Below are positions 1 to 39,780 of a stretch of DNA of 39,780 nt, in pieces. Below the pieces are notes generated by a model, which was not told the origin of the DNA, searched no databases, and saw only the letters and a list, made by a program, of their open reading frames with translations. This DNA is from a virus: positions 1-39,780 of the IMG/VR virus record IMGVR_UViG_3300009082_000010. One strand, given 5' to 3'. Position 1 is the stretch's first letter, and each line of letters starts with the position of its first letter. The translations under genes were made by a program, and so were the position numbers.

Positions 1-418
1 GGGCACTTACTCAAGTACTGTTACCGTAGACTCGTTGGCAAGTACCAAGAAAATAAGTAGCGCCGGGATAAATAGTAGCGGTGATGTCAAGGGAACTACG
101 GGCACTTACTCAAGTACTGTTACTTTAAGTGTTTTAAATATATCGCCCAGCACAATAGATACAGTAACAAATAATACAATTGATTTTAAATCAAGTTACA
201 TGAATATAGTGACATCAACAGGTACTGATACATTAGAAACTATTAACGGTGGTTTAACAGATGGGAACATGTTGATTATAGTTATTGCATACAGTAATAG
301 TCTTTTTATAAAAGCAGCAACTGGGAATATTTGGGATGATAATCACACTATTTCGGCGTATGGAACAGCCATGTTTATATATAATTCTACTATTGGTATG
401 TGGATAAGTATAGATTAA
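1..418 (+). CDS. Fibre-like secreted protein, 3' part (continues from 39308 across the circle join)
   Basis: The open frame runs in from base 2, and joining the 48-base terminal overlap makes it continuous with the reading frame starting at 39308. The joined protein is about 280 residues. This part holds the end of the second copy of a 33-residue tandem repeat (motifs VDSLAST, GDVKGTTGTYSSTVT), then a C-terminal domain rich in beta-branched and small polar residues that ends near GMWISID. It follows the tail-nozzle gene, which is the usual place for fibre or receptor-binding proteins, so a fibre role is inferred from position and composition. I do not recognise a family. The internal ATG at 35 is not the real start. 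Confidence 0.75.
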   Translation, partial: GTYSSTVTVDSLASTKKISSAGINSSGDVKGTTGTYSSTVTLSVLNISPSTIDTVTNNTIDFKSSYMNIVTSTGTDTLETINGGLTDGNMLIIVIAYSNSLFIKAATGNIWDDNHTISAYGTAMFIYNSTIGMWISID

Positions 419-429
419 AAAGATTAATT

Positions 430-723
430 ATGACACAAGAAACAGTAAAATTGACAACTAAAGACAATGTACTTAAAGGAAAGTATACAAATGGTAATTA
501 TATTTTAATTACTTGTGATGCTACATTAGGTAATTTTATAATAGATGTTCCAGATTGTAAATCTTTAGGCAGCACTATATTTAAATTTGTCAGAAAAGAT
601 GTTACAGCCAACAATGTTGTCTTGTATGCTTATTTAAATCAATTAATTAGAAATGCGTCAACATACTCTTTAGTTTCTGGAAGTATATTGGAAATTGTAA
701 CAGACGGAGAAAACTGGTGGTGA
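430..723 (+). CDS. Small beta-rich tail/fibre-associated protein
   Basis: The protein has 97 residues from ATG 430; an in-frame GTG at 400 would overlap the fibre gene and is less likely. The C-terminal pattern (YSLVSGSILEIV followed by DGENWW) resembles the end modules of many phage tail and fibre proteins, which typically finish in V-S-D-G-x-N-W-Y. The middle (TLGNFIIDVPD) also fits that beta-sandwich pattern. It sits directly after the fibre gene and is probably a fibre-tip or fibre-associated virion protein. The assignment rests on pattern recognition, not a search. Confidence 0.6.
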   Translation: MTQETVKLTTKDNVLKGKYTNGNYILITCDATLGNFIIDVPDCKSLGSTIFKFVRKDVTANNVVLYAYLNQLIRNASTYSLVSGSILEIVTDGENWW

Positions 724-797
724 AAATATATTTGACTGAAACAGTATATATTGATATTTATAATAATGATACTATAACTATTTGGAATAGGAAATAA
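720..797 (+). CDS. Possible 25-residue peptide
   Basis: The GTG at 720 overlaps the stop of the preceding gene (GTGA) and opens a frame ending TAA at 795-797, two bases before the next gene. The product (KIYLTETVYIDIYNN start) has protein-like composition, and the 4-base overlap suits translational coupling. No Shine-Dalgarno site of its own is evident. It fills what would otherwise be a 76-base gap in a tightly packed operon. Confidence 0.35.
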   Translation: MKIYLTETVYIDIYNNDTITIWNRK

Positions 798-799
798 TA

Positions 800-3538
800 A
801 TGGCGACATTGATGTATAATCCTGCTGATACTCTTGAAACAGAAGAGGAAAGACAAAAAAGATTAAAAGAAGAGCAACACAATGTTGCCGCGCCACCTAT
901 ATATCCATATCAGAATGACCCTAATCAGGCTATACCTTTGATTAGGCAGGCGCCTCCTGTAACTCAGGTCAATGCACAGGGGCTACAGGTGCAGCCTCAA
1001 GCATCACAAAATCAAACACAGCCACAAGCACCACAGATAAATCCTGTTACGTCCACATATCAGCCTAATTCTTTGCAACAACAAGCACTCAATACTGGTT
1101 ATAATGCTGTAATCCAGGGCTATAATTCTCCGGTAAATGATTTAACATCACAAAAAACACAGTATTTATTACAGAATCCTGGTCTTGGTTATGACGCACA
1201 AAAGATTAATCAATCTAAAATGGAGCAATTTGATTTAAATAAAAATCAGGCTTTTGAAAAAGCCCGGCAGGCAACAGCTCCTATATCTGGAAGTGGTAAA
1301 AACATTGAGGATTTAACGAGATTAAGTCTTACCAATGCCGTAGAAAGAAGCGGTTTCGAATCGCAACTACAAGATGAATCAATGAAAAAAAGTCAGCAAG
1401 ATTTTTTGGCAACTTTAGCAGAGGGCAGAGCTACAGCGGAAACCGAAAGGCAAAAATTTAATACCAATATTGGTGGGTTATCCACTATTTTGGCCGCTGG
1501 TGAGGGTCAGGAAAATCGTAATTTAACACAGGCGGAAAATGCAGTTAATCGTGGTTTTGAATGGGCAACACAGAATGCTAGCCAGGATTTTCAGAAAGAA
1601 CTTGCAACACTACAGGGTAAAATAGCTAGTGGTCAACAGATGTCACAAAATGACTGGAACTCCGCACAAAATCAATTATCGCGTGAGCTTGAACTTGCTA
1701 AAATCGATAAAAACGCAGCAAAAGAAAAGGAATTACAGAATTTGCAGCAACAATTTACTGCACAACAGCAGGAATTACAGCGGCAATTTTTAAGCAGTGA
1801 AAGTAATTTAGAGCGACTTGGCAAGCTTACAATGCAAGAAGTTGATATATCTGCGCAAAAAGAAATTGAACAGATAAGAGGTAAAATACAACAGGGCTTA
1901 CAGTTATCTCAGAATGATTTTGTTGCTAGCCAGTCTTCTCTTGATAGGCAACTTAAAGACGCTATGCAGAATAAAGATATTGGAGCACAGCAGGCTGCAA
2001 TACAAAAACAACTTGATTTCGATAAATGGAAAACAGAAGCAGGGTTTAAATTTACTGAAGAACAAAATTCGATGAACCGCGCTTTAGAGAGTTCTTTGCA
2101 GCTTGGGAACCAGCAATTCCAGGAAAAAATGCTCGGTTTAAAAGAAAAAGTTGACATGAATTTAATGATAACTGACCAACAATGGAAAGCAACACAGAGC
2201 GACCTTGATAGGCAGTTACAGGATGCCATAGCTACTAAAAACATTACTGCACAACAGCAGATAATAAAAATGCAACAAGAATTTCAGGGTCTTCAGAATG
2301 ACTTAAATCGTAAACAGGAAACTGATATTCAAAATATGGTTATCAATCAGGACAAATGGAAAACAGACCGGACTGAACAGCTTACAAAACTTGGCTGGAA
2401 ACAAGACGAGGCCATGCAGCAATCACAATTTGAGAATCAGAAGTATATGCAGGATTATGACTGGAAGAAAAAAGAATTGATGCAGCAAGGCATGAATCAA
2501 TTTGAGGCGGAACAGCAGGCAAAACAATGGGCTTATCATAGTAAAGAGTCTGACCTGGATAGGCAATTACAAAAAGAAATTGAATCTGGGAGAATACGTC
2601 TTGAAGACAGAAAGCTATTACAGGACTCTCAACAGTTTAAAGATAAGCAGTCATTTGATAAATGGGCTATTGAACAAGGAATTGACCAGCAAAAAGCTGA
2701 TAGAATATGGCAGTCTGGAGAAAACGCATTAAATAGAACTCATGATATTTACATGGAGCAAATTAAAGAGGAGTTTCAGAAAAAAGGAATGGATCTTCAA
2801 TATATAATGAGCCAAATAGAAAATATGAATCCTGACCAAGCGGCGGCGGCACTTAAGAAAATTGCAGAAGACTCTGGAATAACCTATAACAGCAGCCTTA
2901 CCCAGACACAAATAGGTCAAACGTATTTGTCAAAATATAATCTTGAAAGTCTTGATAAGCCTGGTTTGACTCCTGACCAAATTGGTAAAATGTATTCAGA
3001 AATTAAAAGTAAATGGTTGACAGACGCTAAAAGTTTAGGGGTATCCGAATCTGACGCAATAAAAATAATAGATAACTATGTCGACAAAAGAAATGATGAC
3101 GGTAAAATATATTCTATAACTGGTAAGGGGTTAAAGCCCACATCTGAAGGTGTTATCAACAAGATTAAGAATGATATTGTTTTCGAACAGGCGCTTGCAA
3201 AGATTGACGAAGGTCAAAAGTTGACAACAGAAGAATATGCAAGCCTTGCGTCAAGCGGTAAATTCAAAACAGCGCCTTATTTTGGCACTGATACCATTGA
3301 ATACACTCAGGATGCCAGGGGAAACACCGTCGGATATAGGGCATGGAGATTTAAAGATGATGTTTACAACTGGATACAAAGCAATCAAGGCAATATTTTT
3401 GTGGATCAAAATGGTGATTTGGTTAAATTAACTGGTTTTTATGAGCCTGGGACAAATAAAGATGATAGATTAACTAAGGCTTATATGACATTTGAAAGAT
3501 TAAAAGATAATAGTACTTATAATTATAATGGTAGGTAA
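800..3538 (+). CDS. Large Gln-rich coiled-coil protein, probable internal/ejection virion protein
   Basis: The protein has 912 residues. The N-terminus is Pro/Gln-rich (residues about 30-90). The middle (about 130-690) is long helical coiled coil very rich in Q, K, E and D, with diverged repeats built around SQNDxxxxQSxLDRQLxxA (for example near residues 285, 375, 460 and 590). The C-terminus (about 700-912) is globular. It lies between tail-fibre genes and two more large soluble proteins, the position held by ejection proteins in T7- and P22-like phages, so an internal virion role is inferred. No lytic transglycosylase motif was seen. The start is ATG 800 behind AGGA. Confidence 0.6.
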   Translation: MATLMYNPADTLETEEERQKRLKEEQHNVAAPPIYPYQNDPNQAIPLIRQAPPVTQVNAQGLQVQPQASQNQTQPQAPQINPVTSTYQPNSLQQQALNTGYNAVIQGYNSPVNDLTSQKTQYLLQNPGLGYDAQKINQSKMEQFDLNKNQAFEKARQATAPISGSGKNIEDLTRLSLTNAVERSGFESQLQDESMKKSQQDFLATLAEGRATAETERQKFNTNIGGLSTILAAGEGQENRNLTQAENAVNRGFEWATQNASQDFQKELATLQGKIASGQQMSQNDWNSAQNQLSRELELAKIDKNAAKEKELQNLQQQFTAQQQELQRQFLSSESNLERLGKLTMQEVDISAQKEIEQIRGKIQQGLQLSQNDFVASQSSLDRQLKDAMQNKDIGAQQAAIQKQLDFDKWKTEAGFKFTEEQNSMNRALESSLQLGNQQFQEKMLGLKEKVDMNLMITDQQWKATQSDLDRQLQDAIATKNITAQQQIIKMQQEFQGLQNDLNRKQETDIQNMVINQDKWKTDRTEQLTKLGWKQDEAMQQSQFENQKYMQDYDWKKKELMQQGMNQFEAEQQAKQWAYHSKESDLDRQLQKEIESGRIRLEDRKLLQDSQQFKDKQSFDKWAIEQGIDQQKADRIWQSGENALNRTHDIYMEQIKEEFQKKGMDLQYIMSQIENMNPDQAAAALKKIAEDSGITYNSSLTQTQIGQTYLSKYNLESLDKPGLTPDQIGKMYSEIKSKWLTDAKSLGVSESDAIKIIDNYVDKRNDDGKIYSITGKGLKPTSEGVINKIKNDIVFEQALAKIDEGQKLTTEEYASLASSGKFKTAPYFGTDTIEYTQDARGNTVGYRAWRFKDDVYNWIQSNQGNIFVDQNGDLVKLTGFYEPGTNKDDRLTKAYMTFERLKDNSTYNYNGR

Positions 3539-3540
3539 TA

Positions 3541-3795
3541 ATGAGTAGTTACGATTCAATTTTATCAGCGGTTGGTGTATCAGGGTTAATAAATCCTTCA
3601 TCGTATTCTTCGATGTGGGACACCTCGGCAAAAAGGACGATGCTTGCAAAGCAAATGGAGGAAGAACAGAGACTAGGAAGGGATAAATTCGCCCTTGATA
3701 AAATGATGGCTATGCAGCAATATAAAGCCAACGCAGAGAAAATGCAGTGGAAAAAAGATTTTGCAAGATATTTAGGATCAGTAGGGGGTATATAA
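3541..3795 (+). CDS. Small helical protein of the internal-protein cluster
   Basis: The protein has 84 residues. It starts two bases after the previous stop, and its TAA overlaps the next ATG (taATG), so it is tightly coupled on both sides. Residues about 30-75 are charged and helical (MEEEQRLGRDKFALDKMM), like the repeats of the upstream 912-residue protein. T7 gp14 and P22 gp7/gp20 are small ejection proteins in a similar place, but no sequence similarity is claimed. Function unknown; probably a virion component. Confidence 0.6.
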   Translation: MSSYDSILSAVGVSGLINPSSYSSMWDTSAKRTMLAKQMEEEQRLGRDKFALDKMMAMQQYKANAEKMQWKKDFARYLGSVGGI

Positions 3796-5132
3796 TGTCT
3801 GATAGATATAAACATAGGAATTATAATGCATTATCTTTACTTCTGGGTTCTGATTTTAGCGAATCTATAAAGAATAATGACGACATTAAAAAATTTAAGG
3901 ATACAATCGAAAATCGTAATTACACCCCAGAAGAAAAACAACAATTAATGTTGACATTTTCGAAGGATGGGCCTAGCGCTGCGGCAGAAATGAGCGAATA
4001 TCTCCAGGGCAAAATGACAGAAAAACAGGGAATTGATGCTTTGAGGACATTAGATCAGAAACTTAAACTATCGCAGGCCGTTGCTTCTGACACACCAGGA
4101 ATCATGGCAAAATTAGAACAGGAAGCAGCAAGAGACCCCGAAGCGCTTAAGAGGTTCCAGGAGTCTGGAGCTCTTCAGGAGCATTTAAGAATGAAGAAGC
4201 CAGCCAATCAAATTTTTCAGGAAGAAATTTATTCTAAAGGGCTTGGAGGCGTCCCACAGGTTAAGGATTACATGAAAAATGCCCAAGATATTGAAAAACA
4301 GATGGGCGAATCACAGCAAAATGAATTATTGAGCAAAAGGTTAGGACAATTTTTTACACAGCAGACAGAGAAATTTCCGACTCGATCTGCTCTTGGCAAT
4401 ATATTTGCAAACACTGGCAAGTATGAAGAGGCCATAGGACAGGCACAGGCTATTCCTAATAATGAGTATGGGCAGGAAATTGTTAATAAACAGATGGGAG
4501 ATAAAACAGGAGGGCTATCGGAAAAGGATAAGCTTAACATGAGTTTTAAGGAGCGCCAACTTGCACAACAGAAAGAAATTGCTATGGCAAGGCTTAGTCA
4601 ACAGGGCGCCATTGCAAAAGAAAAGCTAGATGTTGCTAAAAATATCAGTGATCCAGATGTTAAAGAACTTAAACTCAGAGAAATTATAGACAAGGTTGAT
4701 ATTATACGTTCACACCCTGGATTTACTGGGGCCGTTGGCTTAAAATCTGCGGGTTCAGGATTCGGTTTGATTAAAAATCCTATAGCCGGAACTCCAGAAG
4801 CTGACTTTGTGGCTCAATTTGATGGATTAAAAAATTTATTAACGTTAGACAACCTGGGCTTGATGAAAGGAGTTTTAAGTAACACCGATATAGAGATATT
4901 GAAATCAGCGGCAACAACACTAAGCACCTCTAATAGTGAGCAAGGATTCTCGAAGGAACTAGATAGAATAATGCAGAAAGCTTATGCTGGATTGGCTAAA
5001 TTGGATGAACTGAGAAATACTGAATCTACGCAAAATAGCACCGTACCTCAATCAAAGCCAAAAAGTACCCAGAGTACCACACAGCCCAAAAAATATGGTA
5101 AAATCGGCAGGTTTACTGTGGAGGTTGAATAA
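3795..5132 (+). CDS. Predicted internal virion/ejection protein
   Basis: The protein has 445 residues from ATG 3795 (MSDRYKHRN), which overlaps the upstream stop by one base and follows a G-rich Shine-Dalgarno site. It is mostly charged and helical with no signal peptide or membrane segment. The C-terminal 40 residues are Ser/Thr/Gln/Pro-rich, before a short YGKIGRFTVEVE tail. It is the second of three large soluble proteins after the fibre genes, and its stop overlaps the next start (taATG at 5132). An internal virion role is inferred from position; I recognise no domain. Confidence 0.55.
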   Translation: MSDRYKHRNYNALSLLLGSDFSESIKNNDDIKKFKDTIENRNYTPEEKQQLMLTFSKDGPSAAAEMSEYLQGKMTEKQGIDALRTLDQKLKLSQAVASDTPGIMAKLEQEAARDPEALKRFQESGALQEHLRMKKPANQIFQEEIYSKGLGGVPQVKDYMKNAQDIEKQMGESQQNELLSKRLGQFFTQQTEKFPTRSALGNIFANTGKYEEAIGQAQAIPNNEYGQEIVNKQMGDKTGGLSEKDKLNMSFKERQLAQQKEIAMARLSQQGAIAKEKLDVAKNISDPDVKELKLREIIDKVDIIRSHPGFTGAVGLKSAGSGFGLIKNPIAGTPEADFVAQFDGLKNLLTLDNLGLMKGVLSNTDIEILKSAATTLSTSNSEQGFSKELDRIMQKAYAGLAKLDELRNTESTQNSTVPQSKPKSTQSTTQPKKYGKIGRFTVEVE

Positions 5133-6676
5133 TGCCAACTTATAAAATAACAGACCCTAATACCGGCAAAACAGTAAGGCTAACGGGCGATTCACCTCCC
5201 ACAGAGCAAGAACTGAATGACGTTTTTTCTAAGGTTGGAGAGGACAAACAACAGGAGCCAGAAACTTCTCAGCAGGTTTCTGTTGATTCCCAGCCAAAAG
5301 AAGCGAACTGGCTAACAAGGGCGGGGTTTTCAAAAGAAAGCACACCTGAAAACAGAACTCTGTTCGGGCTTCCACGAGATGTGGAAAGCGTGGTTTTACC
5401 CAAGAGTTCGCAGGTATTTAAAGAAAGCCAAAAAGCTGGATCTAATATAGCATCACGTCATCCTTTGGGCTTTGGACTTGATATGGTATCAGATATAATG
5501 GAACTGCCTAAAAGAGCTTTAGGAACCCTTGTAAAGAATCCAGAAACCGGAGAGCAATATAAAATAACTGAGTCTGAATCTGGCGTATTTAATCCTGGAG
5601 GTAAAAAACTACAGGAAAAAATAGCGGGAAGCGAATTGCCTGGATACTTGAAGAAACCCGCTATTGTTGCAACGGGTATTGCTTCGGATGTTGCTTCCGA
5701 TCCACTGACCTTTTTAAGTTCCCCTGGCAAACTCTTTAAAAAAGGCGCAGAGGGTGCCAGCATGAAGATTGAAAAGAGCCTGTTGAAACCCAGGGAAACC
5801 GAACTTAGAAAGGTTCATCCTAAATACTTGGAAACTGGGGAAAAAATACCAGCACTGGAAACCGTAACAAACAACATATTTGAATATAAGTTGGGTGGGA
5901 ATGTTAAACAGTCAGCAAAAAAAACCAATAATTTATTGAATAAAACAGAAAACGAAATCAAGAGTCTTGTAGCAAATTCAGATAAAAAATTTGATATTTA
6001 TGATGCTATAGGTAATGTAGGAAAAGATATTAAAAATAACCCTGATAAATATTTTGGAAAACCAGAAACCGAAGAGGCCTTAAAGTTTTGGACTACAGAG
6101 TTAGGAAAAGCCAATAAAATAGGAGCTTCTGAGTCAGCTAAAACAGCATTGGAGGCAAAACGATTACTAGGTAAAGAGGGATGGAATGTTGGTAAAGAAA
6201 AGGGAGATACTTATTCTTTGATTGCCCGGGAAATAAATTCTCAAATAGGAGATAAACTAAAATCTGAAATACCAGAACTACAGAAAAAGTTTAAAATACA
6301 AGAAGATTTAATACCTGTTAAAAAAATAACAGAACAAGCTACAGAAAGAGAGGGTAAAAAGGATATACTTGGTATTGTTGCAGCCCTCGGAGCCGGAATA
6401 GGACAGCAGGTTACAAGAGAAGGTGGCTTAACCCCAGAAACCGCCCTTGCAATGCTTGCTGGGTATGGTGCAACAAAAATACCACGTTCTGGAACCGTAG
6501 CAAACATGCTTAATAAAACCAGTAAGATTAATACTGGAATTACCAAAGGAATTCAAACAGCAGATAGAACCCTTACAATGCCTTCAAGGGTTTTGAGGCA
6601 ACTTGATACTGATACTGAAGATGAAAAAAAACGTAAACAACAACAAATATTACAACAAATTAAAGGAGGTTTTTAA
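5132..6676 (+). CDS. Predicted internal virion/ejection protein with N-terminal 'TDPNTGKTVRLTGDSPP' module
   Basis: The protein has 514 residues. The first 35 (YKITDPNTGKTVRLTGDSPPT) match the pattern of a short N-terminal module that I associate with large phage internal proteins (T/V-D-P-x-G-x-x-x-x-x-x-G-x-x-P-T-x-x-E-x). Residues about 410-440 (ILGIVAALGAGIGQQV) and 445-460 form a Gly/Ala-rich, mildly hydrophobic stretch that could insert in membrane, as expected for an ejection protein. The remainder is helical and charged. It is the last of the three-gene internal-protein block. The stop overlaps the next ATG. Confidence 0.55.
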   Translation: MPTYKITDPNTGKTVRLTGDSPPTEQELNDVFSKVGEDKQQEPETSQQVSVDSQPKEANWLTRAGFSKESTPENRTLFGLPRDVESVVLPKSSQVFKESQKAGSNIASRHPLGFGLDMVSDIMELPKRALGTLVKNPETGEQYKITESESGVFNPGGKKLQEKIAGSELPGYLKKPAIVATGIASDVASDPLTFLSSPGKLFKKGAEGASMKIEKSLLKPRETELRKVHPKYLETGEKIPALETVTNNIFEYKLGGNVKQSAKKTNNLLNKTENEIKSLVANSDKKFDIYDAIGNVGKDIKNNPDKYFGKPETEEALKFWTTELGKANKIGASESAKTALEAKRLLGKEGWNVGKEKGDTYSLIAREINSQIGDKLKSEIPELQKKFKIQEDLIPVKKITEQATEREGKKDILGIVAALGAGIGQQVTREGGLTPETALAMLAGYGATKIPRSGTVANMLNKTSKINTGITKGIQTADRTLTMPSRVLRQLDTDTEDEKKRKQQQILQQIKGGF

Positions 6677-6894
6677 TGAACAAATATTTAAATTTACTTG
6701 ATGGATGGAAGCGTAATTCTGGTATTGTAATTATGTTTATTGCTATGGTATTAAAACAATTTGACATTGAACTACCAGAAGAAACACAGAAATTTATAAC
6801 GGACGTATTAACATATATTGGCGGCGGCCTTGCACTGTGGGGAACCGGCGCCGATTTAACAAAAAAAGTAACAAAAAAGAGAGGTACAAAATGA
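6676..6894 (+). CDS. Holin-like small membrane protein
   Basis: The protein has 72 residues with a very strong Shine-Dalgarno site (AAAGGAGGT). There are two moderately hydrophobic segments, residues about 17-31 (GIVIMFIAMVLKQF) and 46-62 (VLTYIGGGLALWGTGADL), then a Lys-rich tail (KKVTKKRGTK). Size, topology and position after the last virion gene fit a small class II or III holin. The family is not recognised with certainty. Confidence 0.5.
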   Translation: MNKYLNLLDGWKRNSGIVIMFIAMVLKQFDIELPEETQKFITDVLTYIGGGLALWGTGADLTKKVTKKRGTK

Positions 6895-7055
6895 AACTAT
6901 CTTGGTTGAAATTGCTTAAAAAAATTGAATCAATCAGAGTTATAATATCATTAGTTATTGGACTCGCTCAGTATCTTGACAAGCACTATTCTAACGATAA
7001 AACTATTAAAGAAACTGTGGCTAAACTAAAAAAGGAACTTGGTGAATTACAATGA
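6891..7055 (+). CDS. Small amphipathic/membrane peptide of the putative lysis cluster
   Basis: The protein has 54 residues from ATG 6891, overlapping the holin-like stop (ATGA) behind GAGGT. It has a basic N-terminus, one weak hydrophobic stretch (residues about 14-28, SIRVIISLVIGLAQYL), then a charged helix. The gene overlaps the next start by 4 bases. It could be an antiholin or a lysis accessory peptide, inferred only from size and neighbours. An upstream in-frame start at 6837 would lie inside the holin gene and is rejected. Confidence 0.5.
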   Translation: MKLSWLKLLKKIESIRVIISLVIGLAQYLDKHYSNDKTIKETVAKLKKELGELQ

Positions 7056-7564
7056 GAACACTTATTATTTTTACGTTATTGGTAATTTTCGGGTGTTGCA
7101 AAAAGACAATTAAAAACACTCCATTACCAGATAATAACGATAGGGTTATAGAAAAACAGGTAACACCCATTGTAGAAAATGAAAAAGGTATTATTTTAGA
7201 TTCTGATACTCTTGTTGGTGATAAAAAAAATGAATGGAGGTTATTGTATACTGTTAAATTCGATTTGAATTCTTCTATTTTACGACCTGTAGAGAAAATG
7301 GCTTTATGTAGATATACAGAAACGTTAAAAGATATTGATTCTATAATACTTATTGGAGGTTGTTGCCCTTTGGGAGATGAAAATTATAATACTACTTTGG
7401 GATACAAAAGAGCTTTTTCTGTTTATACTACCATGAGCTGTTTAAAATCAAAATTTAGTGTCAGGTCTGTCGGAGAACGAGACTTATTGTGTAGCAATAG
7501 TCTTGATTGTTATCCAGAAAATAGAAGATGTGAAATTTTAATAAGGGGGACAAATGAAAACTAA
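7052..7564 (+). CDS. OmpA/Pal-like lipoprotein
   Basis: The protein has 170 residues. The N-terminus is a signal peptide with a lipobox-like VIFGC (Cys 15), predicting a lipoprotein. Residues about 70-167 match the OmpA C-terminal fold: VKFDLNSSILRP at its start, then GG-CCPLGDENYNTTLGYKRA, a VRSVGERD block and a final ENRRCEILI. In Pal and OmpA the GHTDxxG segment supplies the Asp that binds peptidoglycan diaminopimelate; here that position reads C (GGCCPLG), while the Arg of YKRA and the NRR are kept. It follows holin-like genes, so it might serve in outer-membrane disruption or as a spanin substitute. That role is inference. Confidence 0.7.
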   Translation: MRTLIIFTLLVIFGCCKKTIKNTPLPDNNDRVIEKQVTPIVENEKGIILDSDTLVGDKKNEWRLLYTVKFDLNSSILRPVEKMALCRYTETLKDIDSIILIGGCCPLGDENYNTTLGYKRAFSVYTTMSCLKSKFSVRSVGERDLLCSNSLDCYPENRRCEILIRGTNEN

Positions 7565-8852
7565 ATTGTTTGTGTGTTTTTTTATTGGGTTTATTGCAGT
7601 GACATTAAATACTACGTATTGTTGGCCAGGAGCATTTGCAAAGCCAAAAGTCATTGACATTATTGGTAAATCTGGGACTATTTCTGGGCCGTTTGTTGTG
7701 GACAGTTTAAACAGCACCAAGGGAATAGTCGGAACTGGAATTCAAGGAAAAAGTTTTACAATTAATAATGCCTCTGCAAACTCCGTTAATTTAAATATTT
7801 ACGGTAACAATGATAAAACAGACGATGTAAATCATGTTAATTTTTACCGTTCTATCGGTACGTTTGCCGCACCTGGAGCCATAAGGGCTTATGGCAGTCT
7901 TGGTTCTTCTGCAGATGATCTTTATAATTTTAGGTGTTGGGGGTATGATGGAGCTGGTTACGCTTTGGGATCTGAGATGGCAGTCGTACCTAAAGAAGAT
8001 TGGTCTGTAGGTAAACATGGTTGTGATTTTCAACTTTACCTTACTCCAAGTGGTTCAGCTACAATGCAGGAATGTTTAAGGGTAACTACAGATGGTATTT
8101 TTCCAGGAAATGGTAATTTTTTATCATATACTGCCGGTAAAGGGTTTCAGTTGTACTCAGCAGTAACAAGTGCGACGGCTTCAAGGTGTTCTTTTTTTAA
8201 AGCCCGTGGAGACTATGGAACTCCGACTGTAATACTAAATAACGACCCATTAGGTCAATTTGACTTTTTAGGACATGATGGAACTGATTATGTTGTATCC
8301 GCTCAAATAATAGCGGGGGCCTCGGAAAATTGGTCAGAAACGGCAAGGGGAAGCTTTTATAATTTTTACACAACACCTAATACAACGACAACACCAACTA
8401 TCACTCAAATATTATACGGTGATAATATCTATATGGCAAAGCCAGTTGGTATTGGAATGCTATCTCCTAAAGTGGCGATGTTAACTATAGGTCATGATGC
8501 ATCGCGAAATTATGGTTTACGTATTACAGATACAAAGTCTGGGAGAGGTGGAACACTTGATACCTGGGATATATCAACAGGTATCTGGGCACAAGGTCAG
8601 CTTACATTTTATAATTTGTCAACTGGAATCCAGATGAATATTTCATCGGCGGGTAACGTAGCAATTGGAAATAGCGTAACGCAGGGATCCGAAAAACTTA
8701 ATGTTAATGGCGCCATAGCTATAAAAGACAGTATGACCGCTCCCACTGCAACTGCGGGCTTTGCAAAAATATTTGTTGATAGTGCAGACGGAGACTTAAA
8801 AGTTATCTTTGCAAACGGCACGGTAAAAACAATAACAACAGATACACCATAA
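7554..8852 (+). CDS. Secreted fibre-like protein with signal peptide
   Basis: The protein has 432 residues and overlaps the upstream gene by 11 bases. It has a clear N-terminal signal peptide (MKTKLFVCFFIGFIAV, likely cleavage near residues 20-25), then beta-rich, Gly/Ser/Thr-rich repeated structure. The final 60 residues (LNVNGAIAIKDSMTAP, then FAKIFVDSADGDLKVIF) match the C-terminal motif common in phage and surface-fibre proteins. The same motif occurs at the end of the protein at 32690-33136. A fibre, surface or adhesin role is likely; the signal peptide is unusual for a virion protein. Confidence 0.6.
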   Translation: MKTKLFVCFFIGFIAVTLNTTYCWPGAFAKPKVIDIIGKSGTISGPFVVDSLNSTKGIVGTGIQGKSFTINNASANSVNLNIYGNNDKTDDVNHVNFYRSIGTFAAPGAIRAYGSLGSSADDLYNFRCWGYDGAGYALGSEMAVVPKEDWSVGKHGCDFQLYLTPSGSATMQECLRVTTDGIFPGNGNFLSYTAGKGFQLYSAVTSATASRCSFFKARGDYGTPTVILNNDPLGQFDFLGHDGTDYVVSAQIIAGASENWSETARGSFYNFYTTPNTTTTPTITQILYGDNIYMAKPVGIGMLSPKVAMLTIGHDASRNYGLRITDTKSGRGGTLDTWDISTGIWAQGQLTFYNLSTGIQMNISSAGNVAIGNSVTQGSEKLNVNGAIAIKDSMTAPTATAGFAKIFVDSADGDLKVIFANGTVKTITTDTP

Positions 8853-8907
8853 AGCATCTAAAATACTTTAACTCATGGTGTTCTTGGTCTAAACGGGAGA
8901 TAGTTAA

Positions 8908-9309
8908 ATGAATGACAGCATAGAATTAGAGGCTAAAATTGTTGGTTTACAATATGTCGTAGATGGAATTAATTCCAAGTGTTCCAGTTTTAATGATAGA
9001 GTGTTTTCTATAGAAAACAAAATAGAGAGGCATGAAGAAGATATTTGCGAAATGAGAGACATATTATCTAATTTTAAATATTTAATTGATAATAGTAAAA
9101 GAGACGTAAAAAAATATGCTTTTAGAATAGTTATTTCTTTAATTAGTGTTTTTGTTGCGTCAACTACTACTATTATTATTTTTATAGCATCTAGTTTAAA
9201 TACAACATACAATAATATAGATTGTAAAATATCAAATCAATATCAAAAATTAGATGAAAAAATTAGCGAAAATAATAAAATGTTTATTAACCATATATCT
9301 GATAAATAA
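8908..9309 (+). CDS. Coiled-coil protein with one membrane segment
   Basis: The protein has 133 residues. Residues 1-68 form a probable coiled coil (heptads with ERHEEDICEMRD), residues about 76-98 a strong transmembrane helix (IVISLISVFVASTTTIIIFIA), and 99-133 a polar coiled-coil tail. GGGAGA precedes ATG 8908. The topology is compatible with a spanin-like or lysis-regulating protein, or a membrane-anchored superinfection factor. No family recognised. Confidence 0.55.
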   Translation: MNDSIELEAKIVGLQYVVDGINSKCSSFNDRVFSIENKIERHEEDICEMRDILSNFKYLIDNSKRDVKKYAFRIVISLISVFVASTTTIIIFIASSLNTTYNNIDCKISNQYQKLDEKISENNKMFINHISDK

Positions 9310-9322
9310 CTGAGTAGACAAT

Positions 9323-10207
9323 ATGAATATTAATAATAACGAACAGTATGATGTTTTAGATAATCAAGGCAAATTATATTCTCAAAAAAAAGATGGCTTA
9401 CCTAAAGGTTTTTGGAAAAACATATTAGCTAAACTATATCCTATAATTTTAGTTATTTTATCTATATTAAATGCCTTTTTTATTAAAAAATTGTTTAAAA
9501 GAATATCGTGGAATCCGGTAATTATAACGACTTTATTGTGTTGGACTATTGGAATAACCTGGAACTCAGTAATGATGGCTTATGATAAAAATTTTCAGGC
9601 GTGGATGTTTCATCCATGGTCAACAATTCCATTTTTAGACAAATTTTATATTAGTCATATTTTAGACTGGATATTTTACCCTATATGCGGAATCTTTTTT
9701 ATCTTAATTTTGGAATTAAATGCAAACATTACATGTATAAAATTTAGAGATATAGATTATTTTTGTAAAACTATTATAATTTTTGTATATTTTGTATTAA
9801 TTATTGCTGGTTTTTTTGTGGACACAGCAACAAGATTTGAAATATTGTTTTTTGCATTACCAGGCTTATCTTGTGTTATTTTTTTGTGGCATAAAGGCTT
9901 GTGGAATTTAAAACAATTCTTGTTTTGTTCTTTAATCTTTATTTCTATGGCTTGTTTGTGGGATTTGCTTGCCACTACATGGTTGCATAATAAATATGCA
10001 TGGTGTCAACAATATTTTTATATATCATTTGACAAATTAGGAAATCATTATCAATCATATTTATTTAGAGATTGGAATTATAAGTGGGCTTGGATTGGTC
10101 AAAGCCCAATTGCTATTACTCCTTTTTTTAGTATTTATGGAACACTATTTATTTATGGTATTTATTACGCAATAAAGTATAAGATTAAACAGCACACAAC
10201 AAAATGA
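9323..10207 (+). CDS. Multi-pass integral membrane protein, unknown
   Basis: The protein has 294 residues with about seven hydrophobic segments, roughly residues 36-52, 65-80, 114-133, 150-172, 174-190, 200-218 and 262-285. It has a soluble 30-residue N-terminus and a short basic tail. It is Trp- and Phe-rich, with a WMFHPWSTIP loop between segments 2 and 3. Codon use is more AT-rich than in the structural genes. It is the last gene of the plus-strand operon, converging with the RlmN-like genes, a common site for accessory cargo. Function unknown; a polytopic protein of this size is rare in phages of this genome size. Confidence 0.6.
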   Translation: MNINNNEQYDVLDNQGKLYSQKKDGLPKGFWKNILAKLYPIILVILSILNAFFIKKLFKRISWNPVIITTLLCWTIGITWNSVMMAYDKNFQAWMFHPWSTIPFLDKFYISHILDWIFYPICGIFFILILELNANITCIKFRDIDYFCKTIIIFVYFVLIIAGFFVDTATRFEILFFALPGLSCVIFLWHKGLWNLKQFLFCSLIFISMACLWDLLATTWLHNKYAWCQQYFYISFDKLGNHYQSYLFRDWNYKWAWIGQSPIAITPFFSIYGTLFIYGIYYAIKYKIKQHTTK

Positions 10208-10215
10208 GCGTGCTG
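10190..10215. terminator. Possible hairpin between convergent operons
   Basis: CAGCAC (10190-10195) pairs with GTGCTG (10210-10215) across a 14-base loop, straddling the stop of the membrane-protein gene and facing the end of the minus-strand operon. No long T tract follows, so terminator activity is uncertain. Confidence 0.3.
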
Positions 10216-10230
10216 CTTACTAATAATTTC

Positions 10231-10365
10231 TTAATTTACTGTATTAGGTTCTTCGATTAGACTTAATTGTCCACACGCTGCACCGGCTTTAATTTCTGAC
10301 TGTGTTGCAATAGCAACAGCATAATCGTAGCCAGCTTCTTCCAACTGCTTTTTAATGGCTTCCAT
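10231..10365 (-). CDS. RlmN-like C-terminal fragment carrying the ACGQL catalytic-cysteine motif (44 aa)
   Basis: This 44-residue ORF starts at ATG 10365 with its own Shine-Dalgarno site (AAAGGA, 6 bases upstream), 11 bases after the stop of the RlmN-like core. Residues 28-34 read GAACGQL, matching the RlmN C-terminal motif DIDAACGQL, whose Cys (Cys355 in E. coli RlmN) is the methyl carrier. The preceding helix (MEAIKKQLEEAGY) occupies the place of the RlmN segment IDRFSKVLMSYGF. It probably supplies the missing end of the neighbouring enzyme in trans. A single frameshift cannot fuse the two: TAG at 10369-10371 blocks this frame beyond the core's stop. Confidence 0.75.
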   Translation of the reverse strand: MEAIKKQLEEAGYDYAVAIATQSEIKAGAACGQLSLIEEPNTVN

Positions 10366-10376
10366 ATACTATCCTT

Positions 10377-11162
10377 TCATATTAGGTTTATTCCCTGAAC
10401 TGCACCATCTCCCAATCCGTTGAGTTCAGAACATTCATTTTTATTAATTGGGCTTAATTTAACAAAAAAATATTTATTGTCAAAATATTGCTTTAATTTT
10501 TCTATATCAAAATCTGATTCTTCAACAAGTGTCATATTTACCGTGGTTTTTAAATTGCTTCCAGTCCTGATTTCTCCAAGCTCTTTGCAGGTAAGTTTTT
10601 TTGGATATGGAATAAGCCAGTTCCGTTTTTCTTCTTTTAAACTATGAACACTAACCTGTAGCGTTATATTGTTTTTAATCCATGAGAAATCAGATCCACT
10701 AATTCCGATTGTTGAAATATAGTGGTGCGTATTTGGATATAGAGTATTTAAAAATAAAATAGCCTCTTTTACTTCTTGTATGTTCAGAAAAGGCTCACCC
10801 ATGCGAGTATAGTTAATCTTATGCTCCTTGGCATTTTTAAATGAATACCCTGGATTTTTAGAAAGAACAAATTCTACTTGCTCAATAATTTCAAACTTCG
10901 ATAGCTTACAAAAGCGTTTTAATTTTCCTGTAGCACAAAACTTACAACGGACAGGACACCCACTCATACATGATACTCCAATCATCCATCGTTCGGAGCG
11001 ATCACCAATATCAGTATAACTAAGTAAATTTTGTTTTCTTCCTATTGCATCTTTTGTATAGTATGGCAGGAATGTGTCAGTTACCTCTACCGGGTAACCA
11101 TCATCTGTTTCCAATAAATAAACAGTTCCATTTGCAAATTTTCTGTGTTTTATTTCTTTCAT
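10377..11162 (-). CDS. RlmN-like radical SAM methyltransferase core, lacking N-terminal domain and C-terminal catalytic segment
   Basis: The protein has 261 residues, against about 350-390 for bacterial RlmN, which methylates C2 of A2503 in 23S rRNA and A37 in some tRNAs. The cluster motif is C69-PVR-C73-KF-C76 followed by ATG. Other RlmN signatures: NGTVYLLETDDGYPVEV (residues 11-27), TRMGEPFLN (the GMGEPLLN motif) and YISTIGI. RlmN Cys118 aligns with Gly62, but a Cys (65) lies three residues on. The protein ends just before the ACGQL region, which lies on the next ORF (10231-10365). The accessory N-terminal domain is absent. AAGG precedes ATG 11162. It is the last large gene of the early operon. 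The family is confident; activity is unknown. Confidence 0.8.
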   Translation of the reverse strand: MKEIKHRKFANGTVYLLETDDGYPVEVTDTFLPYYTKDAIGRKQNLLSYTDIGDRSERWMIGVSCMSGCPVRCKFCATGKLKRFCKLSKFEIIEQVEFVLSKNPGYSFKNAKEHKINYTRMGEPFLNIQEVKEAILFLNTLYPNTHHYISTIGISGSDFSWIKNNITLQVSVHSLKEEKRNWLIPYPKKLTCKELGEIRTGSNLKTTVNMTLVEESDFDIEKLKQYFDNKYFFVKLSPINKNECSELNGLGDGAVQGINLI

Positions 11163-11208
11163 ATTTTTACCTTTTTAAAAAAAATAAATGCTATATTTCC
11201 ATAATAAA

Positions 11209-11595
11209 CTATGTTTTTGTTTCAAAATTAACTTTTTCTAAATGGCTTAAAAAGTCTTTTTCTAATTCGTCTATTTCGTAAAAATTATAAAACTTACATT
11301 GTTTAAAATTTTCTGAATGCCTAAGAAATCCAACGCACAATTTTTTAGGGTTATATTGTATTGTCCCTATCATGTCAGGAAGTATATATCCTGTATGTTT
11401 ATGGTATCTTACTATATCCCCGACTTTAATTTTTGTACCATTTTTATCATATACACATAAACGTGTATAATTGTTGCAATTGTTTATTTTTTCACAATTT
11501 GCTTTTATTAACAACTCAACGATATCAATTTTTTTCATTTTCATGACTTCTTTTTTCCACTCTTCACCGAATGGTTCGTATTCTTTTTTACTCAT
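11209..11595 (-). CDS. YopX-like early phage protein
   Basis: The protein has 128 residues behind AAAGGAGA. The first 25 residues (FGEEWKKEVMKMKK) resemble the short N-terminal helix of many small phage proteins. Residues about 50-95 (YDKNGTKIKVGDIVRYHKHTG) fit the YopX pattern, G-x-K-x-x-x-G-D-I-V, a small beta-rich fold found in phages with unknown role. The resemblance is by eye. Confidence 0.55.
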   Translation of the reverse strand: MSKKEYEPFGEEWKKEVMKMKKIDIVELLIKANCEKINNCNNYTRLCVYDKNGTKIKVGDIVRYHKHTGYILPDMIGTIQYNPKKLCVGFLRHSENFKQCKFYNFYEIDELEKDFLSHLEKVNFETKT

Positions 11596-11612
11596 ACAAT
11601 CTCCTTTTGTTT

Positions 11613-11765
11613 TTATTGTTTGACATTTTTTCCCTTTATTTTTTCTATTTGTTTTATTATTTTATCGCTTTCAGGGTGTAATTGCAAAATAAATTTGTTC
11701 AGTTTCTCTATCTGTTCGTCTGGGGTAAGTAAATCCCAATATGTTTTTTGCTTCTTTGTTTTCAT
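11613..11765 (-). CDS. Small helical protein (50 aa)
   Basis: An open frame from ATG 11765 to TAA 11613-11615 encodes 50 residues beginning MKTKKQKTYWDLLTPDEQ, a charged helical protein ending in KIKGKNVKQ. The composition is protein-like and the ORF fills most of the gap between its neighbours, but there is no clear Shine-Dalgarno site. No family recognised. Confidence 0.55.
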   Translation of the reverse strand: MKTKKQKTYWDLLTPDEQIEKLNKFILQLHPESDKIIKQIEKIKGKNVKQ

Positions 11766-11777
11766 ATTTATGTATTA

Positions 11778-11885
11778 CTATAATGTTTTCTGTTCAGCAA
11801 TATAAAAATCATACTCTAAATACTTTAGTCTTCCACGATGATGAATCTTGCTTAGGTGCTTTCTATGGTTACAGTTCCTGAAAAT
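11778..11885 (-). CDS. Possible small basic protein without a canonical start codon
   Basis: An open frame of 36 codons between TAA 11889-11891 and TAG 11778-11780 encodes a peptide containing CNHRKHLSKIHHRGRLKYL, which looks protein-like (Arg/His/Lys-rich, then acidic-aromatic EYDFYIAEQ). There is no ATG, GTG or TTG; only an ATT at 11885-11883 could start it. It overlaps the 3' end of the upstream gene by about 34 bases. It may be a real gene with a rare start or the remnant of a longer one. Confidence 0.3.
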   Translation of the reverse strand: MFRNCNHRKHLSKIHHRGRLKYLEYDFYIAEQKTL

Positions 11886-12328
11886 GGCTTACATTGTGAA
11901 TTAATAAAGTGACTATCATAATTAAATAGTTCTTTTGAAACGAAAAAATGGCATTGAAATTTACCCTGAGAATAACCAGCTATAATAAAAACTTGGCTAT
12001 TTTTTAATTGTTCTTGGTCAATTACTTCAAATAGCATTCCAGCTTCGATTGATTTTTTTAATGGTTTTGATTCGATAGTTACTTTTGTCATTTTGTCATC
12101 CGGTCCTTTGTTTGTTGAGATTATTTTATGTTTATTAATTTTTAGACACCCAGTATCCGCAGATATTAATTCATAACCAATTATTAGGCACGCGTAATTT
12201 CCAGCAACACAAACCACATCTATAAAGTTGCCGTTTATAGAATTAATTGAAAATACAGCTTCATTCAAAATTTCAGAAATTAATTTTCTTGGACACAAAT
12301 TTTTAGTATTATCAAGTTCAATCCACAT
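11852..12328 (-). CDS. Hypothetical early protein (158 aa)
   Basis: The start ATG 12328 is chosen because GGAGG lies 5 bases upstream; the in-frame GTG at 12340 lacks this. It overlaps the region just after the methyltransferase stop and is probably translationally coupled. The protein is soluble and mixed alpha/beta with no signal peptide. A segment VVCVAGNYACLIIG (about residues 40-55) is hydrophobic core rather than membrane. No family recognised. Confidence 0.6.
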   Translation of the reverse strand: MWIELDNTKNLCPRKLISEILNEAVFSINSINGNFIDVVCVAGNYACLIIGYELISADTGCLKINKHKIISTNKGPDDKMTKVTIESKPLKKSIEAGMLFEVIDQEQLKNSQVFIIAGYSQGKFQCHFFVSKELFNYDSHFINSQCKPFSGTVTIEST

Positions 12329-12330
12329 AT

Positions 12331-12885
12331 TCACCTCCACTGTTCCGCCATTGCTTTTGCAATTCCTTGATATGTTTTACTTCTTAATTTTGCGCGGTCT
12401 TTTGATGGTGGCATTTTCCAAATTCTTTGTTCACGACCTGAAACAATATTTGTTGAACGCAATAATGGAAATCCTTTAATCCATAAACAAGTTGCCTTTG
12501 TTTCACCGTGCCCGAATTGCCACGGCTGTATAATCTGGTCTGGTTTTCTATAAACTTTTGACATTATACCCACTGGATTTTCAATAGCCCATTTACAGGT
12601 TAATTTTGTAAATTCCATAAAAAAATCTATAGCTTTCTGTTGCCTTCCGTCTTTTCTTTTTTCTTCGAAGTATCTTGCTCCTGAACTACACAAGTGAGTG
12701 CATGGAGGAAATGCTATTACGGCATCCCACTTTTCTTTCAGCAACGAAAGCGCGTCGCCTTGAATATGCCATTCAGGATGATCGCAACTCGTAGGAAGAA
12801 TATCGCACGAATATGCCTCATGACCCCTTGCCCGAAACGCTTTGCACACTACTTGAGATTCTTCACACGCAACCAAAACTTTCAT
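12331..12885 (-). CDS. DNA cytosine methyltransferase-like phage protein
   Basis: The protein has 184 residues from ATG 12885 (MKVLVACEESQ), preceded by GGAG 7 bases upstream; an in-frame extension to 13035 would run through the next gene and is rejected. The N-terminal VLVACEESQ is the SAM-binding strand-loop, SCDILP the second motif. FPPCTHL (P60, P61, C62) is the Pro-Cys catalytic motif and WAIENPVGIM (E102, N103, P104) the ENV-type motif. The C-terminal IIQPWQFGHGETKAT is typical of a common small phage family annotated as cytosine methyltransferase. It lacks a large target-recognition domain. It may modify phage DNA against host restriction. Confidence 0.75.
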   Translation of the reverse strand: MKVLVACEESQVVCKAFRARGHEAYSCDILPTSCDHPEWHIQGDALSLLKEKWDAVIAFPPCTHLCSSGARYFEEKRKDGRQQKAIDFFMEFTKLTCKWAIENPVGIMSKVYRKPDQIIQPWQFGHGETKATCLWIKGFPLLRSTNIVSGREQRIWKMPPSKDRAKLRSKTYQGIAKAMAEQWR

Positions 12886-12907
12886 ACAACAACTCCATTT
12901 CTGTTTG

Positions 12908-13105
12908 TTAAAGTTTACACCCACAGTCTGGACAAAAATTATAATCGTACGCCGTTTTATAATCGTTGCACCATGCGCATTGCTTATGTTCATTTTTATT
13001 GTCCGGTATAAATTTTTCTTTAATACTGTCAACAATTTCTATTGGAGACAACTCCCGGTTTGGGTCAACTATATCCAGAATACATGTTATAAACATTTCA
13101 TCCAT
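12908..13105 (-). CDS. Small zinc-ribbon protein (65 aa)
   Basis: The C-terminal half has two Cys pairs, CAWC (residues 43-46) and CPDC (58-61), plus C63, in a rubredoxin-like knuckle arrangement suggesting one bound zinc. The N-terminal half is acidic and helical. It starts at ATG 13105 behind AAAGGGA and overlaps the upstream gene's 3' end by 8 bases. Function unknown. Confidence 0.6.
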   Translation of the reverse strand: MDEMFITCILDIVDPNRELSPIEIVDSIKEKFIPDNKNEHKQCAWCNDYKTAYDYNFCPDCGCKL

Positions 13106-13643
13106 TTTTATTCTGTCCCTTTAATTCTTTTATAACTACTTTTGCATAATTAATAATATCTCTAATAAATTTTTTTTGATGTTTTTGATAATATATTCCT
13201 GTATCGTAATCTGAGCTTGGCATAGATTCCAGGATACATTTAATTTCAAAAGCAATATCCTTGTCAGTTAAATCTTTTCTGGTAATGGTGTATTCTTTGT
13301 GGTGTTCAAATTCGTCTTTAATCCATGTTAATGATTGATTTAATGGTTTCCAACATATATAACAGTGTCCAATTTTTTCATGGTCTCCACCATTATCATA
13401 CGAACATATTTCTATGCTTGTCTGTATCTCGTGGCTCTTTATTATATTCTTTAGTGCTTTCTTAACACACTTTTTATTATCGCAACAATCATACTCATGT
13501 ATGTCGTTGTCATCAACTTTAAAATAATGTGTATAACTCGACACGTCTTTTCGTGCAAATGGTTCCAACAAATTAATAGCTGCTTTTATTATTTCTTTCT
13601 GTTTGTCTGTTAAATTCATTTTAACCTTTTGCTGTAGATTCAT
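13098..13643 (-). CDS. Cys-rich hypothetical early protein (181 aa)
   Basis: ATG 13643 follows AGGAGGT; a second ATG at 13619 follows AAAGG, so an internal start is possible. Cysteine groups YDCCDNKKC (near residue 54) and CYICWKPL (near residue 93) could bind metal. The C-terminus is helical and Lys-rich. A soluble early-operon protein; no family recognised. Confidence 0.6.
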   Translation of the reverse strand: MNLQQKVKMNLTDKQKEIIKAAINLLEPFARKDVSSYTHYFKVDDNDIHEYDCCDNKKCVKKALKNIIKSHEIQTSIEICSYDNGGDHEKIGHCYICWKPLNQSLTWIKDEFEHHKEYTITRKDLTDKDIAFEIKCILESMPSSDYDTGIYYQKHQKKFIRDIINYAKVVIKELKGQNKNG

Positions 13644-13677
13644 TTTTAATACCTCCTATCAAATTAAAAGTTCCCAT

Positions 13678-14043
13678 TTAGCAGATATGTACGTTTATCG
13701 TTATATTCATAGCTTCAGGTGCATTTTTTATTAAATCACAGTATTTATCAAAATCTTCTGAATTTTTTTCTCGAATACTTTGTACCCATAGTTTATAGTA
13801 CGAACCAGGCCTATCACAGTAATCATTAAACGTAACTAAACAATTTTCACAACGAGCACAAACAAAACAAAAATTTATTACATCAAATTTACATTTATTA
13901 TTATTATAAAACTTATCAAATAAAGCTACTTTTATAACTTTTAATTCATAACCTCTTAAAAAGAATTCGTTTTTATTTTGTTTTATAACTTCCCAAAATT
14001 CTCTATGCAATTTAATTCGTTCTACTTTTTCTGCTTTATCCAT
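13678..14043 (-). CDS. Hypothetical early protein with Cys cluster (121 aa)
   Basis: GAGGA precedes ATG 14043. The N-terminus is basic and helical (KAEKVERIKLHREFWEVI). A central cluster CFVCARCENC (about residues 59-68) followed by YCDRPGS suggests a metal site. The residue pattern is like other Cys-knuckle proteins in this operon. Function unknown. Confidence 0.6.
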   Translation of the reverse strand: MDKAEKVERIKLHREFWEVIKQNKNEFFLRGYELKVIKVALFDKFYNNNKCKFDVINFCFVCARCENCLVTFNDYCDRPGSYYKLWVQSIREKNSEDFDKYCDLIKNAPEAMNITINVHIC

Positions 14044-14059
14044 TTTATCCTCATTTTAA

Positions 14060-14145
14060 AAGCTGAGTGGCGTTTATTTGAAATACTATAATACTATTAA
14101 TCTACACCATCTTTGTATAATGTAAACAGTTCTACCACTCAGCTT
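14060..14145. repeat. 11-bp inverted repeat with 64-base loop
   Basis: AAGCTGAGTGG at 14060-14070 is matched exactly by CCACTCAGCTT at 14135-14145. The element fills the gap between the Gly-X repeat gene and the next gene of the minus operon. It could fold in the mRNA or be a paired protein-binding site. The loop is AT-rich with no open frame. Confidence 0.5.
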
Positions 14146-14151
14146 GTATTG

Positions 14152-14415
14152 TTAATAAATTCTAGACCCAGACCCATACCCAAACCCAAACGACCCATCC
14201 CCAGACCCAGACCCAGACCCAGACGACCCAGACCCATACCCATCCCCAGACCCAGACCCATCCCCAGACGACCCAGACCCATACCCATCCCCAGACCCAG
14301 ACCCATACCCAAACCCAAACGACCCATCCCCAGACCCAGACCCAGACCCATACCCAAACCCAAACGACCCAGACCCAGACCCAGACCCAGACCCAGTAAA
14401 AATTATATTTCCCAT
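14152..14415 (-). CDS. Gly-X dipeptide repeat protein (87 aa)
   Basis: The ATG at 14415 lies inside the end of the upstream gene, so translation is probably coupled. After MGNIIFT the protein is almost entirely Gly-X dipeptides with X = Ser, Phe, Tyr or Asp ([18 protein letters not shown]), ending SRIY. All X codons have the form NNT and every Gly is GGG, so the DNA is a G3N3 hexamer array. Such sequences are disordered and may phase-separate or self-adhere, like silk or FG-repeat proteins. The opposite frame (Pro-Arg-rich) has no ribosome site and runs against the operon. Whether the protein or the DNA/RNA structure is selected is unclear. Confidence 0.5.
14165..14396 (-). repeat. G3N3 hexanucleotide array, G-quadruplex candidate
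   Basis: On the minus strand the tract is GGGTCT, GGGTTT, GGGTAT and GGGGAT units in tandem for about 230 bases, with occasional CGTCT breaks. Dozens of G-triplets separated by three bases satisfy the classic quadruplex pattern, and the units resemble telomeric repeats. The contrast with the AT-rich surroundings is extreme. Both DNA and mRNA could fold, since the mRNA is the G-rich strand. Confidence 0.85.
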
Positions 14416-14789
14416 GGTTTTACTCCTGTTATAGATTCAAACGACATTTTTGTGCAGGGTATTATTTCTATTATTTCACTTAAATAAATTTCTGGAACTT
14501 CTATGGCAAATTTACAATTTTCAGGTTTTTTTGTGCCTTCAACGGCCAGTTGGCTCAGAGAACAAGCCCCATCCCAATAGTAAATACGGATAGCTTTAAT
14601 AACAGTTCCTGTTTTCTCATTTATATTTTTAGGATAACCAGCGAAAACACCCGCTGAATATGTCCTAATTATAGAAAATTTTAATCCATCTAATATATTG
14701 TTTTCTATTATATTAATACCATCCTTTCTTACATATAATATTCCGTTCACATTGATTTCGTCAAAATTAATTTTTTGTTTTGTTGTCAT
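14403..14789 (-). CDS. Hypothetical early protein (128 aa)
   Basis: AAGGAG precedes ATG 14789. The protein is mostly beta-rich and soluble (motifs SIIRTYSAGVFAGYP, IRIYYWDGACSLSQ), with no signal peptide. Its 3' end overlaps the start of the Gly-X repeat gene by 13 bases. The SAGVFAG/WDGA pattern recalls a family of short phage proteins that precede repeat or structural peptides, but I cannot name it. Function unknown. Confidence 0.6.
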   Translation of the reverse strand: MTTKQKINFDEINVNGILYVRKDGINIIENNILDGLKFSIIRTYSAGVFAGYPKNINEKTGTVIKAIRIYYWDGACSLSQLAVEGTKKPENCKFAIEVPEIYLSEIIEIIPCTKMSFESITGVKPWEI

Positions 14790-14813
14790 TTGTTTTACTC
14801 CTTAAGTTTATTG

Positions 14814-15317
14814 TTAATCATTGTTGACAATTGTTAATTTACTATTATGGACAGAATAACACAGATCGCATATTTTAAGTTTTAATCCAGGCTTTGTACA
14901 GTCCTCAACATTTATTAAATTAATTGCTTCTGTAACAGCAGCATTTGGACAGTAATCACATTTCGCAAGTTCTGGCTCTGGTTCAGACTCGGTATTATAT
15001 TTGTTAAAAACTATTGATATATATTCCTCACCTTTTAATACATCATCCTTTGCTACACGCAGCAAATATATACGTTTATCGTTAAATCCATAGGCTTTCT
15101 GAAGAATATCTATTATTGGTTTTACTCCGTTATCAACATCTGAATTTTTATTAGATAAACCAAAAACTATCATTAAAGCCAGTTTTCCTTCTGGTATTAA
15201 AATTTTTTTGGGAAGAGTAAGCAAAAGTGTTTGCTCATAGGACAAATATTTTTTAGTTTTGAATCTTTTGCCCTGCCAGGCTTCGTTTACTGAGAGCGGC
15301 TTAATGTTTACTATCAT
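14814..15317 (-). CDS. rusA: RusA-like Holliday junction resolvase with C-terminal zinc ribbon
   Basis: The protein has 167 residues. Residues 1-105 match RusA: SVNEAWQGKRFKTKKYLSYE (substrate loop), then SDVDNGVKPIIDILQKAYGFND with acidic residues D60, D62, D70 and D80 in the places of the RusA metal-binding aspartates, and EEYISIVF as the last strand. RusA resolves four-way junctions during phage recombination and before packaging. The C-terminal 50 residues are an addition: C120-DY-C123 and C150-DL-C153 form a probable zinc ribbon, absent from standard RusA of about 120 residues. AAGGTG precedes ATG 15317. The function is confident; the role of the extension is unknown. Confidence 0.8.
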   Translation of the reverse strand: MIVNIKPLSVNEAWQGKRFKTKKYLSYEQTLLLTLPKKILIPEGKLALMIVFGLSNKNSDVDNGVKPIIDILQKAYGFNDKRIYLLRVAKDDVLKGEEYISIVFNKYNTESEPEPELAKCDYCPNAAVTEAINLINVEDCTKPGLKLKICDLCYSVHNSKLTIVNND

Positions 15318-15337
15318 AAACTACACCTTATATAAAT

Positions 15338-15400
15338 GGGCTGGTAACTATAGCGAGTCACTACTATAGTTACCCATAGTTTTTGGTAACTATGCTGCCC
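15338..15400. promoter_or_regulatory. Three-way-junction-like structured element / repeated operator upstream of rusA
   Basis: GGGC (15338-15341) pairs with GCCC (15397-15400). Inside, an 11-bp perfect stem (GGTAACTATAG 15343-15353 with CTATAGTTACC 15364-15374) and a 7-bp stem (CATAGTT 15375-15381 with AACTATG 15388-15394) abut each other. Read as DNA, GGTAACTAT occurs three times (15343, inverted at 15366, 15385), which could be an operator array. The rest of the 187-base gap (15318-15504) is AT-rich with no gene seen. The element may act as the rusA leader. Confidence 0.55.
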
Positions 15401-15504
15401 TAAAATTAATGTATTCTGTGTTATTGTGACTCATAGTAATAATATATATCATGTAAAATTAAAAGTGAGAATTGTTTTTATTAAAATTTATCAATAGCTT
15501 AATT

Positions 15505-15738
15505 TTAAAAATTACACCAATTTTTTTTTAATAAATCTTCAATTCTTCGGTTTAAAACCTTGTTTTCCTTTATTAAATCCTGATTTAATTCAGCGTTTAT
15601 ATTTTCTTTAATTGTTTTCTGTAAAATTTTTTGCTTTGTTAGTTTAACGGCACAATTTAGTTCATTCTTAACCATCACCATATCATTACATGCCATAGCT
15701 GTTTGAGCTTTATATAAATGTTTTAAAACGTTACACAC
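15505..15738 (-). CDS. Small coiled-coil protein (77 aa)
   Basis: GTG 15738 is chosen because AAAGGAG lies 7 bases upstream; TTG 15744 would sit too close to it. The N-terminus (KHLYKAQTAMACNDM) is helical; residues about 40-72 are a Lys/Asn/Glu coiled coil (NQDLIKENKVLNRRIEDLLKK). It overlaps the upstream gene by 8 bases. Function unknown. Confidence 0.5.
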   Translation of the reverse strand: MCNVLKHLYKAQTAMACNDMVMVKNELNCAVKLTKQKILQKTIKENINAELNQDLIKENKVLNRRIEDLLKKNWCNF

Positions 15739-15958
15739 AATCAATCTCCTTTGTTACAACGTTTCGCGCACTCTCCTGAAGGTGAGCCGCGTACCACTTA
15801 CGACAGTAAATACTATTACGCCTGTGACCACACGGTTGACTGTGACCACACATACTGCATTGCGGCTCACTTTTAGGCTGCATTTCCGCTTCCTCAAAAA
15901 TCTGTGTTTGCTTTATAATAGCCCTCGCGTGTTTTATACTGTGTTCACTTAAAATCAT
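15731..15958 (-). CDS. Small zinc-finger-like protein (75 aa)
   Basis: The start ATG 15958 follows a strong AGGAGGTG site. The centre (CSMCGHSQPCGHRR, then YCRKWYAAHL) has four Cys and several His that could bind zinc. The N-terminus is a basic helix. Function unknown; one of many metal-knuckle proteins in this operon. Confidence 0.6.
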   Translation of the reverse strand: MILSEHSIKHARAIIKQTQIFEEAEMQPKSEPQCSMCGHSQPCGHRRNSIYCRKWYAAHLQESARNVVTKEIDCV

Positions 15959-15990
15959 GTTTCACCTCCTATATTTCTAATTATTTTTTG

Positions 15991-16218
15991 TTAAAATGGT
16001 AAACCGTCTTTATTAAAAAACATGTTTATTTTAAACTTAAACTGGTTGTATAGCCGATGTATTTTTGATATTACAATAATTATTTTACCCAAAACAGAAT
16101 AGTTAAGCGACCATTTTTCGTTATCGTAGTACTCGTGTGCGCCACAACGCTCACAAACATAATAACCTGAATCAGTAAAATTTGATGTTTTGTGATGAAA
16201 TATTTTACATTTTAACAT
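15991..16218 (-). CDS. Small DUF1660-like zinc-ribbon protein (75 aa)
   Basis: The beginning LKCKIFHHKTSN followed by YYVCERCGAHE matches the pattern of short prophage proteins of the DUF1660 type (C-x-x-F-x-H then C-x-R-C-G), which probably bind one zinc. The C-terminal half is basic and partly hydrophobic (VLGKIIIVISKI). No Shine-Dalgarno site is visible before ATG 16218. Confidence 0.5.
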   Translation of the reverse strand: MLKCKIFHHKTSNFTDSGYYVCERCGAHEYYDNEKWSLNYSVLGKIIIVISKIHRLYNQFKFKINMFFNKDGLPF

Positions 16219-16230
16219 GCAAATTTTTTT

Positions 16231-16500
16231 CTACAATTTTTGTCTGGCATTTGTGTTTTCTGAAAAATCAAAATTCTTTTCTAAAAAGCAAGGTGCGTTT
16301 TCACATCTACAATTAAACCCTAAACTACAAAGATTTGTAGGTACACAGCGATTGCACGGAATAGACTCTATGTATTCAGTTTCTACGAGTATGCTTTTCA
16401 ATCTTTTATATAAAATAGATGATGTAGCTGTATGCATACTGATTGACACGCCGTTTAGCTCTATTATTACATCTGAAAAATCTTTTAATTTAACATTCAT
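16231..16500 (-). CDS. Hypothetical Cys-rich early protein (89 aa)
   Basis: AAAGGAG precedes ATG 16500 inside a 34-bp leader shared with the pentapeptide gene. The C-terminal half has clustered cysteines (CNRC, CSLGFNCRCENAPC), suggesting a metal site. The N-terminal half is a small beta/alpha region. Function unknown. Confidence 0.55.
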   Translation of the reverse strand: MNVKLKDFSDVIIELNGVSISMHTATSSILYKRLKSILVETEYIESIPCNRCVPTNLCSLGFNCRCENAPCFLEKNFDFSENTNARQKL

Positions 16501-16531
16501 AACTACTCCTTTGTTTATACTGAAAACTTAC
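16498..16531. repeat. 34-bp direct repeat, copy 1 (leader of 16231-16500, end of pentapeptide gene)
   Basis: This is identical to 17361-17394. It contains the start codon, the AAAGGAG site and, on its far side, the last codons of the pentapeptide gene (KFSV-stop). The two copies bracket the pentapeptide gene exactly. Confidence 0.85.
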
Positions 16532-17363
16532 CGGTTATATCTTCGCCTGTATCAACATCAAACACCTGCAAAATTATAATTTTATCCGCAGAAGCCTTGC
16601 CATCTGTAGCCCAAGGCTCATTTATTTTTGCATCTAATGGTATTTGTATTTTTGCTTCAATTCTTCTTTCTGAGTAATTTACAGCGCACCAAGTTCTGCT
16701 TGCAAAATGAAAACCAGGGTTTGAACACAAAATTCTTTCGTCTTCTGCAAAAATTTCTCTTTTTTTTAATTCGTTTAATCCGACTTTAAACTGAAAACCA
16801 TTATTTTTTAAACCTAATTCGAATCGTTTCCAATAAAAATTACCAGGCTCTACACCCATTATTTTTATCAAGCCTTTGGCTCCACGCAAGTTGGCTCTAA
16901 TCAAGTTGGCTCCACGCAAGTTGGCTCTAATCAAGTCGGCTCCACACAAGTTGGCGTCACTCAAGTCGGCGTCACTCAAGTAGGCTCCACTCAAGTCGGC
17001 TCCACTCAAGTCGGCGTCACTCAAGTTGGCTCCACTCAAGTCGGCGTCACTCAAGTTGGCTCCACTCAAGTTGGCTTCACGCAAGTTGGCTCCAATCAAG
17101 TTGGCTCCACTCAAGTAGGCTCCACTCAAGTCGGCTCCACACAAGTCGGCTCCACTCAAGGTGGCTCCACTCAAGTTGGCTCCACTCAAGTTGGCTCCAC
17201 TCAAGTCGGCTCCACTCAAGTCGGCGTCACTCAAGTTGGCTCCACTCAAGTCGGCGTCACTCAAGTTGGCTTTCTTATTAGTTACCAGACAATCCTTTAC
17301 GCTTTCATATTCTCCGCTTAAAATTACTTTTGAATCAACTCTGTTTTTTATTTCTATCAACAT
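16515..17363 (-). CDS. Pentapeptide-repeat protein with C-terminal phage domain
   Basis: The protein has 282 residues. Residues 1-31 form a short leader ([17 protein letters not shown]). Residues 32-161 hold 26 uninterrupted A(N/D/Y/T)LxX pentapeptides ([15 protein letters not shown]), predicting a right-handed quadrilateral beta-helix. Residues about 165-282 are a globular domain with [18 protein letters not shown] and [16 protein letters not shown], a pattern I associate with other phage pentapeptide proteins. DNA-mimicking pentapeptide proteins such as Qnr and MfpA bind gyrase, but no such target is shown here. AAAGGAG precedes ATG 17363. The gene is flanked by a 34-bp direct repeat. Confidence 0.75.
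16881..17270 (-). repeat. 26 tandem 15-bp units of the pentapeptide coding region
   Basis: Near-identical 15-base units (minus strand GCC-AAC/GAC-TTG-AGT-G) run in tandem. Nucleotide conservation between units is high, indicating recent expansion or gene conversion; copy number is likely variable and could be miscounted by short-read assembly. Confidence 0.9.
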
Positions 17364-17394
17364 AACTACTCCTTTGTTTATACTGAAAACTTAC
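17361..17394. repeat. 34-bp direct repeat, copy 2 (leader of pentapeptide gene)
   Basis: This is an exact copy of 16498-16531. On the minus strand it includes a remnant of KFSV-stop codons upstream of the leader, as if the 3' end of another pentapeptide-gene copy once lay here. Confidence 0.85.
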
Positions 17395-17409
17395 TGTAAT
17401 ACATTTTAA

Positions 17410-18111
17410 TTAACTTTTTTTTCTCCAGTTTTTGTCTGGCATTTGTATTATAATTCCGCTTGATACTCTGCTATAAATCCTTGAATCTCTATCTTTTAAT
17501 GCAGCAAGTGATAAATTTGTTGTTACTATCGTTATTTTATTATTATTATATCTGTAGTTGATAATAGAGTAAATACACTCTGCCGAATATTGGGTATAGT
17601 TTTCAGCCCCGTAATCATCTAGTATTAAAATATCACAATTTTTATAAATACTCATAGCACTCATCTCAGATATGTTTTCAGATTTTATAGTATCCCTCAA
17701 AATTAACATAAAATCTGGTGCTGTTAAAAATATTATACCACTACAAAAATTAATTTTATTTGTTTTTAAAGCCTCAATTTCGTCATTTAAAATTATACTC
17801 CTCATTATAGCGCACGCAAAGTGGGTTTTTCCGCTGCCTGGTATCTGGCTATGTATTAATATGGCTTCACCTGTTAAAATTGATTGTAGGGCATTATGAT
17901 ATTGTTTAACAATATTTTCATCAAAATCTATCAAAGATGCTTGTTTATATCTTGGTGGTATTCCAGATTTATTTTTTATTGTTGCATATTTAAATTTAAT
18001 CTCACATTCTATTTTTTCTTTTTCCTTTTGTAATAACAATTTTTCGTCTTCATCACTCAATTGAGGCAAGTTATAGATAAATTTATCAAGTTTAATATCA
18101 AAAGAGGTCAT
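17410..18111 (-). CDS. DnaC/IstB-like AAA+ helicase loader
   Basis: The protein has 233 residues. Walker A is IPGSGKT (residues 90-96), Walker B ILILDDYGAE (161-170), sensor 1 VTTNL (196-200), and the arginine-finger region is DSRIYSRVSSG (209-219). The N-terminal 60 residues are charged and helical, ending YKQASLIDFDE, typical of DnaC-type loaders. It would load the replicative helicase, presumably host DnaB since no phage helicase is seen. It overlaps the initiator gene by 14 bases and has AAGGAG before ATG 18111, forming an O/P-like pair. Confidence 0.85.
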   Translation of the reverse strand: MTSFDIKLDKFIYNLPQLSDEDEKLLLQKEKEKIECEIKFKYATIKNKSGIPPRYKQASLIDFDENIVKQYHNALQSILTGEAILIHSQIPGSGKTHFACAIMRSIILNDEIEALKTNKINFCSGIIFLTAPDFMLILRDTIKSENISEMSAMSIYKNCDILILDDYGAENYTQYSAECIYSIINYRYNNNKITIVTTNLSLAALKDRDSRIYSRVSSGIIIQMPDKNWRKKS

Positions 18112-18793
18112 ACTGCTCCTTAGTCATACCATTTGGGTAATTTTTTATTGTTTTTGGCTCATCCATCCATCGCTGTTGATTTATATAAGTTGATGGATTT
18201 GGAATATATTGACCGTTATCTTTTTTCCACTGTTCAGATTCTTTCTGCCATTTTAAAGATTCTAAAATTTTTTCAGAAATTTCTTTTTTATTTTTAATTT
18301 TATTCCATGATTTTAAAGCTGCCCCTTTTCCCGTTTTATTTGGATATTCTGAATACCATTTAATAAAGTGTTCACAAATTTTTTGTTTATCTTCATCTTC
18401 ATTATCAATACCATTTATATTATCATTTTCATTTCCATTTTCAGTATGATTCTCTGATGATTTACGTATGATTACCGTATGATAATCATATGATTTATTT
18501 TTTCTTCCAGAAATTCCTTTATGACTCTTTGAATTACAATAGTTTATACGCTTTTCTATCTCTTCTTGCATTCTTTCGTTGTAATAAAATCCATTATCAT
18601 CTATAATAAATTTTTTCCAAACCGGAGAATCATATGATTTTAATATTTGATACAATTCATCCTTAGTAAAATGCCCTTCTTGATGTTGAGAACATAGTGC
18701 CCTGATATATTGCCCGACCTGTTCATCTGTTAATCTTGATGTTCTTGTTAAAAAGTCGGCTGTATAAAATAAAACCGCTGGGTCTTTTGCCAT
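18098..18793 (-). CDS. O-like replication initiator with internal iterons
   Basis: The protein has 231 residues. Residues 1-90 (DPAVLFYTADFLTRTSRLTDEQVGQYIRAL) are the DUF1376/YdaU-type helical domain seen in phage replication proteins. Residues about 90-132 are a polar linker (SENHTENGNENDN). Residues 135-225 resemble the C-terminal region of phage replisome organisers (HFIKWYSEYPNKTGKGAALKSW, then YIPNPSTYINQQRW). The linker is encoded by DNA carrying 11-bp iterons also found in the 26-kb intergenic region, as in lambda O, whose gene contains ori. It is coupled to the DnaC-like gene. The start at ATG 18793 has only a weak GGA. Confidence 0.75.
   Translation of the reverse strand: MAKDPAVLFYTADFLTRTSRLTDEQVGQYIRALCSQHQEGHFTKDELYQILKSYDSPVWKKFIIDDNGFYYNERMQEEIEKRINYCNSKSHKGISGRKNKSYDYHTVIIRKSSENHTENGNENDNINGIDNEDEDKQKICEHFIKWYSEYPNKTGKGAALKSWNKIKNKKEISEKILESLKWQKESEQWKKDNGQYIPNPSTYINQQRWMDEPKTIKNYPNGMTKEQYDLF
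18440..18494. repeat. In-gene iterons (11-bp period)
   Basis: Five in-phase 11-base units end in TATGAT or GATGAT (18440, 18451, 18462, 18473, 18484); the last three are near-identical to the intergenic iterons. The reverse complement shares a 29-base perfect match with 26431-26459. Another ATCATATGAT unit lies near 18629. Confidence 0.8.
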
Positions 18794-18818
18794 TTTAAAT
18801 CCAATAAAAAAGGAAGAA

Positions 18819-18911
18819 TTATTTTAATTCATCATACCATTGTTTGCGCCTATAATTAAAAAAGGCGAGCAATTTTGTACAACGTCCCGGCCAACAGTTG
18901 ATCGTTTCCAA
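18819..18911 (-). CDS. Possible 30-residue peptide
   Basis: A TTG start 2 bases after the zinc-knuckle gene's stop opens a 30-codon frame (ETINCWPGRCTKLLAFFNYR) ending in TAA 18819-18821. The composition is protein-like, but the start is weak. A related peptide (AFLGRCTQL) is encoded without a start near 19125, so this may be part of a duplicated remnant. Confidence 0.3.
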   Translation of the reverse strand: METINCWPGRCTKLLAFFNYRRKQWYDELK

Positions 18912-18913
18912 TG

Positions 18914-19084
18914 TCAACTTTGGCCTGTTGTGTGCTGTTCCGGTTTTGCTTCCACAGTGTCCAGTGGCGCTTTCCCCGTTCCATCACAGTCGCTACACGG
19001 AGCTGTATAATCAGGTTGCGGCTCACTGCCACCAGTCCAAACAAGAGCCCCTTCGCCAGTGCCTCTACATGTTTTACATTGCAT
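18914..19084 (-). CDS. DnaJ-type CxxCxGxG zinc-knuckle protein (56 aa)
   Basis: The 56 residues contain CKTCRGTGEG (residues 3-12) and CSDCDGTGKA (30-39), two copies of the CxxCxGxG motif that binds zinc in DnaJ. The segment between is short and polar. AGGTGG lies 7 bases before ATG 19084. Its GC content is visibly higher than its neighbours, suggesting recent acquisition. Longer frames on the plus strand here are artefacts. Role unknown; perhaps an adaptor or chaperone-like peptide. Confidence 0.75.
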   Translation of the reverse strand: MQCKTCRGTGEGALVWTGGSEPQPDYTAPCSDCDGTGKAPLDTVEAKPEQHTTGQS

Positions 19085-19158
19085 TTAGCGCCACCTATAA
19101 GTTAAAGGAAATTGACAATTGCGTACAACGCCCCAGAAACGCCTGAAGTGTACTCGTT

Positions 19159-19356
19159 TTAGGCTTTCTGTGTTGGTTGACGTTGACAAGATTCCTTATT
19201 GTCTTGAGATTTTACGGGGCATATTTGCAAGACAAAAAGAAACCTTAACCACCCGAACCATACCTCTAACCATGCACGTTCCCACGATACCGCAATTAAT
19301 GGGGTAAGATATACCGCGCCACCAACATTTTCATGACTACATTTTGCTAATCGCAT
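19159..19356 (-). CDS. Small hypothetical protein (65 aa)
   Basis: ATG 19356 has a good AGGAG site 8 bases upstream. The first 25 residues (RLAKCSHENVGGAVYL) look protein-like; the middle is hydrophobic and Trp-rich (WLEVWFGWLRFLFVL) and could span the membrane. The C-terminus is polar. Base composition is richer in GC than neighbouring genes. A frame disruption cannot be excluded. Confidence 0.4.
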   Translation of the reverse strand: MRLAKCSHENVGGAVYLTPLIAVSWERAWLEVWFGWLRFLFVLQICPVKSQDNKESCQRQPTQKA

Positions 19357-19419
19357 AGTAAAATCTCCTATAATATTGTGAATTGTCAATGTTAACCAAC
19401 TATATAAAGTATGCAATAT

Positions 19420-19641
19420 TTAATTCTTAACTATTGATTTATAACAACTTTCAATTTTATTAAAATCAATGTTAAACTCTGTTTTTAATGTTTTAATAAT
19501 AGCATATTGTATAAAATGATTAATAGAACCTTTGTCTGGTCTGCAAATACCAGTTAATTTTTTCGAGCAATGTTTAATTATTCTTTTTTGCTCTTCACTT
19601 AACAATACTGTTGTCGGTTTTAAAACGTGTTCTTTTTTCAT
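19420..19641 (-). CDS. Ribbon-helix-helix-like regulator, leaderless
   Basis: The protein has 73 residues from ATG 19641 (MKKEHVLKP); a TTG three codons upstream is less likely. The pattern KPTTVLLSEEQKRIIKHCSK (strand then helix) followed by GSINHFIQYAIIKTL fits an Arc/MetJ-type DNA-binding fold. A strong sigma70-like promoter ends 8 bases before the ATG, and there is no Shine-Dalgarno site, so the mRNA is probably leaderless, as for lambda cI. It may regulate the early operon. The fold call is by eye. Confidence 0.55.
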   Translation of the reverse strand: MKKEHVLKPTTVLLSEEQKRIIKHCSKKLTGICRPDKGSINHFIQYAIIKTLKTEFNIDFNKIESCYKSIVKN

Positions 19642-19648
19642 ACTATAC

Positions 19649-19677
19649 AATATATATTATTTAATACAAAAGTGCAA
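19649..19677 (-). promoter_or_regulatory. Sigma70-like promoter of the RHH gene
   Basis: On the minus strand TTGCAC (19677-19672), a 17-base spacer and TATATT (19654-19649) lie immediately upstream of ATG 19641. The expected transcription start falls at about 19642, so the transcript would be leaderless. Confidence 0.6.
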
Positions 19678-19684
19678 ATATATT

Positions 19685-20425
19685 TTATATTTTTTTTGAA
19701 ACTGGTATTAATTCTTTATTCCAGGTAATTCCATCAACTACTATTTTACCACCCATAGAATTCTGGGCTTTAGTTAAGCCCACGGTATCTATAGTGATAA
19801 AATCATTAAGCATAGGGATTTGAAGCATAAAAAATATTGCCGCATTTTTATCTGTTACAGTACAAACCCACTTTTCTCGAAAGCTTGTACCTTCTGGCTT
19901 TGTTGGTATTGCAACGGGCGCTACTATTTGTGTTGCAGCGGATTCAACCTTGTTTTCTGCCTTTGTCAAGATTTTTTCTGCCAGTTTTGTGTTACCCTGC
20001 GCTTCTAATTCAGCGGCAAACTCACGGGCTTTATCAAGGGCTTCCTGGGCTTTACGGGTTTTTTCACGGTTTTCAGCTTCTATCCTGGCCTGTTCCTCTC
20101 TTTCCTTTTTATGCTTGGCCTGTTGATAAGAAGAAAGAGCGTTGCCAAGGACTTTGAATCCATTCTCTGCAATATCAATAACCTTCTTATATTCTGCATC
20201 TATAAATTTAGATTTACTTTTATAGGGTTCAGTTAGCTCTTTCTTTTCCTTTTCAAGCTCTGATATTGTTGTGCTTACCTGTCTTCTGTAATGGCTAGCC
20301 TTTTCAAATTCTTCGTCTGTAGCTATTGTTATTAACACCCAAGACTTGATTTCTTCAATAGCTGAAACCATTTTTTGTCTATTGGTTACAGGTATAAACT
20401 CTGTTTCTTTTGATTCGATTTCCAT
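19685..20425 (-). CDS. Coiled-coil protein of the recombination cluster (DUF1351-like)
   Basis: The protein has 246 residues. Residues about 50-170 form a long coiled coil, with KEKKELTEPYKSKSKFID and a KKEREEQARIEAENREKTRK stretch. The C-terminal 70 residues are a small domain (FREKWVCTVTDKNAAIFFML). Proteins of this shape commonly sit beside RecT/exonuclease pairs in phages, sometimes annotated DUF1351 or Gam-like; a host-nuclease-inhibitor or accessory recombination role is possible but unproven. AAGGAG precedes ATG 20425. Confidence 0.6.
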   Translation of the reverse strand: MEIESKETEFIPVTNRQKMVSAIEEIKSWVLITIATDEEFEKASHYRRQVSTTISELEKEKKELTEPYKSKSKFIDAEYKKVIDIAENGFKVLGNALSSYQQAKHKKEREEQARIEAENREKTRKAQEALDKAREFAAELEAQGNTKLAEKILTKAENKVESAATQIVAPVAIPTKPEGTSFREKWVCTVTDKNAAIFFMLQIPMLNDFITIDTVGLTKAQNSMGGKIVVDGITWNKELIPVSKKI

Positions 20426-20441
20426 TTGCTTTACTCCTTTG

Positions 20442-20540
20442 TTAAAAGATTATTTTTATTAAAATCCAAGCAATACCATATAAAATCCATATTGTCCCAC
20501 ATGCAATTACTACTATTTCTGTAATTTTTTTTAATATCAT
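20442..20540 (-). CDS. Single-span membrane microprotein (32 aa)
   Basis: ATG 20540 to TAA 20442-20444 encodes MILKKITEIVVIACGTIWI and on to KIIF, essentially one transmembrane helix with a Lys pair at the N-terminus. TAGG lies upstream. It fills most of the gap between its neighbours. Confidence 0.5.
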   Translation of the reverse strand: MILKKITEIVVIACGTIWILYGIAWILIKIIF

Positions 20541-20560
20541 TTTAACCTAATTATTGTTTA

Positions 20561-20860
20561 TTATCGGCCACATCCTTCAATATCTAATTTGATTTCGTAT
20601 GTCAATTTTTTATTTATTTCTGCAACAAATTGTTCATCTAATCTATTCTGTTCTGACCTAAATTGTTCTTCTGATAAACAAATCATTTCTTCATTATCGA
20701 AAAGATTCCTTATTTGGTATGAAACATCTCTGCGTCTTACTACTGTTTCATCTGTTTTGTTCCTTTTATATTTTTTAAATAGTATCGCTAAAAAAGAAGC
20801 TAAAACAGCAACGAACGACGATATACCTATAGCAATAACTACAATTGTTAAAGCAACCAT
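20561..20860 (-). CDS. Membrane-anchored small protein (99 aa)
   Basis: Residues 2-28 (VALTIVVIAIGISSFVAVL) form a strong N-terminal transmembrane helix, followed by a basic KKYKRNK stop-transfer and a soluble charged region (YQIRNLFDNEEMICLSEEQ). GAGGA precedes ATG 20860, which starts just after the exonuclease stop. Function unknown; it could be an anchor or superinfection factor. Confidence 0.6.
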   Translation of the reverse strand: MVALTIVVIAIGISSFVAVLASFLAILFKKYKRNKTDETVVRRRDVSYQIRNLFDNEEMICLSEEQFRSEQNRLDEQFVAEINKKLTYEIKLDIEGCGR

Positions 20861-20861
20861 A

Positions 20862-21467
20862 TTATCCTCTCATTAGTTTATAAGTGTTAAGAATTGACAG
20901 CCAATTATTGTTATCTACTGTTTTGGCCTCCACAACTTTGTAAGGGGTTATTTGGTCATCTGGCTTAATCTGTACACAGAATCCCTTGAAACTATAACCT
21001 CTAAAATTCTCCAGTAATAGATTCTGGTAAGCCTTAATCTGAATTCCCCAGTGCTTGCCAACTCCTGAACACGTTTTCCAGTCAATAATAATTATTCTCA
21101 TACCGTCAACTACAAGTAAATCGGGGGTCCCAGCATACCTATAGATAGAACTATAGTAAGGAGTTTCTAAAATATACTGGTATCCCGATTGATTGAAAGA
21201 TTCCCAGAACCTTTTGAAGCCGTTGTAATATGGCTCCAGGGCTTTATCATAAGTAAATTTTTTGCCTTTAATATGCAGCACTGGTATTTTATGAAACTCA
21301 GTGCCAAAGTTCTGGGACTCTTTGGTGTAATTGCCCTTGTACCCGCTGATTGAATTATAGTGGCCGTCTTTGTCTTTAACAGCAACAGCATCCATAATCT
21401 CTGATACACCTGGAACCACTTTATTGTTCCAGGTGTATACATGGTTTTCTTTGTTAAAATTTAACAT
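20862..21467 (-). CDS. PD-(D/E)XK exonuclease of a Red-like pair
   Basis: The protein has 201 residues. RecB/lambda-exo family features: GTEFHK with H59, GTPDLLVV (D116), IIIIDWKT (D129, W130, K131) and QIKAYQ (Q143-Y147, the QxxxY motif). The enzyme would degrade 5' ends of double-stranded DNA to give single strands for annealing. ATG 21467 overlaps the stop of the annealing-protein gene by 7 bases, so the two are coupled. Moderate similarity to Cas4-like phage exonucleases is also possible, but no Fe-S cysteines are present. Confidence 0.75.
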   Translation of the reverse strand: MLNFNKENHVYTWNNKVVPGVSEIMDAVAVKDKDGHYNSISGYKGNYTKESQNFGTEFHKIPVLHIKGKKFTYDKALEPYYNGFKRFWESFNQSGYQYILETPYYSSIYRYAGTPDLLVVDGMRIIIIDWKTCSGVGKHWGIQIKAYQNLLLENFRGYSFKGFCVQIKPDDQITPYKVVEAKTVDNNNWLSILNTYKLMRG

Positions 21468-22507
21468 AGCGCTGGCTCTATTGTTTGTAATGTATTACCA
21501 TTATCAGTTTTTTCAGAAGTAAACTTTATAGGGTGTTTTGATCTCATTAAATCATTTGCTATTGATGCAATTGTATCTGAAAATGTGCTATACTTCTGGC
21601 CGTTAATTTCAATTAAATAGAGCACGTATGATTTTCCGTTTGTTTCACCTTTCTTTTCAGAAACAGATGTAACAAAATAATCATCTTTCTTTTGTTTTAT
21701 TTCTGGTTCTTCTGTATTCATTTCTACTGTGGGTTTTATTTCTGGTTTTCCAGATTCTTTCTCCTGAGTATAAAATTCTGTTTCTATCGTTGTTTCACCG
21801 TCTTTTATTGCGGTAAAAACTCCGATAAGAATTTCTATTTCTGATAGTCCTATATCAACTAAGGCAGATTTGTTGACATATTTAAGTAAAGCCTCTTTAT
21901 CAACTCCTATTTTATCAAATTCTTTTACCATCGTATCACGCCTTGATGATATTGTTTTTATATCTCCGCTTACAACTTTTTTTGCAGTCCTGTAAATATC
22001 ATCTATAAACGCTGTCGGAATGGCTTTAAAAATAGCGTTTCTTAGCGCTATAGCACACGCAGCGTTACATGTTGTGGCAACCATATCATCGCTGTATCTG
22101 TTACCATTTTTACCAACTATCCGACGTCTTACCTCGGAAGAATAGCTTATATTTTTTTCCAGGTCAAAAGCAACACCCTGAGCCACAACAAAGCGATCTC
22201 CCTCTTCTATCACCCGTGCCCCACAGCGCATATTACCCCAGGCGCTTGCAGCCATTTCCGCTGTTCTAATACTTGGCCCCTCTATAATTTTCTGTGCTCC
22301 TGTGGCGTCCTTGCGCTTTAACACGTAATAACATTCACTAGCAATTGTAGGGCTGTATGTTGCCAGGGTTTTTGCATCCTTCAAAAACTTGTCGATACTC
22401 CTGGGATATTTTTTCGCGGTTGCAATCTGTATGTCAATTTCCCCTTTTGTAATTTGTTCCAGAGAGCCGCTGTTTTCATAAACTTGTATTGCTGTTTCGT
22501 TGTCCAT
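21461..22507 (-). CDS. Probable single-strand annealing protein (RecT/Bet-like role)
   Basis: The protein has 348 residues. The conserved core EGPSIRTAEMAASAWGNMR, then VVAQGVAFDLEKN and YSDDMVATTCNAACAIALRNAIF (residues about 75-165), matches a phage family found next to RecB-like exonucleases, which I take to be annealing proteins. The C-terminal 100 residues are an acidic linker plus a small OB-like region (YVLYLIEINGQKYSTF). Pairing with the overlapping exonuclease supports a Red-like recombination role. AAAGGAG precedes ATG 22507. The exact superfamily is uncertain. Confidence 0.6.
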   Translation of the reverse strand: MDNETAIQVYENSGSLEQITKGEIDIQIATAKKYPRSIDKFLKDAKTLATYSPTIASECYYVLKRKDATGAQKIIEGPSIRTAEMAASAWGNMRCGARVIEEGDRFVVAQGVAFDLEKNISYSSEVRRRIVGKNGNRYSDDMVATTCNAACAIALRNAIFKAIPTAFIDDIYRTAKKVVSGDIKTISSRRDTMVKEFDKIGVDKEALLKYVNKSALVDIGLSEIEILIGVFTAIKDGETTIETEFYTQEKESGKPEIKPTVEMNTEEPEIKQKKDDYFVTSVSEKKGETNGKSYVLYLIEINGQKYSTFSDTIASIANDLMRSKHPIKFTSEKTDNGNTLQTIEPALC

Positions 22508-22522
22508 TTTTAACTCCTTTTT

Positions 22523-22744
22523 TTAGTTTGTACCGCTATTATTAATTGTTATATTACAATGTCCAGAAAAATACATATCAAATGGATAATGTATATTATT
22601 AAACCAGTTCATTTTATACTGCATTTTAATCAATCTTGTTTCTTCCATAGAATCCATAACTATATTTTTTATTTTGTCAATCATTTCGTTAAAGGTTTTA
22701 AACTCGTATTTTGTGCTTATAATTTTTCCATTATTACTATTCAT
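22523..22744 (-). CDS. Hypothetical early protein (73 aa)
   Basis: A soluble small protein with a helical middle (FKTFNEMIDKIKNIV) and a beta-like Asn-rich C-terminus (CNITINNSGTN). AAAGGAG precedes ATG 22744. No family recognised. Confidence 0.55.
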   Translation of the reverse strand: MNSNNGKIISTKYEFKTFNEMIDKIKNIVMDSMEETRLIKMQYKMNWFNNIHYPFDMYFSGHCNITINNSGTN

Positions 22745-22767
22745 GTTTTAACTCCTTTTTTATTTAT

Positions 22768-23025
22768 TTATAATTTATAAATTGACACTATACTATAATT
22801 ACATAATGGAAATATAGAACTATATTCATTTTTTTTTGTTATAAAAATACATTCGTTTACAATAGATATTACCGTTCCGGTATCATAAAATATTCCTCCA
22901 TATTTTTCTTTGATTTGTATTGATAATCCTAAACTGTCTTTAGCAATTATTTGAGAGTACGAATTATAACTCAATAAAAATAATACAACTAAAAATAAAT
23001 ATATTAAAAACTTTTTATCTTTCAT
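22768..23025 (-). CDS. Secreted small protein (85 aa)
   Basis: A classic signal peptide (KDKKFLIYLFLVVLFLLSYN), likely cut after SYS, is followed by a 60-residue beta-rich domain (SIQIKEKYGGIFYDTGTVIS). AAGGAG precedes ATG 23025. An early exported protein might act in the periplasm, for example in superinfection exclusion; this is inference. Confidence 0.6.
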   Translation of the reverse strand: MKDKKFLIYLFLVVLFLLSYNSYSQIIAKDSLGLSIQIKEKYGGIFYDTGTVISIVNECIFITKKNEYSSIFPLCNYSIVSIYKL

Positions 23026-23046
23026 ATTTTTATACTCCTTTTTTTA

Positions 23047-23367
23047 TCAAAATTCCGGTATCATACGGTAATCATACGGCAACACTTTTTTTTTAAATAA
23101 AGTGTTGTAATCAATCGATAATAATTTAGTTGTCCGTCCATTTTCATTGCCTAAATCAATGTCGTACCAAAAAATTACCAAATATCTACCACTACCATTT
23201 AAATAATCAAGAAAAACACAGTCTTCGAAACGTTTTTTGCTTCCTATTGGAAATATTACTTGTTGCTCCTTCATTGTCGCAGTGTATACAAAATAGTCCA
23301 TATATTTACGTTTTATTTCTGCTATTATTTTTTCTTCTTCTTCTTTTTCTTTTTTGTCTTCTAACAT
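23047..23367 (-). CDS. Hypothetical early protein (106 aa), 3' end made of iterons
   Basis: The N-terminus is a Lys/Glu helix (DKKEKEEEEKIIAEIKRKYM); the remainder is beta-rich with VIFWYDIDLGNENGRT. The last 11 codons (LPYDYRMIPEF) lie on two 11-bp iteron units identical in pattern to the origin iterons. GGAGG precedes ATG 23367. Function unknown. Confidence 0.55.
   Translation of the reverse strand: MLEDKKEKEEEEKIIAEIKRKYMDYFVYTATMKEQQVIFPIGSKKRFEDCVFLDYLNGSGRYLVIFWYDIDLGNENGRTTKLLSIDYNTLFKKKVLPYDYRMIPEF
23049..23081. repeat. Iterons at the 3' end of the 23047-23367 gene
   Basis: ATCATACGGTA at 23060-23070 and ATCATACGGCA at 23071-23081 are in tandem, with a partial unit before them. They are the same unit as in the 26-kb origin region. 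Confidence 0.7.
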
Positions 23368-23411
23368 TATAGCCTCCGTTAGTTATAATTAACATTTTAT
23401 CAATAGTATTA

Positions 23412-23660
23412 TTATATTTTATCCTGTTGGATCCTAGTTATTTCACTGTGAAGCGATTTTTTACCCCAATCGCAATCAAAATAACAGCACTCTCTACAAT
23501 ATTTAATTCCGTGTGTCCACTGGCGATTACAACCATAACATCCACCGTGATAAAGGTTTTTAGGCTCACTACTGGACCATTTTTTCCATCCGTGTTGTCT
23601 CCCAATGTAATACGATAATATTGCTATTATTATACATTTTATAAAAATTTGAAAATCCAT
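23412..23660 (-). CDS. Membrane-anchored Cys-rich small protein (82 aa)
   Basis: Residues 2-19 (DFQIFIKCIIIAILSYYIG) form one transmembrane helix. The soluble part has CYGCNRQWTHG and YCRECCYFDCDWG, a likely zinc site. No clear Shine-Dalgarno site. Function unknown. Confidence 0.55.
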   Translation of the reverse strand: MDFQIFIKCIIIAILSYYIGRQHGWKKWSSSEPKNLYHGGCYGCNRQWTHGIKYCRECCYFDCDWGKKSLHSEITRIQQDKI

Positions 23661-23661
23661 A

Positions 23662-23991
23662 TTATTTAACCATTAAATCGATTGAATAATTATCCTGAAA
23701 ATCTCTAATAATCATTTTCTCATATTCCGTATAAAAAAACACCCCGTCGTCTTTATTCAAATAAAAAAAATCTAATATCAAAAACATGTTTTTATCCTTG
23801 CTATTAATACTCAAATTTCCATCATAATCTACAAAAACACCACAGTTAAATAGCCCCCATAAACTAATATTTTCATTAATAATATTTTCTAATTCTTGTT
23901 TGTCAACGATAATACAGATATTTAAATCATCAACATCATGTACAGAAAACAATCTAACAATTTGTCCTGTTTTTCGTACTATAAAATTCAT
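23662..23991 (-). CDS. Hypothetical early protein (109 aa)
   Basis: A soluble alpha/beta protein, Asp/Ile/Phe-rich (VRKTGQIVRLFSVHDVDDL near the start, FFYTEYEKMIIRDFQDN near the end). AAAGGA precedes ATG 23991. It starts one base beyond the stop of the following gene in the operon. No family recognised. Confidence 0.55.
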   Translation of the reverse strand: MNFIVRKTGQIVRLFSVHDVDDLNICIIVDKQELENIINENISLWGLFNCGVFVDYDGNLSINSKDKNMFLILDFFYLNKDDGVFFYTEYEKMIIRDFQDNYSIDLMVK

Positions 23992-24013
23992 GTTTTTATA
24001 TTCCTTTAATTTT

Positions 24014-24029
24014 AATACCCCTAGGTATT
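24014..24029. other. Small hairpin in the leader of 23662-23991
   Basis: AATACC (24014-24019) and GGTATT (24024-24029) form a 6-bp stem with a 4-base loop just upstream of the gene's ribosome site. Significance unknown. Confidence 0.3.
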
Positions 24030-24052
24030 TTCCTGTTTAAATTTAGTAAAAA

Positions 24053-24178
24053 TCAGTTTTTAGTTTTACGTTTTTTACACCAGCGTTTTTTAGCTAATCT
24101 GGAATAATATTCACTATCACCGCGTTTTTTTGCCTTTCCTGTACCAGATTTACCACCTATTTTTCCTATTTTCGACAT
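24053..24178 (-). CDS. Small basic protein (41 aa)
   Basis: ATG 24178 to TGA 24053-24055 encodes MSKIGKIGGKSGTGKAKKRG followed by DSEYYSRLAKKRWCKKRK. The pattern KKRGDSxYYxxLAKKRW recurs in small phage proteins and looks like a single nucleic-acid-binding helix. It fills the gap between larger genes. Confidence 0.6.
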   Translation of the reverse strand: MSKIGKIGGKSGTGKAKKRGDSEYYSRLAKKRWCKKRKTKN

Positions 24179-24216
24179 ATATATTGAAATTGTTTTTTTT
24201 TGTACAAATTTATTTT

Positions 24217-24438
24217 TCATGATTTATTATCTCTATTTTTTATATTATTATTATATGTTACGATAGAAAACCCTATATCTTTATTGATATTATGGTCTAA
24301 AAGATACATTTTTATAACTTTTGCTTTATCAATATCATTATATGTAATTACATAATTTTTACTTTTTTTATTAGTTAAAAAATTAATTTTATTGTTTTTT
24401 TTATTATGTAACAAAATTGCATACAGTGCATATTTCAT
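24217..24438 (-). CDS. Hypothetical early protein (73 aa)
   Basis: A small Lys/Asn/Ile-rich soluble protein (YALYAILLHNKKNNKINFL). ATG 24438 overlaps the upstream stop (ATGA) with GGAGG a little farther upstream. Very AT-rich codons. Function unknown. Confidence 0.5.
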   Translation of the reverse strand: MKYALYAILLHNKKNNKINFLTNKKSKNYVITYNDIDKAKVIKMYLLDHNINKDIGFSIVTYNNNIKNRDNKS

Positions 24439-24653
24439 TTTTTATATGGCCTCCAGATAATTATAGATTTACCGGTATTTTTTTGTCTTCCTGTTTCACG
24501 GTCAACAAGGATATTTTTGTCGCAACATTTTATTCTTAGCGTTTTGTCAGATATTTTAGAAACAATTCCTGTGATTGGAGTAGTATCTCCTGTGTAAAAA
24601 CAAGAATTGCGTTCTACAAATTCACCTAATCCGCATTCAGCAATAGTTTTCAT
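24435..24653 (-). CDS. Hypothetical early protein (72 aa)
   Basis: A beta-rich small protein (GDTTPITGIVSKISDKTLRI, then RETGRQKNTGKSIIIWRPY) with a possible SH3- or OB-like barrel. AAGGAG precedes ATG 24653. Function unknown. Confidence 0.55.
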   Translation of the reverse strand: MKTIAECGLGEFVERNSCFYTGDTTPITGIVSKISDKTLRIKCCDKNILVDRETGRQKNTGKSIIIWRPYKK

Positions 24654-24727
24654 TACTCTACTCCTTATCAGTAATTAATAGTGTTGCTGTTTTAATTTCA
24701 TCGCCTTTGTAAAAAATTTAATCACCC

Positions 24728-24746
24728 CCGGCCTTTTTCCGGCCGG
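24728..24746. terminator. GC-rich hairpin, possible terminator
   Basis: CCGGCC (24728-24733) pairs with GGCCGG (24741-24746) across a 7-base loop. On the minus strand a T6 run lies about 13 bases past the stem. The GC-rich hairpin stands out in an AT-rich gap (24654-24775) with no convincing gene. Confidence 0.4.
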
Positions 24747-24775
24747 AATTTAGTTAAATCTGTTTTTCTGGTTTT

Positions 24776-24943
24776 CTAGTGTATCTCAACCTCAATCAAT
24801 GTGACTCCATCATCCTCATCAAAAGCCTGCTCTGCTGTGATACCTCTATCTATAAGCTCCTGGGCATCATAAGATAAGATCCAACCGTCTTTTGTATCTA
24901 CGCTGCCTGTATGTACGTGCATATAATTTTTTGTGTTACTCAT
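24776..24943 (-). CDS. Small acidic early protein (55 aa)
   Basis: ATG 24943 behind AAAGGAG opens 55 codons: MHVHTGSVDTKDGWILSYDA, then AQELIDRGITAEQAFDEDDG and a final LIEVEIH. The sequence is clearly protein-like, with a helix-turn pattern and an acidic tail. Function unknown. Confidence 0.65.
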   Translation of the reverse strand: MSNTKNYMHVHTGSVDTKDGWILSYDAQELIDRGITAEQAFDEDDGVTLIEVEIH

Positions 24944-24947
24944 AAAA

Positions 24948-24971
24948 TCTCCTTTTTTGTTTGTGCTCTCA
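24948..24971. repeat. 24-bp leader repeat, copy 1
   Basis: This is an exact copy of 25436-25459. On the minus strand it is TGAGAGCACAAAC followed by A6 and GGAGA, i.e. a complete ribosome-binding leader reused before two unrelated genes. Confidence 0.8.
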
Positions 24972-24972
24972 T

Positions 24973-25155
24973 CTATAAAACTATTTCTATGCGTTGATTT
25001 TTTTTGTTAGTTAGAATCTCTTTATAACACCTGATACACTCTCTGCGTATGATTACATCTGTTGGATTGCTAATTCTTTTGGTTGCACTCCCACAACTAT
25101 CGCAGTAGACAATTCCGTTTTTTTGTATCAATGGGTTTTCAGATATTTTTTTCAT
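24973..25155 (-). CDS. Com-like zinc-ribbon protein (60 aa)
   Basis: CDSCGSATKR (residues 18-27) and CIRCYKE (40-46) give two CxxC pairs in a small treble-clef or ribbon, similar in pattern to the Mu Com translational regulator. The rest is basic. It might bind nucleic acid; no Shine-Dalgarno site is obvious at ATG 25155. Confidence 0.55.
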   Translation of the reverse strand: MKKISENPLIQKNGIVYCDSCGSATKRISNPTDVIIRRECIRCYKEILTNKKNQRIEIVL

Positions 25156-25158
25156 ATT

Positions 25159-25431
25159 CTATTTCGCTTGCTTTAAAATACGCAATATTATCAGTATATT
25201 CAAGCTCTGTTTATTAGATGCCACTAAAGATTCAAAAACTACAGCGAGCTGTGTTTGTGACATCCAATCTATCCACAATATGATTCTGCCTTTAGTATAC
25301 ACAAAGCTAGTGATTTTGAGAAATGGTACATCCTCAATTAATTTTTCGACTTGCGAATCATTTAATATGATAATATTTTCGTTATCTTTATCAAATATAC
25401 CAGGTAAAACTTTCTCTATGATTGTATGCAT
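25159..25431 (-). CDS. Hypothetical early protein (90 aa)
   Basis: A soluble small alpha/beta protein (IIEKVLPGIFDKDNENIIIL, then GRIILWIDWMSQTQLA). AAGGAG precedes ATG 25431. Function unknown. Confidence 0.55.
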   Translation of the reverse strand: MHTIIEKVLPGIFDKDNENIIILNDSQVEKLIEDVPFLKITSFVYTKGRIILWIDWMSQTQLAVVFESLVASNKQSLNILIILRILKQAK

Positions 25432-25435
25432 ACGT

Positions 25436-25459
25436 TCTCCTTTTTTGTTTGTGCTCTCA
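25436..25459. repeat. 24-bp leader repeat, copy 2
   Basis: This is identical to 24948-24971. It carries the ribosome site of the 25159-25431 gene. Confidence 0.8.
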
Positions 25460-25503
25460 CCAGGTACCTGGGTTCCGGTACCGGTAGACCGCCCGGAGGC
25501 GGT
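25460..25503. promoter_or_regulatory. Three consecutive GC-rich palindromes
   Basis: CCAGGTACCTGG (25460-25471), CCGGTACCGG (25475-25484) and a 6-bp hairpin ACCGCC-CGGA-GGCGGT (25488-25503) follow one another between two early genes. Two contain GGTACC. They could be operators, a terminator, or the scar of an insertion. Confidence 0.55.
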
Positions 25504-25517
25504 TTCGAGGGTTAGTT

Positions 25518-25742
25518 TTAGTTAGCTAATAAAATCGCCTTTTCTGGCTCCGACAGCTCGTTTTTTGCAAGCCGTATGACGAGCGCCTTTAGGCGGACTA
25601 TCTCTGCTTTTGCCTCAACCAAGTCTTGCGGGGCAAGATACAGATCGACCTCTATCTCTGTCATTTCTAACTGGTCTTTTTTTATCAAATTTTTTGCCAA
25701 AATCATTTGGTTTGCGGCGTCTGTCTTTTTTGTGTTACTCAT
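25518..25742 (-). CDS. First gene of the early operon, helical protein (74 aa)
   Basis: ATG 25742 (MSNTKKTDAAN) is chosen because AGGAG lies 7 bases upstream; a longer frame to 25814 runs through the promoter. The protein is helical and acidic (LEMTEIEVDLYLAPQDLVEA), then LKALVIRLAKNEL, with coiled-coil potential. As the first early gene it may be expressed at once after entry. Function unknown. Confidence 0.6.
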   Translation of the reverse strand: MSNTKKTDAANQMILAKNLIKKDQLEMTEIEVDLYLAPQDLVEAKAEIVRLKALVIRLAKNELSEPEKAILLAN

Positions 25743-25773
25743 ACTGTTCTCCTTTTTTTGTGACTCATTTTGT

Positions 25774-25808
25774 ACTGAGTGTTTCTCAGTCTCTCTATAT
25801 ATAATATA
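25774..25808 (-). promoter_or_regulatory. Putative early promoter and leader hairpin
   Basis: On the minus strand an extended -10 (TGG-TATATT, 25811-25803) precedes the first early gene; no good -35 is seen. The leader contains a 6-bp hairpin (25774-25779 with 25785-25790, ACTGAG/CTCAGT, 5-base loop) before the ribosome site. Confidence 0.4.
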
Positions 25809-25986
25809 CCACAAAAGGCTTGCGTATGGTACAATTATTTTGTCAATTTTGAAAGTATTTTTGTGTAGCTTAAGTTATTGTAAAATATACAACTTGTATT
25901 ATTGTTTGTAAATTATGACAATAAAAGTTTGATTTTTTGTATAAATAATTGTTTTTAAAAATATAATTTTTTGATATAATATCGTT

Positions 25987-26030
25987 ATCATACGTTAATC
26001 ATACGTTAATCATACGTTAATCATATGATT
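25987..26030. repeat. Iteron array A (4 x 11 bp)
   Basis: ATCATACGTTA occurs three times in tandem (25987, 25998, 26009), then ATCATATGATT (26020). The 11-bp spacing places each unit on the same DNA face. Confidence 0.85.
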
Positions 26031-26095
26031 AAATATTTAGTAGGTACAAAAAAAATAACTCTTTTTATTAAAATATTGATTATATTATAGTAGTA

Positions 26096-26151
26096 TTACA
26101 TCTCAGCAGGCAGACCAGCCTCCCAAAAATCTCCGGTGTACCCGGATGTAA
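26096..26151. other. Three-way-junction-like structure in the origin region
   Basis: TTACAT (26096-26101) pairs with ATGTAA (26146-26151). Inside are AGGC/GCCT (26108-26111 with 26118-26121) and CCGG/CCGG (26133-26136 with 26142-26145). It may be a small RNA, an origin DNA structure, or chance. Confidence 0.35.
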
Positions 26152-26180
26152 GTCAATAAATAATAAAAACTTACAGAAAA

Positions 26181-26268
26181 GCCGTGAGCAAAAATACGTA
26201 AAGTGAAGCAATTTTCTTTTTTGTGGCCTAAAACGTAGTGGTTCGACCTGGTCACGGGCGATTTTTTT
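26181..26268 (+). ncRNA. Possible small RNA ending in a T-run
   Basis: CCGTGA (26182-26187) pairs with TCACGG (26252-26257) and is followed after GCGA by seven T (26262-26268), as at an intrinsic terminator. The interior has GGTTCGACC (tRNA T-arm-like) but no cloverleaf. No promoter was identified. Confidence 0.25.
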
Positions 26269-26409
26269 AAAACGCTGTCGGGGGGGTTTTCTTTATGTTT
26301 TTTAATTTCTTTTGGATATTTTAATATTTAAAACCTAGTATACAAAAACACAATAACTTAAAAACTAAAGCATAAATCATTGAAAAATATATACTTATAT
26401 AAAGAAAAA

Positions 26410-26464
26410 ATCATACGGTAATCATACGTTAATCATATGATTATCATACGGTAATCATATGATT
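26410..26464. repeat. Iteron array B (5 x 11 bp)
   Basis: Units begin at 26410 (ATCATACGGTA), 26421 (ATCATACGTTA), 26432 (ATCATATGATT), 26443 (ATCATACGGTA) and 26454 (ATCATATGATT). The TATGATT form contains the perfect palindrome ATCATATGAT. Confidence 0.85.
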
Positions 26465-26511
26465 AAATATAACGCATATATTAACACCAATAACACCATC
26501 TCAACACCAAT

Positions 26512-26542
<31 letters not shown>

Positions 26543-26705
26543 GATATAGCACTCTATCGTTTAACACCAAATACCAAATCTCAACCTCAATACCAATAAA
26601 TATTTATCAATAAAAAAATAAAAAAATTAACTCATTAACAAAATATTTATTATATTTAACTGTATATTAATAAATGTTAATATATATTAATAACTATTAA
26701 CAATT

Positions 26706-26725
26706 TGTGGATAACTTGTGGATAA
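26706..26725. promoter_or_regulatory. Two tandem DnaA boxes
   Basis: TGTGGATAA at 26706-26714 and 26717-26725 is the exact complement of the strong DnaA box TTATCCACA. The two are 11 bp apart and adjoin AT-rich DNA. The second overlaps the GTG start of the small-terminase gene. Confidence 0.75.
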
Positions 26726-27284
26726 CTCAAAACCCCTATCCGGGCATAAAATACCAAAAAAGGCACCACCTAAAGTAGTGCCCCAAAAAGATGATACCAA
26801 AATCATCCTAGATAAAACCATACCTAAAAAAATATATCCAAAACTCACCGCCATCGAAATTAAAAGACTAGCCCATGATTATCTAATCCATTGTGATAAA
26901 ACAAATAAACAGCCTAACAAGCCAGGCCTTTGTCTATTCTTCGGCTTTACGTCATGCAAACAAGCGTGGGATTACTGGGACAACAGACGGGCAAAAGGGC
27001 ATGCGGCGTGTGATGGTTGGGATTACGCGTTAACTTTGGTCGAGGATGTTCTTAACTCGTTGTCCCTCAACCCGTTAGCTAAAAATTGGAAAGGGCCGAT
27101 AGAAATCTTGGCCAGGACCTATCATTACACCGAAAAACTCAACATCAACCAGCAGACTAGTAATATTATGGTGTATGTGCCACAAAAACTCCCCGAGGGC
27201 GCACCGGTCGATGTTCGTCAGAAATCATCGGCAGAAAGTAATGTTGTTAATGCAAATAGAACAAACAATAAAAGTAAAGGTTAA
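26718..27284 (+). CDS. terS: Probable small terminase subunit
   Basis: The protein has 188 residues. The N-terminal 40 are Lys/Pro-rich and disordered. Residues 44-105 (TAIEIKRLAHDYLIHCDK, then PGLCLFFGFTSCKQAWDYWD) form an HTH-like helical domain similar to gp3-type small terminases. The C-terminus is Asn/Ser-rich and basic. It is the first plus-strand late gene, one small ORF before the large terminase. The start is GTG 26718, the only codon available after the TAA at 26712, with no Shine-Dalgarno site and overlapping a DnaA box, so the true start is uncertain. TerS would recognise the packaging site. Confidence 0.6.
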   Translation: MDNSKPLSGHKIPKKAPPKVVPQKDDTKIILDKTIPKKIYPKLTAIEIKRLAHDYLIHCDKTNKQPNKPGLCLFFGFTSCKQAWDYWDNRRAKGHAACDGWDYALTLVEDVLNSLSLNPLAKNWKGPIEILARTYHYTEKLNINQQTSNIMVYVPQKLPEGAPVDVRQKSSAESNVVNANRTNNKSKG

Positions 27285-27461
27285 GGTAAATTGTTTAGTC
27301 ATAATATAATCAATGACTTACAGAAAGAGTTTACATAATAGTTATTATGCGACATACCAATTGTAAATGTTATTATTTAAGAGTGTTGTTGTTTAAGCAA
27401 AAATTAGGCCAGCAGTATTTAATAGTTTTGTTTTGTTTACTATTGTTGATATACTATGCAC

Positions 27462-27514
27462 CAAGGGGCGGGGGTATGGGGGGCACCCCAAGGTTGACCT
27501 CCCCCCGTCCCTTG
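27462..27514. other. GC-rich hairpin between the terminase genes
   Basis: CAAGGGGCGGGGG (27462-27474) pairs with CCCCCGTCCCTTG (27502-27514) over 13 bp with one G-T wobble; the loop contains a further GGGG/CCCC pairing (27478-27481 with 27486-27489). The rest of the 294-base gap (27285-27578) is AT-rich with no convincing gene. It could be a packaging site or an mRNA structure. Confidence 0.6.
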
Positions 27515-27578
27515 ATAGTAGGTGTATATCCTGAAAATATTACGAGTACGTGCGAGGCTTTACAAAAGGGGAAATGGT

Positions 27579-27740
27579 ATGCAATGTATATATAGTCAGT
27601 ATATGGGGAATGATGAAGAGGAAAGGGAAGTGTATGAGTGCAGGAGTCCGGAGGTGGGGTATAGTGAAACAAAGATGTGTGATTATAGGACTTGTGAGAA
27701 TAAGTATGAAGATGATGGTTATGAACGGATTAGGTTTTAA
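27579..27740 (+). CDS. Small acidic Cys-rich protein between terminase genes (53 aa)
   Basis: ATG 27579 follows AAGGGG and opens 53 codons (MQCIYSQYMGNDEEEREVYE, then CDYRTCENKYEDDGYERI). It is acidic with four Cys, unlike the basic overlapping frame at 27571-27750, which is rich in Met and Lys by chance. Function unknown; perhaps a terminase or packaging accessory. Confidence 0.5.
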   Translation: MQCIYSQYMGNDEEEREVYECRSPEVGYSETKMCDYRTCENKYEDDGYERIRF

Positions 27741-27753
27741 GGGAAGATAGGTA

Positions 27754-29226
27754 ATGCAGGGTATACAGGGGTATGTGCCGAGTGTTACGAATGGTACATT
27801 AACATCAATGCGGACATGGAGACCACAGGTAGGTAAGCAAGAGCTTATTTTACAGAGGTCTGAGAGGGAGGTTTGTGCTGGAGGTGCGCGTGGTGGTATA
27901 AAGTCGGAGAGTGGTTTAGCATTGGGAATAGACCCTGAGGTGATATATAATCCGCGTTTTCAGGGATTAGTTATCAGGAAGAATTACCAGGATTTAGCAG
28001 ATTGGATACAGCGTGCCAGGATATTTTATGATGGATTTGCTACAATAATGGGAAATCCGTCAGAGATACATTGGAAGGGGAAGAATGGGCAAGCTGGTGG
28101 TATAACAAGGTTGAGTCATTGGAAGGATACGTCTGATATTAGCTCTCACATAGGGAAAGAGTATCAGAGGTTAAATATAGAGGAATTGACTGATTGTGTA
28201 AAAAGTCTTGAAGAGTATAAAATGTTATTGGGTAGTTGTCGGAGTACAATAGAGGGAGTAAAACCTAAGATATATTTAAGTACAAATCCCGGTGGCCCTG
28301 GTCATGGTTGGGTAAAGGAATATTTTGTAAATAAGGCAACGATGAAGCCATATTATGATGATGGTTTGAAATCGTGGCGTATTTTTATACCAACGACAAT
28401 AGAAGATAATCCGATTTTAATAGAGAGAGACCCGGAGTATTATAATTATTTGCGTAGTTTGCCGGAACCGTTGTATTCGATGTGGTATAAGGGTTCGTGG
28501 GATGTGGCTCCTGGAATGTTTTTTTATGATTTTGATACGCATTTATCTATAGAGCCTCACAGAATACTTGGAGATTTGGCGGCGAATAGGCTGTTTGGCG
28601 CTCTTGATATAGGAGTAGGCCATCCTACAGCCTTTGGTTTATTTTATTTGACTCCAGAGGGTAGGATTGAGTTGTTGTTTAGTTATGTAAAAAAGCAACA
28701 AGACCATAGGAGTCATGCGCAGGCTATATTTCAGAAAATTGAGAGTTTTGGGGATTGGATAGACGGGTGTTTTCCTTTAAAGATTTTTTGTGGACATGAT
28801 TTTGACAGGACTTTTAAGGCAAGTCAAGAAGTTCAAATATGTGCGAGAGATGAATATGAGGATGTTTTCAGATCTAGGGACACACAGTTTGTACTTGCAA
28901 ATATAGAGCGGGTATATGGGTGTCAGTGTCTTAGGACTGTTTTGAGTTGTGCAAAAGGAGTACCGGCGTTTTTGTATTGGAAGTTATTTAATTCAGAATT
29001 TGAAACGGCATTAAAGAATATACCAGTTGATAAAACAAATATAGAATGTTATGACAAGGTCACTGGTGATGATGCTGCGGATATGTTCCGGTATGGGGTT
29101 GCTGGTGTTATGTCGGAGATAAACACGGAAAAACAGCGCAGGGAAACATCAAAAAGAACAGGTGTAATACCTTTTGATATGAGCGGTTTAAATAATTATG
29201 AGTTTAAGGAAACGGGATTAGTATGA
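27754..29226 (+). CDS. terL: Large terminase subunit (packaging ATPase-nuclease)
   Basis: The protein has 490 residues. ATPase: Walker A GGARGGIKS (43-51), Walker B with NIEELTDC (141-148), coupling motif STNPGGPGHGW (176-186). RNase H-like nuclease: FGALDIGVGHP (D285), CGHDFD (D349/D351) and GDDAADMFRYG (D443). It pumps DNA into proheads and cuts the concatemer. The glycine normally just before the Walker A lysine is Ile49. GATAGGT precedes ATG 27754; the stop overlaps the next start (ATGA). Confidence 0.9.
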   Translation: MQGIQGYVPSVTNGTLTSMRTWRPQVGKQELILQRSEREVCAGGARGGIKSESGLALGIDPEVIYNPRFQGLVIRKNYQDLADWIQRARIFYDGFATIMGNPSEIHWKGKNGQAGGITRLSHWKDTSDISSHIGKEYQRLNIEELTDCVKSLEEYKMLLGSCRSTIEGVKPKIYLSTNPGGPGHGWVKEYFVNKATMKPYYDDGLKSWRIFIPTTIEDNPILIERDPEYYNYLRSLPEPLYSMWYKGSWDVAPGMFFYDFDTHLSIEPHRILGDLAANRLFGALDIGVGHPTAFGLFYLTPEGRIELLFSYVKKQQDHRSHAQAIFQKIESFGDWIDGCFPLKIFCGHDFDRTFKASQEVQICARDEYEDVFRSRDTQFVLANIERVYGCQCLRTVLSCAKGVPAFLYWKLFNSEFETALKNIPVDKTNIECYDKVTGDDAADMFRYGVAGVMSEINTEKQRRETSKRTGVIPFDMSGLNNYEFKETGLV

Positions 29227-29486
29227 TAACAGGAGCACGTAAGGGTTTTGTACAGGGTAGTCCTACAAAGGAGCAATTAAGTCAGATACCAGATATGGAT
29301 TTTTTGCTTGAGTTGCTTAAAGATCCTGGTTTCAGGGAAGCTGTAGATAGAATTGAGAAGCATGATGGTTTTACGAGTGCTTTAAAAGTGGCAGCGTTTA
29401 AAATGGCGGTAAAACATACCCAGAGCGATAGAAGGATGTTGATACAGAAAAAAATGATAGATAAATCACTAAAAAATAAGGAATAA
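29223..29486 (+). CDS. Small helical protein between terminase and portal
   Basis: The protein has 87 residues, coupled to terL by a 4-base overlap. Helical and amphipathic (QIPDMDFLLELLKDPGFREA), with a basic C-terminus (RRMLIQKKMIDKSLKNK). No family recognised; perhaps a head-assembly or packaging accessory. Confidence 0.55.
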   Translation: MITGARKGFVQGSPTKEQLSQIPDMDFLLELLKDPGFREAVDRIEKHDGFTSALKVAAFKMAVKHTQSDRRMLIQKKMIDKSLKNKE

Positions 29487-29492
29487 ATTATC

Positions 29493-30077
29493 ATGAAGAC
29501 GAAATTATTGTTAATCTTTTTAGTATTTGTGTGTTTAGCTCAAAGTACCAATAAAAAGATAATGAATTGGAAGGGCTGGGGTGATACTGTTTCTATTCGC
29601 CAGATACAGGATACCGGAGTTTTTTATTATAGTAGGGCATTAAGTATAACAGATGGTGAAGATTTTACCTTGATGTGCAAATGTAATGATACGACATCGG
29701 CAGGTTTTGCAAGCGATAGTTTAAATTTTATGTGGGGGTATCAATTAGGGAATCCATCTTTGACATCTACAGGAGTGGTTGACACGGTCTGGTCAAAATC
29801 AGATTGCTTTATTGTTGATACTATAACGACAGATAGTTTAGGAACTGGTCGTATAGGATACACTAGCCCAGGCGGAGCCATCAATCGGTATTACAGAGGA
29901 ATTGATACTAGTTCTATTTCTGGCTATGCTATACAGGATCGTTGGGTTGTATCAGAGTGGAAGCCTCTTATTAGGTTTTGGATGTCTCCAATTAGTGTAA
30001 AGCATAAAAAAGGATCTTATGTTAAAACTATTTTCCAGCTTACACAGAGAAATAATACTATAGTTGGAAATCGTTAA
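29493..30077 (+). CDS. Signal-peptide-bearing beta-rich protein in the head cluster
   Basis: The protein has 194 residues. The N-terminus KTKLLLIFLVFVCLAQS is a standard Sec signal; it shares MKTKL with the fibre-like protein at 7554. The mature part is beta-rich (GDTVSIRQIQDTGVFYYSRAL; VVDTVWSKSDCFIVDTI), like decoration or adhesin domains. It sits between terL and portal. A signal peptide is unexpected for a cytoplasmically assembled virion. Function unknown. Confidence 0.6.
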   Translation: MKTKLLLIFLVFVCLAQSTNKKIMNWKGWGDTVSIRQIQDTGVFYYSRALSITDGEDFTLMCKCNDTTSAGFASDSLNFMWGYQLGNPSLTSTGVVDTVWSKSDCFIVDTITTDSLGTGRIGYTSPGGAINRYYRGIDTSSISGYAIQDRWVVSEWKPLIRFWMSPISVKHKKGSYVKTIFQLTQRNNTIVGNR

Positions 30078-30094
30078 TAATAATGGAGGTAATA

Positions 30095-30139
30095 ATGTCG
30101 ACTTGTAAAAAAGGCAAAAAAAAAGGTGTTAAAAAATAA
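30095..30139 (+). CDS. 14-residue Lys-rich microprotein
   Basis: A near-perfect ribosome site (GGAGG, 5 bases before ATG) precedes a 14-codon frame MSTCKKGKKKGVKK, stopped 5 bases before the portal ATG. Either a real microprotein or a translational leader that couples ribosomes to the portal gene, which lacks its own Shine-Dalgarno site. Confidence 0.45.
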   Translation: MSTCKKGKKKGVKK

Positions 30140-30144
30140 TTGTG

Positions 30145-31962
30145 ATGGCTACAAATATACCTAAACAAATGGATAAATATAAAAGCAGTGTCCAGAATTG
30201 GGTTTGTGGAGCTATAGAAGACTATTATAGCCACAGATGTTTTAAAAGCCTGAAAAAAAGAGTTAATAAACTTAGCAATTCTATTGATATGTTATTCGGT
30301 AATGAATCTTCTGGCACAAATAGGCCACAGAATCAATTTAAATCAAACATTGCTATACCTTTGGCTAGAGAGGCTTTTGTTGCCAGAAGATCCATTACAT
30401 CAAGTGTTTTTACCAGTCCTGATTTGATTACAGTATATCCTGATGGATATACACCATGGGAAAATGCAAGAAATATGCAAGATGTGATGATTGCCATGCT
30501 TAAATCTACAGGATATATACAAAATACTTTACAGCCAATTATTGATAGTGTTAGTCGTTGGGGTGTAGGTGTTGCGGTGACTTCGTGGGATACCAAAGAG
30601 CGGTATTTCTGGAGAACTACAGAAAAACGTGTTAATGATATGTTTATGGGATATGAAAGAATACAGGATGTAAGCAGAAAAAAAGGATGCTATGCAACTC
30701 CTATAAATATATTAAATTATTTTCAACAGCCGGACCAGCCAGATTATCTTAAAGCAAGGTATCGAGGCTATAAAGATCGGTTACCACTGCACAAGTTAAT
30801 AAGAATGGCGAAAGAAAATCCTGATGTGTATATAAAAGATGCTGTAATAAAGCTTATCAAGGACGCTGAAAAAGGAAGCGTTGGTGATAAAAATTATTAT
30901 AATAACAAACAACAGTCATTATCTCAACTAACCTATGTGGATATAAGTCATTATTATGGAACACTCGACTTTGAAGGGAATAGAGAAGACGATACAATCT
31001 ATTATATCCAGGAGTGTAATGGAAATATTATAAGGATACAGGAAAATCCTTATGATGAAAATAGAATACCTATTGATGTTTTTAGAATGGATCCGCGTCC
31101 AGAATTTTTTTGGGGAAACGCGGAGCCTGAAAATGTCATGCCTATGGAAAATTATCTGCAATTTGCCTTTTCTACATTTGCGACAAGTGCTTTACAGGAA
31201 ATGCAGAGATATATTTTTTACGATACCGCCAGCGGACTTGATATTACCAGAATTCAGAACGCTGCAAAATCTTCTGGCTTTGTTGGTGTTGATAAAAAAC
31301 CTAATCAAAAAATGTCAGATATTCTATATCAACACCAGTTTCCGAGTGTATCAACTAGTAATTTGCAATATATTGCTAATGAAATGAAGGAAGCTGCCCA
31401 GAGAAGCAGAACGAAGGCAGATTTTAGCAGACAAGAAAATGAGGGCGGGCTAAGAAACAAAACTGCTACTGCTGCAAATATTATGGCAAATCAGGGGAAC
31501 GTTCAGGAACAGTATTATTTGACACAATTTTCCTACGGTCTTATCAATAATATGCGGACAATGCTTGTTCTTCTGAAACAACATGCTGGTAATGTGCTAT
31601 TAATAGATAAACCGCCAACGGGTAAAATAGAATTATTAAAACGTCAGATACTTGGTGATTTTAACCCAGAACTTAAAACTTCACTAACTCAAAATACCAT
31701 GAATCAGGTTCAAAAATTATTAAATATCATAACCGCAGTGCAAAACTTCAAGGGGTCTGGCGACCCTGCAATTATGAGATTTAATATAGCTCCATATTTA
31801 CGGGAATGGGCGAAACTTGTGAGTGATAATATTAGTGTAGACAGCGTGTATCCTGAAATTAGTCAGGAAGAACAAATGGCAATGCAGCAACCGCAGCAAC
31901 CTCAAATTCCAGTACAACCACAGCCTCAACCACAACAACAAGGAGTACCGGTTAATGCTTAA
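30145..31962 (+). CDS. Portal protein
   Basis: The protein has 605 residues from ATG 30145 (a GTG one codon earlier is also possible). Typical portal features: a helical N-terminus, NQFKSNIAIPLAREAFVARR (clip/stem entry), DSVSRWGVGVAVTSWD, and a wing region near residue 300 (IRIQENPYDENRIPIDVFRM). Late residues include an Arg/Asn-rich stretch (RSRTKADFSRQENEGGLRNK), and the end is Pro/Gln-rich. Twelve copies would form the DNA entry vertex. Its position after terL and before the scaffold and capsid genes supports the call. No Shine-Dalgarno site is visible; coupling to the 14-codon ORF is likely. Confidence 0.8.
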   Translation: MATNIPKQMDKYKSSVQNWVCGAIEDYYSHRCFKSLKKRVNKLSNSIDMLFGNESSGTNRPQNQFKSNIAIPLAREAFVARRSITSSVFTSPDLITVYPDGYTPWENARNMQDVMIAMLKSTGYIQNTLQPIIDSVSRWGVGVAVTSWDTKERYFWRTTEKRVNDMFMGYERIQDVSRKKGCYATPINILNYFQQPDQPDYLKARYRGYKDRLPLHKLIRMAKENPDVYIKDAVIKLIKDAEKGSVGDKNYYNNKQQSLSQLTYVDISHYYGTLDFEGNREDDTIYYIQECNGNIIRIQENPYDENRIPIDVFRMDPRPEFFWGNAEPENVMPMENYLQFAFSTFATSALQEMQRYIFYDTASGLDITRIQNAAKSSGFVGVDKKPNQKMSDILYQHQFPSVSTSNLQYIANEMKEAAQRSRTKADFSRQENEGGLRNKTATAANIMANQGNVQEQYYLTQFSYGLINNMRTMLVLLKQHAGNVLLIDKPPTGKIELLKRQILGDFNPELKTSLTQNTMNQVQKLLNIITAVQNFKGSGDPAIMRFNIAPYLREWAKLVSDNISVDSVYPEISQEEQMAMQQPQQPQIPVQPQPQPQQQGVPVNA

Positions 31963-32329
31963 AAAAATAATTAAGGCAATAATATCGTGGATTATGTCGG
32001 AAGAAATCAAGAATATCGAAACTCTTCTTGACAAAGCTAAAAAAAATCACGACAAAAGCGTTAAGTCGTGTAATTACACAATTGTAGAGATACCGGATGA
32101 GCTTGCGTTTATTGACGAAATGGACAAAATCGCAGAAAACAAGTATTTTCAATGGTTGATATTTACCAGCCAGCGGGATATAATGAATGAGATTGTTAAA
32201 ATTGACAATAAAGAAAAAGACTTTTTAAGTGGTGCCTTGTTCGGAATAAACTCTTTGGCTCAGAATGCAATTTCTTTTAGTCAGACACACAGGAGAATAA
32301 AGGAACAAAAGGAAAATAGCGATGATTAA
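31955..32329 (+). CDS. Hypothetical structural-operon protein (124 aa)
   Basis: The ATG overlaps the portal end with AGGAG 9 bases upstream; an alternative start MSEEIKN at 31994 lacks a better site. Helical and charged (IETLLDKAKKNHDKSVKSCN). It overlaps the next start by 8 bases. Function unknown. Confidence 0.5.
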   Translation: MLKKIIKAIISWIMSEEIKNIETLLDKAKKNHDKSVKSCNYTIVEIPDELAFIDEMDKIAENKYFQWLIFTSQRDIMNEIVKIDNKEKDFLSGALFGINSLAQNAISFSQTHRRIKEQKENSDD

Positions 32330-32693
32330 TAGCGAAAAGTATGTGGATATAAAAAAGAAATATCCTAGAAATGTATTAAATATTCCTATAAAATACAATT
32401 TGTCAATGATTAATAGAGTTAAAAAGTTGTTGCCTGATGTCGATATTGAACATGTTGACGAATATATCAGAGATAAAGACAAGAGACCGTTTGGAATGTA
32501 TGAGTTTTATTCTAAAGAAAGATTGTCTGGGAAAATAGAAGTACATGACGGAATAATAACAAAAATATTTTATGTTGACACTATACTCTTTAAAGGGAAA
32601 ATAATAAGTGTGGGAATAATAACCATTTTAAACGATTGTGTATCTTTTGGAAAAACTAATAAAATAAACAATGAAAAGGAGAAAAAAAAATGA
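32322..32693 (+). CDS. Hypothetical structural-operon protein (123 aa)
   Basis: AAGGA lies 8 bases upstream of ATG 32322. Basic and mixed alpha/beta (KYVDIKKKYPRNVLNIPIKY; SVGIITILNDCVSFG). It overlaps both neighbours (ATGA at 32690). No family recognised. Confidence 0.5.
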   Translation: MINSEKYVDIKKKYPRNVLNIPIKYNLSMINRVKKLLPDVDIEHVDEYIRDKDKRPFGMYEFYSKERLSGKIEVHDGIITKIFYVDTILFKGKIISVGIITILNDCVSFGKTNKINNEKEKKK

Positions 32694-33136
32694 AAAACAT
32701 TCAGGTTCTATTTTTAATTATTGCATTAGTGATAACAGCCTCTTTTGGAATGAAAAAAGTAAATAGCAGATGGGTTCCTGAAGAAATTGACTTTATACAG
32801 GATGGCGGTGGGCCTAGATATAAAAACATTGATTCTTTGCTTACTGAAGTGGCAAATATTTTTGACGGTACAAGAAATAGTGATAAGCTCAATGTTTCTA
32901 AAGTTACAGCAGACACGCTGGCGATAGGAAAAATTACCGCTACATCAACTCTTACTGTTAATGGCATTACGGATACCGGAAACGTTAATGTTGTTGGAAG
33001 AGTTATTGCTAAATATAGTACTCCTGACACACTGGTTGTAGGTTCTGGTGGTTCCGCATTTACTAAAATATGGATGGATGCTGATTCCCTAAAAGTCATA
33101 GTTGGCGGTACAACGTATAAGTTTTTAAAAGATTAA
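32690..33136 (+). CDS. Signal-peptide-bearing fibre-like protein (148 aa)
   Basis: The N-terminal signal peptide is KNIQVLFLIIALVITASFG. The C-terminal region (TLTVNGITDTGNVNVVGRV, then SAFTKIWMDADSLKVIVGG) repeats in short form the module that ends the 7554-8852 fibre-like protein. AAAGGAG precedes the ATG. It lies just before the scaffold gene. It may be a decoration, spike or exported adhesin; unresolved. Confidence 0.55.
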   Translation: MKNIQVLFLIIALVITASFGMKKVNSRWVPEEIDFIQDGGGPRYKNIDSLLTEVANIFDGTRNSDKLNVSKVTADTLAIGKITATSTLTVNGITDTGNVNVVGRVIAKYSTPDTLVVGSGGSAFTKIWMDADSLKVIVGGTTYKFLKD

Positions 33137-33179
33137 CGCTATTAATTATATAACAACCCAAAAAAAGGGATAAATAAAA

Positions 33180-34334
33180 ATGTCAGAAGAAACACAAGAA
33201 ACTCAAGTTACCGATAATAATGTATCGGTAAATCAGGATGATGTCGTAAACAGTTATCTGAAAGAATATGAATTTCATGATGATAGTTTAAAAGACAACA
33301 AAGGAAAAAATACCGAAGAATCGGATAATAAAGAAGAGCCAAAAGAATCTGGAGAAAAACAGGACAAAAAGGATGATAATAATATTCTTCCTTTTAAACC
33401 AAAATCAATAAAAGATATAAAGCAGATTCCGCAGGATTTTACAGGATCATTTTTTAAAAAAACCGATTCTGGTATAGACTTTGATGCTGAAAAACATCTT
33501 AAATTTGCCATGGATGAGAAACCGGTTTTTGAGTATAAGACAAGCAGAAAGATTGTTGATAAACCAGACGAAGGATTGAATTCAAAACCTGTTGACGAAA
33601 AAGAACAAGTTAGACAGGAGATAATGGAACATAAAGAGAAAAGGGATAATCTTAAAAATAATCTTACGCTTGGATTAACAGAGCTATATGAAGAAATCAA
33701 GACAGCGGCTGGCGGGACATTCCCGCAGGACTTAGTCCCATATTTCAGAAATGCTCTAAACAAGATAGAAGGTGTTTTAGCTCAGAAATATGAGGAAATG
33801 GATATTGAAGAAAAGGTTAATTTAAGAGTTTCCGGAAAGAAAGAGCAGGAAGAAAAAGAAAGATGGAAAAGACTGGAAAATGATGCTGTTGTAAATGAAA
33901 ACAGGTTAGTTCAAAGAATGGCACAGAAATTTGGAATAACTGATATTAAAGAGGCTTCTGAAACATACACAAAATTGATGCGAGGGTATGCCAGACCGAT
34001 TGTTGACCAGTTATTTGATTTAAGTCATCCTGATTTACATGAATGTAGTTCGAGAGAACTTGGAGAAAAATATAACAAATGGTATTATGAACGCATTGCG
34101 AGCAATCCTCAGATGCTTGACTTTATATACCAATACAGTATAAATGCCTTGAATACCGAGTTACTGCCTTATCATATTGAAAAAGCAGTTCACGGGAATA
34201 CCAGGCATTCACAACAAATAAAAACAGGAAAACCTCAAGCTCCAAGTAATATAAATAGAGAAGCGCCTTCACCTGTAAATGACGATGTCGCAAAAACTCT
34301 TAAATATTTTGGGCAAGATGTTACTGAAATTTAA
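33180..34334 (+). CDS. Scaffolding-like protein upstream of the capsid gene
   Basis: The protein has 384 residues. The first 130 are acidic and disordered (KNTEESDNKEEPKESGEK). The middle is helical and charged with EEKERWKRLENDAVVNENRL, and the C-terminus is basic (QQIKTGKPQAPSNINREA). Acidic disordered start, helical body, basic end and position immediately before the major capsid gene fit a scaffolding protein, which assembles with the capsid protein and leaves before packaging. No protease domain was seen. AAGGGA precedes ATG 33180. Confidence 0.65.
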   Translation: MSEETQETQVTDNNVSVNQDDVVNSYLKEYEFHDDSLKDNKGKNTEESDNKEEPKESGEKQDKKDDNNILPFKPKSIKDIKQIPQDFTGSFFKKTDSGIDFDAEKHLKFAMDEKPVFEYKTSRKIVDKPDEGLNSKPVDEKEQVRQEIMEHKEKRDNLKNNLTLGLTELYEEIKTAAGGTFPQDLVPYFRNALNKIEGVLAQKYEEMDIEEKVNLRVSGKKEQEEKERWKRLENDAVVNENRLVQRMAQKFGITDIKEASETYTKLMRGYARPIVDQLFDLSHPDLHECSSRELGEKYNKWYYERIASNPQMLDFIYQYSINALNTELLPYHIEKAVHGNTRHSQQIKTGKPQAPSNINREAPSPVNDDVAKTLKYFGQDVTEI

Positions 34335-34351
34335 CAGAAAAAGGAAAAATT

Positions 34352-35545
34352 ATGGGTACATACACTGATCTTTATACTACGCAGACATTGTCAACAACAG
34401 GAACGCGGAAGCGTGATGTTGGCGATACTATACGCCACTTGATGCCAAGTGCAAGTCTTATGCCTTTGGTGTCTAGTGGAAACATAGAAGGCATTGAAGG
34501 CGTTTCCAGGGAACGCAAGCTCTTTGGAAAACGTAAGGTAAAATCGCCTCTTTTTGAGGGATTTACATGGAGTCCATTTGCCATTACATTTACAACTACT
34601 TCTTACGATGGCAGTACTGCTCTAGTTGTTACGTCTACCACTGGAATAGTAGGTAAAATGTCTTTAGTAAATACTTCCAACAATACAACGTGTTATGTTG
34701 ATAGTGTTACAAATGGTACTACTCTTGTAGTGACTACTTATGGAGCTACCGCCTTTAGCGCGGCGGCTGGTGATGTCTTGATGTGTTTAACTATACACAT
34801 GGAAGAAAAGTCTTCAGTACCTCCGATATTGATGAAAGACCCCGATAATTTTAACAATATTACTTTTATTCATAGAAGTGCTACTGGAATATCATGGACA
34901 GCCAGACAGTCAGAACACTTCGGAGGTGATAGATACACTCACATGAAGAAAGAAAGTCATACTTCGGCAATGAGAAATATCAGCAATACTCTGTTGTTTG
35001 ATAACAAGCCTGGTTCCGGAGAAAAGAACACTAGCGGCCTTGGAACCACTTATGGTTCTTGTGATGGACTTGTTGCTTTTGCTGGTTCCGAGTTTGATTT
35101 TAGAGGCGCCCCTACTTATGAAAGTTTTATCAATGAAGGGCCTTTGAAATGGGGTGATAGCGTAAGTTCAGACACAACAATGCTTATGTTTTGTGGATAT
35201 GAGTTTTGGGCTACTATTTTAGGTTGGATGAATTCCGGATTATGCGAATGTGAACCTGGAACTTACGACAAATGGGGAGTTAAATCAAACAAGTTAATGA
35301 CCTGTAGGGGTGATGTGGAAGTTATGATTATAGATGCTTATAATCGTGGTGATTTCAAACGCCAGGCATTAGTATGTAATCCAGAAAATATTGACTTTAT
35401 CTATCTTAACAATTGCGATCTGCAGATACGAGAGGGTATCCAAAATGCTAGTGTACATGGCGATGAAGATGAGCTCTGGGGTGAAATTAGTATCATGAGT
35501 AACGACAATGGCGACAGTATTTGTAAATATGTCAACGTGTTATAA
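34352..35545 (+). CDS. SU10-like major capsid protein
   Basis: The protein has 397 residues. The N-terminus (TTGTRKRDVGDTIRHLMPSASLMPLVSSG) and the segment ERKLFGKRKVKSPLFEGFTW match the SU10 major capsid family (DUF5309, HK97 fold). An insertion of Thr/Ser/Gly-rich beta sequence lies at residues about 85-145 (VVTSTTGIVGKMSLVNTSNN), probably a surface domain. The C-terminal half (ENIDFIYLNNCDLQIREGIQ) is the conserved core. AAAGGA precedes ATG 34352. Confidence 0.75.
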   Translation: MGTYTDLYTTQTLSTTGTRKRDVGDTIRHLMPSASLMPLVSSGNIEGIEGVSRERKLFGKRKVKSPLFEGFTWSPFAITFTTTSYDGSTALVVTSTTGIVGKMSLVNTSNNTTCYVDSVTNGTTLVVTTYGATAFSAAAGDVLMCLTIHMEEKSSVPPILMKDPDNFNNITFIHRSATGISWTARQSEHFGGDRYTHMKKESHTSAMRNISNTLLFDNKPGSGEKNTSGLGTTYGSCDGLVAFAGSEFDFRGAPTYESFINEGPLKWGDSVSSDTTMLMFCGYEFWATILGWMNSGLCECEPGTYDKWGVKSNKLMTCRGDVEVMIIDAYNRGDFKRQALVCNPENIDFIYLNNCDLQIREGIQNASVHGDEDELWGEISIMSNDNGDSICKYVNVL

Positions 35546-35584
35546 TTTACAAACATTATTAAAATAAAAAAAAAGGAAAAAAGT

Positions 35585-36082
35585 ATGAAAAATTTATTTA
35601 AATCAATAATAATGATTGTTGTTGTATTTATTGCTTCTGGATATTCTGCAGCAACAAGTACAATACCAACAAGTTACCCATATTGTATTATGGATACAGC
35701 GATAAGCTACACAACAGCTTTTGATACTATAGCTACAACGGGTAACATTACTCTTGTTTCTAAATTTATACCAGACCCTGGTTGGGAGTACATTTTAAAA
35801 AAAGGCATTCTTACAGGAACTAATGCTAACTCTTGTTATATGCAGGTACTTGTAATATGTAGAGATCCAAAAGGGATTGCAACAGATACCGTTATAGTAG
35901 ATAGTATTACATCTTCAACACCGGAAAATATTACAATACCAATAGGTCAAACTGTTATAGGACATAGTTTTGATATTGTAATTCTTGGATATGGTTCCAA
36001 TGGAGCACAAATAATATTTAATAGGTTGTATCTGTGGAAACGTGCTGTATACGATATAAATAAAACTTGGATTAATAAATAA
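35585..36082 (+). CDS. Signal-peptide-bearing protein next to the capsid gene
   Basis: The protein has 165 residues. The N-terminus KNLFKSIIMIVVVFIASGYSA is a Sec signal with an AxA-type site (YSA). The mature part is beta-rich (FDTIATTGNITLVSKFIPDPG), resembling Ig-like or jelly-roll decoration modules. It follows the major capsid gene, where decoration proteins often lie. A signal peptide on such a protein is unusual. AAAAGGA precedes the ATG. Confidence 0.6.
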   Translation: MKNLFKSIIMIVVVFIASGYSAATSTIPTSYPYCIMDTAISYTTAFDTIATTGNITLVSKFIPDPGWEYILKKGILTGTNANSCYMQVLVICRDPKGIATDTVIVDSITSSTPENITIPIGQTVIGHSFDIVILGYGSNGAQIIFNRLYLWKRAVYDINKTWINK

Positions 36083-36089
36083 CAATAAA

Positions 36090-36118
36090 AGGTGGATTCT
36101 TATTGTTAGAGTCCACCT
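36090..36118 (+). other. Intergenic hairpin between capsid cluster and next gene
   Basis: An 11-bp stem with one wobble (AGGTGGATTCT 36090-36100 with AGAGTCCACCT 36108-36118) and a 7-base loop lies between two late genes. It may shield the mRNA or partly terminate transcription. No T-run follows. Confidence 0.5.
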
Positions 36119-36153
36119 CAAATTACATCTTAAAAAAAGGGTAAAAAAACAAA

Positions 36154-36669
36154 ATGGAAGAAACAAAGACACAAGAAAAAAAAGTAAAAGTTTTGAAATA
36201 TTATGCCTGGAAGCGTAAAGAGTATGGCTTTTCGATAGAAGTATATGACGATAATGGAAAGCCTGTACCAGTAAAAGATGCTCAAGGTTCTGACCGATAC
36301 TTTAAAGGAAAAAAAATAAATCAAACAATGGTTGTAAACTTTAATCCTGTTGTACAGGTAGCAAAACATATACGATATTGTGTGATAGATACAAATGATA
36401 AACAAATAATTTCAATGAACGAACCTACAAGGAAAGCTTGTATATTGGGTCTCGAAACATTGGCAAAAGATGGTCAGTCATGCGTGATTACAGAAAAGGA
36501 GTTTAATACAAGAGTAAATCCCGCTGCCGCAAAAATAAAAGAAGAGGCTGAGGAATTGACTAATAGAAATTATTTGCTTGCTGAAGAAAACAAAAAATTA
36601 CAAGCAGAATTGGCAACAATAAAACAGAGTCATAATCAGAATCAGAATCCGCAACAGAGAAGGCAATAA
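36154..36669 (+). CDS. Hypothetical virion-cluster protein (171 aa)
   Basis: The N-terminal region is basic and beta-rich (VKVLKYYAWKRKEYGFSIEV), then FNPVVQVAKHIRYCVIDT. Residues about 125-160 form a coiled coil (KEEAEELTNRNYLLAEENKK) before a Gln/Asn tail. It sits between capsid and head-tail adaptor genes. Possibly a head completion or minor head protein; inference only. Confidence 0.5.
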   Translation: MEETKTQEKKVKVLKYYAWKRKEYGFSIEVYDDNGKPVPVKDAQGSDRYFKGKKINQTMVVNFNPVVQVAKHIRYCVIDTNDKQIISMNEPTRKACILGLETLAKDGQSCVITEKEFNTRVNPAAAKIKEEAEELTNRNYLLAEENKKLQAELATIKQSHNQNQNPQQRRQ

Positions 36670-36675
36670 TAAAAT

Positions 36676-37389
36676 ATGGCTTTCTTAAAAAACATTTATA
36701 CACAAATAGCTAATGCATTTAAAGAATTCATTGGGGGTTCAAATACTGGTGAATATATAAATGACTTGGCATTACATTATATAAATAGAGCACAGGAAAG
36801 CCTTAATGTTTATAGAAAGTGGCAAGGGCTTACTATGATACAAACCCTTACACTTTCCGGTAAAACTACAACAGCCATACCAGATGGTTTAATTATTAAT
36901 GTTTTTGAAGATACTGATGGCGATGGGTTTCCAGACAAATATTATTGGAATAAATCTTCAAATACCAGTGATGGCTATTTTATTAACAATACCTTTTCTA
37001 AGGCAAGTGGATTTACAAGAACAATAACATTTTACTCAACTCCTGGTAGTGCCCCAAAAATGGAATACATTAAAATTCTTGAAGATTTTACTGGAACTGG
37101 TACAGAATATTCATTTTTCCCGGCCAATATGTTAATCGCAAAAGCTGCTATGCTGTATCTTGAGGCAGATGGAAGGATAGGAACACCAGAGTACGTTATG
37201 CATCAAAATTGTTTACTAAATGAAATTGTAGACTTTTGTAATGCTACACAGGCGGAAAATATAGATATTGTCAACAACATAAAAGATGATTTTGGCAATG
37301 TAACAGAAGTACAGGGATATAATTTAATAGATGGAGACGAACTTGGATCTAATGGATATAATTATGATCCAATAGTAGATATACGATGA
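36676..37389 (+). CDS. Head-tail adaptor / tail tubular protein A-like
   Basis: The protein has 237 residues. The N-terminal helices (IGGSNTGEYINDLALHYINRAQESLNVY pattern) and the later NMLIAKAAMLYLEADGRIGTPE match the fold of podovirus adaptor proteins (P22 gp4 / T7 gp11 group). A beta insertion lies between. The stop overlaps the next start by 4 bases. The role is joining portal to tail nozzle. Confidence 0.6.
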   Translation: MAFLKNIYTQIANAFKEFIGGSNTGEYINDLALHYINRAQESLNVYRKWQGLTMIQTLTLSGKTTTAIPDGLIINVFEDTDGDGFPDKYYWNKSSNTSDGYFINNTFSKASGFTRTITFYSTPGSAPKMEYIKILEDFTGTGTEYSFFPANMLIAKAAMLYLEADGRIGTPEYVMHQNCLLNEIVDFCNATQAENIDIVNNIKDDFGNVTEVQGYNLIDGDELGSNGYNYDPIVDIR

Positions 37390-39311
37390 ACTACGGTAAA
37401 AGAGAATTAAATCCGCTGTCAATAGCTGACTACGAGCATGGACTGAATGACACAGAACGAGTTTCTGATGTCGGAAAGGCATATTTTCAAAGATACCCTA
37501 GACACCATTGCGTACAATGTAATAATGTGGTTTTAGACCAAATGAAACATAGACCTGGAAGCGAGGCTATAAAATCAGATATATCAGGCAGACTATGGGG
37601 AATGGATTTTTATAAGCAGGATAATGGTAGTGAAACGCTGCTTGTAGTTGTTGGTCAGAAGTTATACTCTCAAAATACAAGCAATGGAACTCTTACTGAA
37701 CTCTATGACTTTGGTGGTTCCGGAGAAACATATTTTCAAACTTTTGCTAATAAATGTTGGATTACCAATAGCAAAAATGTTATAAAAATAGAAGGAACGA
37801 CAGCGTACCAGGTTGGAATAACTCCGCCTACCGGAGTCGTTGCCACAGCCTCCGCTGGTGGAAGTCTACCAGATGGAGTATATCAAATTTACGTTAGTTA
37901 TTCCAGATATTCTGGTGGAATTAATTTGTTGTTTTCACTGGGGCAAAATATTGCAAGTGTTACTTTAGGAACCGGAAATAACACAATAGCAATTACCAAT
38001 TTTGCTAATTCAAGCGATCCACAAGTAGGTAATAAAGTGGTCTGGATGACAGACGCTGGTGGATCTCTATTTTATCTATATTACCAGACAACAAATAATA
38101 CTACAACAGCATTCAATATTACAAGTGCTAGCGGAAAGAGCACCGCCTTTACCTATGACATATATGCTGCTACAAACTATGTCCCTGGAGCCTTTGAATA
38201 TATTTGTGTATTTGACAAAAGAGTGTGGGGAAGTATTGGTAACACTTTGTATTATAGTCTCCAACAGGGTAATGTATATGATTTGGAAAGATTTGATACA
38301 AGTAGCGACTTTATTATTATGCCGTATCCAATTGAGGGTATATTCCAACTAAATGGATATATATATCTAAACACGAAATTCGGTTTAATAAAACAAGCAC
38401 CCGATCCTTATTCAAGGTATGAAATTATAGGCAGTGGAAATATAACACCGACATATTTCAGGTATCCGCGCACTGTGGCTTCTGATGGATCATCTTTAAT
38501 GGGGGTTACCAATAAAGGGTTTCATATATTTGATGGAGATAAGTGGTATACAAATGATTTCAGTAAAAATATTAAAACAAGTATTAATAATTTATACTCT
38601 TGTTCTACAACATATTTTTGGCCTGCTGCAACAATAGCAACAAGAAGCAATAGGACAGAGTATCACCTGCTATATAAGGACACTACTTCTGGAACAATGA
38701 ACAATAGAAGGCTTGTTTTAAATATCACCAAAACTCAGATACTTGACAAAGAAGACTTTATTGCTCCATGGGAGATGTGGGATAACAGCGGAAATTATAT
38801 TGCTGTTAATTCATCAAACAATGTTTATGTGGGGCAAAATCATTCTACAACCTCGGTAGTTTATAAAGAGCAAACATCAACTTGCCAGGACATAAATATT
38901 TATATCGGTAATACTTTAACAGCACAGAGGAATATACCGTATTTAATACGCACTGGAACCATAACGCCAGAACTGGATAGTATTACAAAGTGGGAGAATA
39001 TAAGAATTCTGGCTCATTTTTTAAGAAGTTTTTATGTAAGAATACAGCCCGTTAATAAATCAGAAATCGATATTGAATCAGAATTAATTCCAACCCTGCA
39101 AAACACGGTCGAAGGGTTTATTTTAGATGAAAGTGTGCTTGATGTCGATACTTTTGGAGGTATGGGAGACGAACCTCAAAGATACAGATTGCCTGGTGGA
39201 AGAAAAGGTTATAGCTTTTACGTTGAAATAACACAAACAGAAGATGATAAAGATTTTCAATTAATGGAATTAGATTTACATGGATACTTAACAAGAGGAC
39301 GTATGATATGA
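37386..39311 (+). CDS. Tail nozzle / hub protein (T7 gp12 or P22 gp10-like)
   Basis: The protein has 641 residues. A long beta-rich, aromatic-rich protein of propeller type: HRPGSEAIKSDISGRLWGMD near residue 60, repeated strands with VVGQKLYSQNT, then VPGAFEYICVFDKRVWGSIG near residue 265. The C-terminal ~200 residues include EDFIAPWEMWDNSG. The family forms the tube at the base of short tails and opens the vertex. Its position between adaptor and fibre genes supports the call. The stop overlaps the fibre start (ATGA). Confidence 0.65.
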   Translation: MNYGKRELNPLSIADYEHGLNDTERVSDVGKAYFQRYPRHHCVQCNNVVLDQMKHRPGSEAIKSDISGRLWGMDFYKQDNGSETLLVVVGQKLYSQNTSNGTLTELYDFGGSGETYFQTFANKCWITNSKNVIKIEGTTAYQVGITPPTGVVATASAGGSLPDGVYQIYVSYSRYSGGINLLFSLGQNIASVTLGTGNNTIAITNFANSSDPQVGNKVVWMTDAGGSLFYLYYQTTNNTTTAFNITSASGKSTAFTYDIYAATNYVPGAFEYICVFDKRVWGSIGNTLYYSLQQGNVYDLERFDTSSDFIIMPYPIEGIFQLNGYIYLNTKFGLIKQAPDPYSRYEIIGSGNITPTYFRYPRTVASDGSSLMGVTNKGFHIFDGDKWYTNDFSKNIKTSINNLYSCSTTYFWPAATIATRSNRTEYHLLYKDTTSGTMNNRRLVLNITKTQILDKEDFIAPWEMWDNSGNYIAVNSSNNVYVGQNHSTTSVVYKEQTSTCQDINIYIGNTLTAQRNIPYLIRTGTITPELDSITKWENIRILAHFLRSFYVRIQPVNKSEIDIESELIPTLQNTVEGFILDESVLDVDTFGGMGDEPQRYRLPGGRKGYSFYVEITQTEDDKDFQLMELDLHGYLTRGRMI

Positions 39312-39780
39312 GATTAAATACAATATTTTTTTTAATTTTGGCTATATTTTTTTGTATATTTGCGGTAAACAATATTACTTTTGACAATACGTATCAGCCT
39401 CACGTTGTTCTAAGAGCATCACAACTAAACGAAGACAACGACAGCACAGAGGCATGGGCTGACAGAGTAACAGATACGTTAAACGATGTTGTACCAAGAT
39501 TAAATACGATTAGAACGATATTAAAAGATTCTACTTTTCAGAAAATAAATGTTGATAGCATAAGAAGTAATCCTAATATTGATAGCATAAGTGGAGATGT
39601 TAGATTTTTAGGAAGTCCAATAATTAATGGAACAATAACAGTCGGTAGTACAGCAAGCGTAGACTCGTTGGCAAGTACCAAGAAAATAAGTAGCGCCGGG
39701 ATAAATAGTAGCGGTGATGTCAAGGGAACTACGGGCACTTACTCAAGTACTGTTACCGTAGACTCGTTGGCAAGTACCAA
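39308..39780 (+). CDS. Fibre-like secreted protein, 5' part (continues at base 1)
   Basis: ATG 39308 overlaps the nozzle stop. The N-terminus is a hydrophobic signal-like segment (RLNTIFFLILAIFFCIFAV), then a helical region with RASQLNEDNDSTEAWADRVT and beta repeats. From 39659 a 99-bp tandem repeat (33 codons) begins. The frame continues at base 2 of the window; the assembled protein is about 280 residues. Probably a tail fibre or surface adhesin. Confidence 0.7.
   Translation, partial: MRLNTIFFLILAIFFCIFAVNNITFDNTYQPHVVLRASQLNEDNDSTEAWADRVTDTLNDVVPRLNTIRTILKDSTFQKINVDSIRSNPNIDSISGDVRFLGSPIINGTITVGSTASVDSLASTKKISSAGINSSGDVKGTTGTYSSTVTVDSLAST
39659..39757 (+). repeat. 99-bp tandem repeat in the fibre gene (2 copies across the join)
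   Basis: A 33-codon unit (starting GTAGACTCGTTGG) is followed by a second copy running from 39758 through the join to about base 124 of the window. The period of 99 bases is also visible at 1 and 100. Extra copies could have been collapsed by assembly. Confidence 0.85.
39733..39780 (+). repeat. 48-base terminal overlap with 1-48
   Basis: Bases 39733-39780 equal 1-48 exactly, and the coding frame is preserved across the join. This suggests a complete circular map (circularly permuted or terminally redundant genome). Confidence 0.9.

Follow-up and report, generated by a model that had tools for sequence, protein, structure and literature searches.

Signal peptides in the late gene cluster of a viral contig

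Why should a tailed phage, belonging to a group taught as cytoplasmic assemblies, encode proteins that begin like secreted proteins in the midst of its head genes? This question is raised by the contig IMGVR_UViG_3300009082_000010, the whole of which (39,780 bases, hereafter the window) was analysed. Its late half is ordered terL, portal, scaffold, capsid, adaptor, and nozzle (Table 1), with the portal, capsid, and adaptor matching the SU10 families PF23899, PF17236, and PF24175 above cut-off, and the contig ends in an exact 48-bp terminal repeat that falls within a tandem repeat of the gene termed fibre1. The phage has few recognizable kin, as queries with its capsid and portal returned no close relatives from IMG/VR, and its portal, capsid, nozzle, and fibre1 have no relatives in INPHARED. 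Elsewhere in the window, clusters of an 11-nt repeat, TTAATCATACG, occur at 25965-26047 and 26388-26481, between two transcription units, as well as within a coding region (18441-18501), and are possible origin or regulator sites. Other features include a pentapeptide-repeat protein (16515-17363, minus strand) with a 15-nt unit repeated across approximately 0.5 kb, a low-complexity GSGSG/GFGYGSG reading frame (14152-14415) with an ACCCAG-type repeat as its source, and a radical SAM protein (10377-11162, minus strand) resembling the RlmN type through its CxxxCxxC motif.

Table 1. Window features considered here, in order along the late genes and across the circular closure (arrows mark predicted cleavage sites)
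Feature	Coordinates	Strand	Description	Basis
terL	27754..29226	+	terminase large subunit	PF04466, phrog_2
SP1	29493..30077	+	194 aa, between terL and portal; signal MKTKLLLIFLVFVCLA↓QSTNKK or ...AQS↓TNKK; 3 Cys	SD TAAGGA
Portal	30142..31962	+	SU10 type, without signal	PF23899 E 4e-12
SP2	32690..33136	+	148 aa; signal MKNIQVLFLIIALVITASFG↓MKK; C-terminus fibre-tip-like	SD AAGGAG
Capsid	34352..35545	+	major capsid protein, SU10 type, without signal	PF17236 E 2e-5
SP3	35585..36082	+	165 aa, directly after major capsid gene; signal MKNLFKSIIMIVVVFIASGYSA(A)↓	SD AAGGA
Adaptor	36676..37389	+	SU10 type, without signal	PF24175 E 3e-6
Nozzle	37386..39311	+	nozzle/head-closure protein, without signal	phrog_8040 E 4e-12
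Fibre1, first part	39308..39780	+	signal MRLNTIFFLILAIFFCIFA↓VNN, then repeat-bearing fibre-like body	directly after nozzle gene
Fibre1, second part	2..418	+	continuation past circular closure	48-bp terminal repeat; joined translation
Lipoprotein	7052..7564	+	OmpA/Pal-like, lipobox VIFG↓C, presumed lysis cassette	lipobox; OmpA-type profile scores
Fibre2	7554..8852	+	432-aa phage fibre; signal MKTKLFVCFFIGFIAVTLNTTYCWPGAFA↓KPK; C-terminal tip GFAKIFVDSADGDLKVIFANGTVKTI	

Signal peptides were detected with a home-made heuristic, not SignalP or TMHMM, which looks for a positively charged n-region followed by a hydrophobic core of 10 uncharged residues and a plausible cleavage site, and which was applied in the same form to the window and to its viral and low-GC controls. 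Seven of the approximately 66 window genes exhibit the full pattern: SP1, SP2, SP3, fibre1, fibre2, the lipoprotein gene, and a minus-strand gene (22768-23025) encoding an early-region protein of 85 aa whose strong signal closes in SYS↓Q. The same scan found no signal pattern in the terL, portal, scaffold, capsid, adaptor, or nozzle proteins. Hydrophobic cores of the strongest window signals reach a mean KD of 3.0-3.8. Small residues at -3/-1, a positive n-region, and an uncharged hydrophobic core occur together in SP1, SP2, SP3, and fibre1, while fibre2 also carries the features of Sec and signal peptidase I recognition, albeit with a weaker c-region. An artefact of wrongly chosen starts could be ruled out, since the ATGs of these five genes all have SD sites (TAAGGA, AAGGAG, AAGGA, AGGA, and TAAGG) and no alternative SD-preceded start further downstream would eliminate a signal. 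In SP2 and fibre1, the start additionally overlaps the preceding stop codon (ATGA).

Such signals are also enriched in the window. When structural ORFs of at least 100 aa are counted, 6 of 20 in the window are signal-positive versus 6 of 994 genes across L002-L099, the control loci from related viral contigs (Fisher p 2e-8), and 5 of 20 are positive once the lipoprotein is set aside (p 8e-7). Chance hydrophobicity in AT-rich DNA is ruled out by three further controls, as the signal-positive fraction is 1/209 among low-GC controls, 0/61 among spurious window ORFs, and 0.2-1.2% among shuffled versions of the same window proteins. A sequence-only reading of this DNA had proposed that the five proteins start with classic signal peptides and had called this unexpected for virions assembled in the cytoplasm; the heuristic scan, the SD-preceded starts, and the enrichment over control loci bear out the first statement, and the second is likewise justified.

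According to a report on Porphyromonas gingivalis phages, the substrates of Bacteroidota signal peptidase I carry Gln at +1 (PMC10367356). Within the window, this Q rule fits only SP1 (LA↓QSTN) and the 22768 product (SYS↓QII), and not SP2, SP3, fibre1, or fibre2. Because just these two proteins conform, the host need not belong to the Bacteroidota.

Fibres, a likely lipoprotein, and the head-module proteins

The clearest indication of what the signal-bearing proteins might be is provided by fibre2 which, judged by its C-terminal tip, is a true phage fibre. An HMM of this tip scores fibre2 at E 4e-28, the protein also matches PDB chain 8ol4 (E 1e-6), and a degenerate DNA scan for the tip identified 13 viral contigs (L005-L017), in nearly all of which it forms the very C-terminal end of a fibre-like protein. 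Fibre2 thus shares its ending with a family of phage fibres characterized by AKIYVDTADGDLKVIFGDGTVKTI (the KIYVDTADGDLK tip). It differs from them at the opposite end: among the tip-bearing fibres of the 13 contigs, a signal peptide is missing from every copy whose N-terminus is intact, so that in fibre2 a signal has been added to a known fibre type. SP2 perhaps shares the same ending, as it ranks second behind fibre2 among the window proteins in the tip HMM search, and although its score is weak (E 0.02), it is probably a mini-fibre.

Fibre1 is regarded as fibre-like because its gene lies directly 3' of the nozzle gene, a usual place for a fibre. Joined across the contig junction, it encodes 280 aa and contains a tandem 99-nt unit, inside which the contig closes (39647-39780 and 1-123); the number of repeat units may consequently be collapsed or variable. 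A resemblance between its N-terminus and that of the fibre in contig L005, suspected by eye, was unsupported, and a motif scan was also empty.

The signal-bearing gene immediately preceding fibre2 likely encodes an OmpA-like lipoprotein, with matches to TIGR02802 (E 3e-7) and Pfam OmpA (E 0.0035) that both fall below the curated cut-offs. It adjoins a holin-like gene (6676-6894) and a gene for a small membrane protein (6891-7055), and could possibly serve as an outer-membrane part of lysis. The gp002 protein of the crAss-like phage phi14:2 is likewise annotated as containing an OmpA domain.

Searches of Pfam, PHROGs, NCBIfam, and INPHARED revealed no relatives of SP1 or SP3, tblastn with SP1 yielded no significant match, and AF2 models built without an alignment were unusable for both (pLDDT 30 for SP1 and 49.6 for SP3). 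Foldseek returned weak beta-sandwich matches for SP3, which were not relied upon. From gene position, SP3 is a candidate capsid decoration protein, as the SU10 gene directly 3' of the capsid gene encodes an Ig-like domain protein. None of the phages compared offers an MS precedent for signal-bearing head-module proteins, which could instead be envelope proteins. It is conceivable, if rather unlikely, that the five are a mixed set: fibre1, fibre2, and the mini-fibre would be exported to become part of the virion, while SP1 and SP3 would be host-envelope proteins (for exclusion, receptor masking, or envelope change) whose genes simply happen to reside in the late operon. Several observations would fit such a division: fibre homology is firm only in fibre2 and weak in SP2, SP1 and SP3 have no relatives, the OmpA-like lipoprotein indicates that the window does target the envelope, and, in the P. 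gingivalis report, the authors link Q-rule signal genes of unknown function to outer-membrane change (PMC10367356). Set against this is the location of SP1 and SP3 inside the head module, with SP3 occupying the very place of the SU10 Ig-like protein.

Signal-bearing fibres with virion labels in other phages

Do proteins of this kind ever end up in virions? Twelve Cellulophaga phage proteins combine a signal peptide with an MS/MS virion label, these labels being annotations in sequence records whose underlying data are presumably those of a PNAS 2013 paper. They comprise phi10:1 gp091-094 (gp092 passing only a relaxed form of the test), phi19:1 gp101-104, and phi18:3 gp085-087, all labelled structural, together with phiSM gp08, which was first seen among the Bacteroidota phage controls. 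Signals are absent from the remaining MS/MS-labelled virion proteins to which the test was applied in phi10:1, phi18:3, and phiSM. In these phages, the signals are confined to tail fibre, spike, and other surface candidates and are lacking from capsid and tail-core proteins, while the PHROGs classes of the signal-bearing proteins are tail fibre, tail, virion structural protein, and pectate lyase. Genes of the same kind with signals occur in phi46:3, Ingeline, and Nekkels, where structural or pectate lyase labels were assigned by similarity or without stated evidence. No significant blastp match was obtained between window proteins and phi10:1 gp091-095, phi18:3 gp085-087, or phiSM gp08/09.

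One of the Cellulophaga signals is also under selection. The gp093 protein of phi10:1 and gp086 of phi18:3 are 83% identical, but over residues 1-118 only, and phi10:1 gp094 and phi18:3 gp087 are alike in only about their first 70 residues. The start of gp094, signal included, shows approximately 88-94% identity across a stretch of 42-53 residues among phages of the Assiduviridae, Pachyviridae, and Duneviridae. The first 42-118 residues with the signal are common to three Cellulophaga phage families, whereas the remainder of the protein diverges. The 20 signal codons of gp093 and gp086 differ by 7 changes, all of them synonymous, which under neutrality has a probability of approximately 4e-5. 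Since the protein sequence is identical despite these synonymous changes, the signal is evidently under purifying selection and is, by these comparisons, retained within an N-terminal fibre segment that is itself exchangeable.

Two rival views of the window proteins can be weighed against this material. The sequence-only reading had offered both, suggesting either that the N-terminal segments anchor proteins in virions or that the phage builds a cell-surface layer late in infection, with decoration of released particles among its possible purposes. That the hydrophobic N-termini serve as uncleaved virion-docking segments, or are simply tolerated, would agree with the cytoplasmic virion assembly of all well-studied tailed phages. 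We nonetheless regard this as improbable, as these N-termini resemble signal peptides in the charge of the n-region, the length of the core, and the make-up of the c-region, and the residue following the predicted cut in the Cellulophaga set is nearly always Gln, as for Bacteroidota signal peptidase I, a residue of which a docking segment would have no need. Comparably improbable is the alternative that none of the five is a virion part and that they instead work on the cell surface in late infection, in exclusion, adhesion, or biofilm. A signal peptide does normally imply export, and unattached fibres could occupy the receptors of sister cells or of debris; nevertheless, fibre2 bears a phage-fibre tip, and the analogous signal-bearing fibres carry virion labels in four Cellulophaga phages. 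Of the two earlier suggestions, the evidence thus comes closest to decoration of released particles, in the sense of exported fibres ending in virions, and disfavours uncleaved anchors.

The terL relatives of the window phage (up to 43% identity over a segment) have no signal peptides on their structural genes. Among other Bacteroidota phages, none of 18 virion proteins tested in phi14:2 has a signal, the heuristic test found no signals on the fibres of B40-8, P12002L, or phi14:2 (signals in P12002L and B40-8 occur only on spanin- or lipoprotein-like genes), and it found none in Salinibacter M1EM-1. Flavobacterium phage FCL-2 (L184, 45363-45806) encodes a small signal protein with a fibre-like start, QVGIATTTPTETLDVNG, that is matched in 78 Flavobacterium phage records, and Flavobacterium phage 6H (L191, 8153-8707) encodes a signal-bearing protein near its tail genes.

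A proposed export route and its relation to known systems

The reading we favour, at a probability of approximately 0.5, is that the five window proteins are outer virion components with working Sec signals that are exported and join the particles at lysis. It counts two fibres, one probable mini-fibre, and two candidate decoration proteins; that the proteins are exported and cleaved, when they attach, and that SP1 and SP3 serve in decoration is what we infer. The five proteins would be made late and cross the inner membrane via Sec, after which their signal peptides would be removed and the proteins would fold and oligomerise in the periplasm. Lysis would then mix cytoplasm and periplasm, allowing attachment to finished heads and tails at that moment or just after. 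Such late attachment is possible, given that in well-studied phages fibres can be added to completed particles extracellularly. A broader and more tentative proposal, which we consider possible but doubtful, is that fibres and capsid decoration are alike routed through Sec, with outer parts gained from the periplasmic side at lysis, and that this second assembly compartment is used independently by phages of different hosts.

Taken together, the comparisons suggest that some phage outer parts may leave the cytoplasm before joining the particle. If this is true, Sec-routed fibres and decoration proteins may be disulfide-bonded or processed outside the cytoplasm, exported phage proteins could act on sister cells prior to lysis, and they could also be mislabelled as host proteins. 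A lack of signals in phage hypervariable proteins has been taken as support for their phage origin (PMC6199706), a criterion that our data suggest is unsafe. The literature searched, which did not include the study behind the MS/MS data, yielded no description of signal-bearing fibres in virions.

Among known systems, Escherichia phage SU10 (Kuravirus) resembles the window in its portal, capsid, and adaptor families and in the order terL, portal, scaffold, capsid, small protein. However, its genome is about twice the size, and by the heuristic none of its structural genes is signal-bearing, the sole positive being a putative holin. The P. gingivalis Nixviridae phages, as described in that report, likewise pair tailed-phage genes with Sec signals. 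Their Q-rule genes are of unknown function and are read by the authors as host-envelope modifiers, whereas we read the window set as virion-surface parts; the same report also mentions capsid proteins with signals, presumed to be cut by the prohead protease (PMC10367356). Another parallel is found in the Cellulophaga phages (phi10:1, phi19:1, phi18:3, phi46:3, Ingeline, Nekkels, and phiSM), where several adjacent late fibre-type genes each carry a Sec signal and the virion core does not. Their signals mostly follow the Gln rule and reside on fibre and spike genes, whereas the window also carries signals on the small genes interspersed among those for terL, portal, and capsid. The signal pattern is extended in the window to the terL-capsid interval of a phage unrelated to them by sequence. 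Phage fibres and decoration proteins are familiar as a kind; what is unusual here is the proposed Sec export route.
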